DNA of 64,000 bases from Macrocystis pyrifera (taxonomy: Eukaryota > Sar > Phaeophyceae > Laminariales > Laminariaceae), in NCBI GenBank assembly GCA_031763025.1, contig JASSKH010000006.1:9173691-9237690 (forward strand). The letters are read 5' to 3'. The position numbers and the translations under genes were made by a program. Shown here in pieces: positions 1 through 64,000 of the stretch (position 1 is the stretch's first letter; every line of letters starts with the position of its first letter). Below the pieces are notes generated by a model. The model saw only the letters and a program-made list of their open reading frames with translations. It was not told the origin of the DNA and did not search any database.

Positions 1-2040
1 ATACCAACGATCTCCGTCGTACCCATGGCTGAGCGCGATGGCGAAGGCCTCCATACCCAAGTTGCCACGATCTGTTGGATAACGATGCATCAACATTGCA
101 AATCGTGGTACATGCGCAGAAAAGGGGCGGACATTGCTCAGCTACAGTGTAACAGCGACGATTCAGTACCACTCTTGACTGGGGCTGCACGCGCAAGAAA
201 TACTTAACCTCTCCCACGTTTGTTGGTTTCAAATAATCCCGGGCATTGTCAATGGATACAAGCACTTGACGCCCCCCCCAACCTTGAGATTGCAGGGAAA
301 CAGGAAGCTCGCGATACTGAATTGGACGTCCTGCACTCCGAATGCATTTGCATCATAATTTCTTGACATCTATCGTTTGTCGAGGTAAGCTCACACAGCC
401 TGGTGCCCCGCTGTACAGCAGGCTTTGCCGCACACATAATATCCGCCGGCTACATGCGTCCATTCTAAGGGCACAGTAGCCCCGTAATAGTACGCATGAT
501 AACGATATGGATACTAACCGCCGTTATCGCCAAACAACAGCCAACGGTGTACTAAATGCAATTCGAAGAGGCGAGTGATATGACCAGGCAGTTAGAACAA
601 GGCATACACGAAACACATTTATTGCTGTAAGGTTGAAATATCCCGCAAAAATGTCGTGTACCTGTCGCGTCGGATCGTCATTGGGATCGACGCAGGAAAC
701 CTTTTCGAAAGAGCACATTATACCCGCAACTGAAAATTACCCAGATTTATCGCATTGATCACGTCGATGCTGCTTAACAACAATCATACACACACTCCGA
801 CCAATACCGTCTTTCGCTGCACGTCCGGCTCTCTAGCAGATTCCTCTCACTTTGAATTTTACCCTTCGAAGACCTGTTTTTAACCCGGCTGAACAGCTCG
901 GCTAGTCCATGCCGTCCACGCCCCGCTTGCGGTTCCGACATGGTTTCGTGCCTGCCCAAGATGTCTGGTATGCCTATTCCCTGGAGTTCCGTTGGCTTCT
1001 ACTAATGGGCTTCAGTTGGTTTGCGGTGAAGATCTCGTGACGCACTCACTCAAAGCGTTGCTCGCAGTCTGTTCGGTTCGATGCATGTTCGGACATGAGG
1101 TGACATATCAGGCATGGGAGCGCAACCCTAATACCTCGCCACAACAATAAAGGTAAACAGATATATTTACGAAAGGCAAGCCAGTAACGTAACCGCGCGT
1201 GGCTAGTGTCAGCTGCCACCTCACTATGAAGGATGTGCTCGATTCTGGGCTACGTTAACACACTGCATCAAGCTCATCGCCCAAGTTCATGTCCAACGCA
1301 AACACCGCACGCAACGCTATTAAAAAGTAACAAGTTTTGTATCATACAGACTGCAAGGATCAGTGGAAGCTGGTGACAGAGCTCATTTTGTTGGTGGAGG
1401 GCCCGGAGCACCGAACGTGTGCACCGGCCAACGACGGGGCTTCTAAAAGGCGAAAAATTGTCATGCGTTTTGCTGAACAAGTTGTTTTCACTTTGTTCTC
1501 GGACGAACCGCGGGTGGTTCCAGGCATTCCTAAAGCGATATTTGGAACGTTCCCTGCAAAAAATCAAGTTGTGTTTACCTAGAAATATTATCCCTATACC
1601 GTACGTACTGTGTTAAGCTTACGAGATTACGAGGCATCGACTTATCCTCTGGATTGGAACTGCACGATAGCCACAATTCCCGCGGGATTGCGAAGAGGAA
1701 GGCTCTGAAATTGGAACACGTGTTTTATGAGCTCCTGCTGATGCGTCGACGAACAGGTTTTTCCTTGATCTCTTGAGACCCAAATGTTAAAGACAAATAA
1801 ATAACAAACAAATGTGGGGAAATAATAAACGTTACATAGTGCAACGGGTTGGCAGGACTTCATACAACACATGTGCCAAATTTAGAGCCTAGTTCCAGAA
1901 AACGGGGTAGACACAGGAGGTGCACAAAACCTGGTGCGAGGTCTAAGTCCAGAAAACAGAGTTGATATAGGAGAGGACAAAAACTGGGGCGATACGTTTG
2001 ACCCTGTACTACGATACCGTTAAGAGCGGAGATAACGCCT
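1..2040. other. No supported gene
   Basis: This stretch holds only short open frames with no recognisable domain. One + frame at 1337-1582 is moderately protein-like but has no start context or homologous motif I can name. I see no repeat copy of the families found elsewhere in the window. Two short similar phrases (around 1886-1905 and 1947-1966, both beginning gtccagaaaa or ttccagaaaa) form a weak direct repeat just upstream of the decayed retroelement. Confidence 0.5.
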
Positions 2041-2059
2041 AGCTCGGCCGTATGGCACG

Positions 2060-3327
2060 GGTTGGACAGAACGCCTAGGGGAGCGTCAAAAGCAAAAACC
2101 ACGGGCGAGGTGTGGAGAATGTTCTGGCGGACGGGATAATGAGGTGGAAGGAAAATGAAATCTAAACCAGGCTGACCGCAGAACACGCCACCGTCCTATG
2201 GCAGGCCCAGGAGCTCGGAGTGGGGGGGAAGGAGATGTGTTCGGAGATTGTTTTGACCGCTGCTGCGAACTCGGACGGGTTGCGAGGTCGACTAAGAAGG
2301 CTTATGCGCAAGGTTGGAGGATGTGAGTGAGTTAGAGGGCCACGCGGGGAAAGGGGAATTTGCTGGAGGGGGAGATGAACGAGTGGGAGCTGGTAGAAGA
2401 GCTGACGGAGTTCATGGCCAACAACCCGGCGGAGAGGAAGAGCCAGGAGTCGACCGTGGCGGGGAAGCTGGTAGCGGTGAACGTTTATTACGAGCAGTGG
2501 GTGCGGTTGTCATTGCCGCTGCAGCATTTCAGGATCACAGCGGTGCAAAAGAAGATTGAGAGGGCGCACGTGGAGGCCGGAAACCAAACGCTGGTGGGGA
2601 CACCGCTAACATGGGAGATGATGAAGGTGATGGAGGAGAGCATAGGGGAGGGCGTGGAGGGGAGGATAGCGTGGATCGGCTTGGCTTTGTCGTATCCGCT
2701 GTTGCTGAGGGCATCGGAATTGTTTGCAAGGTATACGGGGGGAGTGCACCTGGTTTACTGCATGAGGAGGGGGGACATTGCCTTTTCGGAGAGAGGCGTA
2801 CAGCTGGGGCCGGAGAGGCGGGCGGCGGCGGACACCGTGGAGGTGCATTTCAAAGGAGGAAAGGGGACCAAGGGAGGAAATGAGCGGTCATGGTGATGAC
2901 GAAGGGAAAAAAGGGGGAGGGGCTGGAGGGGAATGTGGTGGACTTGTTGTTGGAGCTGTTTGAGCACTACCAGACAAAACTCGCTGGAGGAGGGAGCGCG
3001 CTGCTGATGGTTCACAGGAGCGGCGGGGAGTGCAAGGTTTGGACGAGAGGGCAGGCGATATACTGTCTAAGGAGCGGGCTCCAGAAGGTGGGGGAGAAAT
3101 GGCGATCGCAGGGGAAGGGGGCAGTGGCGGAGCTGATACGGGAGGAATTCGCGCTGCATTCGGGGAGGATAGGAGGAGCAACGAGGCTGGCGGAGACGGG
3201 AGCCCCACCGTGGGTGATTCAGAGGGAGGGGAGGTGGGCGTCGCAGGGGTTTATGGGAAACGTGAGGTCGAATATAGAAGATCCCCTGTGGGTGTTCAGA
3301 GTGCAGCGGGCGAGATGGGGCGTGTAG
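2060..3327 (+). pseudogene. Decayed DIRS-like retroelement: RNase H tail plus tyrosine recombinase
   Basis: Three consecutive reading frames together read as the end of a retroelement RNase H followed by a tyrosine recombinase (YR). The first part (frame of 2115) carries ENVLADGIMRW and then WQAQELG, the pattern closing the RNase H of DIRS-like elements. A TAA lies at 2163-2165 and the frame ends near 2318. The YR begins around 2336 in a second frame: a SAM-like N-terminal part (STVAGKLVAVNVYYEQW), then box 1 with the first catalytic Arg (LLRASELF). A frameshift near 2885 moves the rest into a third frame, ending at 3327 with box 2 (HSGRIGGATRL, then GRWAS). The catalytic Tyr expected in the following FMGNVR motif is Asn. 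In this family the YR integrates circular cDNA. With two frameshifts, a stop and no nucleophile this copy is dead. No RT, Gag or terminal repeats are attached. A Crypton YR is the alternative, but the RNase H tail argues against it. Confidence 0.72.
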
Positions 3328-3329
3328 TT

Positions 3330-3889
3330 GGGGGGGGGGGGGGGGGGTGTACTCGATAGGAGAGATGTACTCGATCTCATGCATGGCCGTAATCGTATGA
3401 CCATAGACCCTCGCATTCCTACAATGCCGGGACGGAGCATGTCGGGTTTTCACCACCGACCAGGCAGACATTGCTTGCACCAAGCGCGAAGCGCCGTGAG
3501 GTGTCTGGCGAGTCGCATGAAGGGTGAGCTGCATCCTACTAAGAACCGCTTGTGAGGCGGGCTTGCATATGGATGACAGCCTCAATGAAAATAGTTTAAT
3601 TTCCGGTGTGGCCACTTCCAGAGACAGCAATGGGAGTACTATGTAACTGCCTCTTGGGTGCCTTAACCTTGAACACTACGTGATACGATCAATTCCCTTG
3701 TGCAGAGTAAAGGTTCTTTACTTCGCACAAATGATCCAACTAGACGACCAGCCGTGGGCGACCGCCAGAAAAAAAAAAAAACGGTACCCTGGATGTCTAG
3801 CTCACGTAGTGAGCGGCATGTTTTACAGTGTCGTCGCCAATCGACGCAAACCCAACCCATATATAATATATATAATAGGGGGGGGGGGG
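3330..3889 (+). repeat. Poly-G-bounded repeat, copy 1
   Basis: This is a dispersed repeat of about 560 bp bounded at both ends by G runs (3330-3347 and 3878-3889). After the first run it starts tgtactcgataggagaga and near the far end reads cacgtagtgagcggcatg then cccaaccc. An internal A run (3769-3781) sits about 100 bp from the right end. The same unit recurs at 7825, 12223 (-), 51252 (-), 51828 (-) and as a fragment at 44441. It begins two bases after the stop of the dead YR gene. I see no transposase, terminal inverted repeat or pol III box. It carries an antisense open frame of about 85 codons that is kept in the better copies. Confidence 0.85.
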
Positions 3890-4999
3890 AGTAGGCGGAG
3901 AACGCGGCTTCTGGAATTTTGGTTGTTGAGATTGTCTGTCAAAGTGGTGGGCAGGTCAGTCGCGTACAATACCTGGAATAGGAGACGGGGGGGAGGGGGC
4001 AGAGGGAAATGGACGAGGGGAATCCGTCACACTTCCCCGTGGGCGCCACGAGATACTAGTGAACATGCATTTTTTCGTAAAGAGTAGGCCAAAATACAAG
4101 AACGTCCTGACAGTCTGGGGTTTTGGCGAATCGGAGAGAAAAAAAGAATTTTTCTGGATAGGAGGCGTGGTGTGGTTCCAGTGGAGAGATACTGGTGCTG
4201 GGATGGTACGGGGGGATCACAGCTGCATGCATATTCAGGGCAAGCATACGCATAGGCATCGGTACAGCAGTGACAACAGTAGCAGGGGCTACAGCAGCAG
4301 GATAAGCTGCAGCTGTTGAGAGGATCGACGGACCTGGAGGTGAGGGAGTAGAGATATATACAGTACGTAGGTCTTCGGTCGCAATCTCTCACCCACACAC
4401 CCGATTACGTCACCAGCAGGGATGTCAAAGGGGGGGGGGGGGGGGGGGGGGGGGGCGAGAGAGGGGGGGGGGGGGGGCTGCACGGGGAATCACCAAAATT
4501 GCGTTCCAATAGACAACACTTCTTGGTCTCAAGCCCTTCGTCGCTGCTTAACCCCTTTAGGACAGGTTGATATTCAAAACACCTATATACAGTACGTTTC
4601 TGTACAATGCATTACTGCGAGTACAGCAGTAGAAAGGTTCGTATCTATAGTCGATTCTGGGGCCCCGGACCGTCCACACGAAGAGCAAGTGATTTCACTT
4701 CCCTACTATCGTTTTCCTACCCGTTTATTGTTTTAGCATCATCTCCGGCACCGTCCCTCTCTCGAGCTCAGGGCTCAACATTGTAGTGCACATTTTGACA
4801 AATAGCGCGAAGCGAAGACACAGCAAATTTTTGCCGTTTTAGAGTAGAGAAAAACATACTCTGTACGAGTCGTACCGCAAATATGTTAAGAATGAGGCAA
4901 GAGTGCCATATTAATAGTTATCTACCGGTCTCGTATTTAATGATGCAAGTTCTGACAACTAAGAGTAATCACTAGACAACCGATCAGAGCAGGAGAAGC
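3890..4999. other. Gene-poor, with large G runs
   Basis: No supported gene. The notable content is a pair of long G tracts at 4431-4456 and 4464-4477 separated by cgagaga, plus scattered copies of the short motif gtacagcagt (4262-4271, 4621-4630). Open frames over the G tracts encode only Gly, Arg or Pro runs and are artefacts. Confidence 0.5.
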
Positions 5000-5430
5000 G
5001 TGGTCGAGCCAGCGCTAAAAGTCTAAGGTGTGGCAAAGACTGCGATGCTTCAATACCTGCGCACACGCCCGTGCTTTTGAGGGAGTCATTGGAAGGGGAG
5101 ATACACGGACGCATCTACGATGCAGTGTGTGTCTAGCTGTTCCTTTGACGCACCTCGTGGTTGTTTTAAGTGCGACCGGAGTGTCGTAGATTGCACAGCA
5201 GTATATCGGTGGTTGCTGGCCGCTTCCGTTACTTAGGTACCTCTCTCTGCCGGATGTTCGTTTACATGTTCCCCTCGTTGGGGGCGTGATGATCCAAGGG
5301 ATGTTGCACGACTATGTGTTTCACTGTGTATTGTGTGCGTGCATCTCCTCTCCTTGGGGGGGTTCGCGTTTTTCCACTCTGGGAAACCGCGTTGCGTATC
5401 GCAGTTATTGTTGTGACCGATGGTACTGCT
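5000..5430 (+). repeat. Diverged dispersed repeat X, copy 1
   Basis: This stretch is homologous, with many substitutions and indels, to 15540-16030. Shared landmarks are cgcccgtg followed by ttttgagggagtca, a ttgacgcacct element, gtgtcgtagattgc, and later a g-rich ctgggaaac or cggggaact segment before gcgcag or cgcag. No coding capacity is conserved between the two copies. The nature of the repeat is unknown. Confidence 0.6.
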
Positions 5431-5784
5431 GGAGAGCAGTGCACATTGCATCACCAGGGTGTGTACCTGGTGTGATGGAACGGAACTTAGCTTGACAACA
5501 ATGTCGTATGTACGTTCCTCCCCTCGCTGTCGGTGGGATTTTTTATGTTTTGTTTCGGTTTGTGAACATTTTTACTGTGTCAATCTTGTTGCGATTTTCG
5601 TACTACTGTACACGAGAACAACGAAAACACGCGAACAGGCCTTGCTAGGACGCTGCGATGTGGTAGCTGGTACACTGCTGTACGTGTACAAGCACATCTC
5701 GTTTATACGTAAACAAGGTGGTCATTTTCGTGATTTGGATCGTTTCTCAGGTACATGTATTGCTTTGTACCAAATAGATTTTTT

Positions 5785-5990
5785 TTTTCCGAAGTACCTT
5801 ACTTTTCTCGTCCGGCCGCGAGTCTTTTTTTGCACTCCAGGCTGCGTGGCACACAGGGAGCCCGCGTGTACACCACGGTGCAACTGCGAGCCCCGGCCGA
5901 GGTCCGTGGCGCGTGCTCTGGGCCTCCGAAGTCGTGAATTCTGGCAAATAACTACGGGAGTCATTTCGACCTGCTTGAGCCAAGCAGGAC
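5785..5990 (+). repeat. Dispersed repeat Y, copy 1
   Basis: This segment resembles 6605-6800: both have a T run, then tcgt with ggccgcg, gtctttt, a tgc-rich stretch, gcccgc, then gagccccggcc or ggccccgacc, and then cgtggc followed by tgctct. Both sit in gene-free DNA and open frames differ between them. It is probably an old repeat, of unknown class. Confidence 0.5.
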
Positions 5991-6604
5991 AATGGAGTCT
6001 CCACAATATAAAATAATTTTGTTCGTTGCTGGCTGCCGCTGTATCACTGTCTGATCACACCGTCCCTCTAGCTCTACAACAGCGGCAGCCACGGCACAGC
6101 AAACAGTCGTTCATCAAGCTCTGTCCCTTATGACGGCAACGGATAGCGCATTTTTGTGTGTGCGTGTGTGGGCGGTGATTCCTGTCAACCTAGGAAGTAG
6201 GAACGAACACATACAAGATCTCCAGAAAGGTGCAATTAATTGGATGCTACGCAGGGGCAGAACGACCATGCGTACGAACTCACACTCCCTCCGTATTTCA
6301 AAAGCAAAGCGCTGCCACGGTGCGCACTACCACAGCAGCAGAAGTACAACAGCAGTGTTTGTATAGTATTTGTGTGCAGTGTTCACCAGAGAACAGTACA
6401 CTTTATTAAAACAACACACGTCGTCGAACTTCGTTCTGTCATACTACAGCAGTGTGTACACCAGTACTCGGAGTGTATAGGGATGATTGACGATGATGCG
6501 GCTCCCCATAATTTCAACTTGTGACAATCCCGGGGTTTCAAGTCAACGACATCTCGAAGGGGAGCCTTGATACTTTGTACAAAATGGCCTTTTCATTCGA
6601 AATA

Positions 6605-6810
6605 GTCAACTTTTTTTTTCTCGTTTGGCCGCGGGTCTTTTCTCGTGCTTCCTGCTGCATGGCCCGCAGGGGGGGGGGCGTGGGTAGCACGGTTCAAGCG
6701 TTGGCCCCGACCGGGCTCCGTGGCACATGCTCTAGGTGGTCAAAGTCGCGTGACCCAGCAAGCAACTCAGGGGATGGGCTCCCACTTCCGAAAAGTCATC
6801 CAGGGGCTTG
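6605..6810 (+). repeat. Dispersed repeat Y, copy 2
   Basis: This is the partner of 5785-5990, about 820 bp away in the same orientation. It contains an eight-base G run not seen in copy 1. There is no shared reading frame, so the similarity is at the DNA level only. Confidence 0.5.
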
Positions 6811-6889
6811 GAAACCTACCCGGATCTTCGTATTTTAATAATATTTTTAGCTGCAAAGATTATGTTTTTCTCGCTTCTCGCTGCAACTG

Positions 6890-7095
6890 CAGCCGTCGTG
6901 CTGCTCGAGCTTATCATGCTCGTGCGCTCGAGTGCTGCTCGAGTGTACGCAGCAGTGCAACAACAGCAACAACAGGCGTACGAGTGCTGCTCGAGTCGGG
7001 TGTTGCTCCAGTGCCTCTGAGTGCTGCTGCTGCTGAGTGCTCGTGTTCTCGTGACAACAGTAGTAGTGGGAGTAGTATAGTAGTACTACTACTGT
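6890..7095. repeat. Degenerate trinucleotide tract with CTCGAG motifs
   Basis: This low-complexity stretch is made of gtgctgctcgag phrases, caacaacag runs and a terminal agtagtag/tactactact segment. Frames through it give Ser, Gln or Leu runs and should not be read as genes. Confidence 0.6.
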
Positions 7096-7824
7096 TAGGG
7101 GTGGGAATGGATTCGTTTTGGTACGTAAAAAAAAAGGATGTCGCATGGTCGATACCAGAGGGAAAAATCTTTAGGAAATTAACCAATCCGTGATCGAGAA
7201 AAAAAAACTTCGTCACCAAAAAAACAGTTCTATGATGCTGCCTCTCAAAAATAACATAAAAAAAAAGCAGCGCCGGCATCGATGCTGTGGCGTTGAGCGA
7301 TAGCTGGACAAAAGTCAGCCTTGCTTTTTGCACGACATGTGCTGCAGGACAGCACACAACCAAGCCCAGAGGGTAGAGTAGCAGCCTAGACACGGACGCG
7401 GGAGCGTGAACGAATCGCACGTTCCTGGGGAGGCCTTGGGATTGGCGACCGGCAGCACGAGAAAGCTGCCCCCCCCTTGTGAAACATATCTTGTACAGAT
7501 CAAGTTGCTGCGGTATGCGGTCCTGTTTTACTGTTGTTGGACACGTGTAAACAAGAACAACATAGAACCACTTACTTAGATCTCACTCTCTGAGCGTGCT
7601 CGGTTGGTACATCCCTGGCCTCTCAGAGCTCCCACTTGGGAATCGCCTACTCGTACTTTTATTACTTGTCGGACCTTTCCAGCGGGTCTTTGTTTTCTCC
7701 ATTTTTCTTGGCACTTTCGGTTCTTTTGTCTTTTTTTCTTCTTTCGCCTCGTGTGCGTGCGTGTTCTCGGAACCCTGCACCGCGGACGGGCCCGGCGCCG
7801 TCGCAGATGTCAACGGGTGCTGGC
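7096..7824. other. No supported gene
   Basis: A few A runs (7127-7135, 7200-7206, 7259-7266) and short open frames are all that is visible. The unit between this and the next repeat has no recognisable coding, RNA or element signature. Confidence 0.4.
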
Positions 7825-8372
7825 GGGTGGGGGGGGTGGGGGTGTACTCGATAGGAGAGATGTACTCGATCTCATGCATGGCCGTAGTCGTATGACCATA
7901 GACCCTCGCATCCCTACAATGCCGGGACGGAGCATGTCGGGTTTTCACCGACCAGGCAGACATTGCTTGTACCAAGCGCGAAGCGCCGTGAGGTGTCCGG
8001 CGAGTCGCATGAAGGGTGAGCTGCATCCTACTAAGAACCGCTTGTGAGGCGGACTTGCATATGGATGACAGCCTCAATGAGTTAGTTTAATTTCCGGTGT
8101 CGTCACTTCCAGAGACAGCCATGGGAGTACTATGTAACTGCCTCTTGGGTGACTTACCTTGAATACTACGTGATACGATCAATTCCCTTGTGCAGAGTAA
8201 AGGTTCTTTACTTCGCACAAATGATCTCACTCGACAACCAGCTGTGGGCGACCGCCAAAAAACAAACAAAACAAAAAAAAAAAACGGTGCCCTGGATGTC
8301 TAGCTCACGTAGTGAGCGGCATCTTTTACAGTGTCGTTGCCAACGGACGCCAACCCAACCGGGGGGGGGGGG
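7825..8372 (+). repeat. Poly-G-bounded repeat, copy 2
   Basis: This is close to copy 1 over its whole length, with G-rich ends at 7825-7842 and 8361-8372. The internal A tract is expanded (8259-8284) and interrupted by c. The antisense open frame runs to 7583 beyond the repeat. Compared with copy 1 it lacks a 3-base insertion in the ttttcaccacc region, which leaves that frame intact. Confidence 0.88.
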
Positions 8373-10200
8373 ATTGAAAGGAGCGGTGTCGCCGTTTTCG
8401 TGCCTAGGCATCGCGTGTACCTCGAGACACGAGGGAGGCATGAATTGGCTCTGTCTGGCCTCCGTTTGTGGTTTTTGACAGAATATATACGAGATTACAA
8501 GGGTCGCTCGGGATTTCAAGATAATAAGATCCAAGCGGTGCTCATTTTTGCGATCGGTCTTGAAGCTCATAGAGAGAAGTACGCCGTCTGAGCATCAACA
8601 TTGTCGAGCTGGCGACCGACGGCCACGGGGAGCACCGGGCTTCACGCGAGGCGGGCGACGGGGCTCACTGTGACAGAGAGTGAGGAAAGCTTTACCCGGA
8701 CGGAATCGGTGGCGAGGTAGTCACGAGAGGGGCGGGCTGCGCACGAGACTGAGAGAGAAGCTCTGCTGTTGGATTTTTCTCTTTTTTGACCAGTGCAAGG
8801 TGTGCCATTCAGGCATAAAAATAGTAAATGAGAGGGGCCGGGGATTGTTTTTTCTTTCCGAAATTTCGGCTTCATTTTCATTGTGTGCTTTTGCGGTGCT
8901 GCTGTTGGGCCGTGCTGTGGTTTCCTTTTCGTACATACGGCAGTTACTCACAATATGAAAATGTACCCTACGTACCTGGGGTATGTACGTACGTACGGCA
9001 CGTGAGCGAACCGCCCGCGACGCGAAGCGTATGTCCCTTCTGACCTGTTTTATCCTGAAGCATGGCGGCGGGACTCTTGGTATTATCAAGTCGGCAGTTT
9101 GCCACTCACAATCAAAGTCATAAAAAAAAAAATATTCAATCCTGGACCTCTGTCCGCTTCGCAAAATTTGATGCACTTTTCCTCCGGGAGCGAGCGTAGC
9201 GGGCGGCGCAGGCCGCGCGGAGCGAAGCGCCTTGTACCTCGTACCTACACACAGCATCGACACTCGGCTGCGTGTTGCTGCATTGCACTTCGCCAAGACC
9301 GGGAGTTCGACGACGCCGCCTGCACCTCCGAGGCAACGCGCCCCGTTTCTAGCTCACGGGCAAGTTGTTGCTGTGCGTGCAGCTAGGTTTGAGCCTTGCC
9401 GCCAAGGCTGCATTCACCACGCGCCTGAAATCTGCAGGCTGCTGCTGTATGTACTCGTGCGTACCTACCACTTTGTCCGGAAATGTAAAGAACAGCTTAT
9501 TTTCACATTTATCATTAAACAATTCCTATATTTCCGGACAGGGTGGTACGGTAGAGTATTGTTACTCGATCGTTTTCTCACGCGACAACAATAGTGATGC
9601 GTTCGCATCTGAACGCTAGGAGTAACTCGCTTCCTGCCGCATAAAGGTCCGATCACAGAAGGTCTTCGCTGCTGCGATGACATCGGGTGTGATGGCGATC
9701 GCTCGGCGTGCGGCCGCTTTCATGTCTGGCACCATTTGCCCGATACCACGAAGACTGGACGTTCTTTGTTTTTATGACGGGACATTTTTTGTCGAATTTC
9801 CCATCAACAATTGACTCTTCAAAAGAGGGTCAACTCGTGCAACAGATTTTATGTCGGTTACTTGTATAGTCAAATAGAGTGAAAGATACGAATACAACCC
9901 GAACAATTGAGTTTTCCCGCATTCCCACAAAAAAATTGACCGAGCAAAAATCTGCAGATCAAAACACAACGAGTCAGTCGATCATTCTCCATCGATGGGA
10001 GGTGTCTGTCGAACTTTATCATCGAATTCGTTGCCCGTGACGGGATATCAGGTGCTCGGTGCTACACGTCAATAATATTCAAAAACCAAGTTAATAGGGT
10101 GGTGGCAGACAATTTTCGAAAGTTGTTCTTTCGATTTTTCTCGAATATGTAGACTGGACATTTTTCTACTATAAAAACGAAAATCCATTCCCATGCCTAT
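8373..10200. other. No supported gene
   Basis: Frames on both strands are short and without domains. The sequence includes alternating tacgtacgtacg near 8984-8996 and an AT-richer stretch from 9760 onward. Nothing could be assigned. Confidence 0.4.
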
Positions 10201-10204
10201 AATT

Positions 10205-10390
10205 TAGTAGTTTACTTGTAGTAGAAGCAATAATAGTAGCAGTAAAAGTAGTATTAAAAATACTAGAAGTAGGAGTGGTAGTAGTAGTCGTAGCAGTAGT
10301 AGCAATAATCGTAGCAGTAGTAAAAATAATAGTAGTAGTAGTAGCAGTAGTAATAATAGGAGTAGTAGTAGTATTAATAGTAGCAGTATA
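10205..10390 (+). repeat. Imperfect (TAG)n microsatellite
   Basis: About 185 bp of tagtag/cagtag/aataat units run directly up to the head of the first SINE. The apparent Leu-rich protein on the minus strand is a translation of this tract and is not a gene. Confidence 0.85.
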
Positions 10391-10392
10391 GT

Positions 10393-10750
10393 GGCGGCGT
10401 CCCCGGTGGCTTGGTAGGTGGTCCGCGTGCCTATCAAGATCAATTCCGTGGGTTGAAGTCTCACCGAGTGCATGCTCGAAGGGTTTTTTTTTCTTGCATA
10501 AAAAAAATGATTATAATAGCGGAAAACACGAGAGCGTGAGTTAGCTACATTCGATGAAAATCGACGAGCAGTGGGAATGTATGCTGAACCCTATGCGCGA
10601 CAAAAAATAAAGGAACGTACCGGGCGGGAGAAGGGACGACACCTGTGGCCGCGGCTTGTCCAGAAGATCGCTGAGGGTAAAACCTCCTACGAGTTGGGCT
10701 GGAATATAAAAAAAGAGATGATTCAAAATAATAATATTAAAAAATAAAAA
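10393..10750 (+). mobile_element. tRNA-derived SINE, copy 1
   Basis: The head (cggcgtccccggtggcttgg) contains an internal pol III A box, tggcttggtaggtgg, and a B-box-like stretch gggttgaagtctc. A conserved body follows (cattcgatgaaaatcgacga, then ggacgacacctgtg) and the copy ends in an A-rich, T-interrupted tail. The next SINE starts three bases later in the same orientation. It carries no protein; such elements move using the machinery of a LINE. The box B is less tRNA-like than in copy 2. Confidence 0.85.
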
Positions 10751-10753
10751 ATG

Positions 10754-11077
10754 CCGGCGTCCCCGGTGGCTTGGTAGGTGGTCCGCGAGCCTGTCAAGAT
10801 CAGTTTCATGGGTTCGAGTCTCACCGAGTGCATGCTCGTAGGGACTTGTTCTCGCACAAAATTGATTAGCGGAAAGCGGGAGAGAGTTAGCTGTACATTC
10901 GATGAAAATCGACGAGCAGTGGGAATGCTGAACCCTATGCGCGACAAAGCATAAAGGCACGTACCGGGGGGGAGAAGGGACGACACCTGTGACCACGGCT
11001 TGTCCAGAAGATCGCTAAAACCTCCTACGAGTTAGACTGGAAAGTAAAAGTGACGATTGAAAAAAAAAAAAAAAAAA
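10754..11077 (+). mobile_element. tRNA-derived SINE, copy 2
   Basis: This copy is 324 bp with A box tggcttggtaggtgg at 10767-10781 and a near-consensus B box ggttcgagtc at 10811-10820. The T-arm can pair (gtggg is replaced here by atggg, with ctcac opposite), the loop is ttcgagt, and the copy ends in an 18-base A run (11060-11077). It lies head-to-tail with copy 1. The poly-A end and the internal promoter are the two diagnostic marks of a SINE rather than a tRNA gene: there is no good acceptor stem and the conserved body extends about 230 bp past the tRNA part. Confidence 0.9.
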
Positions 11078-11149
11078 CAAGTAGCAGTAGTAGAAGTACT
11101 GTATCGGTAATAATAGTGTATTATTAATAGTAGGTAGTGGCTAGAGGTT

Positions 11150-11255
11150 GAACCCTGCGGGTACTCGCCAAAAACGGGTACCCGCCAAATTTTGGAGCCC
11201 GGACCCTACCCTACCCGCCTGGTAATGCCATTTTGACGACCGGGTACCCGGTCAT
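11150..11255. repeat. GGGTACCCG-rich tract
   Basis: This short stretch is built from gggtac, gggtaccc and accctac phrases, largely self-complementary. A similar tract lies at 13430-13550. No coding frame runs through it. Confidence 0.6.
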
Positions 11256-11363
11256 ATTTTGAAGTTTTTTCTCCATATTTCAGTGCCACAAAGAATGAAA
11301 CTCACGTGGAGGATAGTGTGCAGTACTGTGTTTTATGCCGAAACGCCGAGTACGAACAGTTTC

Positions 11364-11471
11364 TATTACGGGGGACCATAGTAAACAGGACCAAATATTG
11401 TTAGTAAAAATACCTAAATATATGGGTTTTTATGATGCCATATGTCCTGTTAACTATAGACCCCCGTAATA
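11364..11471 (+). mobile_element. MITE family M, copy 1
   Basis: This 108 bp element has near-perfect terminal inverted repeats: tattacgggggaccatag at the left and the complementary ctatagacccccgtaata at the right. The centre (attgttagtaaaaatac, then gggttttta) is also shared by the family. It is flanked by TA, consistent with a TA target as used by Tc1/mariner-type elements; that assignment is inference. It has no coding capacity. Confidence 0.85.
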
Positions 11472-12222
11472 GGATATATTCGATACACACGTCGCCCAAA
11501 CTTGCCGTGTCGTGTAATACGTCATTGCGCTATCGTGATATCATGGGTTTGGATGCGCGGAAATTGTGAAAACATGTACGATGGGGGCCATGGTTGACGG
11601 TCTCCCGCCTATTAGAAGACTGCTGTGAACATTTTTCGATCCACTACGTGGCAGATATCGGAAAGTAGCACTGTGTCATCAACACAATGATTGACCGTGT
11701 AACGCTGACCTACACTCCGTTGTATCATAGCAATGCGGATCTACCGTCGAGAACATACCAACAACCGCCTGTACTCGAAAATCGAAGGAATCGTGGATGG
11801 ATAGAAAACAAACAAGCAAGAAAGAAACGAGTACATGGCTGCTCGCAAAGAAGCGGCTACCCACACCTAAACCGCTGAACTCAGAAGGGGCTAGGGGCCA
11901 GCATCACAGAAGCACACCCTTGATACGACTCTCCGCTGCTGCTGCTGTCAGAGCCGGGGCCTGCAGAGTCGGCGCTATCGTCGCTGCTGTTGTCTGCATC
12001 GCTTTCGAGGGGTGCTTTGCACAGGCGACTTGGAACTTTCGGCAGGATTCTCAGAAAGAATCACCCCCCGGCAGCAATTCGAAAAGTTTCTATGAAATAT
12101 ATGGAAACAACGTAATGAGCGCCCAACTGTTGTAGGTGTCTATAAGGAGTAGGAACGGTGCTCCGCCTCGAAAGGGATGCGTGGTCAATGGTCAAATGAC
12201 TACGGCAAGCAACAAATGAGTA
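11472..12222. other. No supported gene
   Basis: One + frame at 11797-12135 opens with Lys/Thr-rich then Ala/Val-rich sequence but has no motif or splice context that would make it convincing. The segment ends at the C run of the next repeat. Confidence 0.35.
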
Positions 12223-12761
12223 CCCCCCCCCCCCCCCCCCGGTTGGGTTGGCGTCGGTTGGCAACGACACTGTAAAACATGCCGCTCACTACGTGAGCTA
12301 GACATCCAGGGCACCGTTTGTTTTTTTTTGTTTGTTTTTGGCGGTCGCCCACAGCTGGTTGTCGAGTGAGATCATTTGTGCGAAGTAAAGAACCTTTACT
12401 CTGCACAAGGGAATTGATCGTATCACGTAGTGTTCAAGGTAAGGCACCCAAGAGGCAGTTACATAGTACTCCTATTGCTGTCTCTGGAAGTGGCTACACC
12501 GGAAATTAAACTAACTCATTGAGGTTGTCATCCATATGCAAGTCCGCCTCACAAGCGGTTCTTAGTAGGATGCAGCTCACCCTTCATGCGACTCGCCGGA
12601 CACCTCACGGCGCTTCGCGCTTGGTGCAAGCAATGTCTGCCTGGTCGGTGAAAACCCGACCATGTAGGGATGCGAGGGTCTATGGTCATACGACTACGGT
12701 CATGCATGAGATCGAGTACATCTCTCCTATCGAGTACACCCCCCCCCCCCCCCGCCCCCCG
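12223..12761 (-). repeat. Poly-G-bounded repeat, copy 3
   Basis: This is a minus-strand copy with C runs at 12223-12240 and from 12739 on. It matches copies 1, 2 and 4 almost throughout. A deletion of 15 bases relative to copy 4 (after aaaacccgac) removes exactly five codons of the conserved frame, which in this orientation reads on the + strand from 12519. Confidence 0.88.
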
Positions 12762-12925
12762 CCAGCAGTTCAGTTTCCTGAGAGACCGCGTCAGGACCGC
12801 TCGCCTATTGGCTCATTGTGCCCAGGTGGTGCTGCGTGACGATACTGCCGTGTGCCGTGGGCCCCCCTTGAGCGTTGAATGTAGCGAATTGATGGTTTGT
12901 GCGCTTAGTTTGTGTGAGTGCGTGT

Positions 12926-13008
12926 TTGTAGGGAAATAAATGTAGACTAAAAATGTTACGCAACAAACGCTACATGAATTTAAGGCTTATAAACTCGATT
13001 TCCACCAC
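12926..13008 (+). repeat. Short direct repeat, left copy
   Basis: About 83 bp starting tgtagggaaat and ending gatttccaccacat is repeated at 13291-13375 with few changes. The two copies enclose about 280 bp of unremarkable sequence. They may be remnants of short LTRs or a local duplication; no coding or priming sites are visible between them. Confidence 0.7.
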
Positions 13009-13290
13009 ATTCTCCCTCACTAAACCTGACTTATCTCTCCTTGCGAGTAAGTCAGGAACCCCCATGAAACTCTGAGTATCCAAGTTTTACCTCCGACTTT
13101 TCGGTACTGGACTCAGTATGCAATGATCGCATTGCTCTCATCGTTCCTTCTAGGGTGTTTTCTAATTTTGTGAGTTTTACAGGTTCTTGAAAATGAGACA
13201 TTCACCTTTTTGTTCCTTTTTTCGGGGGATGAAAGAGAGAATCGAATCACGGACTTCGCTCTTCAAAATCTCACGTCCTGCCGTCGACGC

Positions 13291-13375
13291 CATTGTAGGG
13301 AAATGTAGACTAAAAATGTTGCGTAACAAAGGCTACATGAATTTAAGGCTGAGAAAACTCGATTTCCACCACATG
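13291..13375 (+). repeat. Short direct repeat, right copy
   Basis: This is the partner of 12926-13008. It lacks a four-base aata insertion present in the left copy (gggaaataaatg versus gggaaatg) and differs at a handful of other sites. Confidence 0.7.
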
Positions 13376-13429
13376 TTTTGAAAGGGTTTCCTAAAGAGAT
13401 TGTACAGGCCTAATGAACCGGGAATACCA

Positions 13430-13555
13430 ATACCCGCGGTTACCCGAAAACTCGCGGGTAATGAGCTCGGACCCTACCCGTCAAACGGGTAGGACCCTGA
13501 CGGGTATACCCGACGCGTACCTGGGTAATTGCAATCAGGGTCCTACCTCTAGTAG
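13430..13555. repeat. Second GGGTACCCG-like tract
   Basis: Phrases such as tacccgcggttacccg, cgggtaggaccctg and gggtataccc alternate over about 120 bp, as in 11150-11255. It is low-complexity and self-complementary. Confidence 0.55.
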
Positions 13556-13969
13556 TGGCGGTGCTGTTGCCGCGGGTCTCCTCTGCTGTAACCATGAGCA
13601 TAGATAGACTGCTTTTGACAGTCATGAATTTCATGACGGGTTCATTTATGTTTCTCATGATGCCCCTAATCGTATGTAGACGTATACAATAATGTTGATA
13701 CAGCCAAGTTGCTGCATATTGATATTAATAGTGATTTTAGAGTTTTACTGCTGTTGCCACGATCCACCTGCTGTTACCGTGAGTTCTTATTTCACATTCA
13801 TTCGATCACTAGAAACTTTTCAAGACATAAGATATACGTAGATATTTTTTTCATCGTGTGCCAACCGTACGTGTTCATGAATAAATACAGAGAGCTGCTT
13901 CCTACTATTAAAAGCGATGTTTTGGGAAATTTCGCCTTTATCCTGCACATTTACAAAATCATTTGTAGT

Positions 13970-14490
13970 CGTAGTAGTATACCTGGTAGTAGTTTGTACG
14001 GTGCATGCTGCTACTACCTTTACTACGGTACATGCATCAGCGTACTATCAATATTATTAGTAATAGTGGTAGTGGTGTACATTTAGAGTAACAGCAGTAT
14101 AGTAGTCATGCCCGTGATTCGTCTTACCGCTTGCATGCTACGTCGCCATTGTATGGAAGTTTTAGTATTGTAGGAGAAGTAGTAGTAGGTATAGTAGTGT
14201 TCTAGTATTTATTCATGCTGCTTCTACCTGTACTGCATCTACGTATTGATGGTGATGCATAGTAACAGTATAGTATTATCCCACATCATGGTACCGCTGG
14301 GTTATTTGACCTCTCTTTCTACCATGAGGGTATAACGTATTGGCGTCTGGTCAGCAATAGTACTTAGTAGTAGTGCACCAGGTAGGATTTTGTAGAGTGC
14401 ATGCTGCTTCTACCTGTACTACATCTGCGTAGTAGTGGTAGTGGTGTGTAGTGAAGGTATAGTAGTCAACCCATGGTACCACGTCCATGT
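13970..14490 (+). repeat. Degenerate tandem repeat, three units
   Basis: The phrase catgctgcttctacctgtac (or a close variant), followed by an agtggtagtggtg block and agtatagtagtc, recurs starting near 14004, 14214 and 14398. The spacing is about 185-210 bp. The + frame at 13709-14086 runs into it but shows no domain. Units are separated by gtagtagta runs. Confidence 0.65.
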
Positions 14491-14676
14491 AGTTGTGTAG
14501 TATTCACGGATAGAGTAGTACTAGGTTCCTGCCGATTACTCTTACTCTTTCCTTCGAGCATGCTACCCATGTGGCTCTCGTTTCCGCCAAGAACAGCTAC
14601 ACGGGTGTTACCTGTGACTCCCTTTTCCCCTTGCGACGCCCCTGGGATCACGTTACCCACATCCCGAAGGGGAACT

Positions 14677-14745
14677 TCCTCACTGCATCAACCCTTCCCA
14701 GCCTGTCTTCCTAGTTCGACCAACTGCACCCGTCATCAACTCGGC
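14677..14745 (+). repeat. Short fragment of the arm A/B element
   Basis: About 65 bp here (tcaacccttcccag, then ctagttcgaccaactgca and cgtcat) matches 37785-37835 of arm A and the complement of 39218-39268 of arm B. It appears to be a truncated relic of the end of the Gag-bearing element. The rest of the element is absent. Confidence 0.6.
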
Positions 14746-14995
14746 AATTGTTTAATAGTGGGGCCTGGGGGAGGCGAAAAAAGAAGAGAGGGAAAAATTT
14801 CCAAGGCTTGCGCAGGCATTCTCGATACGGGTCGCTCAAGTTTTCGAGTTTTGTTTCATTGCTGCCAGTGCCTGTGCCACGTGCTCTCTGCTGCGACACC
14901 ACCACGAGCGCTATAGTTGGACCTCGCCGTGAAAATGGCCACATTCGAAATATATTATTGTGTAGAGCCACATCATAGATAGGTATTTAAGTCGG

Positions 14996-15260
14996 GTACA
15001 AAGGGTTCAAGGGTTAGATTGACAAGCCGAGCGTACAGCTACGCCGACCCTGGCCTCGTGCGTCCTGCTGCTACTGCTGCTGCTGCTGTCTCGTTGCTGG
15101 AGAAGCACTGCTGCTGTAGATGTCGTACATAAGTACAAGCTTTAGTAGTAAGTAGTGGTGGCACCTGTCACGAGAAATAAGCTCTTTCTGTTGGACAAAA
15201 CATTTCAGATTCAGAGTTTTCGTCTTCAAATTATGCTGAATTTCAACCAGAAAACATCGT
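14996..15260 (+). repeat. CTG-rich repeat Z, copy A
   Basis: This unit begins acaaagggttcaagggttag and continues with ccgagcgtacagc, a CTG-rich core, ttgctggagaag, gtagatgtcgtac and agttttcgtcttcaaatt. Related units are at 17290, 17546 and 17674. Frames across it are not conserved between copies. Confidence 0.75.
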
Positions 15261-15539
15261 TGGAAAAGACGAAAAAACATGTCAGTTGTGTGTGTGTGTT
15301 TGTGTGTTCTTGTTCTTTCTACCCGTCGACATCCAGCACAACCGGTGTCCGTGCCGATTCTTTAACGCATACTCACGTTATCGAGGCACGAGAAAATGCG
15401 AGTTTTACACGTACGGAAGAAGTTTGGGCAACCGAGCAGATCAACGGGGGTTAATTGTACGTGGCAATTGGATAGCCTCGAGACACACCTTGCCTATAGT
15501 TCGTAGTTGTTGACCAGCGAGCTAAGAACGTTGTCAAGC

Positions 15540-16030
15540 GGAGTCAGGGCTACAAGAGTTAAGGTGTGATACAGATTAGTTTCAGTTCCCACCCACCCGC
15601 CCGTGTTTTTGAGGGAGTCAGTGGAGGGGAAGTTGACGGTCGCAGCAACGTTGTGGTGTGCTTGTTGCTGTTTGTTTGACGCACCTATAGTGGACGCTGT
15701 GTACGCGTCCGGGTGTCGTAGATTGCGCAGGTTTGCGATGGTGGCTAGCCGCTTTTGGTGTTTTCGTTAATATGCACGGCATGCCGCTTCATTGTGTCAT
15801 AGATAGTGGATACGTATATGTCTCCTTGGTTTGGGGGTGCGTTTGAAATTATTGTGATACGTTTAGGACTAAACGCGGTAGTGCATTAGCTAGCTGACTG
15901 GATGATGCAGAGGGGCGTTGCTTTAATTCCATTATTTAATATGGACATTTTATACGTATGTCTCCAGGCTGGGGGTACACGTCTTTCCTTGTCGGGGAAC
16001 TGCGTTGTTGTAGCGCAGATATCAGTGTGA
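15540..16030 (+). repeat. Diverged dispersed repeat X, copy 2
   Basis: This copy is homologous to 5000-5430; see that entry for landmarks. It is interrupted by extra sequence around 15780-15955 relative to copy 1. No gene is visible. Confidence 0.55.
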
Positions 16031-16499
16031 TTTGGTTTTAAACCGGACGCAATGGTGCTGATTCATCAGCTGCTCGGGATTTGGGCGCAATCTAAAACCG
16101 TAGGAGAGAGGTGGTGTATCCGTAGTTGTACGTTGGCCGTGAAGTGCATCTATCTGGTATGATATAGTGTATGCATTCATACTTGTTTTTCGCATATACG
16201 CGCCAGTGCAGTTGCCAGGTGTATGCGTGTGTTGATGTTGGCCTTTGTATTGCACGTGTTCACGAGTCTTGAGACAGGCTGGCGTCGAGCGTTCGACATT
16301 ACCAGTTGGCACGGAAGTTGACTCGAGTTTACGGATGCTAACGTGGGGTTGCTGTTGGAGCAGCCTGAGGGGCTTGCCCTTCTCTCTGCCCCCCTTGTCT
16401 CTGAGCGGGGGGGTGCGAACTAATATGATACAACATCGAAAGCAAAGCGCAAACCCTGAGAGATCCAATACGAATACAAGTTCTGTGGTCACATCAGTG

Positions 16500-16570
16500 C
16501 AGATTTTTCGTCTTCAAATTATTATGCCGGATTTCGAGGTGGAAACCAGGATAAACACGACAAAATCCAG
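16500..16570 (+). repeat. Repeat Z tail, detached copy
   Basis: The phrase gatttttcgtcttcaaatt followed by attatgccggatttcgagg and a cacgacaaaatccag end is repeated at 18057-18133. In complete repeat Z units this part follows the CTG core. Confidence 0.65.
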
Positions 16571-17289
16571 TATTTGTTACAAGTGTGAGCGTTCTGCTGT
16601 TTAAAATTTATATTAAGAGCAGAAAAGGCTATTAATAATGAGGCGCGCGAAGCGCGCAAAAAGCGGGCGAGCCTTTTTTTTCTTGGAATTTTCCAAGAAA
16701 AAAAAAGCCTCTTCATAGCGGCTCGGATACGAGCGTGGGGTGCCTTGTTTTGAGTTTTTCTCTATGTGTGTGTGTGTGTGGTGGGGTGTGTGTGTGTGTG
16801 TGATTCAATATTTTTTGGGGCAACGTTTGACCACCGCCCTCGACGCACACCGCACCAATTCCAGTCCCGGCGGGCTCTGTGGACGCGCACACACAAAAGA
16901 GACCTCCTGGTGCTGGTGCGGTGGTAAGTCGTTCACAGCAGCTCGAGCTAGGTGTGGCAACGTGTGTAGGCACATGTTGGTGCTGGGCCATGTTGAAAAA
17001 ACACAGAACCAACAACACATTATATTTTGAAACCCAGCTAGCTCTACGAGTACTCGTAGGTAGGCAGACTGTGCCTGTCCACAGCAACGAGCGTTCGGGT
17101 TGTCCCGAGACATGCTGCAGGCCCACCCTCCTGCTGATGAGGGGACTGAGAAGCAGGAGAGTATCTGCTGTATAATAGTTGTTGTACAGCAGTAGTAGTA
17201 GTGGTGGCACTGCTAGAAGAAGCTCTGCTGGACACACGTCAGATTGTAGATTTTTCGTCTTCAAATTATGAGTTCGGGACCAGGAAACA

Positions 17290-17945
17290 CATGTACGAAG
17301 GGTTCACACACAAGCCGAGCGTACAGCGACGCTGACCTGGCCTCGTGTGTCCTACTGCTGCTGCTGTTTTGCTGCTGGAGAAGCTCTGCTGTAGATGTCG
17401 TACATCATCTGTAGTAGCGGTGGCACCTGCTACCTGCTACGAGAAGTTCTCTCTTGGACAGAGCACGTCGAGTGCAGATTTTTCGTCTTGAAATTATTAT
17501 GCCGAATTTCGAGTTCAAAACCAACACAGGACAAAATCGAGTACGTGTACAAAGGGTTCAAGGGTTCAGATTGACAAGCCAAGCGTACAGCGACGCTGAC
17601 CCTGGCGTCGTGTGTCCTACTGCTACTGCTGCTGCTGTTTTGTTGCTGGAGAAACACTTCTGCTGCTGTAGATGTGTACAAAGGGTTCAAGGGTTAGATT
17701 GACAAGCCGAGCCGCCGAGCGTACAGCGACGCTGAACCTGGCCTCGTGCGTCCCACTGCTACTGCTGCTGCTGCTGTTTTTGTTGCTGGAGAAACACAGC
17801 TGCTGTATGTAGATGTCGTACATCAGTACAAGCAAGTAGTGGTGGCACCTGCTACGAGAAAGAAGCGTCTTCTGTTGGACAAATATTTTCAGATGCAGAT
17901 TTTTCGTGTTCAAATTAATTATGCCGAATTTCAACCAGAAAACAC
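17290..17945 (+). repeat. CTG-rich repeat Z, copies B, C and D
   Basis: Three consecutive units start near 17290, 17546 and 17674, each with caagcc(ga/aa)gcgtacagc, a run of ctgctgctg, then ttgctggagaa and gtagatg. Copy C is truncated after the CTG core and copy D follows at once, so this is a degenerate tandem array with unequal unit length. Minus-strand frames reading Gln/Ser/Ala runs here are by-products of the trinucleotides. Confidence 0.75.
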
Positions 17946-18056
17946 TTGCTGTTGGAAAAACAGAAAAGAGAAAAAATATGTATCAGGTGTGTGTCTATTT
18001 GTCGTCTTGTTCTTTCCACCCGTCGACATCCAGTTCTGTGGTCACACAGCAGTAGT

Positions 18057-18133
18057 ACATATTTTTCGTCTTCAAATTATTATGCCGGATTTCGAGGTGG
18101 AAATACCAGGATACACACGACAAAATCCAGTAC
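18057..18133 (+). repeat. Repeat Z tail, second detached copy
   Basis: This copy nearly matches 16500-16570 but carries a short insertion (taccaggatacac). Two further short phrases, gaggtcgcgcctcattacca and the ttggttcagcacaaa segment, repeat just downstream at about 18290-18365 and 18440-18540, so the local region has been duplicated more than once. Confidence 0.6.
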
Positions 18134-18559
18134 CTGGTATTTGTTACAGGTGTGTCCGTACTGCTGTGCTGTCTGTTTCAAGAGCAGGATATGATGCCAA
18201 GAATATTTACGGATATGAGATTCACCAACGACGGCGTATAGGTAGTAGGTACAGCAGCAGCAGTAGATGTTCGTTCGTGTTGGTTCAGCACAAATCAAAT
18301 GTTGTGCATGATGCATCGCAGATATGACTACTGCAGGTATTGCTGAGGTCGCGCCTCATTACCACCAATTACTAGTAGTAATAAGAACATTTATGATATT
18401 GAGATTCAGGCGTAGGTAGATGTTCGTTCCAGTTGGTTCAGCACAAAACTGAATACAATCCGTATTCGCCCAGCATGATACACCGCAGATATGACTATAT
18501 ACTGCAGGTATTACTGAGGTCGCGCCTCATTATTACCACCAATTACTGGTAACGACCCT

Positions 18560-19630
18560 TATCGTCGATTAACGCTGCAAGGCACGCACTGCTGTGGAAG
18601 TCAGGAAGAGGACCGCTTGGTCTGTGTGAGCCCAGGTCAGGCTGACGGCTACGTAGTACGTAGTGTGGAGGAGGAAGGAAAAATGAATTAAAATTGTCGA
18701 TGATGGTGTTTTGTTATTTATCATCCACGAAGTTTTCAGGGTACCGGCGCACCCAGGACACACCACTTCTCAAACACGCACACGTATCAGCAGAAGATGT
18801 GCCAGCAGATGTTGTGGTTCCTACGACACCGCTCGTGGGCGAATGACTCAGATACGACTGCGGTAAACTCACCGCCCTATTCTACAGCAAGCAGCACCAG
18901 CAGCACCAGCAGCACAGGGGAACGGCGAGAGTTTGGGAACCTGGAAAAAAGGGCACCCACCTCCCTCTCCTTCCTGTTGATCTGCTCAGGGTGTGTTTGG
19001 GTGTTTCTTGAGCCTTGTGCTTAAATGGCTGAAGGTGTGCTGTTCGGCGATTTCCACTGTGTTGGTGTGCGGCCTATAGCCTCCTGGCCGCGTGCGTTCT
19101 CCACATGCACTGTTTCAACCAATATTTTTTACGATCGCTCGCGTACAGCAGTGTGGTTTTGGGTGCCTCATGGAGAGACTATCTTGCGCCGTGAACGCGC
19201 TGGTTAACAAACTCCCGTGCACTACTCGTACGTACCTTTGCTCGTCGAGAGCAAATATTTCTTGCAATATGAGAAATTTCCGCGGGTCAAGGAACGCGTC
19301 TCGTCTATTACATTTTTCAATGACAGTCTTGGCAACGATTCCACAGGTGCTTCCAGTACACACACCATACTCGAGTTTTCTGGCGTATAGAGACGTGACG
19401 ACGTTTGGTCGGAAGTCTGTGCAAGTGACTGCCAACCAGGAAAAACAATTAATTTGACATTTAAAAGGAGTAGATTTAGCAATCTGGGAGAAAGGCGGAT
19501 CTTTAGGGTTGTTTTCGACTTGAAATTTGTGTGCGCGGTCTGCACTTCTGTGCTTCGGAATCGTCGTCCGAAATTAATTGAGTTTTTTTTTTTTTTTATC
19601 TACTTCGGCGGATTGGTAAAAATATATATC
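18560..19630. other. No supported gene
   Basis: Open frames of up to 121 codons occur on the + strand (19092-19457) but show no domain. A short cagcaccagcagcac run is at 18890-18915. Nothing could be assigned. Confidence 0.35.
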
Positions 19631-19632
19631 GT

Positions 19633-19727
19633 TAGTACCGCAGTCCCGATTTGTGGACAAACCCCGATTTGTGGACAAACCAGTATAATTGCAAGTTATT
19701 TGTCCCCAAAACGGGACCGCGGTACTA
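19633..19727 (+). mobile_element. Second MITE-like palindrome (family N)
   Basis: The 95 bp begin tagtaccgcagtcccg and end cgggaccgcggtacta, an inverted repeat of 16 bases with one mismatch. A duplicated phrase, ccgatttgtggacaaac, sits inside the left half. The sequence differs from family M. A single copy is visible, so calling it a MITE is inference. Confidence 0.55.
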
Positions 19728-19837
19728 AAAGCACACTTCCACGTTCCAATTTCGTCTCCTGACAGGTGTCAATTTCCAGGTACGATGCAGCCGCGTTAAT
19801 GTCCACAGCAGTATTGGCCCGTTTTGGCTTCGGTTTG

Positions 19838-20004
<167 letters not shown>

Positions 20005-20226
20005 TTTATTTTTAAACGTCCAACGTCCTTCTCCACCACAATTCCATTGCCGTATTTCATGTACCTGAAATACAGCAACATTCTATCATAATCCATCCAT
20101 TTTTATTTTTCTCTTCATAAAATTTCAATCAATATAGTCCTCCTTGTTAATCACTTTTTTTGTTACCCACAAAAGAAATATTCACCAGTCCTGGCAAACC
20201 TCATAATAGTCTTACTAAACAATTAC

Positions 20227-20335
20227 TATTACGGGGGTCCATAGTTAACGGGACCAAATGTTGTTAGTAAAAATAGGTAAATATATAGGTTTTTATGTAC
20301 ACCATAAGTCCTATTAACTATGGACCCCCGTAATA
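20227..20335 (+). mobile_element. MITE family M, copy 2 (in arm A)
   Basis: The 109 bp have ends tattacgggggtccatag and ctatggacccccgtaata. It sits in arm A next to the block caattacta. The MITE in arm B (41575-41687) is in the same relative orientation but on the other side of that block. Confidence 0.88.
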
Positions 20336-20452
20336 TTAAATATTGATAATATGCCCCATCCCCCCATCCCTTCCTGAAGTAAAATACAACCACAAAAAAC
20401 TCCGTAGTCAACCCAAACCAAATAGAAAACCCCACATAAAATAAAATACGTT

Positions 20453-20470
20453 AAAAATATATATCACCAT
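20453..20470 (+). repeat. Left member of an 18 bp direct repeat flanking the long-TIR element
   Basis: AAAAATATATATCACCAT here recurs at 28733-28750 with one difference (G for A at the seventeenth base). Arm B has the site only once (complement of about 41433-41450, with one further difference). This supports a target-site duplication of unusual length. Confidence 0.7.
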
Positions 20471-21640
20471 AGATAGGCTATTTGCGACACCGGTGTCGTA
20501 ATTTCTTATTTGCGACGCGGTGTCGCAAATAAGCCCGCAAAAAGCGGCTTATTTGCGACACCGCGTCACGTTCGCGGCACACACCTCAGACTGGCTCCGC
20601 ACCGCCAAACATGTGTTGGCATGGTGCACGGTCATCATTGAAGCTATCGCATGGCCAAAACGGGCCAGGACTTGAGATATCTGGCTTCCGGGTGCACTCG
20701 CAAAACGTTCAGATCGGTGTCGCAAATACCGTGTTTGCGACACAGCGCCGTAGTTGTCGCACACGCTCTGCGTCGGCAACGCACTACCATTAGAGTCTCT
20801 GCATGGTGTGGGGTTACCATTGAAGCTATCGTGTAGCCAAAACGGGCGAGTACTCGAGGAGATATGCGGTACCCTAGTACACGGTCAGAATATTCAACGT
20901 GGCTGTTCTACTACTACTACTGCTGTGCTACGTACAACAGAGTAAACACACAAAACTACACATAACCCATCAGACTGCCTAGCCGACCAGGGCATCCAAA
21001 ATAATCGGGAGTTGACTGCGTAGCTCGACGAGGAGACTACGCATTATTTTGAGTGGGGCAGGTCAGTGCGCACAATCTGCTGAAGTTGCGGGTGTTGGTG
21101 AGTCTTCCATAGTAGTTGGAGTTCGCTCCGCAAATATTCTGCCTAAACGTACGGAAAAACCTCCAACCCGCGCACCAGTGTGTACAGCATACAACAGCAC
21201 GGTGGGAACTCTACGCAATAATACTGCAGGGCATCGAAGGACACCTTCCAAGCAGCCTATGAACTCCGCGACCTTCAACACGCGTTACACATACCGATTT
21301 CTTCGTTACCATGAACAAGGCGGCTAACCCCTCTGCCGCTTACATTGAACTCATGCAGTCCGCTGTGGGTTTCTATTGTATGTTTCACAACAATTAGAGA
21401 CAAACATCGGGAATCCGTTTACAAACCATGTGCTACGCATGTGCCCTAAGTTAGACTATTAATATTAATAGTATATGTCAATACTGCAGCAGTGTGGATA
21501 CTGCTGTGGACTGCTGTTGGTGCAACAAGCAGGATAATGTGTCGGAAAGAACGCGTACAGCGAACATGACGCATAGCTAGGCAAGCTGCAGCATGGCCGC
21601 CCTCTGTGCATCTATGGGGTGTGTTCGTTGCCTTAGTTAA

Positions 21641-21644
21641 TCCG
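21641..21644. other. Target-site duplication TCCG of the gypsy element (left)
   Basis: TCCG lies immediately outside the left LTR, and the same four bases follow the right LTR at 27403-27406. A 4-6 bp duplication is normal for Ty3/gypsy integrases. It shows that these two LTRs belong to one insertion. Confidence 0.85.
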
Positions 21645-21876
21645 TATGGCCTCTGCCAGATGATATCAGCAAGAGGGCTTCCAGCGAGGGACTCCACCAG
21701 TCTCGCTGGCCTCGCACTCAGTAAGTCTTGTTCTTAGAGCTTGTATTATCACGGAGTGATCCTCATCGGACCACGAGCCAGGTGGCTAGGGGACATCACA
21801 CAGGATCCCCGGCCACTGCTCCACTCACACATGCGATTACACTGAAACCTCCACGGCTTGGTATCTTTTGGCTACA
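21645..21876 (-). repeat. 3' LTR of the Ty3/gypsy element
   Basis: This 232 bp LTR is identical, base for base as I read it, to 27171-27402. In element orientation it starts TGTAGCC and ends GGCCATA. A short G-rich stretch (complement of cacccccaaag, 21878-21888) abuts it and is the likely polypurine tract. Identity of the LTRs implies recent insertion. Confidence 0.93.
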
Positions 21877-21954
21877 GCACCCCCAAAGCGAGTTCACTCG
21901 ACACGAACGAGCTTGACAAAACCAAAAAACCAAGACGAAATCGCATGCGGCAAA

Positions 21955-22440
21955 TCACAAATCAATGCTGAACTCTGAAGCAATTTTAATCTTGAGCGCA
22001 CGGGTCATCCGTAATTTGCGCAATTCCTTCACGACGAATTCAGGCGCAGCAGAATAAATCGACCGCAAAGACTCCCACGTGCGCTCCTCTGCTTCGAAAC
22101 CATCCCAATCGACCAAGACAATCACCTCGTTGGCATCATCTTCGGCCACATGCACCAAAGCATTCATGCGGCATTCACCCTGCGCAAAGGAATGTTGGAA
22201 AACATCCTTCAGATCAGCGGTGACGTTCAACGTCGCATCCGCATAAAATCGTAAACGAGCCACGTGAGCTTGATGCACCTTCCCAGAAACGATGTTCTGA
22301 ACTGAGTACACATGATCATGATCAGCTGCTACCACACGCCACGGACCAGTCCATGTGGACAACAATTTCGGTGTGACACCCTGCCGACGAACACGAGCAT
22401 ACAACACGAAATCACCAACCGCAAATTTTGGCAACACCAC
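21955..22440 (-). CDS. Ty3/gypsy integrase C-terminus with chromodomain, shifted frame
   Basis: This frame continues the gag-pol protein after a one-base frameshift. It begins VLPKFAVGDFVLYARV, then has the integrase C-terminal GPW motif (STWTGPWRVV). Near residues 108-130 it has a chromodomain-like segment with VIVLVDWDGFEAEERTWESL, the aromatic and acidic pattern seen in chromoviral integrases. Such domains steer integration to chromatin marks in well-studied chromoviruses. The stop is 78 bp before the 3' LTR. The first residues overlap the out-of-frame tail of gag-pol. There is no independent promoter or start; the ATG-equivalent (GTG) at 22440 is only where the open frame begins. Confidence 0.85.
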   Translation of the reverse strand: MVLPKFAVGDFVLYARVRRQGVTPKLLSTWTGPWRVVAADHDHVYSVQNIVSGKVHQAHVARLRFYADATLNVTADLKDVFQHSFAQGECRMNALVHVAEDDANEVIVLVDWDGFEAEERTWESLRSIYSAAPEFVVKELRKLRMTRALKIKIASEFSIDL

Positions 22441-25400
22441 CTGGCCCTGAGCCTGTTACGTTTGTTGTCGCGAGACACGGCAACAGCTGCGCGAATATCG
22501 GCGCAAAATCTCTCCTGCTCTGCAACGACTTCACGGACGTTCGCACGCAACAAGTCAGCATTCATCACGTCAACATTCCACCTGCCATCAGACTCAGAAA
22601 CGAGCGCCGAGAAATCGGTACGCGGAGCACGCCCAAACATCACGCTGTACGGAGTGCTTCGGTAACGTTCACGAAACGAAGTGTTCAAGGCCCACTGAGC
22701 GGCCGGCAAAACATCAACCCACTCCGAAACCTGACGACGCTGTTCTGACAGAATGGAACGCAGAGCACGTACCACCTCTTTTACCATGCGTTCACACGTA
22801 CCGTTCGACCACGGCGTGTAAGCGACAGCAAAACGATGTTCGATGTGCAACGCGTCGCTCAACAAAGCAAGCACCCTGTTCTTGAAATGCGTGGCGGTAT
22901 CACTCACCCACACACGCGGCACCCCCAAAGTCTTACACCAGGCTAGCAAATGCTTCGCTGTGACCTCGGCTGTACAAGCCTCGGCCGGTTCCAACGCCAC
23001 GTAGTTGGACAAATCATCCATGATGACCAAAACATATCGGAAACCATCCTCATCAGGCAGGCCATCGCTACCTTCGGGCCCGCTGTGGCCAACATACAAA
23101 AAATCAAAGTGCACCACTTCTCCCGGAGCGGTACCATGCACCGTGTCTCCGTAGGGACGAGGAATGAGTGCACCTGCACGCGTGTCTACACAGTGCAAAC
23201 ACTGGCGAACGAATTCGCGAACCTGAGAATCCATGTGAGGCCAAACACAATATTCCTTCAGGCGAAACAAAGTCGGCGCCACACCACGGTGACCAGCCGA
23301 GCGCATGTGCGCGCACACCATCAAACGAGTTTGAAGAGCAAGATCATCCGGCGGAATCCACAAGACGTCACGCACCCCAACACGCACACGAAACAAACCA
23401 TCATCGGCCAAGGTAGCTTGACCGAAGGTTGTCGAAAATTCATGAACACCAACGCCGATACGAGCGACAGACCTTTGTTGCGAGGCACGAATCACATCCA
23501 ATGCGGGAAGCGAATCGTCAGCATTACATGGGCTGTGCACGGCAACCGAACGAACAGGCACCGTAGGAACTTTGACCCAACGAGACAACAGATCCCCCCA
23601 ACAGTTTCGATCGCCAGGGATGTGTTCGATTGCATAGCGGTATTGTCCTAAAACACCCTTCCAATTCTCTAGGCGTTGTGCCATGGTCTTTGTGACCGTC
23701 GTGACACACTTCTCCGGATTGAAAATGTACTGCAAGTTTCGATGATCAGTAAAGATATGAACACCACCCCAAAGCAGGTATTCGAGCCTCCGGAACGTAT
23801 TAACGATCGCAAAACCTTCTTTGTCGACAGTCGCCCAGCGCAACTGCGAACCTGTGAACGAACCACTCAGAAATCCGAGAGGCTCGTGAGACATGCTTTC
23901 CAACGCCAATCCACTGCGAAATTCGTGTTCAGGCACTTGGGTGAGAAAACTACCCCAATGGAAATCAGAAGCGTCAGGAAACATCAAAACAACGCACCCG
24001 GGACGAGGATGATGAAGCGGCACTGCTTGCGCCACCAAACCCCGTGCGGCATTCCACGCCCGCACCCGATCCTCCGTCCACGCGGTATCCTTGATGACAC
24101 GATTGCGCGCCACTCGCTTAGTCCGACGTGTAGCCCCAACAAGGAGCTCCTCCAAAAAATCACGTAACGGTGCTACCGTTTCCGCTAAACGTGGTAACGA
24201 TGTACGCAACCAGTTGACAGCCTGCAAGAATTGCATTAGTTCTCCAGCGTTTTCGGGACGACGCATTTCACTTAAACCTTGCACTCGAGCGGGGTCATGG
24301 GACACGACACCATTGGAATACACCTTACCACACCAGACCAGTTCACGAGAGAAGAAGGTACACTTGTGGGCGGCGACAAACAGTCCAACATTCTCCAGGC
24401 GTTCAAGAATGTCATCAAGCAGCTGCAGAAGAGCTTCTTCGGTGTCTGCGAAAAAGAAAACGTCATCGACCCAAACTTTGCAATCCAAACCACGCAACAC
24501 TTCAGTCATGACACCTTGGAAATAAGAAGTCGCATTCAAAACACCTTGGGGAACACGGGTAGGCGTGAACAAACCGTCGCTTGTCGCCATGGTGAAGACG
24601 TCTTGCGCCTCCGGAGCCAAAGGCATCTGCCAGTACCCTTGAAGTAGGTCCAGCTTGCCGAAGAAACGCGCCCCCAGCAGATCTCCCATGTCTTCATGGT
24701 TGGGCATGACGCCCGGGGACTTCTCCACCTGTGCGTTCACCGCCGAGTAGTCGCTCACCAAACGGAAAGAGTCCTTCTTGGGCACCGCCATCGCCGGACT
24801 CGCCCACACCGCCTGGATGTTGTGGTAGACAAAGCCAAAAAACACCAAAGCAGCAATGCACTTCGAGAGCCAGTCCCTTTTCGTCGGTTCGTACCGACGT
24901 GGCGTTGCCTTGACAGGCTTCGCCTGTTGCTTCAGCTGCACTCGCATCGGCTCCACTTGCGCTGGCGGATCACCACACAGCGCACGGCGAAAAGCACCCA
25001 CGCGACGAGCCAAAATTTCGCGCAAACGGGTTGCTCCGCCGACGCTTAATCCACTCTGCTCTGCCTGCTGCACGCTGTCCTCCAACGCCCGTTCTCGGGC
25101 CGTCCGCTCCTCCTCCGGATCCATGAACATGTCTGGCCCCCGGTCGACCAAATGTTCCACCGCCTTGTCCTCCGGAGCATCCACCGTAGCCTCGGTCTGA
25201 AAAGCACGCACGGAAACCGTCACTCTGCGCGCCGCAAGGTAACTCGGAGTCTCCACACCGGTCGATACCGGCACTGCGCGAGGGCGAAGCTTCTCCAGAG
25301 CTTCACGGTAGACGTCGATGCCAAGAGCTTTCATGGTAGCCATGCCAAACAGAACGACGTTATCTGTACCAGGCATGACCGCGAAAGTGATGGGCTCCAA

Positions 25401-26963
25401 TTTCACCGCTCCCCACGGCGTCCGTACACTCACGGCAATCGGCACCGTTTTGTGCGTGACCATCACTGAAACACCCGTAGCGGTTTTCGCCTGCTGCGGG
25501 CCATTTTCGAACGGAATTTGCAGATCGGCGCCGCCGAAATGCGAAGACAGCTGCTGAAGTAAGCCGACACCGATGGACGTGAGCGCCGACCCCGAATCAA
25601 GGATCACACGCGCCATCAGCGAACCAACCGACCCTGGCAAAGAGAGATCAGCGCGTAAACACTCAGCGCTGCGATCGACAGGCACTTCACCTGCCGTTGA
25701 ACTCTGGTCGGTACCAAGAGTCACCTGACGCCATGGCTGCCCTCCTACAGCCGGCGCCGAAGAAATAGAATCGGCGGTCCACCCCGACCAAGACGTCGAA
25801 TATACAGACGGTTCCGGCGCTACCGCCCCTGCAGCAGCACCAGACACTGACTCCGCCCGCTCGGTGGATGGCGAAGTTCTCGCTCCAGCAGCACCCACCG
25901 ATGTTCCAGCTCCTCCAACGTATACAGCTCGGCCGGCAACAGACGAACCAGATCCCGACCCAGCGGCTCCTGCCGCTGGCGCACCAGAAGTTGAAGAAGC
26001 AACAGCAGAAGTTCCACCGCCCGCTGTCAATTGATTGCCACCACGGCCACCGCGCCCGCGTCCATGGTTGAATCTGCCCCGGCCGCCATTGCGGCCCCCG
26101 CGATACCCTGACGACCCGCGCCCACCACTGCTGGGAGCTGTGCCGCCACCGCGAGCTTTTGGGCAATCAGAAACATAATGGTTGGGATCACCACACTCGA
26201 AACAGACGCGAACAAACGACTTTTTCGCGGACTGCTGCTGTTTCGGTTTCTGCTGCTGTTGGCGTCGCGGTTCAGCTGCCCCTGCAGCATCTTTCCGACC
26301 ATACGCCTCGATGAATTTCCACTGTTCTGCAGCAGAAAAAATTTGGTCCATGACCAATGCCGGGTCCTTCTTCCACCCTGCAGCGTACGTTAGCTGACCT
26401 TTTACGTACTTTTTGAACTCGGACGGCCATAAGCCATCCACCAACGCCATGCTCACAAATTCCGCCGGTCCGGGCAACCACGAACGGTCCTGCGCGCGGT
26501 ACATGGCATGCACCGCGTGATTCTCCGCAAAATACTTTTCCATAGCGGAGTTTACCATCATCGCGCGGTCTTTGACGGATGTTTCACCGCCCTGCTTTTC
26601 ATCGCGCCTCATTGAGAGAACGCGACGCAAGTCCGCTGCCGCCCGCGAGGTGTCAAATCTGTTGCTGGTGGTTGTGTAACCAGCGTGCTGCCTAACAGCG
26701 TCCAACAACTCCGAGGCGGTCATCGTAGTCTGATGCTTGTAAAATCCCTCAAAACACCGATGAATGTAATTGGGGATAAGCTGGCCCATGCTCACTTTGG
26801 AGTGCTGAACCACCCCCTGAGCGTTGGCGAGCTGCAGCCGTTCCTCATAATCGAGGTACGCTGCGTAAAAAACACGAGAGGCCTGCTCGGTCCACACCTC
26901 TCCGTATTTCGGTGGAGTCAGAGACTCCCCTACCACCAGCGGCGTGCTTGCCGTGTGCGCCAT
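22437..26963 (-). CDS. Ty3/gypsy gag-pol polyprotein
   Basis: A single ORF encodes Gag and Pol, starting at ATG 26963, 207 bp inside the 5' LTR. Order of domains: Gag (residues 1-250) with zinc knuckle CFECGDPNHYVSDC (254-267); a Gly/Arg then Ala/Ser-rich linker; protease with DSGS (456-459); reverse transcriptase (about 660-920) with SPAMAVPKKDSFRLVSDYSA and active-site WVDD (831-834); RNase H (from FPDASD, about 995, to TDHRNLQYI); integrase with zinc-binding H1219, H1225, C1255, C1258 and catalytic triad D1287, D1355, E1391 (35 residues between the last two). The Pol order PR-RT-RH-IN and the chromodomain downstream mark it as a chromovirus-like Ty3/gypsy element. The frame slips after residue 1509; the last 35 codons of the ORF are off-frame. 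All catalytic residues I can check are present. Confidence 0.95.
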
Positions 26964-27163
26964 AATCCACAGCAGTCCACCTGGACTCTACTGTAATAAC
27001 GGAGAAACTGCCGCCTGACCTGTGCGTCCTCCAGCTCCCGGAGCGTCCTCCCCTGCTGTGCGCTTCAAGCCGTTTCGATCCGTCCAACGGGCCAACTGCC
27101 TTCCCAGCTGTGACCCAATACTCCGCAGCCGAAAACTCCTCCAACAGAAGTTCCGCGAATATC

Positions 27164-27175
27164 TAGATATTATGG
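27164..27175. other. Expected primer-binding region of the gypsy element
   Basis: Immediately inside the 5' LTR the element strand reads ATATCTAGATATTCGCGG. It contains a 12-base palindrome (27159-27170, atatctagatat) and no TGG-starting tRNA complement. The primer is therefore unidentified: it may be an internal tRNA fragment or a self-priming end. Confidence 0.4.
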
Positions 27176-27402
27176 CCTCTGCCAGATGATATCAGCAAGA
27201 GGGCTTCCAGCGAGGGACTCCACCAGTCTCGCTGGCCTCGCACTCAGTAAGTCTTGTTCTTAGAGCTTGTATTATCACGGAGTGATCCTCATCGGACCAC
27301 GAGCCAGGTGGCTAGGGGACATCACACAGGATCCCCGGCCACTGCTCCACTCACACATGCGATTACACTGAAACCTCCACGGCTTGGTATCTTTTGGCTA
27401 CA
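27171..27402 (-). repeat. 5' LTR of the Ty3/gypsy element
   Basis: This is the identical partner of 21645-21876. It should contain the promoter for gag-pol, but no obvious TATA box can be singled out. It is followed outward by the TCCG duplication at 27403-27406. Confidence 0.93.
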
Positions 27403-28732
27403 TCCGACAAAAACTGTGCATAGCGTTTCGAAAGTTTGTTCAGCCCTGTGCGGCAGAATGATAGGCGTTGGTAAACGCCTGAGGGATAGGCGCTTTTACA
27501 CGGCTGTTCAAGGGCAATTAAACAAACACATTGGTGGGTGATGATGGTTGCACGGAACGAACGCCGATTTTACTTCGGTACTATGATACTGCTGTACATG
27601 ACATACACCCACCTATTTTGATAGCATCCACAGACAAGTATACAAAAACCATATACAGAGCCCAGCGTGAACAAACTTCTGTGCTCTTCATTTGTGCCCA
27701 TGTTAATAGACGCGTAAACAGAGCACCCGGCGCTTTGAACGAAACCAGCGCTCTCAATTATAGTACGTACCACTTATTAGAACACGGCGCGGCAATATAA
27801 CCAAGTTAATTTCAAATCCATTGATTCACGAGGACGTCGCTAACGATCGATGTACTCGTGGAAACATGCTGTACAGTGGCATAGTCCGAGATCATGCTAT
27901 AAATAACCCACCGTGGTTGTCCTGGTCTAAACGGGGCGCGCGCGACGAACGTCGTGCGATGTCGTCAAATGCGGCTTTACGACACCAGTCTGACATTCTG
28001 ACAGTGCACTAGGATGACCAGGGTACCATACACAGCAGTAGCTACTACTGTCTTGGCCCGTTATGGATACACGCGAAATAAGGCTTATTTGCGACATCAG
28101 CCTGGGTGTACTAGGATACCCAGTATATCTCCTCGAGTACTGGCCCGTTTAGGCTACACGATAGCTTCAATGGTAGCCTTACACCATGCTGAGACTCTAC
28201 TCGTAGTACGTCGCTGATCCGGAGCGTCTGCGGCAACCACGTCGCGGTGTCGCAAATACGGTATTTGCGACGGCCAGAAGGTTCTGCGGGTGTTGTACCA
28301 GGATACCCCATATCTCCTCGAATACTGGCCCGTTTTGGCTACACGATGGCCTCAATGGTAGCCTATGCCATATGCTGAGACTCTACTGATAGCGCTTTGC
28401 CGATCCGGAGCGTGTGCGGCAACCACGTCGCGGTGTCATAAATACGCCTTATTGGCGACACGCGTAACGAAATAAGGCATATTTGCGACAACGATCTGAA
28501 CGTTTTGCGGGTGCACCAAGAGGCCAGATATCTCCTCGAGTCCTGGCCCGTTTCGGCAATACGATAGCTTCAATGATGGCCCTGCACCATGCCAACACAT
28601 CCCTGGCGGCGGGGAGCCAATCTGAGGTATGTGCCGCGAACGTGACGCGGAGTCGCAAATAAGCCGCTTATTTGCGACACCGTGTCGCATATAAGAAATT
28701 ACGACACCGGTGTCGCAAATAGCATTACCCAA

Positions 28733-28750
28733 AAAAATATATATCACCGT
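28733..28750 (+). repeat. Right member of the 18 bp direct repeat
   Basis: AAAAATATATATCACCGT lies here, after a few bases (attaccca) that separate it from the TIR end. See 20453-20470. The outer sequence then continues into arm A. Confidence 0.7.
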
Positions 28751-29313
28751 ACAAAATAAAATAAATAAAACAGACCACTAGTTATTTTTCCCTCCGAATC
28801 ACCGTTCAACCTCCCAGGACGCCACAAATACATAATATTCGTATCGCCCTATCATTCTACTCACCCAAGCACATCCTTCAAAGAAACCGACTTTGGAAGA
28901 GGCGTACCCTTGTGTTCTAACGACCTAGACGACCCGTCGAAGTTAGTGGTCCACGACGCTGGTCCCCATTTTCCCCCCCCCCCTGCAATCAATCTCCTCC
29001 TAGTCGTTTCGTTGTTGGCCCCGTCAAAGAACTGAGCCCGTGTCCTCACCCTCACAAATTTCCATCCCGCCCCCGGCCACCAAAACCACCTCCACCCCCA
29101 GATAATGGAGCCAAACCGAAGAACCCCCTGACGCCCCCCCCCCTCCCGCTCCCCTTCTGCTCCCTCCTCCTCCAGTTCCTCCCCCTCCTCGTCCGAACCT
29201 CCCCCCGAACAGAAACCGCCCGATGCCGCCCCCCCCCCGCCGGCACTGCTGTTGCTGGCCTGAATATCGTGCCTAAAACGACACGACTGCCCCAGCGGAC
29301 ATCCCTCACTCTT

Positions 29314-29744
29314 TGTTATGGAAATGTTAGCAAATTACCATGTATAAGTCAATGTTCAAGTAACACTGCTCTTGCAACGTAGATTATAGTCTATGTACCG
29401 TTTCGGCATGCAACGTATGTTATGCGGAGGAATAGCACCGTATCGTCTATGCTCGTAGGACCGAGTACTTCACTCTCTGATGTGATCTCTACCCGGATCG
29501 TGATGGTATCCTAGCTGTTCATCTCTGGAGCTGCCGTCATCTGGACTCCTGCATTCTCTGCGGAGTACATCTGTGTGTGTTGGCCATCTAAGCGCCAGTG
29601 TTTACGTGTTATCACGTCTTCTTCTCTGTACCGTACGGGAGTATCTTACTGCCCGGGCCACCGCTTGTCCGGTGTCATCTCTCGACTAACACCGAGAACA
29701 AAGCCGCTGCCTACATTGTCAGGGGACAACGCAATTATCCATAA
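29314..29744 (+). repeat. 5' LTR of the Ty1/copia element
   Basis: The LTR is about 431 bp, beginning tgttatggaaatgttagca. The partner at 35738 begins the same way and aligns throughout, with a high density of substitutions and small indels, so the insertion is old. The next bases, 29745 onward (aggattaagagcctcgattt), resemble a decayed primer-binding site for initiator methionine tRNA, as is usual for copia elements. Confidence 0.82.
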
Positions 29745-30625
29745 TAGGATTAAGAGCCTCGATTTTGGCGAGTAGTGTGTACACACATCCTCTCTGCGGA
29801 GGTTTCTGCCGGAGTGAGCTTTCTGCTGGAGGTCTACATTGAGTCAACCCGTCTGCTGTTGAATCCGGACTGACCACCTGGGTTCTCTGCTGCACATTCG
29901 GTACGCTACTGCTGTGTGTGAAGCATTCGGGGGCATAGCTTCTAGGCGTTGATTCCGGTCGGCGATTAGAGTTGTGCAGGATTGTTGGTTTGTGCGTGCA
30001 GAGTACTGTTCTGGTGCTCCGCGTGTGTGTAGTTGACTTCCAGAAATCACCTGCGCATGTCGTATCGTGAGGCGTAGTCTGTCCAAGATACCTTCCAACT
30101 GCTGGGAGCCGACTTAGTAGCGTGTGTAGGGGTGAGGATCTGGCTAGACCGGGTGCATCCGTTGCGGCAGCCGCATAAGTACAACGTGAATTGCATCACG
30201 TTACCTGCGCGTGCGTCGTCACGCGAGGTTTGGTCTACATCCAAGACCACCTTTCTCGTACCGGTTTGTGGTGCGTGTGTAAAGTTGAGGATTCGACCAG
30301 TCTGAGCAGTGCATCTGACCCGTGTGACTGCCGGACGTGGCCGGAGTTGACGCTTCCGACGCCAAACACCGCAGCTTAGTCACCTGTGGTAGGTTGAACC
30401 TGTGCCTCGTAGAGCTTAGGAGTCTGGGCGGATACTGACGGGTGTCCGTCAGGCTAGGATTGTGAGCTTCGGGGATGAAACGCCTACATCCGTGTAGCAA
30501 CACTATCACCCTGCACCGTCCCTTGCACGTCGAGCTTACTCAGGTACTCGGGGTGATATACGTGTGGGGGGAAAGCCTTCGCGCCTTGCGCGTAGCCCCG
30601 GTCCCTGGCTAGGGGTCGGGAAGCG

Positions 30626-31690
30626 ATGGCGGAATCGTCTTACAACGCGTTCAAAAAGACGCTCGAAACCGTGGGCCTGTGCAAGGATCAACGGGATTAA
30701 AGAGAGTGGGCGGACAAGTTTCGTATGGCGGTGGGTCTCCATTCGAAGGAACTCCTGAAGATCCTCGACGGGGAAACGTGTCCCGAGGGCGATGGGGTTG
30801 ACGATGTCCCAGCAGCATACAACTGAAAAAGCCAAAACAACCACTTGTACTCCCTTATCTACTTCTCAACTGTCGAATCCGCCACCATCACCACGAAGAC
30901 TTCCAAAGGCAAGTCTGAGGGCGAAATGGGTGATGGGCTGCGGCATGGGCGGCCCTCAAGGAGCGTTCCGCCGGCAATACCAAGGAATCCCGGGGTGCCC
31001 TCCGGGAGCAGCTCCACGCCGCCAAGCTCCGACATGGTCAGAACGTCATCGACTTCCTGGCAATCATGGACGACCTCAAGCTTCGGCTCGACGACATGGG
31101 GGAGTCCACATCGAAGGAGACGTTCGAGGACATGGTGTTGAATGCTCTCGTCCACTCGTCGGAGTACAACTTCCTGCGGGACATGCACTACAGGCACCCG
31201 ATTCCAGACGTGGAGGCGATGAAGCGAACCGCCGTCAACTTCTTCATCGACGCACAGTCGAGGACATCGTCGGGGCCCGCGGTCTCAGGCCGTGGTGCGG
31301 CTATGGCCGCGACCAGCAACGACCGGTGCCACAACTGCAACGAGTACAGGCACTACCAGCGAGACTGCCCTAAACCGGCCAAGAAGAGCCGGTCGAAGCC
31401 GGGAAAGTAGCAGTGGAAGAAAAAAGGCAAGAAGGGCGAAGGCGGAGACCCCTCTCCGAAGTGGTGCAGCTATCACAAGACCACCACTCACAGCGACCGC
31501 AAGTGCAAGGCGCAGAGAGAGATCCAGTCTCTGACTGCGCCCCTGGCGCTGCTGCAGCCTCCGGGGCAAGGCAGCCTCGGCCACGTCGTGAGCGCACACC
31601 TGGCCGCTCTTCCTCAACCACCGTCGGGGGCCGCCGGCTTCGCTCGCGTCGGGAGCGCCCTCATGACTCTGCCTCCTCCGCGGACACAGA
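30626..31690 (+). pseudogene. Ty1/copia gag, broken
   Basis: Gag-like sequence starts at ATG 30626 (MAESSYNAFKKTLETVGL), meets a TAA at 30698-30700, and continues in shifted frames. A clear block is at 31066-31410: MDDLKLRLDDMGESTSKETF, then a zinc knuckle CHNCNEYRHYQRDC (31327-31368) and a basic tail before a TAG at 31408-31410. Past that stop the same frame continues as WKKKGKKGEGGDPSPKWCSY up to about 31560. Several other stops and shifts occur. The knuckle has correct C-C-H-C spacing. Gag would package element RNA in a virus-like particle; this copy cannot. Confidence 0.8.
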
Positions 31691-31923
31691 ATAGCTTTGG
31701 CTGTTCGTTCACCGCGATAGACGTGTCCCTGCCAGCGGCAGCCACGCCGTCTCCTGGGGCTCTCACCACGGAGTCCGGTGCTAAACCGACAAAATCTGTG
31801 TCTGCTTCGGCGGCATCACTGCCAAACTACCGTCTATCCGATGGGGTCTTCCGAGCGCTCATGGCGAGCACTCCCGACCTGTAAGGTGGAGGTAGGCTTC
31901 TCACCGACGGCACCTACATTGAG

Positions 31924-34116
31924 ATGTTAGTGGACAGCGGGGCATTATCTTACTTCGTCGACCCGGAGCTGACCCTGGGACTGCTAGACTCAATGCGGGA
32001 CTATGAACCTCTGCAGGTTCCTCACCAGATCGTCGCGGCTGGCCAGCACGCCCTGTACGGGGTAGCTGCGGGCACCATCAACGGCACCGTTACCAATGAC
32101 GGTGGGAACAAGCGGGACATCTCCTTCCGTGCAATCATCGTACCTGGGCTGGGGACGAACCTGTTCTCCGTCTCCCTGGCCATGGTGAAGGAGATTAATG
32201 CCTTGTTTTACCAGGACAAACCGCGGTTGCAGAAGGGCGACCTCGTTGTGCCGATGAAGACCCTGGGCGTCGACGCAACGACCGGACAGATCATGTGCTC
32301 CATCGCTGTTGCGCTTGAAAATCGTGCTGGGATCTCCGTGAAGCCTGACGGTACAGTCTTGAAGGTGGTTTCGGCTGATGTGTGGTACCGTCGCATGGGT
32401 CATACCAACCGCAACAGCATGAAAATTCTGCTGAAGATGCCGCACAGCGGTGTTGAATACAACGTTGATCTGACGCCGTGCGACGTCTTCCCCCTCGGCA
32501 AGAGTGAGCAGCAACCTCACCCAAAGCAAGCGTCGTATGACGTCAAGCGGCCTTTAGCGCTTGTCACTGTCGACACCATGGGACCGATCAACCCTCCGGC
32601 ACTGGGCGGCTACACCTACGTCACCAAGTTTGTTGACCAGCCGACGAAGTGGAAGGAGACCTGCATCATCAAGAGCAAGACACACACCATCGACTCCCTC
32701 GTGCTGTTCAACAAGGCCGTCGTGATTCCGTCCGGAGAGCGTTTAGTCCGCCTGAGAGGGTACAAAGGTACGGAGTTTAGAAGTGAGGAATTCCGTCGGT
32801 ACTGTCTCGACATCGGCGTCAAGTTGGAGTTTGTGTCTACCAACACCCCTCAGCAGATCGGCGCGAACGAGCAGGCAGGTCGGACGCTTGCTGGTATCGT
32901 GCGTTGTTTGCTTGCTGATTCGGGTCTTTCGAGTTTCCTCTGGGGGGAGTTGATGCAGACAGTAGCCTACCTGAGCAACCGCGTCCCACATGCGGCATTG
33001 GGTAACGGTACGCCCTACAAGGCGCTCGACGGCATCGATGCTTACCTCGGGAACCTTCGGGTGATCGGGGCTAGATCGTTCGTGCACGTAGAGACCCACA
33101 CCAAGAAATTGGAGCCGCGTGCTTGGGAAGGACGCCTGGTTGGGTACAGCCCGGACAGCAAGTCTTACCGGGTTTACAGTCCCGCGACGAAACGTGTCAG
33201 GCAGAGTCGAAATGTTGTCTTCATTGAGACGCCCTCTGCACTGCCTCACCTGGAGGTCGGTGGCTTTCACGACGGAAAGTTCACGCTCGACGAGAGTGAC
33301 GACTTGATACGAGATGTGCGCGCATACGCGTCTAACCAAGAAATCGGTTCCCTAGACGCTGCAGATCTGTTAGTGACTGAACCTTTGGGGCAAATCCGTG
33401 ATGTCACCAACTGCGACCTTGGCACTAGCCCTGCTGCCCCTACCCCACCTGCTTCGCCTGGGGGGAGTGAGCCCTTCCGATCAGAGTTCTCCGTCACCTG
33501 GCCCTCCGCCGCCGGCTTCGCCATCGGGATCTACGCCATCTGGTGCTGCGCGCGGGGGTTCTTCGCGTGGTGGTTCTTCACGTGGTGGTTCTGCGTCGCG
33601 CGGAGATCGCGCGACTACACCGGCCATAACCAGATCTGCGGCAAACCAGTCCAACGCCAGGACCCTCATCGAGCTGAGACGGCACGGTTTTGCGTACTTC
33701 ACGAAGGGGGAGGATCAGGACGTCGCCCACAAGGACGACATGCCTCGGTTCGTGGAGTACGCGTATGCCGTGCAGATTTCGCAGCCGGGATTCCTAGACC
33801 GTACTACGAAGCCATGAAGCTGCCGGACGCCGCACTTTGGGAAGCTGCTGCGGACAAGGAGATGGCTAGTCTGAATGAACTAGGAGTCTACAAGCTCGTT
33901 CCGATACATTTTGTTCCTCCGGGACAGAAAGCCATCAACTCAAGGTGTGCTTTAAAGCGCAAGGCTGACAACTCATACAAGGCGCGGGTTGTAGCTCAAG
34001 GCTGGAACCAGGTTCCGGGCCTCGACTGCGGCAACACATTCGCTCCGGTTTGCCGACTGCATCGCATCCGAATGGTACTGGCCATAGCAGCGCAGCTGGA
34101 CTTGGAAGTAATTTAG
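31924..34116 (+). pseudogene. Ty1/copia pol: protease, integrase and start of RT
   Basis: This 730-codon open frame holds the first part of copia Pol. The protease DSG is at residues 4-6 (MLVDSGALSYF), so its N-terminal side is cut off. The pre-integrase region has WYRRMGHTNRNS, and the integrase core begins with VTVDTMGP (first Asp). The second Asp, normally in a SDNGxEF-like motif, is lost: the sequence is RGYKGTEF. The Glu-bearing TPQQIGANEQAGRTL segment is present. About residues 535-630 look off-frame (Trp/Cys/Arg-rich), indicating compensating indels near 33480-33800. RT starts with ALKRKADNSYKARVVAQGW. The frame stops at a TAG (34114-34116). Order PR-IN-RT proves copia type. It is inactive. 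Confidence 0.9.
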
Positions 34117-35336
34117 TTGGACGTGAAAACTGCTTTCCTATATGCGGACATTGAGGAGGAAGTGTTGGTAGCACAGCCGCCTGGTTGTGAGACCAAGGAC
34201 AAGGATGGAGACCCTCTGGTCCTGAGGCTGGAGGAAAGCCTCTACGGGCTAGCTTAGAGCACCGGGAATTGGTTCCACACAATTGATCCCGTCCTTAAGG
34301 TCATCCCGTCTCATCCCGCTGAAGTCCGATACCTGCATCTATATGTACCAGCATAAGGGTGTCACCATCATCTTCACCTTGTACGTGGACGATCTACTAG
34401 TGATTGGTGGCAACATCAAAGTGATCGAGGAGATCAAGGCACAGCTAATGGGCAGGTTCAAGATGACCCACATGGGCGATGTGTCGCGTGTACTTGGGCT
34501 GCAGGTCACCGGCAACCATGCGGAGAAGACGCTCAAAATTGACCAGGAGGACTACACCAAGTCCGCGCTGGAGCGGTTCGGCTTCGCAAACTACAAGCCT
34601 ACGCTAACCCCCGGTCACGGAACTGAGCTCTCCACCAATCAGCCGGAGGAGACACTGCTGAACGCCGACGAGAAGCAGAGGACCAAGCGATCGCAGGCAC
34701 GGTTATGTACCTGGCCTCTGGTCTCAGGTATAACATAATGTACAGCTCGAGTCAGCTCTCTCGTGCTATGTCAAATCCGTCGAAAATGCAAATGGTGGCG
34801 GCCAAGCACATTCTGCGGTACCTGGCGGGGTCCACCAACTTCAGAATAGTGTACAAGGGGGGAGGCTTTGAGCTCACGGCTTTCTCGCACTCAAACTGGG
34901 CTAACAACCCAGACAACGGCAATTCAACGTCGTGCTACATCATGATGTTGGCCAGGGCTCCCATCAGCTTCAAGTCTGGTCGTTAAAGCCTAAATGCCAT
35001 GTCCACGATGCAAGCTGAGCTGGTTGCATCGGCACTCGCGATATAGGAAGCCGTGTTCTGCATGAACATAGTGACGGAGCTAGAGTTTGGGAGCAGTTCG
35101 TTCAATTGCTGCTTCACTGCGACAACACTGCAACTCTGCATGCGCTCGGGAACCGTTCGTTCAGTTCTGGCACCAAGCACATTGCACTATGTTTCTTCTA
35201 CATCCGCGAGCTGGTCACCGACGGGACAATTTCGACTCACTACATCTCCACCAAAGACAACCCCGCCGACATCGGGACCAAGCAATTTGCCGGGCCACGC
35301 TTCCAGCAGCTACTAGACATCATCAGCGACGTCTGA
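34117..35336 (+). pseudogene. Ty1/copia pol: rest of RT and RNase H, broken
   Basis: Directly after the TAG the same frame reads LDVKTAFLYADIEEEVLVAQ and SLYGLA before another TAG (34255-34257). A shifted frame from 34283 carries the RT active site YVDD in TLYVDDLLVIGG (about 34380-34415). RNase H follows in another frame: SHSNWANN, then a stop at 34984-34986, TMQAELVASALAI, a stop at 35041-35045, and finally HCDNTATLHALGNRSFS and DNPADIGTKQFAGPRF, ending TGA near 35334. At least four stops and three shifts make it non-functional. The YVDD, the Asp/Glu residues of RNase H and the typical copia ending are all still readable. Confidence 0.88.
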
Positions 35337-35737
35337 CGTCAACGTCGTCGTCAAAACCTTGTATTATATGTTTGTGTCATCAACATTGTGTTTAGTGTTT
35401 GTGTGTTTGTTTGTGAATCTGTTATTTGTGTGAATCAGCTTGCTATTTCAATAGTCAACATTCGGCCTCGCACCATAACTGGTTGAACGAGCCATGTAGG
35501 ATTGAAGGTTATGGTAAAATAGGTTTGTGCAGGATACGATACCAGTACTTTTGCAAGCACATGAATGTACGCACAAAGGGCACGAAAACATTGTTATGGT
35601 TTCTACTGGCTAACGCATCGAATGAACTGCTTGCTTGCATTGAATGAAGTTGTTTCTTTACTACTTCTATTATCACTGACTTGATGTGTTTTCTTGACTT
35701 CATTGTTTTCATCATCGAATTAAAAACTGAGGGGAAG
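35337..35737 (+). other. Copia 3' untranslated region and polypurine tract
   Basis: About 400 bp without a coding frame separate pol from the 3' LTR. The last bases, aaactgaggggaag (35724-35737), are a classic copia polypurine tract lying flush against the LTR start tgttatgg. Confidence 0.8.
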
Positions 35738-36174
35738 TGTTATGGAAATGTTAGCACATGACCATGTATGAGTCAATGTTCAAGTAGCACTGCTCTTGTA
35801 TCGTAGATCATAGTCTATGTACCGTTTCGGCATGCAACGTATATTATGCGGAGGAATAGCAACCGTATCGTCTCTGCTCGTAGGACCGAGTATCTCACTC
35901 TCTGATGTGATCTCTACCCCGGATCGTTATGGTATCCTAGCTTCCCGCTCATCTCTGGAAGCTGCCGTCATCTTGACTCCTGCATTCTCTGTGAAGTACA
36001 TCTGTGTGTTTTCATCATCTAAGCGCCAGTGTTTACGTGTTATCACGTCTTCTTCTCTCTACCGCACGGAAGTATCCTACTCCCCGGGCCGCCGCTTGCC
36101 CGGTGTAATCTCTCGGCTAACACCGAACGCACAGCCTCTACCTACCATGTCAGGGTACAACGCATTTACCCATA
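35738..36174 (+). repeat. 3' LTR of the Ty1/copia element
   Basis: The LTR is about 437 bp; see 29314-29744. Its end is blurred. Beyond it atctcctaatgatgg resumes the arm A sequence, which in arm B reads (complement) ctcttccaatgacgg. The first five bases (atctc against ctctt at 29309-29313) are a likely but mutated target duplication. Confidence 0.8.
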
Positions 36175-36179
36175 TTTAT

Positions 36180-37720
36180 CTCCTAATGATGGATGCACGT
36201 ACCGTGTGGGCATCCAGACGCCTCCAACTCTCTTACTCTCGTAGAAACGCCAAGCTCTTGTGTCGCCTATGCCAGCTGCCGCGGATACATAAGTCCTCCC
36301 GTCAGCGTGCCCTTCTTCTTCCCCGACGGACCTCCTCTTCCCTCTCCACTCCTCTTCTTCGACCCCCCCATCACTGATTGCAATACCACCTGTTGCTACA
36401 CCCCTCTGATTCGATCAGTTGCAGAGTGAGTCCTCGGAACGTTGGTCTGCGGCAATTCTGCAACGCTCTGACCCAGGATGGGCGGACCATTCGGAAAAGA
36501 CGACTGTATGGCGGCCGCTACGTCTCCGACCCGTTTTGACACGTCTACGAAATCCTCATCAATCGACGCGGTGATCGCGTCAGATATATGGAGCCCGAAT
36601 TTCCCTGCGAGGACGTCCTGGTACGCGAACTACAATTGTCGAAGCTCATGCAGTTCCCGAAGAAAACCCCCCGCTCAAGCGTAATCCCCCAAACCAACCT
36701 CGAAACCCCTCGTCAACGCTGCGAAACGGTCTTGAACAGTCACCTTAAACTCCCGACAGAATCGCTTTGTCCACCGATACCACCCAGACCCCTTTCTTCG
36801 GCGCGAACTGATCGATGCGGACTCCGGAGCGCGTTGTTAGCGTCTTCAATACAGCGTCGTTCACTACCAGATCTTCCCCGAGCATTTCTTGAATACTCTC
36901 CTTGGTGAACGACTGCACTACTGCTGCCATCGCATAAAATCGTTTGGTGCTGTCCTTGCTCCATGCTGTTACTCGTCGCTTCGTTGCCTCCTTTTCTTCT
37001 ATTGCCTCATTGGGATTCGACACGACACCCACCCCATCGTCCTGAGATCCCCCTCCCCGCACCAAATGAGCTCCCTCCCCAACTCCCGGTTGATTCTGTT
37101 GCAAGGCGTTTACTTGCTCAACCAACCCTTGAATCATTGGAAGAGCAACCGCGAGCTGTACGATAAAGGTAGTTATGCGGAAGGGGTGTTTAGTGGATCT
37201 GATCTGCCGCTGGTATCGGTATCCCAACACCCTCTCCGGCGACCCCCCCCCCCCTGCTGACCCCCAATGCCACCATGACCAGCCCCTGCACCCTCTCCAA
37301 TATCTATATTCTCCCCATCCCCGTCGACCTCACCTCCAGCATGCGCCATGGCCTCACCAGCCGCAGCCGCAGCAGGGGCAGCAGCGTTCAACGCTCCCGC
37401 TTTGGCATCTCACTCGGCTGCCGCAGCGGCATTCTCCGCGTCTACTTCGGCAGCTACGATCGCTTCATCATTCCCCGCGGCGGCCGCAGCCGCTACATCA
37501 ACAACACCTGCCGCACCTTCACTCGCCCCCAAGGTTGCCCGACCCCCTTTCCCGTGCCGCGCCGCCAACGACTGCGCTGCCACCTAAAGGATGTGCTTTC
37601 TTCGAAGCTTCGGAAGCAGCTGCTGGTGCTTTGTGAGCGCTCGCGTAGTGACTCATTCCTCTCTCAACTCCCCCACTTTCGAAGGATAACAAACCCCCGC
37701 TGCTCGTACACCCCCACGAG
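36180..37720 (-). pseudogene. DIRS-type Gag-like gene, arm A copy
   Basis: Coding pieces read on the minus strand from about 37650 down. They start MSHYASAHKAPAAASEASKK, pass an Ala/Gly-rich low-complexity part with several stops, and give one long open piece at 36745-37230 with IQGLVEQVNALQQNQPG, then TAWSKDSTKRFYAMAAVVQS and EMLGEDLVVNDAVLKTL. The gene continues beyond the copia insertion at 28861-29313: a Cys/His segment CPLGQSCRFRHDIQ (about 29313-29268), then a Gly/Glu-rich stretch and the ending KSVSLKDVLG (stop at 28861). The Cys-rich segment resembles the CCCH knuckle of DIRS-like Gag proteins; the identification rests on that and on DIRS-like YR fragments nearby, so it is moderate. 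Stops, shifts and the 6.9 kb insertion make it dead. Confidence 0.62.
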
Positions 37721-37924
37721 TAGAGTACAACGGTAGATAGTCTTCATCCTCACTGGTCTTTTTCCTCACTGTGTCAACCCTTCCCAGGTTGTCTCCCTAG
37801 TTCAACCAACTGCACTCGTCATGAGCTATATGCACTTCTTGCCCATCCCCTCTAAGCATGCCAACGATTCATTACCTCTCCACAAACCCCAAATTTACTC
37901 CGTTCAATCTTCTACCTCTTTTTG

Positions 37925-39100
37925 TTGGTAGAGCCGAATTTGGCACACGAAATTGGAAACAGCCGGTCCCCTCCACTCGGTCATCCGATTATTACCCTGC
38001 CAGCATGCACCACAACAGCAGCAGCATTGGTGGCCGCCACGACTTGGTTGAATGAGTACGGCAGACGGGTGTTGCCTTGGCCGGGGAGAGGTGGATGCCC
38101 GGGATGCCGCGGTTCAGTGGCACCAGCACAGCATCCAGTGCTCTGACTGGGCGTCTTTCTGCCGGAGTTGCCTCAAACCCATGTCCCCAGCACGGCACGC
38201 CCCACCGTAACCGGAAACAAGCACGTAGCGCCAACTGGACCTATAGGGTTTGGCGGACACGTCTCAGCACGAGCACGAGACGCGTCCGAGCTGCGCCTTC
38301 GTCTATGCCATGAGCCAAGTCCATAACACTGGATTTTACAACTTGAGAAAATGACAAGTAGTTGAGAGATAAACGTCTAAGACCTATGCCAATGTCAACG
38401 CGAAGTCTAAAATAATTATTTCAAAAATATTGCTTTGAAAAAACAGTCGAGAATATCCTCGTACCGCCGCCGTGGGAAAAAAAAACAAAAAAATGTTTGA
38501 TTTTTTCCTCTTTTATTTTATAAATTTTGAAATACGTTAGCTGTGAGTTCGACTGATTAAATAGTTGGCACTCAACTTTGCGAGCTGCGTCATACGTCCC
38601 GTCTATATTCCATTTTTACCGAATTTTGCAAGTATTGTGATAAACCGAACGCGCGTATTCTATATGTAATTCCTTGTCAAAGATATAAGCCAGCAGCTCC
38701 CCTGGATGCTGCCCGGGTCAACAGGACAATTTGAAATAATCATTCTGCGCACTGATACTCTAAAACTCGAACGAGGGATAATGATACGATGTTGCAACAT
38801 GTTGAAACCTTTTCATTTCACAAATATTTTATAAATTTTGAAATACGTCTATTCATTTATTTCTAACGGCTGCAGGCGGCGCAATTAGTTTTCTCTCGTT
38901 GCAAACTGTCAACACGCTGATAAAAATGAGCTCGTGCGACAATAGATGCTTGATCTCGATATAGACTCAGCCTACGGCCAACCCGCTTGGTATCGGGCAA
39001 GGCCAACGAGTGTAATTGACGGCATCGAAGATAGAAAGTGAATTCATGCTCTAGCAGGCGAGACCTTGCCGGCGGCGTCCTGCGGTATCCCCCCAAACCT
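37925..39100. other. Spacer between the two arms
   Basis: This 1.2 kb matches neither arm. It is G/C-moderate to 38330 and then A/T-rich. The phrase tttataaattttgaaatacgt occurs twice (38518-38538 and 38829-38849), about 310 bp apart. No gene is evident; a minus frame at 38863-39096 has no domain. Confidence 0.5.
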
Positions 39101-39389
39101 GAAAAAAAAGAAGTAGAAGATTGAACGGAGGAAATCTGGGGTTTGTGGAGAGGTTTTGAATCGTTGGCATGCTTGGACAGAGGGGATGGGCAAGAGGTTC
39201 ATACAGTTCAAGACGAGTGCAGTTGGTTGAACTAGGGAGACAGCCTGGGAAAGGTTGACACAGTGAGAAAGAAGACCAGCGAAGAAGAAAACCAGTGAGG
39301 AAGAAGACTATCTACCGTAGTACTCTACTCGTGGGGGTGTACGAGCAGCGGGGGTTTGTTATCCTTAGAAGGGGAGTTGAGATAAGAAT

Positions 39390-41312
39390 GAGTCACCACG
39401 CGAGCGCGCAAGAAACGACAGCAGCTGCTGCCGAAGCTTGGAAGAAAGCACATCCTGTAGGTGGCAACGCAGTCGTTAGCGGCGCGGCACGGCAAGGGGG
39501 GTTGGGCGAAGTAGGGGCCAGTGCAGGTGCTGCAGGTGCTGTTGATGTAGCGGCTGCGGCCGCCGCGGGGAATGATGGTGCGATCGTAGCTGCCGAAGTA
39601 GACGGGGAGAATGCTACTACGGCAGCCGAGTGAGATGCCAATGCAAGAGCGGTGAACGCTGCTGCCCTTGCTGCGGCTGCGGCTGGTGAGGACGTGGCGC
39701 ATGCTGGAGGTGAGGTCGACGGGGATGGGGAGAATATAGGTATTGGAGAAGGTGCAGGGGCTGGTCATGGTGGCATTGGGGGCTAGCAGGGGGGGGGTCG
39801 CCGGAGAGGGTGTTGGGATACCGATACCAGCGGCAGATCAGATCCACAAAATTCCCTCCGCATAAATACATTTATCGTACAGCTTGCGGTTGCTCTTCCA
39901 ATGATTCAAGGGTTGGCTGAGCAAGTCGACGCCTTGCAACAGAATCAACCGGGAGTTGGACAGGGGAGCTCATTTAATGGAGGGAGAGATATCTCAGGAC
40001 GATGGGGTGCGTGTGATGTCGAATCCCAATGAGGAAATAGAAGAAAAGGAGGCAGCGAAGCGACGAATAACAGCATGGAGCAAGGACAGCACCAAACGAT
40101 TTTATGCGATGGCAGCAGTGGTGCAGTCGTTCACCAAGGGGAGTATTCAAGAAATGCTCGGGGAAGATCTGGTAGTGAACGACGCTGTGTTGAAGACGCT
40201 AACAACGTGCTCCGGACTCCGCATCGGTCAGTTCGCGTCGAAGAAAGGGGTCTGGGTGAGATGGTGGATAAATCGATTCTGTCGGGAGTTTAAGGTGACT
40301 GTTAAAGGCCGTTTCGCAGCATTGATGAGGGGTTTCGTGGTTGGTTTGGGGGAATACGCTCGAGCGGGGGGTTTTCTTTAGGAACTGCACGAGGTTCGAC
40401 AATTGTTGTTCGCGTACGCAGCGAGATACCAGGATGTCCTCGCAGGAGAATTCGGGCTCCATATATCTGATGCGATCACCGCGTCGATTGATGAGGATTT
40501 CGTGGACGTGTCAAAAGGGGTCGGAGATGTAGCGGCCGCCATACAGTCGTCTTTTCCGAATGGTCCGCCCATCTCGGGTCAGAGTGCTTCAGAATTGCCG
40601 CCGCCTAAAGTTCTGAGGACTCGCTCAGCAACTGATCGAATTAGAGGGGTGTAGCAACAGGTGGTATCGCAATCAGTGATGGGGGGGTCGAAGACGAGGA
40701 GTGGAGAGGGAGGAGGAGGTCCGTCGGGGAAGAAGGGCACGCCGACGGGAGGAGTTACGTATCCGCGGCAGCTGGCATAGGCGACACAAGCGCTTGGCGC
40801 TTCTACGAGAGTAAGAGAGTTGGAGGCGTCTGGATGCCCACGCGGTACGTGAATCCGTCATTGGAAGAGTGAGGGATGTCCGCTGGGGCATTTGTGTCGT
40901 TTTAGGCACGATGTTCAGTCCAGGAACAGCAGTGCCGGCGGGAGGGGAGCGGCATCGGGCGGTTTCAGTTCGGGGGGGGGGTTCGGACGAGGTGGAGGAG
41001 GAACTGTGGAGGAGGAGGGAGTGGGGGGGGCGGGAGGGGGGGGGGGCGTCAGGGGGTTATTTCGGTTCGTCTCCAATATCTGTGGGTAGAGGTGGTTTTT
41101 ATTGGCCGGGGGTAGGGTGGGAATTTGCGAGGATGAGGACACGGGCTCCGTTCTTTCACGGAGCCAACAACGAAACGATCAGGAGGAGATGTACTGCAGG
41201 GGGGGGAGATGGGGACCAGCGTCGTAGACCACTAACTTCGACGGGTCGTCTATGTCGTTAGAACACCAGGGTATGCCTCTTCCAAAGTCGGTTTCGTTCT
41301 AAGGATGTGCTT
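39390..41312 (+). pseudogene. DIRS-type Gag-like gene, arm B copy
   Basis: The gene starts near ATG 39388 (MSHHASAQETTAAAAEAWKK) and goes through an Ala-rich part to a TGA near 39631. The same frame continues as an Ala/Gly-rich stretch to a TAG near 39784; then come TAWSKDSTKRFYAMAAVVQS (40069-40128), a stretch at 40381-40654 with ARYQDVLAGEFGLHISDAIT, a Gly/Ser-rich part with stops, the knuckle-like CPLGHLCRFRHDVQ (about 40878-40920), a Gly/Glu-rich region with long G runs, and the ending MPLPKSVSF. Compared with arm A most amino acids agree, while stops and shifts are at different places. Both copies thus decayed independently from a once intact gene. A CCCH zinc finger of another family is the main alternative. 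Confidence 0.6.
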
Positions 41313-41574
41313 GGGTGAGTGGCATAATAGGGTGACACGAATAATATGTATTTATGACGTCCTGGGAGGTTGAACGGTGATTCAGAGGAAAAAATAACTT
41401 GGTCTGTTTTATTTATTTAATTTTTTTAAATTCTGTACGGTGAAATATATTTTTGATTATATTTTTATTTTCTGTGAGGTTTTCCATTTAGGTTGAACAC
41501 GGACTTTTTTGTGGTTGATTATTACTTCATGAAGGGATGGGGGGACGGGGCATACTATCAATAGTAATTGTTTA

Positions 41575-41687
41575 CTATCACGGGGGTCCATAGTTAATAG
41601 GACCCATGGCATATACATAAAAACCTAAATATTTTCCTTTTTTTACTAACAATATTTGGTCCTACTTACTATGGTCCCCCCGTAATA
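41575..41687 (-). mobile_element. MITE family M, copy 3 (in arm B)
   Basis: The ends are tatcacgggggtccatag and ctatggtccccccgtaata. It is preceded by agtaattgttta, which in arm A lies on the opposite side of the MITE. Inside it keeps the family signature actaacaatatttggtcct. Confidence 0.85.
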
Positions 41688-41871
41688 AGAATATTACGAG
41701 GTTTGCCAGGACTGGTGAACGTGTCTTTGTGGGTAGCAGAAAAATAATGAGCCGGGAGGACTATAATATGGCACTGCGACAAAAGGTAAAACATTCTTGT
41801 TGATTACGACGCTTTCCTAGTGGTCAATACCCGATAATATAAGGGGTACCGAGCGAGATAGATTACGACTT

Positions 41872-42438
41872 TTGAGTACGACGATGTCTATTGGCCAAGA
41901 GGCCAAAATCACCCCGAAATCACCCCGAGGCTCGAATTCCTCTCACTGGACTGTCAAGGTTCGTGTACGAGCAGCACCTTTCTCGCGGCGCAAACACATC
42001 ATCAGCAGCAGAGCAGTAGCAGCACAGCAGCAGCAGCAGCAGACCAGGCAGTCAGAGCTCTCCGTGTCAGGCTCCAGACGCCGAAGAGGACGAGCAGTGC
42101 CAGGACGAGTACCAACAGCCTCCAGCAGCAGGACCCGCAAAGCAGTCGACTTCAACGGGAAGGCCGTTCTGCTACTACTGTGTAGACAGAGGGACCAGTG
42201 CCAGCACAATCGACAGCAAGCAGCAGCAGTAGCAGCAGCAGCAACAACCACCATATCAGCAGCAGCAACAGCAGCCGCAACAGCAGCAGCAACAGCAGCC
42301 GACCAGGCAGCAGCAGGAAGCAGCCGACCAGGCAGCTGCGGGAAGAAGCCGACCAGGGAGCTCGAGCTCTCCTACGAGCCCAGGCTCAGGACGTACGGGG
42401 GCAACGGCTTGAAGCCGCCCTTTCTGTTGTACTCACAG
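41872..42438 (+). CDS. Possible first exon of a CAG-rich gene
   Basis: An open frame from ATG 41872 runs 189 codons to a plausible splice donor (actcacag|gtgaac, exon end 42438). It has Gln, Ala and Ser runs from CAG repeats (residues about 52-57 and 118-150). The next exon, starting 42594 after a strong pyrimidine-rich acceptor (ttttttctacag), is in phase. A second frame over the same stretch (42198-42572) has a more ordinary, coiled-coil-like composition (LREEADQGARALLRAQAQ), so the true frame is uncertain. I recognise no family. Confidence 0.35.
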
Positions 42439-42593
42439 GTGAACTGCAGGTTGTATTATTCTGTTTTTATGTTACACGCTTGTTGATCCCGAGCACAGCT
42501 AAACAACTACCAACTGGGCAGTGTTATCACGGTGGTCAAGAGCAGACCTGCCTGTTTCGTCAGAACGAGTGACGCAGTTTGTTTTTTCTACAG

Positions 42594-42960
42594 GACTCGA
42601 CATCGCCTCGACCGGTAGTCCGTCGTCCGTCTCGCTTGTTGAACTCATCCCCAGATGACTCCTGTGCTGACCGCCCTATGCGTCAGGAGGCAACGAAGAT
42701 CAGCTCGTACATCGAGAACGAGCTGACCGCCGGGATCCCTGCCCTTCTTCTCCAAAAGCTGGAGATGGAGTCCCTGCCGAGTATCGTGTTCGATCCCACC
42801 ACCGCCGCCGCTGCTGCCCATGTCCTTCGTAAGAGCGACCAGCCGGGTGGACAAGGGGGTTCTTGGTGTAGACGCGAGTGGGAGACGGTCGATTCGGGGG
42901 GCAAAACGTGGCGGCCATCGATGCACTCTCGCATCGCGGCCCGCCCTTCCTCTTCCTCTT
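42594..42960 (+). CDS. Possible second exon of the CAG-rich gene
   Basis: In frame with 41872-42438 across a 155-base intron, this part reads ATKISSYIENELTAGIPALL, then LPSIVFDPTTAAAAAHVL, which looks like real protein. Where it ends is unclear: the frame stays open to 43211, but from about 43100 on the minus strand is occupied by a decayed retroelement, so the exon probably stops earlier. No domain is recognised. Confidence 0.35.
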
Positions 42961-43059
42961 GCAGAGGGTCCCTTCTGGATTCACACATGGAACGTTCCCT
43001 ACTGCTTTTCAGAGAATATCTACTTTGCAATATAAAAGTTCATCTATCAATTTATTTTC

Positions 43060-44440
43060 AACCGTCGACGCTTTGTTTCCACGAGAAAACTACAGATGCG
43101 ACAGATACTCCGCGATCTCTCTCGCTTCCGCCTCCTCTCCCAACTCCATGTCCAAGTATACGCTTCCATGTACAGCAATGTCTCACCGCTGCGTCCACAA
43201 GCGCCATGTAGCTTTAAAAGTAACGTTTGTCCAAGAAGCTACTCCGACCGTGGCCAAAAAGCCGGCAAGACTCCCAAACACGTCGTTCCACCACTCTTCC
43301 CCAACCTTGCCTCCTGCCAATGCACATGCGGGCACAGGGAAGATAATCGCAAATTAACATTGTCGCGAGGCCACATCGAAATGCCATCAGCGAACACATT
43401 TGGACCTCTGGAATATGCGCATCTTGAAAGCACCAACCAGATCACATGTCTATACTCGCCAAAGAGCGCATCCGAAACGCAGCTTTCGGGTCACGTGTGC
43501 TCCCGTACTTATTAACCCATGTCACATACTACAAATGTCACGAATCACAACAATGGGCGTTCCCACAATGTTCGAGTGGTCCGACTGCACCAACATCACA
43601 TACATACGTTGTCATTCCCATCCTCAGCAGTTGCAACAGATTGATTGAAGTCGCGTTATGCTTCGCGCACATTACCCCCACCACGGACCTACTTTGCTCT
43701 TCAGTTGTGGGATTGTATCCACGACGCTCCTGTGTCTGCGATAAAACCTCCAACTGCACTTAGAGTAGCGTCCGATAACCAGTGCCGCTCCGGATCCCAA
43801 TGCGTGTGAGAAAAACATGTGAATATAAAGACACCCCGTCAACCAAATATGGTTCGCGCAGAGCCCATTTCCACCCATCCAAATGCGCGTGAAACTCTTG
43901 GCCTAATAATATAATGATCCCCTTTGACCCCGTAGCCTGATTCGTGTCATCAGTCTCCTGCTGGGCCCTCCAGCCCTATCACCAGCAGCAACCTCCACAC
44001 AAAGAAACCACCTGGCATAATGACCATGGCCATATGACACTATTTCCTTATCAAACTTCACTTCATTTTAGCCGTTGGGGTCTTCTTAGTCGACGGCCAC
44101 TTTCGTAAAATTTTTCAAACATCGCGAGGACACTACCGCGTGCAAAATGGACTGCGTTGGCGACGATTGCGCGTCCCCGCGAATGCATCGTCATTCGTTG
44201 CGTGTCAATGTCAAAGCCTTGAGCCTCTTGCCACACGGCCCCATTTGTATTTTGTTTTTGAGACCAAAAAGACACCGGAGTTTTTCTAGAATCACCAAAT
44301 ATCCTCAAAAGTGATGTGAGATCACACGAAGTGTTCCCACTAAAACAACCGACTCCCGTTTTTACGCTTACACACGAAGAACTGCAGAGAAAACAACGCG
44401 GATTGCGCAGACCCCGCAAGAGATCTGAATTGAGCGGGTG
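43060..44440 (-). pseudogene. Decayed reverse transcriptase, RNase H and start of recombinase (DIRS-like)
   Basis: Reading down the minus strand through several frames, recognisable pieces appear in the right order. QGFDIDTQRMTM (about 44220-44180) is the RT thumb/connection. EFHAHLDGWKWALREPYLVD (about 43895-43836) and PERHWLSDATLSAVGGFI (about 43792-43739) begin RNase H. ATSINLLQLLRMGM, WVNKYGSTRDPKAAFRMRSL (about 43529-43470) and NVFADGISMWPRDNVNLRL (about 43410-43354) complete it, followed by LCPHVHWQEARLG. Past that, FKATWRLWTQR (about 43200) resembles the start of a YR domain. The same ADGIxxW then WQxxxLG order occurs at 2115-2220 next to a recombinase. All parts are cut by stops and shifts. 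The RT palm with its active site is not visible. Confidence 0.55.
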
Positions 44441-44561
44441 GCGGCGCGGGGGGTTGGGGGTAGTCAGTTTCATGCATGCCCGTAGTTGTATGACCATAGA
44501 CCCTCGCATCCCTACAATGCCGGGACGGAGCACGTCAGAGTTTCACCAACAAGGCAGATGT
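44441..44561 (+). repeat. Poly-G-bounded repeat, fragment
   Basis: Only the first ~110 bp of the unit follow a short G-rich stretch: tgcatgcccgtagt, then gaccatagaccctcgcatcc and tgccgggacggagca. It ends within the caggcaga segment. It is more diverged than the full copies, or was truncated at insertion. Confidence 0.75.
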
Positions 44562-47080
44562 GTGCGCTGTATTCCAGTCACACGGTTTGGCATCGTTTGG
44601 TCCATGGTTCGAGGATGTCGCCTTTGATGATGTTTCTATCTGCTGCGTGATGCGGCGCTTGGGTGGTGGTGTTAGGGGGTGGGTGAATAAACGCTCGTCG
44701 TATGAGGGGTGGGAGGGCGGGATATTGTGTTCATGCCTCCATGACCCATCTTTGATTGGCCTTTTATTAGATTGTTGTGGTGGTTAATTGTTAGGTTATA
44801 TAAAATGGGGGACGACGGAAGGAGTCTGTGTAAAGCAATTCGTGAACACTGGGGAGGGTTCGTGGTTTCATCATTTATGCCGTCCTTGATTGGCATTAGT
44901 TAAGTACGTTCTTCTAGGTAGCGGCTAGACTATTCGTGTTTACGTCAAAGAAAGTTATGGACGCCGGAAGGGCGTTAAGGACTTCCCTCTGGCAGTTCTG
45001 TTGCGATCGAGGATTGCGTCGTTGCCAACGACGAAATAATGATCGTTGGGGGTTGCGGGCAGGGGAGCAGAGGAATTGTGTTGATGCGTTTCATACACGC
45101 TGTAGCCTTTGTTGGCGAATTTGTTTTTCTGGCGGAGTCGTTGTTCTCGTTTGCCGTAACGCAGGTAGGTCGTGGACGCTGGGTGGGGGTGGCGTATTTG
45201 TTTCGTACGAAAATTCCGTACCTCGAACTCTTATTTTGCCGTCTGTGGTGGCGTGGTGACCACAGAAGGTGTCGGGGGAGGAGGGAGTAAGTGGATTGCC
45301 GTGCCTTTACACCCAAAAACAGGAATTTGCGTACGTAACCGTTTCGGTTGTTGACATTGCGCATGCTTGAATTACGTGCGTGGCTGGTGTAAAGTGGAGG
45401 GGGGAGGAGGGGGGGGGTATGATGGGCTTTCCTCAAAGCCGTATACTAGCCTGGCGTTTATCTCGCCTGTAGCAGGCGGCGCATGTCGTGGCGACACGGA
45501 GGGGGGGGGCGGGTTGGGTGTAAGGGATGTTGATGACCCAATCTTCATCGACACGGATTGCTGGCTGAAAGCGTGATTGTCGTTTGTTCGTTTCGCGTGC
45601 TTGGGGCCAGGGGGCGCCTGGGAGAGGTTGTCCTGTTCGTAGTCGACGTCTACACGCCGAAGAATGGGATTGTGTTTTATTCGGTTGTTGCGGTCGGCGC
45701 TTGCGTGGTGTTTGTTAACAATATCGTGTGTGTTTAGCTGTGGGGTTGAAGCGGCAGATGCCGTTGTGTTTTGATCTCCGTGCCGTAGGACTGACTGATG
45801 TTTTGTTCTGTTGCTGCCGTGGGTATCTATGCGGACCCGAGAAATTTCTTCGTGGACGCTGGGAAGAGGTCGTATTCTTATCGTTTTCATCCCTCCATGC
45901 CTTACCCTGTGCGCTGCCGTATTATAGTGTTATAGTGTGTTCCTGGGGTGGGACGTACTAGGACTGGGCGATGTTAGTGTTTGTGTACCTGCCGGTACCC
46001 TGACTTCAATGTTATCCCCTTGTTGCGTTCGGTACTTGCGTGGTGGCGGCAAAAAGGGTACCCTTAAGTTGCTGACGAACCCTACGGGAATGACCATCTT
46101 AAAGCGTGTTGGATATTTCCTGATTCTGCGTGGTTTCGGGCAGGGAACGGGTTGCAGACGGAAATATTGACGTCACACTCGAGCGGAAGATCGCGAGGTG
46201 CTTTTCGACGCAGCAACAAAAACGGACAGTAGTGTTATATTGAATGGTTAGTGTGGAACCATGGTAGAACTTCGTATACGTACAGACTGCTGAATGACTT
46301 GGGACACGTATACGATACTACTTGAACTTCGACTGAAAACACGTAGTAGTAAGCAGCTTATTTGCAAATATCAGACATATGGAATCTTCAATATGACAGC
46401 GGCTTATTTTTTTTTAGATGATCCGGATATAAATACTTCCAGTAAAGCATACATTTGAATAATAAATCAGTAGAAGCTTGACATCCACGGCCGAACACCT
46501 ATCGTGCCAATGCATGGAAGCTTGTCGTGTAGGTCTTCCCACCAGCTAGGATCTTCCTCTCTAGGTCCCCACAATATTAGCAAGTCGAATGACAACCTTC
46601 GTTGGTCGAAATATTGCCGAGGTACCATCTAACTTGAGAAGCTCTGCATCTTTCCCAAAATCTGATCTTGTCAACGGATAACGGACGCTTGAGCTCGGCC
46701 CATCATAGGAATTGCTCGAAAAACATTGCGCAACAACCGAGATGTATCGATATCGGTTGTTCTAAAGAAAGCCCGTGAGTCAGAAACGAAAAATGCCACA
46801 ACATGCTTTTTCTATTGTAGTACGCATCTGAGCTGCAGTACGTCAAAATCACGTACATGTACACTGGAATGCTTACAAGCCAGTAGTAGAAGCAAATATA
46901 TTGGAGGCTTTCGGTGCTGAAAAAAAAATTTCCCGCTGCTTCTCCCTCCTGTCGTGGAAACCCTCAATTTGTTCCCTTTCACGGAAAACTCACGTATGCT
47001 AGGCCCCGTTGAAGCCTCAATCTGTTTCCCTTTGGTCGTCGAAGACAGAAGAAAGACATGAACATTTGGGAAAGTACGTG
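44562..47080. other. No supported gene
   Basis: Mid-length frames occur on both strands (for example 44936-45259 and 45372-45890) but contain no domain and differ in character every few hundred bases. Phrases such as gtggacgctggg (45172-45183 and 45853-45864) and ggttgcggg or gttgcgttcggtacttgcgtgg recur, so the stretch 45000-46100 may be an old, much diverged repeat array. Confidence 0.35.
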
Positions 47081-47089
47081 GAAGCGCGT

Positions 47090-47870
47090 GGGAGACATTG
47101 GAAGGAGTACAAGTGCGTCACAGGTTTTGGGAGTAAGTGGACGTAGTTGGAACAACCTGGATCCCAAGGGCAGTCATGGAAGCCCGTGGAAGTGAACGCA
47201 TCTCTTTGGAAGCTTCTGGGGAAGCGCGACTGGAAGCTCCAACCGAAGGGTCCATAGGAAGCATCTACGGAAGCTTCATTCCCATCGGAAAACGAAGCTT
47301 TCCATCACTCCCATTGGATCTAATCCATGGAAGTGGTGGAAGCTTCCATTGAAGTTGTGGAAGCTAATATGGAAATGTTGGAACCTTAAATGGAAGCGAT
47401 GGAGTGGTGGAAACATCCATGGAAGATAGTAGTAGAATGTTCCACGGAAGTGCAGTAAACGTGGCAGCGGAATTTTTTGTTGAAGCGCCCGTATACTTCC
47501 ACGGAAGAGGCTTGCATGGAAGCTTCCATGGAAGCAATGGAAGCTTCCAGGAACAACCTGAAATGTTGTGGAAGTACTCTATAATTGATGGAAGTGCGCA
47601 AAACGCCAATGGAAGTAAATAATGTTCCTCGGAAGCTTCCATGGAAACTTCCACTGCCACTTTCATGGCGCCTCCACGGAAGCTTCCACTCCTAACTTTC
47701 ATGGACGCTCCCAGCTTCCGTGGAAATGGAAGCTTCCACGGAAGTGGTGGACGCTTCCATGGACGTCACTGAAGCTTCCACCACATGCATGGAAGCTTCC
47801 ATGAGTTTTTGGAAGCTTCCATAGAAAGAAGTGGTGGAAGCTTCCATGAAAATTATGGAAATTCCACCTT
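47090..47870. repeat. Palindromic GGAAGCTTCC repeat block
   Basis: For about 780 bp the sequence is composed largely of tggaagcttccatggaag phrases and variants. Both ggaagcttcc and ttccatggaa are self-complementary, so the block reads alike on both strands. Interruptions differ between units. Frames in it give short Trp/Lys/Phe/His-rich peptides on both strands and are not genes. Confidence 0.85.
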
Positions 47871-48077
47871 CTTCTATAAAAAAGCCCATACTGCACCAGA
47901 CCCCCCACGCCACACGACTTCTTACATAAGGCTCATTAATAGAAGAAGAGAAGAGAAATACATAAATTGAAACTCACAGAGGATGACGCACAGAAATAGA
48001 AAATAAGACAAAATAAGACCATATTCAAACCAGCTGCACCAGTTGATGGCACGAGTAGTATAGACATGCTCTACTTC

Positions 48078-48371
48078 CTAGTCGCCCTGGTGCCTTGCTG
48101 CCCTGTCGGCCATCTCCTTCCTACTTTCGTCCACCACGGTTTCTCTTCTGCTCTTCATGTTCCTTCCCTTCCCCGGACTCTCTTGGTCGGTTTTCCTTTC
48201 ACTCCCCTTGTTGGCCTCCCTTCCTCCATTCCCTTGGACTCCACCCACGGCGGATGCGCGGCGCTGCCAACTCAGCTGTGCCCCATCCTCATGCCACCTC
48301 ACCATGAACCGTTCGGCTTCTTCGAGGACCCCCGGTACCACTTGCCCGCCCTTTTCGCTGCAGTGGACCAC
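48078..48371 (-). pseudogene. Protein-like C-terminal fragment, unknown
   Basis: A minus frame (EEAERFMVRWHEDGAQLSWQ, then a Lys/Arg/Glu-rich tail ending RKEMADRAARHQGD) has the composition of a real basic C-terminus and continues upstream only in another frame (about 48425-48371). No motif identifies it. It could be a degraded retroelement Gag tail or an exon. Confidence 0.25.
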
Positions 48372-49107
48372 AACGCGGTCTCAAGTCCCCCACCAAGGGG
48401 GCAAGTTCCGTTGACCCATCGGTAGCTCGGAACTCCCTAACTAAGATCTTCGGCTGTGCATGTATGCCAAGTGTCCGCTAGGTCTGGACTTCTCCACAAC
48501 AGTCGTCGTCCCGATCATTACTCGATAGGTAATTCGCTCTTTGCTTTGCCGTGCCATGGGCCCCGCAAAGAAGAGCCGCCGTTCGTATGCAGTGTGATGA
48601 CATGGCATTGCATTGACTACTCTGCTTACTGCATAACAATGTAATATCTCTGTGGCGTAGTATTGATACCACATAACAACGCATCTCTTTGAGATTGAAG
48701 GATCGTCACGGACGCGGTTGCGCTGGATGTCGACGGCTAAGAAGAGCGATTCCAAGGCCACGGTGGCATGCCCAGGAAACAGATCTGGCCGGAAAAAGGA
48801 CAACCCCGGGTTTTTTTAAAGGAACGGCGTGATTTTTTCCGACCGGTCTATTCGCCCCCCAAAAATGGTACGTATCGCAAATCTCATCACGCTAGAAATC
48901 ACGTAAAGAATTAAAATCGACGAGGAAATAAAGTTGGCGACTATGCACGATATACCTGGTTCGTACAGCAGTACGAGAGCGAAAACGATGCACGCCGTCC
49001 CCATCATACACACATAAACAACACATGGTGGCAGCAGAGATACTCGTACTCGCACAGCGTTTCGAACCCCCCAAGCAAGTAGCCATCCTATCTACTGAGT
49101 TCACGAC

Positions 49108-49824
49108 CATGTGCGATGGAAGGCACCCTCCGTCAAAACGCATCAAGGTGGAAGACGGCCTCCCGGCTTCTTCGTCGGGTGAAGTCGCGTCTCCTGCAGA
49201 AGCAGAGACGAGGACGCAAGGTCGTCCTCAAAATACGAAAGGAAAAGGCAAGTTCAAAGAGGCATACACGGTACTCGGCGCCATGACTATAGCGTCTTCA
49301 CATCTAGCGAGGAGAGTGCCGATGAGTGGGATGCCGGCCCCAGCACTCTGACCATGCATAGCGACTTGAGTCACGGAGGGCCTCCCTTCAAGGGGAAGGC
49401 CCCGAAGAGGCCGTTTCCAGATGTTTTGGCTACGTTGCTCGCGGATTCACGAGGAAACGCGGGGCGGTGGACGACCGCAGTACAATGCCGGGAATGGCAA
49501 AGACGGAGGCGGTGGCAGCGAGCTCAGCGTAAGGGAGGAGTTCGGACATCAACTCGCGGACATCGTCGAATTTCAGCCTCCCCTACCGCAGACTCCTTCC
49601 GCGTTGTCGCAAGAGCTGCTGAGAAGCAGCACAGAGGACGCACCGAGCGTGCGCGGGTGGATTCTTACGTGTGCGAAGGAACAAGCAGGCGACTGCCCTT
49701 GTGAGACGCCGCTGCGGAAGTGGCAGAAGGATTCCCGGCCAATAAACGTAGGCTCCGCCGTGGGGTGGGACGGAACAATGATCACACCTGTGGTTTTCGC
49801 TCACTTTCTGTGTGGTGGTGGTTC
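49108..49824 (+). pseudogene. Frame-broken gene ending in a MITE
   Basis: The pieces read as one protein-like sequence in alternating frames: from ATG 49108 MCDGRHPPSKRIKVED with KGKGKFKEAY; then, after a shift near 49280, DYSVFTSSEESADEWDAGP and KAPKRPFPDVLATLLADSRG; then, after another near 49490, FGHQLADIVEFQPPLPQTPS and SVRGWILTCAKEQ to VVFAHFLCGG. At 49825 a MITE begins and supplies the stop codon at 49850-49852. The early PSKRIKVED segment resembles a basic nuclear signal. I recognise no family. Introns too short to be real would be needed to join the frames, so decay or sequence error is the better explanation. Confidence 0.4.
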
Positions 49825-49932
49825 TATTACGGGGGTCCATAGTAAATAGGACGAAATATTGTCAGGAAAAATAGCTCAATATGTAGGTTTTTGTGTGCAC
49901 CATAGGTCCTATTTACTATGGTCGCCCGTAAT
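49825..49932 (+). mobile_element. MITE family M, copy 4
   Basis: The 108 bp have ends tattacgggggtccatag and ctatggtcgcccgtaata. The inner part (aaatattgtcaggaaaaata, then taggttttt) follows the family. It terminates the broken gene upstream. Confidence 0.88.
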
Positions 49933-50302
49933 AATAGACTACTTGCCTTGCAGCAGAGTAAAAAATAAATATGACTGGGAAGATGTACATCGATCGATCT
50001 TGTTTTACGCGCCTTTTCCCCCGGGCTTTTTTTTGTCGTGGTCTATTATACCAGGAACAGAGAGACGTGTACGTAAATAAGTACGCCAATACCCTGAACC
50101 ACAAACACACCGCCGTGTTGCAAACCGTTCTACAGCAGTACAAACACGTTGCGCGGTGCGCAACAGCAGTAGTTCATGATCTGCGGCATATGATTGACTG
50201 ATGCCGGTAGACCTAACCTTCTGTTGTCAGATGCTGTGCGGGATCTGTGTATACCATTTTTGTAGTTGGCGCAGATTTTACTGGTATCAGTGGTAGTCGT
50301 GT

Positions 50303-50411
50303 TATTACGGGGGACTATGGCAAAAATACCAATTATTTGTATTCAAAACAGTTAAATACAGAGATTGTTGTGTGTACCGTCGGTCCTATTTACTATGGTC
50401 CCCCGTATAAT
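50303..50411 (+). mobile_element. MITE family M, copy 5
   Basis: The ends are tattacgggggactatgg and ctatggtcccccgtataata. The interior is more diverged (caaaaataccaattatttg) and the right end carries an extra ta, as if the TA target were duplicated there. Confidence 0.82.
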
Positions 50412-50621
50412 AGTTCATTCAGATTGCACGCCTCGTGCCCCCCCCTCCCCCGCAAGGAGCTGCCGCGGACGTCATCTATACCATGCAAGATCCGTAACAG
50501 AACAGTTCTCGTACATGTCGATCAGGCATTTGCAATCGATGATATGTCGTATTGTACAGCAGCAGTAGTACACGCATGACACTACAAGAGGGGAGCATAG
50601 TGCGCCGCAGTGTCCAGTCAG

Positions 50622-50727
50622 TACGGGGGACCATAGTAAATAGGGCGAACTATTGTTCGTACAAAGGTGAAAACATGTATAGTTTTTTTAGGCGTACCGC
50701 AGGTCCTATTTGCTATGATCCCCCGTA
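50622..50727 (+). mobile_element. MITE family M, copy 6
   Basis: The ends are tacgggggaccatagtaaa and ctatgatcccccgta, with agtaaatagggcgaactatt following the left end. This is the third family M copy within 900 bp. Confidence 0.82.
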
Positions 50728-51250
50728 TTGGTACGCACACGACAAGGTCCGATTTCAGCCACTACGAGAGCGCAACTTTCCTTACCCTTGACAGATCATC
50801 GCACCAAGCGCGCGGCCGTTTTATTGTTGCAGAAGAGGCATGAACGTACGAGTAAATATGCACCTTATGGAACAGCGACCGCTGAGGGCAGACGTTTTCA
50901 TTCAGTAGTATGCTGGTCTCGTTTTGTACCCACAAAGACGGAACTACTTATGCGAGGTATGTATTATGAGGTATTTGACGTGTGGAACAACTCCTACCGA
51001 AACAGCAGGACATGAGTTCACTCCAACATCAACATGTTACGTACCTGCTACTCACTGCGGGTCATATGCTAGTATGGAAACGCCGACGATGTTCTCCTGG
51101 ATGCGCAGTAGTTAATTGGAAGGTCCACGTCTGTGTGACCCCCAACCCCCCCCCCCCCCCACCTCCCACTGTAACTGTGTCGGCCGTCCCTTTCCTGTTT
51201 TCCCACATGTACGACAATTATTTGATGGGCATGTTCGACCCACGGTTCTT
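50728..51250. other. No supported gene
   Basis: Short frames only. A C run lies at 51145-51159. The sequence then meets the C run of the next repeat. Confidence 0.4.
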
Positions 51251-51251
51251 G

Positions 51252-51791
51252 CCCCCCCCCCCCCCCCCGCTATATCATATACGTGGTATATATAGGTTGT
51301 GTGATGTAGTTTGGCGGCGACGCTGTAAAGCACGACTCTCACTGCGGCAGCTACACAGCGACGGTACTTTTTTTTCTTTCTTTTTTAGGCGGTTACCACT
51401 GGCGGTCAAATTTGATATTTTTTTTGAGGGGAGAACCTTTACTCCGCACAAGGGGGATCATCGTGTCTCATAGTTTGTATATGGCGAGGCACCCACGTGG
51501 CAGTTACGTAGGAAATTCATTGCTGTCTATGGAAGTGGTCACACCAGATATTACACAAATGCATTGATGCTGTGTCCCACATGCAAGAAAATCCGTCTTT
51601 AAAGCGGTTGTTGGGAGGATGCAGCTCACCCTTCATGGGACTCGCCCGACAGCTCACAGCGCTTCGCGCTTGGTATAAGCACTGTCTGCCCGGTCGGTCA
51701 AAAACCGACGCGCTCCGTACCGGCATTGCAGGTATGCGAGGGTCTATGGTCATAGGACTAAGGCCATGCATGATAACGAATACCCCCCCCC
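51252..51791 (-). repeat. Poly-G-bounded repeat, copy 5 (diverged)
   Basis: C runs mark both ends (51252-51268, 51783-51791). The order of landmarks matches other copies: ggcggcgacgctgtaaagca, a T-rich tract (51366-51386), aacctttactccgcacaagg, gatgcagctcacccttcatg and gcgagggtctatggtcata. Many substitutions separate it from the other copies, so it is the oldest. It lies head-to-tail with copy 4. Confidence 0.8.
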
Positions 51792-51827
51792 GTCATACGA
51801 GTACGGGCATGCATGGTAATGAAGACC

Positions 51828-52383
51828 TCCCCGCCCCCATATATATGAGTTGGGTTGGCGTTGGTTGGCAACGGCACTGTAAAACATGCCGCTCACTACG
51901 TGAACTAGACAACCAGGGTACCGTTTCTTTTTATTTATTTATTTATTTTTTGGCGGTCGCCCACAGCTGGTCGTCTAGTTAGATCATTTGTGCGAAGTAA
52001 AGAACCATTACTCTGCACAAGGGAATTGATCATATCACGTAGTGTTCAAGGTACGGCACCCAAGAGGCAGTTACATAATACTCCCATTGCTGTCTCTAGA
52101 AGTGGCCACACCGGAAATTAAACTAACTCATTGAAGCTGTCATCCATATGCAAGTCCGCCTCACAAGCGGTTCTTAGTAGGATGCAGCTCACCCTTCATG
52201 CGACTCGCCGGACACCTCACGGCGCTTCGCGCTTGGTGCAAGCAATGTCTGCCTGGTCGGTGAAAACCCGACATGCTCCGTCCCGGCCTTGTAGGGATGC
52301 GAGGGTCTATGGTCATACGACTACGGCCATGCATGAGATCGAGTACATCTCTCCTATCGAGTACACCCCCCCCCCTCCCCCCC
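51828..52383 (-). repeat. Poly-G-bounded repeat, copy 4
   Basis: This copy is close to copies 1-3 and has a T tract with a taaa pattern (51926-51951). Its right end is a C run beginning 52366, its left end a short C-rich stretch near 51829. The conserved frame (from 52131 on + here) reads SICKSASQAVLSRMQLTLHA onward without a break to the C run. Confidence 0.87.
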
Positions 52384-52915
52384 ATTCCTCCACCGTGGCG
52401 GCAGAAAATGTCATCCATGAAGTCAACCCCATATAACTACCATCCCCTCCATTGAAGTATTGGCAAGAGGTTAGCTATCCAAGCAACGCCCAGCCTCCCG
52501 CTTGACAGGACAGCTCGAACAATTTTTTTTCCTGAGGTGCCCAACAGAACCACAATGCCGCGAGATCGGGCAGACGTTCCCAACACGAAACGTTTCGTAT
52601 ATTATCCTACCATAACAATGTTCGCACCTCGTCTCTTACGCTGAATAAACTACACTAGTGTTGGAATCATTTGTTTTCTGGGGGTTTATGCCTCCACTTC
52701 GCTGCCATACCCCATCCCGCACGAAACGCAAAATTACCGATTCCGAATAAACACCACAAAACAAACATCGCGAAAGGGATCACAACCGATATCCATCTGC
52801 GTTTGGCCAACCCAAAAACCCCCCTACTGTGGACACGACGAGTACAAGCCCACCCCCCCCCCCACCCCCCCCCCCCCCCCCCCCCCCCCCATCATAGTCC
52901 CGCGAGGCGTCCAAC
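52384..52915. other. Gene-free stretch with a 40-base C tract
   Basis: At 52850-52890 an almost pure C tract (with a few a) precedes the end of the minus-strand exon chain. Otherwise no feature is evident. The Pro-rich and Gly-rich frames over the tract are artefacts. Confidence 0.5.
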
Positions 52916-54089
52916 TCAAGGCATGCTCTCAACATTCTCAGCACTTGCATCACTCTCGTCGAGATCTTCTGCTTCCTCAATTGCCCTCCACGTTTTCCGT
53001 CTCATTCTTCCGCTGGACCTGCAAAGGACGGGCGTAGGGAGAACCGCCACTGGCCCTGCCGCCGCCCCCCCCCCCCGTCCCCCCCGTGCGTCGGTGGACG
53101 TCGTTGATGCCGCAGGTGGCGTATCCAGGGACGCCACCGGTGCCGCGTTCCTCTTGCTGTCGTTCCTCGACTTCTTCGACGTAGGCCCGGTTGTCGTCGG
53201 CGGGGTCTCCGGGCGTGACACCTGGCCGCCATTGTCTATCCACGCTTTCTGCACCTTTGCGCACTGCGCCGGGGACGCCTTTTTGTGGCCAACGCTCAGA
53301 AGCGCCGTCACGGAGACGCCGCGCGTCCCGCATTCCTTGCGAGTGCGCTGCTTGGAGACCTTGTCTGCCGACGATTGAACTACCATGGCTTCATTCAAGG
53401 TTCGGGTAGAGTTGCTGCCGGAGCCGTCGTACACTAAAAGTCCGGTGGCACACCCCTCTTCCTCCCTCGCGCGCTTGTTGGCAGAGAGACCTCGCTCGCT
53501 TTCGCCCCCTTCGAACTCTCCCACCTGAACATCCGTGTTTCCAAGCGCCGCACATCTGAGTTCGTTCGCCACCTTGAGCAGTTTGCTGTCCTTAGTCTGC
53601 GTGACGGATCTGTTTGCTATCGTCTTCAGCTTTTTGTCATCAGCTCTCATGAACGACGCGCTATCCCACACCGTCGCGTCTCCATAGAGCTGGGCCGCCT
53701 TTCGCTGGTGTACCAGTGTGTCCTTCTCGGCCCTATCAGTGAGCGGTGGTAGCCCGCATGCACGGCGCAGATGTCTTACCACTGCGCGATATCCGCCGGG
53801 ATAGCACCTCTTCAAGAGAGCAAGCTGAGCCCGCCCGACGCTACTGATGTAGAAGTCGCTCCGCTTGGACACCATCGTGGAGATGCTCACGTTGAAGCTT
53901 TCTACAGCGTTTGTCCCGATGAGGACGCAGAAACAGAACGCGCGCAGACATGCTGTGTTGACGAGGACCTGCACCGCGCACGCTGAGCATTTCCGCTTGA
54001 CCGCAGCGTTTTCTCCCGCACCATTGGCACAGGGGCTGAAGAACGTTGTTGGTTGACTCTCTCGCCAGGCCAGGTGCTTCAAGGTTCCG
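52916..54089 (-). CDS. Last exon(s) of unknown spliced gene; possible transposase-like core
   Basis: This is the longest open frame of the minus-strand exon chain. It includes RKCSACAVQVLVNTACLRAF, then GTNAVESFNVSISTMVSKRS and LALLKRCYPGGYRAVVRHLR. A long charged, Ser/Thr-rich tail follows with Lys/Arg clusters (TSKKSRNDSKRN) and an acidic end (EEAEDLDESDASAENVESMP, stop at 52916). The pattern N-x-VESFN followed by a basic-aromatic stretch is reminiscent of the C-terminal part of Mutator/MULE-type transposases, where an invariant Glu lies in such a motif; this is a weak, single-motif link. A usable acceptor (gactcgcag|cgg) is at 54090, out of phase with the exon upstream as I read it. It could equally be a host gene of unknown function. 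Confidence 0.5.
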
Positions 54090-54188
54090 CTGCGAGTCAC
54101 AACCGCGAGATAAAGAAAAGGCATGTGCGTATCAGACACAAGTATAGATTTTGAATTGCCGTAACTCGACAAATGATCGCGGCATCAC

Positions 54189-54327
54189 CGAAAGAGTGTG
54201 TCGTGTATTATTCGAGGCCCCTACCGCGTCTGTCCCAAGGAGTGTCTCCGCGATCTCCGAGGAGTGTCGGTTATACGACTGCAGCAATTCATGCCAACGA
54301 GTGCGATCAACCTCCCACGTCCACCAC
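54189..54327 (-). CDS. Internal exon of the unknown minus-strand gene
   Basis: The exon begins at an acceptor ttacag|gtgg (exon start 54327) that is in phase with the donor at 54409 upstream, giving an 82-base intron. It reads WWTWEVDRTRWHELLQSYNR and IAETLLGTDAVGASNN. A donor-like ttcg|gtgatg is at 54188. The junction to the next exon does not keep phase, so an indel or unseen splice site lies there. Confidence 0.5.
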
Positions 54328-54409
54328 CTGTAACACCCCGACCAAGCCCGGGACTCCTCTCCTAAATATGTACATATTCCGCGGTGATTTTGCAACACGC
54401 GAAACTCAC

Positions 54410-54640
54410 CTGTTTGATTGGCCTAGGTGCGAGGATACGACCATGATGCGCGTTCCCATTGCATCGAACACCACCGTTTCCCTGGCGACCACACCCTTCA
54501 CTGCAGACACGTACCGAAACATGCACTCCTGGTTCGCACGTGAAACACCGAATGCGGGGCAGTGTAGGCGTGCGGCGAGATAACGGCGTGAACCAGGTGC
54601 GTTTTTAGCTTTGTTCCATAAGACCATATCGTCAATGGAC
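54410..54640 (-). CDS. Internal exon of the unknown minus-strand gene
   Basis: The exon reads TSIDDMVLWNKAKNAPGSRR, ANQECMFRYVSAVKGVVARE and VVFDAMGTRIMVVSSHLGQS and ends in a perfect donor (aacag|gtgagt, last exon base 54410). The start near 54640 follows ccacattccaag; this acceptor is only fair. No domain is recognised. Confidence 0.5.
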
Positions 54641-55510
54641 GTCACTTGGAATGTGGACAGGGGCACGACATTCGGACATGGATCATACAGAATATTACCC
54701 AACAATCTTTCCCGCTGGCGAGTTGTTTACAAAATACGTGTATGGCGTTAGATGACGGCGACTCTACACGACACCCGGTAATGACGAATGTGACAAGGGA
54801 TTCGTGCGTGCCGTCTCCAACCAAATGCTCAAATGCTGCAAGTCTGAGGGTTAGCTCACATTCTTTTCCAGACACAGCGCAGTTTTCTGGCCACACCAGT
54901 ACTACGCGTTTTTACGTATGACCGGCAATAACAAGGCATACGTGCAAAGACAAACTACAAATCCTGCCCCAACTATTTGGTCAGACTCGATCCTGACTTA
55001 CGCCTGGGGTGGTTTAAGAAACGCGGTCAAAGTAATGGACAGGAACACATATCCCTTCCACAGACCTTTCCACAAACCTTAACCTTCGTCGTGAGGATCA
55101 GAGCTGCCGGGGCGTGCACCATCTCTGCGTGTGCAGCTCCCGGGGCCGAGATGAAAACATCTCCCACATCCTCGGGCAAACCGCAGCTCGCCTGTTGCTA
55201 TACGGAGTTTCTCCCGCTGCGCCTTCCGCGTCACATTCTGGCAGGCACGAACACAATAGAATACCAACAGATAGTACAAAATTGTTCAATATATGTATGG
55301 ACACCACACACGTGACACGGTTTTTGTTTTTTGTCGATGACAGGATGTTAAAACTTGGGCGAAACATGGTCGAGGCGTTCCTACAGGAACCCGGCGGAAC
55401 ACACGTATCACGACCCGATGGGTGAACTGCTACTGCGAGAAAGGGAGGCGATATAACGACGCCAAAATATGTATATTTGTTCTAACTCGACTCCAACTGT
55501 TAGCACTCAC

Positions 55511-56136
55511 CGGCTTCAGAGAGTAGACCGCGTCGTCTACTGCTTCAAGCGTTCTATCGATGATGCGCAGCCCCTCCACGTAGATATGTTCGACTTCGGC
55601 GATTGCCATCTCTAGACGTTTGAATGTATCCGACACCGTCGTCCCGGCAGCCGCCCCCACGAGCGCCTTCGCTTCCGCGGCCTGAGTCCGCCGCGCCCCT
55701 TCATGGAAGGCTTCTTTTTTTGTCTTGAACAACTCCTTACAGACACACAGGGTCTTTAGCAGGCTGGGTACCGTCTGCGCCGACTCCTTGCACACTCCGA
55801 GGGTTACTCTGGGGGCGGCTTGACCACTCACAGCTGGCACGCACCCCCCCGGCACCCCAACCTCGCCCTCGCCGTCACCCTCGCCGTCGCCCTCGTCACC
55901 CTCTGCGTTCTGGTCGTCGGCGTCGCCCGTTACTTCAACGAAGAAGTCGCCACCTTCCGCGGGTGTGTTTGAAAGCATCTCGCCGTCGGGGTCCCCCTCG
56001 GCGATTGTGAAGTCGTCAGCGCCTGCGCACTCCTTAGAGCAGAAGGAGTGGTTGCCTGTCGAGTTTTCACATCCGAGGGATTGTGTACTGCGCTCAGCCA
56101 ACGCGGAGCATCGAAAGTCATGCCTAACGCACGTCG
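55511..56136 (-). CDS. Internal exon of the unknown minus-strand gene
   Basis: The frame begins near acttcag|cgacg (56136) or further in, and includes CENSTGNHSFCSKECAGADD, an acidic Asp/Gly/Glu repeat (about 55860-55945), and a helical part RLEMAIAEVEHIYVEGLRII, DRTLEAVDDAVYSLKP. It ends at a good donor (aagccg|gtgagt, last base 55511). The Cys residues may bind metal. The acidic stretch is encoded by an imperfect gagggcgac repeat. Confidence 0.5.
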
Positions 56137-56171
56137 CTGAAGTAAATATAACCTAATAGAGGAACACTTAC

Positions 56172-56232
56172 ACGCCGTGTGACGCATGTTGGTATACTCC
56201 CCATGGCGCGGTGGTGTATGAAATAACGCCAA
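56172..56232 (-). CDS. Short internal exon (61 bases)
   Basis: It lies between an excellent acceptor (tttttttttag|ttgg, start 56232) and a consensus donor (gcgt|gtaagt, end 56172). In phase with the exon upstream it reads GVISYTTAPWGVYQHASHG. The next exon in the chain is not in phase through its best acceptor, but is through a weaker one at 56152. Confidence 0.5.
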
Positions 56233-56273
56233 CTAAAAAAAAACAAAATCCACAACGTGACCCAACTACTGAC

Positions 56274-56460
56274 CTTGCAGGTAAAACGCGAGATGGTTGA
56301 AAAACTGGATGAACGCCTCCGCCCACACCCACTCCTCCTTGTCCACGCTTCCGCCATCCACCCACACTTGCCGGGCACGCACGCTGGCGTTCGCGAAATT
56401 ACGCACCGCCCGGTCCCCGTTCCCCGTAGCCCACTTCGCAATGTTCTTTTTCAGATTTCT
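56274..56460 (-). CDS. Internal exon of the unknown minus-strand gene
   Basis: A long pyrimidine tract and ctctccag precede the exon start at 56460; the donor is tgcaag|gtcagt at 56274. It is 187 bases and reads NLKKNIAKWATGNGDRAVRN, FANASVRARQVWVDGGSVDK and EEWVWAEAFIQFFNHLAFYL. This is among the most convincing exons here. The basic, then Trp-rich composition gives no family. Confidence 0.6.
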
Positions 56461-56652
56461 CTGGAGAGGCCGGAAAGAACGAGACAAAAAGATACCAACA
56501 AAAGGACGGGACACAGACGACGATTGAGAGAAGCAGCTAAAAGGTAAAGAGCGGACGACGAATATTGAGCCTTACGCCTGAAACACTTACCGGTGTCGAC
56601 CATCGCGAACCACACAAACAGGAGCGATAACAACAGGGGTGTGTGTCTATTA

Positions 56653-57150
56653 CTTGTGTAACGCAACTCGATCATTCATACACACCGCGATGTGCGCCCG
56701 ATCGTAGCACTCTTGAGCAAGGAAGTACTCCAAGAAGATCTTGCCAATGTGCGGGTCGTGGTCGTGAGAGATCCGTGATACCCAAAACCCAAGAAGCAGC
56801 GTTCGCAAACAGACCAGCTTCGCCCCTAGACCCTCGGCAAGCTGCGCCGCTAGTGGAAACCGAATTGCTCCGCTACTGTAGCAGTTGAGCCACAACGCAG
56901 CGTGCTTCGGCGCTCCACCTTTCGCCACCTCCGCCTTCCACTCTTCCTCCGTCCCGTGAAGAAAACAGCGTTTCCCGTCGCGAGCGAACGCGCAGTGTAG
57001 TCCAAGGTGGACTTCCTGTCTACAGCTTCGGCATATGCTGACGAGGTCGTGCACAACCGTGCGGCGACCTTTGTCGTTACGCTTCTTCAACGCTACGGAC
57101 TGTCTGACGCTCGTTCCTTGGGCAGCCCGTGACCTGTGCCGAAAGCCAGC
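56653..57150 (-). CDS. Internal exon of the unknown minus-strand gene, with a Cys/His cluster
   Basis: The frame starts after cattgcag (57151) and reads VHDLVSICRSCRQEVHLGLH and CAFARDGKRCFLHGTEEEWK; a C-x2-C-x5-H-x3-H-C cluster followed by C and H suggests a small zinc-binding module. It goes on as PKHAALWLNCYSSGAIRFPL and DHDPHIGKIFLEYFLAQECY. The end lies near gcg|gtgtgt (56686) or acaa|gtaata (56653). Confidence 0.55.
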
Positions 57151-57151
57151 G

Positions 57152-57280
57152 TCCAATGATGCCTGCAATGGACGGCGGAAGGTGGGAATTTGTACAGTTG
57201 AAATCGGAACGCGACGTAAAGGACGTGTTCGTTTACTGCATACAACCGCTGTAGGTGTTCGACATCTATACAGACGTTAC
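57152..57280 (-). CDS. Internal exon of the unknown minus-strand gene
   Basis: It starts after atcttgcag (57280) and reads NVCIDVEHLQRLYAVNEHVL and YVAFRFQLYKFPPSAVHC. The frame changes to that of 56653-57150 around the ccattgcag at its end, so a small intron or an indel is needed to join them. Confidence 0.45.
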
Positions 57281-57336
57281 CTGCAAGATGGTACATATAT
57301 GTATATATACATCTTGTGACTAACAAGACTCCTCAC

Positions 57337-57500
57337 ATATATTTCCGTGAGCCATACATGGTCCCCGTTCATGTCGTACTTCGGAAACCATTCGTCGACT
57401 TCACCGCTTCCCCCTTCCTCCACACTCCTTTGCTTCAGAACTCTGAGGAGACTGACGGCCATCATCTCCTCCAGATTTTCCCGTCGCTGCTCATGGCCAC
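57337..57500 (-). CDS. Internal exon of the unknown minus-strand gene
   Basis: It reads ENLEEMMAVSLLRVLKQRSV and EVDEWFPKYDMNGDHVWLTE to a donor-like atat|gtgagg (57337). The upstream limit is probably at ctcaacag (57508). An alternative frame just upstream (APLYVSNALLNSWKEVAMSS) also looks like protein, so a frame slip may lie near 57490. Confidence 0.45.
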
Positions 57501-57791
57501 CTCCTTCCAGCTGTTGAGCAATGCGTTTGAAACATACAAAGGGGCAACGTGTCCGGGTGCGCGTGTGCGGGGCGTGGGGGGGGGGGGGTGGGGCGGGGGT
57601 GTGTTCGTGGTTCGGGAGGTTTGTATCGCCGTTCCTATGTTATAAGACCCGTGTCGCGTTTGATGCCAAATTATTCTGGCCCACAGGCCAATGCAGCGTC
57701 CTGTCAACAAGGCAACTCCTTACAACGTAAGCGCATCTCAACGTCTGCATGCCCGCAACGTTGAAACCATAATTATATCGATAGATGTGAC

Positions 57792-58014
57792 CTTGACCCA
57801 CCAGACGATCTGTATCGGAATCCCTAATGCACCCAGCTTTAGACCGAAGTCCCCTTCCATTCTCGCCAGCAGGAGCGTTTTGTGCTTCAGGATGTAGTGA
57901 TCTTCGATAGGGACTCTAATTCTCCGCGAAGGGTCGGAGTGAAGGGCGTCGTTGTTTTCCTTAACAAACTCCTCAAACAATTTGTCGACTTCACGTAGAA
58001 TAAACTTCTGATGC
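57792..58014 (-). CDS. Internal exon of the unknown minus-strand gene
   Basis: It is bounded by acceptor ttcacag|g (58014) and donor tcaag|gtcaca (57792), 223 bases. It reads HQKFILREVDKLFEEFVKEN, HSDPSRRIRVPIEDHYILKH and ARMEGDFGLKLGALGIPIQI. The composition is that of a folded protein. No family is recognised. Confidence 0.58.
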
Positions 58015-58893
58015 CTGTGAAAGGTCTACCTGTCCATCACGTCCATGTCGCTATGCTGGCACGATGCAGACCCTACCCGGTGAAGCTATTCCCCGCGAGC
58101 AAAATACCGAGTGCAGTAGCGAGGGAGTTAGTGCCGCCTAGGTGTAACCTGTTGAACGTTGCACCACATCCTCAACATTTCAACAGATTACCGGAGAGCA
58201 GCAGAACTCTCATTCGAAGCCCCGTCCGTCGTTAGTGGGCCTTCGCAACCCGTGGCTGCGCGATGTACTTGAAGTGCAAGGTTCAAAAATTCGGTTTCCA
58301 TAACCGTGTACGACCGCTGTCCCGACGAAGACTGCTTCTCCCTACTTCTGTCAACCACTATGCTGTCTCCTACTCTAACCGTGTGCGGGCTGGGGATCGT
58401 GGACGTCAACTTCTTCCCGTCAAGGCCGCAGCAGTGGCGCGAGGGGGAGGGGGGAGTTGGAGGGGAGAGCTGATGGATGTCAGCGAACAAGGATGAGGGG
58501 TGACGTCGTAGGATTCGTCGACTTAGCGCAAGCCAATGTCTTTGCACGCAAGACAGGATTGTAAGATACCAAGGACGGGCTTCGCGGTTTTGAAGGGGGG
58601 TTAGGGGCGGGGGGGGGGGGGGGGAGGTTGGGAGGGGGGGTCGACATCATGCATTGCTGTAGACATATGACCATGGGTGTGTGTGTGGGGGGGGGGGAGG
58701 GCAGACCTCACTCCACAGAAACTGCTGGCTTACACTCACATAATCTGCAGGCAATACGAATGTAGGAATGAAATCCCCGGAAGCAACAGTCCAAAACGTT
58801 CTTTCGGTCCACTGCACCGAGCCTCATAAAATTGCGACATTCACTATTGGGACAACCAGGATACGACATCCTTCTCTTCATGGCAAGCACTCA

Positions 58894-59425
58894 CTCTATA
58901 GGATTTGTCAGCTTCCGTGCGGGAGCCTTCCCCTTCGCGGCATGACTAACAGCAGCAGCTGTGGCAGCAGCTTGGACTCCCTTCCTTGCCTGTTCTCCTT
59001 CTCCGTGGGCTTCACAGACTACGGCCGCTCTGCCGACCACACCCTTTTGCGCCCGAGAACGGGCGTGTGCTACATCATTTACCGCACGATCAACGCTGTC
59101 CGGAGTACGGGTTGCGTGGGCTCGGACGGTCATTTGGTTCGTGTCTCTGCGATTGGCCGTTCCTTTCTTCGTCCACGCGTGAATTGACCCGAACACGAAC
59201 CGTACAGCCCTGTCATTCATCGACCTCCGTTCGCCGCCAGGTACCAAACCCTTCGCTGGCAAGGGCACCGCAATATGGATGGACCCGCAGTGAACACACT
59301 CGAACTTGACACCGAGCTCGCCTGGTTTCTCCGACGGTACGATAGACGTTTCCGGCGACTCCACCCGCATAAAATCCCAACGGTGTAGCGGGGTGTTGCG
59401 AGGACAGTTTGGCTCGCAGTTCCGG
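58894..59425 (-). CDS. Exon of the unknown minus-strand gene, with a CxxC motif
   Basis: After an acceptor atcattgcag (exon start 59425) the frame reads RNCEPNCPRNTPLHRWDFMR, then GVKFECVHCGSIHIAVPLPA with a C-x2-C pair, and a basic C-terminal part rich in Ala, Arg and Lys (AAATAAAVSHAAKGKAPARK) to TNPIE and a stop at 58891. It could be the end of one gene, in which case the exons further down form a second one. Confidence 0.5.
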
Positions 59426-59738
59426 AACTGCAATGATCTGAAAATATCGAGCGTGAGCTCGGTAATGTTTTAAGTAATCGCTTGCCAGACATCCAGGCGG
59501 CGGGTTCTCGGGTTGCCCTGAAGACCGGAATTGCTGCCCGGTCCTGCACCAACACAGCAATACGTGGTTGGGCAAACGTGAGGAAGAAAATATAGACACA
59601 TCCACGTAGATAAGCGTTCGCGACGAACGCCGCAGACGTGCGCATCTTGAAGCAGTCGCACGGACGACAAAACGTGTGGTACCGACACATTTCGGTGGTG
59701 CAAAACGTGACATGTACAGCAGTACATCTTCTACTCAC

Positions 59739-60044
59739 CAGAACGTGGGCTGGTGTGTAGCGCTGAGGAGGCTCGAGAAGACGTCAAATCCCAGTGTGAA
59801 TATGTGTCCGCGCCCGAGCAGGCCCCAGCAGGGCATGTTGAAGTGACGTTCCCTGAAGATGCCGAAAGTCTTCAGGAACATCTCGTGATCTTCAGTTGCG
59901 GATGTGGAAGTGGGCAGCAGTACCTCTCTTAGCACTTGGTTGGGCACGCCAAGGAATCTTGACAGCTCGTTTAAATTGAGAAATATTCCGTATGTTGAAG
60001 AAGACATCATCATCTGCATGGTGTCGCTCCGTACCCAGCCAACC
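59739..60044 (-). CDS. Exon of the unknown minus-strand gene
   Basis: The acceptor cccgcag|g (start 60044) and the perfect donor ttctg|gtgagt (end 59739) enclose 306 bases. It reads YGIFLNLNELSRFLGVPNQV, EDHEMFLKTFGIFRERHFNM and GRGHIFTLGFDVFSSLLSAT. The start NLNELSRFLGVPNQVLRE resembles a small helix-turn-helix, as in DNA-binding N-terminal regions; this is a suggestion only. Confidence 0.55.
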
Positions 60045-60502
60045 CTGCGGGTCGTCAGGTGAGTATAAAGGTTACACAGACGGATAAGAACATGCTCGTG
60101 AGAAAACTGTACATCAATCCTAGGCTAACCATACGCATTTCGCCACACAACCAACAGGCGTGCACTGCAGCAGCGACGGCGTAGAGAAACGCAAGTCCAA
60201 CGGTAAGTTAGGGAAATTCACAGTATGAACCTGTGTACCCGTCCTTCTTTACAATTGCACAACGCCGTAAGGGTAAACATCTGACGTGCGAATAGCATGG
60301 ATGGACGCCAGCTGATGACGTGCGAGTATCGTGGTCACCGGCAAAAGGCCCTTGACTCGTTTGGTACAAGATGGCCGATACAATTAAACGGCCCACCAAA
60401 GCAAACAACCGTGTACAATGGTAATCAAATCGGGAACGCTACCACAGTGAAGGGACACACCTTTGCCGCATTTTCTGCGAGTCTTCACCAGTGCCAACAT
60501 CG

Positions 60503-60957
60503 CTACCTCCTCCTGCCGTACGAGCCCCCCCCCTCGCGTATACCGGAGGCGCTACACCGCTCGTCCCTTGCCGTACTAGCAGTCCCGGGGCCGGGGATGA
60601 CTTCTTGTACTGCACGGTTCTTCTCCGATGTGAATTCGTGAACATCCTCCCGTACGTTGAATTGGGGTTCCGCATCCCCCGTGCCAGTGAAGGCTAGCCA
60701 CCACACCCTGCTCGGATACTTGATGCCCAAGACTCGGTGGACTCCAGCTGCCGCGAGCTTCTTGACGGCCTCGTCGTGTTTCTTCTTGCCATGCGTGCCT
60801 CAGCCCAAGTTTATGAAATGCTTGCTGACGGCCTTCTCTTCGAGCCCCAGGTCGCTTTCGACTTCTTCCTGCTTGCGCCAGTGACTGATTCGTGGCTGAG
60901 CGCACAACATCGCAGTAAGATCCATCGCCGAAGCATCCACCAGAACAGGTCCTGTGT
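60503..60957 (-). CDS. Upstream exon-like frame with one internal TGA
   Basis: The same frame reads MDLTAMLCAQPRISHWRKQE and LGLEEKAVSKHFINLG, meets a TGA (60803-60801), and continues at once as GKKKHDEAVKKLAAAGVHRV, LGIKYPSRVWWLAFTGTGDA and VREDVHEFTSEKNRAVQEV. Either the TGA is a real inactivating stop or sequence error, or the first part is the end of a separate gene. An acceptor-like catacacag lies at 60957. No family is recognised. Confidence 0.4.
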
Positions 60958-61330
60958 ATGCGCCTGCGTATGATCCCCACCAAACAAAAAAAGGCGGTTT
61001 TGTTGTTTCCTTGACAACATCGTAATGCAAATATACATGAGGGCTGTTGATAGGACCGTCTCCACGTCATTTATATCCCATCCCTCACCTTGTGAGTACT
61101 GTATCGAGACCAGGATGAACAGCAGCGCAAAAAACGGGTGGACCTGACGTTCTTTTGTTTTGTGACAGGTGGGCAAGCTTGCACATGCGAATAACGGTAC
61201 CACAGCACAGTTTGATTGGTGGAAAAATCCGTTCATGAACAGTAGTAGGTATGCGGTACTGTATTTTTGTTTTCATCGCAGGATAATGAAATAACATGGG
61301 CATGGGGTTCATGGATCCGTCCGGAATTCA

Positions 61331-61846
61331 GCCATATTTTATCCAGTAGGTGTTCAGTCCAAGACGAACAAACGTTGAATAGCTGCCCCCATTACGGCTG
61401 GATCCAACAAGCTTTCTTGCCGGTAGGCGAGCTGCACATACTAAAAATGGTACAAAAACATCATTTTTTGAAGGGAATTCAGACATTTGTTCTAGCATGC
61501 TAGGTTTACGGTATTGGTCCAAACCACCCCGCTACGTTGGGCTGCAAGACTCAAGAGAGGTATACAGCATGGTCTAGATGTCAGCTGCCATATTTTATCG
61601 AGTAGGCATTCTGTCTGAGAGGAGAAAACATAGAAGAATGGCTGCCCCCATTATGGGTGAATCCAACAAGCTTTCTTACCGGTAGGCGAGCCCGCACATG
61701 CTAAAAATAGTACAAAAACATCATTTTTTCATGGAAATAAGAGATTTTTTCTAGCATGCTAGGTTTACGGTATTGGTCCAAACCGCCCCGCTATGTTGGG
61801 CTGCAAGACCCAAGACAGGTGTACAGATTCGTCTACATGTCAGCTA
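61331..61846 (+). repeat. 256 bp tandem duplication
   Basis: Two units (61331-61586 and 61587-61846) begin gccatattttatc and share gctgcccccatta, caacaagctttctt, aaaatcat-like poly-A steps, ctagcatgctaggtttacgg and gttgggctgcaagac. Agreement is high, with scattered substitutions and a few small indels. There is no coding frame common to both units. Confidence 0.85.
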
Positions 61847-62039
61847 CCTTTGTCTGCGAGACGTGTGGCCGAGTATGCCAAAGCCAAAGAGAACGGCAGA
61901 CCTCAAAACGGGTACATCTGGCCCTGTCTTGGCGTGGGTGGGTCCTAAGCACAAAGATGCCTTACCAAACCGGCACAACCAACACGTGTATTTCCACTGC
62001 TGTACGGCACCTCGTACGCCAATTCCACCGCAGGTGATA

Positions 62040-62352
62040 TTTTTTTACCATCACTTTCACTTTCCAGCCTACTCGTAGGAGGTTTTACCCTCGACGATCT
62101 TCTGGAAAAGCCGTGGTCACAGGTGTCGTCCCTTCTCCCCCCCGGTACGCGCCTTTATTTTTTCATCGCGCCTAGGGTTCAGCATTCCAACTGCTCGTCG
62201 ATTTTCATCGAATGTAGCTAACTCACGCTCTCGCGCTTTCCGCTTATCAACTTTTTACGCAAGAAAAAGTCCCTATGAGCATGCACTCGGCGAGATTTGA
62301 ACCCACGAAATTGATCTTGATAGGCACGCGGACCACCTACCAAGCCACCGGC
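62040..62352 (-). mobile_element. tRNA-derived SINE, copy 3
   Basis: On the minus strand it starts gccggtggcttggtaggtgg (A box) and has a B box gggttcaaatctc, the shared body (attcgatgaaaatcgacga, then ggacgacacctgtgaccac) and an A-rich end near 62041. A T run on the + strand (62353-62369) lies just outside the head. It matches copy 2 closely along its whole length. Confidence 0.9.
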
Positions 62353-62369
62353 TTTTTTTTTTTTTTTTC

Positions 62370-63755
62370 AGTGAAATGTCAAAATAATGTTGTCGATTTT
62401 CACAAGTAGGATGCCAGGACCTATGCGGACCCGAGCGTGCGACCGTGGCTGTCTGATCTTACTTGCTGTGTTGTGTTTTGTGTTCTTGTACCCGATATGC
62501 TGGCATTTCACTTGCGTGACCCTTGAACACCTGGTGTGCGTTTTTGTTTTTGTTTCTGGTCTTCCTTTGTCTCACTGCCTGTGACCACATAATTATTTCT
62601 CTAGGATTGCTCTCGGATAAGGAATCAGAACGGACACTGGGTGCACTGATGAAGCTGGGTAGAAAGACCGATAGAATGTGAAGACAACAACAACAGTCAG
62701 TGTGAACACACACATCAGATACTCGACGCACAAAAAGGAACAAAACACGAAAGAAAGGAAAGAAGAAAACGCGTCAAACGGCCGAAGGAACCGCCTGGGG
62801 GTGGCGACAAGCTCCTCTCCTTTCTCTCCACCCAAAGCGTATTGGGTCCGTATCATCGTGGCTGAGGTTTGGTTCGTCTCGCGGTAGGGAGATGATGCCT
62901 CGTTTTATAAAAACGATGTACAAAGAAACATGGAGAAAAAATGCTTATCATCGCGATCTGGGAAAGAAACCAAAAAAAAAGTAAAAGACACAAGACACAA
63001 AAAACAGACACCGATGTGGGTCATTGTACCTCTCCTTCTCTCCCGAAGCACACCAAGTCTATTAACCTCCTGAACTGCTGTGACCACAGCTTCAGATTGC
63101 CTCCCAAGCATACAGAATATTCCTAGCGTCGTATTGGCAAAAAACATATAACATTCATGGTTATTGCCACAAAATACTCAGCGTCCACCTGGCACTCAAT
63201 GCTCAAGATTATTTAATATTTGCATAGACTATTATTCTCCAAATACGAAATATATATACGGATCTTGATTGCAAATTCCATAGTCTAATTCCAAGTCGTC
63301 CGTACGTATATGTTGGCCGAAACGTCAAAGTACGCGCGTCCCCTCAATAATATCATTTTGGTCTACTTCTGTACTATCAATGAAATAAATAGTATCATAT
63401 ATCCTACGAAAATTCATATTCTACAACAATGGTTATCCCTTTGTTCCCTGCTCACATATATCAATATTATCACTACAAGGTACCAGCAGAATACCACATA
63501 TAGATACGACCTCTTCCCAGATTGAGTTATCGGGTTATATGGCACTACTATTCCTACGGCAGTAGTGCTGTTGACAAAGCGTATCTACTTGTATCAGAAA
63601 TTACTCCCCGATTATTTATTTATTTAGCTCGATATTCGTTCGTACTCAGCATCTGCCCCATACAAACAGCAGTATAGATATAACAGCATATATCCAAATA
63701 AATGTGTTTCGTACGACTACTAATAGTATTTAATAGTATCTTACGATAATATTGA
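62370..63755. other. No supported gene
   Basis: This region is AT-rich toward its end. Short frames on both strands have no domain. Nothing else could be assigned. Confidence 0.4.
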
Positions 63756-63760
63756 TGCAT

Positions 63761-64000
63761 GTGCGTCTCCGGTTGCTTGGTAGGTGGTCCACCTGCCTAT
63801 GAAGATCAATTTCGTGGGTTCAAGTCTCACCGAGAGTGCATGCTCGTAGGGACTTTTTCTTGCATATAAAAATGATTAGCGAAAAGCGCGAGAGCGTGAG
63901 TTAGCTACATTCGATGAAAATCGACGAGCAGTGGGAATGCTGAACCCTATGCGCGACAAAAGAAATAAAGGCACGTACCGGGGGGGGAAAGGGACGACCC
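63761..64000 (+). mobile_element. tRNA-derived SINE, copy 4, cut by the window end
   Basis: It begins gtgcgtctccggttgcttgg and has A box ttgcttggtaggtgg and B box gggttcaagtctc. The body runs to ggggaaagggacgaccc at the last base, so the A tail lies outside the window. Confidence 0.88.

Follow-up and report, generated by a model that had tools for sequence, protein, structure and literature searches.

The giant kelp Macrocystis pyrifera carries a locus where mobile elements of several kinds lie inside one of two inverted, similar stretches of DNA, raising the question of what these two stretches are and whether the order of insertions can be read from them. A preliminary description of the locus regarded the stretches, named arm A and arm B, as the arms of one Gag-bearing element, and proposed a four-level nest that gives a dated sequence of invasions. 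The stratigraphy of nested LTR retrotransposons, with one transposable element lying on another, has long been known in plants (PMC6911290, PMC7251063). In Ectocarpus, most giant DNA transposon families are described as carrying nested insertions (PMC12477816). A limited literature search on nested insertion of retrotransposons in kelp surfaced only a sunflower paper, which is no proof of absence.

Materials and methods

The window is the whole 64-kb stretch of DNA that was analysed (C220:9173691-9237690), and the genome assembly searched comprises 537,376,219 bases in 223 contigs. Among the 38 other scored places of the arm family, 13 were fetched for comparison. The count of shared changes used 11 of these 13 copies, with L039 and L042 omitted as too distant.

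That the nest is an artefact of assembly is extremely improbable. The region is rich in repeats; against an artefact, the window contains no N, and the published assembly was built from ~100x PacBio reads with a haploid female gametophyte as the DNA source, according to the giant kelp genome paper (PMC10498591). Moreover, three kinds of junction (the MITE TA, copia and the TIR repeat) each carry a target duplication or are matched by an empty site in further copies.

Table 1. Features of the nested locus (window coordinates)
Feature	Position	Strand	Remarks
Copy A (arm A), dispersed CCCH-protein family	19876..37915	-	5' terminus 37915; leftward through (ATT)n tract at least; broken by TIR element, copia and MITE
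MITE in copy A	20229..20333		TA-flanked
19-bp direct repeat (target duplication) of TIR element, left copy	20453..20471		0/500 shuffles
Long-TIR (foldback-like) element	~20472-28732		TIRs of ~190-bp tandem units; holds gypsy; no recognisable transposase
Gypsy (Metaviridae-type)	21645..27402	-	LTRs 21645-21876 and 27171-27402 identical; TSD TCCG; inside TIR element
19-bp direct repeat of TIR element, right copy	28733..28751		One mismatch
Copia (Pseudoviridae-type)	29314..36174	+	LTRs 29314-29743 and 35738-36174; frames broken
Dispersed A-tailed repeat in spacer	38378..39109	+	Ends beside 5' end of copy B
Copy B (arm B), CCCH-protein family	39113..41765	+	5' terminus 39113; stops at 41765; without copia and TIR element
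MITE in copy B	41578..41685		TA-flanked; different TA, 14 bp from site in copy A

Results

Alignment of the arms and empty sites

Self-comparison of the window bore out the claimed collinearity of three arm A parts with inverted arm B: 20133-20471 matched 41765-41436, 28753-29313 matched 41424-40865, and 36181-37926 matched 40865-39102, without overlap or disorder and with breaks only at the long-TIR element and copia. Ungapped identity was 84.6% in the outer part (MITE included), 87.9% in the middle part and 91.9% in the inner part, with K values of 0.173 ± 0.026 (MITE included), 0.133 ± 0.017 and 0.086 ± 0.007, respectively. The overall K with the MITEs omitted was 0.103 ± 0.007 over 2480 sites. 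A chance match of the arms is excluded because a whole-genome search with the inner 1764 bp of arm B recovered arm A at E = 0.

The sites of copia and the TIR element are both empty in arm B, as the preliminary description held, and the insertion of both elements into copy A was likewise upheld. A search of 10 further genomic copies found the copia site empty in all 10; for the TIR element, five of the 10 had a site that could be placed, and each of these five is empty. Arm B is therefore not needed as the sole reference, since other genomic copies have the same empty sites.

The arms as copies of a dispersed family

Of 1144 candidates in the genome, 40 places were scored as matches to the inner part of arm B, arm A among them. 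Ten of the 13 fetched copies, as well as both arms, have the 5' terminus GTAGAAG or a slight variant of it, and the flank upstream of it differs from copy to copy, arms A and B included. On these comparisons, the arms are two head-to-head copies of a dispersed family (copies A and B hereafter), each starting from the family's 5' terminus, and not halves of one element.

In copy A the family sequence does not stop at 20133 but extends leftward across 118 bp of non-repetitive DNA and an (ATT)n tract (19876-20014), and two other copies match this stretch with identities of 88.8% and 89.6% (simple repeat included in both figures). L032 and L043, two of the 13 fetched copies, cross the supposed outer end together with copy A, and L035 runs nearly as far. 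Given that L032 and L043 continue through it with copy A, 20133/41765 is only the truncation point of copy B, and the positions 20130 and 41767 formerly taken for element ends are not ends. Copy B lost or never had its 3' end. The segment 41448-41765 had also been considered as a shared flank, as suggested by C209, and was rejected since L032 and L043 carry it. As a separate observation, GGGTTA telomere-like repeats adjoin the (ATT)n tract of 139 bp at copy A's left end (19838-20014); at the corresponding position other family copies carry an AAT tract, and L032 runs on into a minisatellite.

Terminal inverted repeats of one large Gag-bearing element (20130-41767) would match the inverted orientation, the length of ~2.6 kb each and the collinearity of the two arms. 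This reading is very improbable, however, given that the family is dispersed as single copies, that no other two of the 40 scored places, as read from the table, lie in opposite orientation within 10 kb, that the supposed outer end is not an end, and that no target duplication is visible around 20133/41765.

The label Gag is not supported either. Pfam searches of the arm protein returned only CCCH-finger matches below the curated cut-off and no capsid match, and an open frame of 542 codons in another genomic copy of the family had no Pfam match at E up to 5. One structure prediction for the arm protein (350 residues) was all helical with a mean pLDDT of 52 and a pTM of 0.28, a poor model that lends the label no support. 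In the viral contigs covered (two of eight scans), no relatives of the arm protein or of one gypsy piece were found. No direct repeat was found inside copy B and its flanks, with the 3' end of the family lying beyond the compared region.

Kinship of copies A and B

Copies A and B were sisters in the tree of the inner part with 15 copies (support 100/99.9), the branch common to them being 0.0196 long and each tip 0.045, and trees that forced A or B together with L031 were rejected (p-AU 9e-5 and 2e-6). The next part, with 11 copies, again gave A and B as sisters (97/95; shared branch 0.021). In one part, copy B diverges faster (0.086 vs 0.050), a point against the duplication favoured below. 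Relative to the 11 other copies, 28 derived substitutions and two indel columns are common to A and B. One stop codon is likewise shared and was seen in none of the 12 further copies that have letters at this position; a second A/B stop codon also occurs in L035. The differences between A and B number 34, 27 and 28 at 324, 324 and 323 first, second and third codon positions, so the third position is not favoured; such an even spread is expected if both copies were already dead. On these patterns, one copy derives from the other, with an already mutated copy giving rise to both, or the two were homogenised by conversion.

The overall explanation that we regard as probable is that A and B are sister copies by local inverted duplication, followed by successive ordinary insertions. 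One mutated copy would have been duplicated locally in inverted orientation to yield the pair. A rather unlikely alternative is that the family inserted here twice independently, giving A and B, and that gene conversion between the inverted copies afterwards homogenised them in part. Both copies begin at the exact 5' terminus of the family with different 5' flanks, which argues for transposition or conversion, as a random inverted duplication need not produce it. In the outermost part, with only 139 sites, the sister signal is missing (site patterns 2:1:0 and 0:0:2), as would also be expected of two separate insertions with partial conversion. By contrast, the equal shared branches of 0.020 and 0.021 in two adjacent parts and the spread of informative sites throughout the inner part, 32 vs 1 in conflict, speak against this alternative. 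It is also unlikely that the mutated copy, or a lost source with the same mutations, was mobilised in trans and transposed again nearby to form copy B. Such re-transposition agrees with the exact 5' terminus in both copies and with their common mutations; however, copy B is cut at its 3' end and displays no target duplication by eye, and no source copy occurs among the 13 fetched of the 38 others scored.

LTR retrotransposons inserted in the locus

The two 232-bp LTRs of the gypsy element have 0/232 differences (95% upper bound 1.28%), and the target duplication is 4 bp. Its single open frame of 1552 codons (22332-26987), searched in three pieces, gave profile matches above the cut-off for RVT_1, RT_RNaseH, Integrase_H2C2, rve and a zinc knuckle. 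The RT-RNaseH region precedes the integrase in one frame, and this domain order, together with the LTRs and target duplication, identifies a Ty3/gypsy element.

The LTRs of copia are 90.7% identical (K 0.100 ± 0.016 over 430 sites), and the 5-bp target duplication has decayed to three of five bases. SH3_retrovirus followed by RVT_2, both above the cut-off and split over broken frames, identifies a Ty1/copia element; an rve match stayed below the cut-off (17.8 of 32.6). Among 493 candidates, 40 were scored; 38 of these are other copia LTRs, which share 89-92% identity with the left LTR of the window copia, and the copia family is uniformly old.

Separate insertions of MITEs

Each copy holds a MITE of ~105 bp, a short TIR element with TA flanks and empty sites. 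In copy A it lies at the TA after the position equivalent to 41563, and in copy B at the TA of 41576-41577. Most of the best genomic copies listed show 94-98% identity to the MITE in copy A, whereas the stretch in copy B shows ~78-85%, and this closer match to genomic copies speaks for separate insertions. The MITEs were inserted separately after the A/B split, one per copy. A shared MITE as a mark predating the pair was dismissed since the two sites differ and the three other family copies inspected have neither MITE. Across the genome, 40 places were scored of 1791 candidates. Further MITE copies lie near 11361-11472 and 49822-49933 of the window.

The long-TIR element and its 19-bp repeat

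The TIR element has the long inverted termini of tandem units seen in foldback elements, and no fewer than 40 places in the genome begin at a common terminal base region. The 19-bp sequence that flanks it on both sides is single in arm B, and 0/500 shuffles of the two 44-bp flanks matched the repeat. Its length departs from the target duplication of ~9 bp expected for foldback elements. A target duplication of ~19 bp is longer than those known for the cut-and-paste superfamilies. The second both-ended copy of the family (C128) has no clean 19-bp repeat, only an imprecise offset repeat, and on this account it is doubtful that target duplications near 19 bp are made whenever this family, found at 40 or more places in the genome, integrates.

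Foldback, Tm1 and Galileo are reported as non-autonomous elements with long composite TIRs of tandem units (PMC3169594, PMC4168063, PMC3573991), and the TIR element is alike. In contrast to these elements, it has no transposase tying it to any superfamily. Tm1 makes mostly 9-bp target duplications, 8-10 bp in 45/53 cases as reported (PMC3169594), whereas the direct repeat in the window is 19 bp.

Order of events

Copy A took copia, the long-TIR element and a MITE; the TIR element took gypsy, and copy B took its own MITE. Each insertion occurred by an ordinary mechanism, namely, LTR-retrotransposon integration with 4-5 bp duplications, TA-targeting by the MITEs and foldback-type transposition. 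The depth of the nest is three (arm copy, TIR element, gypsy) and not four, with copia as a side branch. Expressed as changes per site and lineage, the A/B split lies at 0.045-0.052, copia at 0.050 ± 0.008 and gypsy below 0.0064; the common ancestor of A and B lies at ~0.065, counted from the main fork of the family. The A/B split (K 0.103 ± 0.007) and the copia insertion (LTR K 0.100 ± 0.016) are indistinguishable in time. Gypsy is the youngest nested insert, lying inside the TIR element and having no LTR differences vs 10% for copia. The TIR element precedes gypsy and has no internal clock. The 'dated sequence of invasions' is thus retained only as a relative order with gypsy last, in which the split and copia cannot be ranked and the TIR element is placed only as earlier than gypsy. 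No substitution rate was found for kelp. A rate of 4.07e-10 per site per generation is given for Ectocarpus, another genus, with an interval ~30-fold wide (PMC10254074).

Other repeats and open frames in the window

The A-tailed repeat of the spacer, absent like the two MITEs from the preliminary description, is also inserted in a further arm-family copy that lies ~10 kb outside the window. The table of matches behind this observation omitted those shorter than 60 bp, as well as arm B matches with a start in the MITE part (bases 2441-2619).

A 438-bp piece of copy B (40010-40447) recurs three times elsewhere on the contig with 97-98% identity, and two of these occurrences were fetched (L047 and L048, 301-738 of the reverse strand). 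There it sits in another dispersed repeat, with a 3-bp overlap at both junctions, and the uninterrupted form of the host repeat was found at eight places in the 284 kb searched. A fragment tree of rows longer than 250 bp grouped the piece with copy B to the exclusion of A (100/99). This looks like fragment capture and amplification.

A repeat of ~540 bp has five copies in the window (3329-3865, 7825-8372, 12229-12757, 51258-51783 and 51840-52384), four of which are 91-94% alike. Rfam gave no match at gathering scores. Ten host-side frames had no Pfam match at E ≤ 0.01, and an open frame of 422 codons (52916-54184, minus strand) had neither a Pfam nor a PDB match.

Discussion

The locus consists of ordinary nested transposons, and no known principle is overturned. 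Gag-only retrotransposons such as TR-GAG are dispersed, non-autonomous elements with a single protein frame, and the arm family resembles them in these traits. TR-GAG elements are cited in PMC12477816; in contrast to them, no LTRs were found at the ends of the arm family, the 3' end of which was not reached, and its protein has no Gag profile match.

In the accounts of nested LTR retrotransposons, including REANNOTATE (PMC6911290, PMC7251063, PMC2672092), order is likewise drawn from nesting and LTR divergence, with copia and gypsy elements in older repeats. The kelp locus differs from the plant cases in having a second copy and other genomic copies that give the empty sites directly, and is otherwise the same. 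The giant nested DNA transposons described in Ectocarpus, also a brown alga, hold unrelated transposable elements as the kelp locus does, and a further likeness is the report of copia families with a single gag-like frame and of many non-autonomous elements (PMC12477816). Nested insertions in Ectocarpus are described as often fixed among copies (PMC12477816), whereas none of the kelp copies checked shares the inserts of copy A.

Only the 19-bp repeat around the TIR element may be out of the ordinary. If duplications near 19 bp were true of the TIR family, it would use a different strand-transfer geometry. For the arm family, the apparent two-armed element becomes a pair of sister copies from a CCCH-protein repeat family that is undescribed. 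The locus cleanly records, at one place in the giant kelp genome, how insertions followed one another, and kelp transposon families can usefully be calibrated with this relative order.
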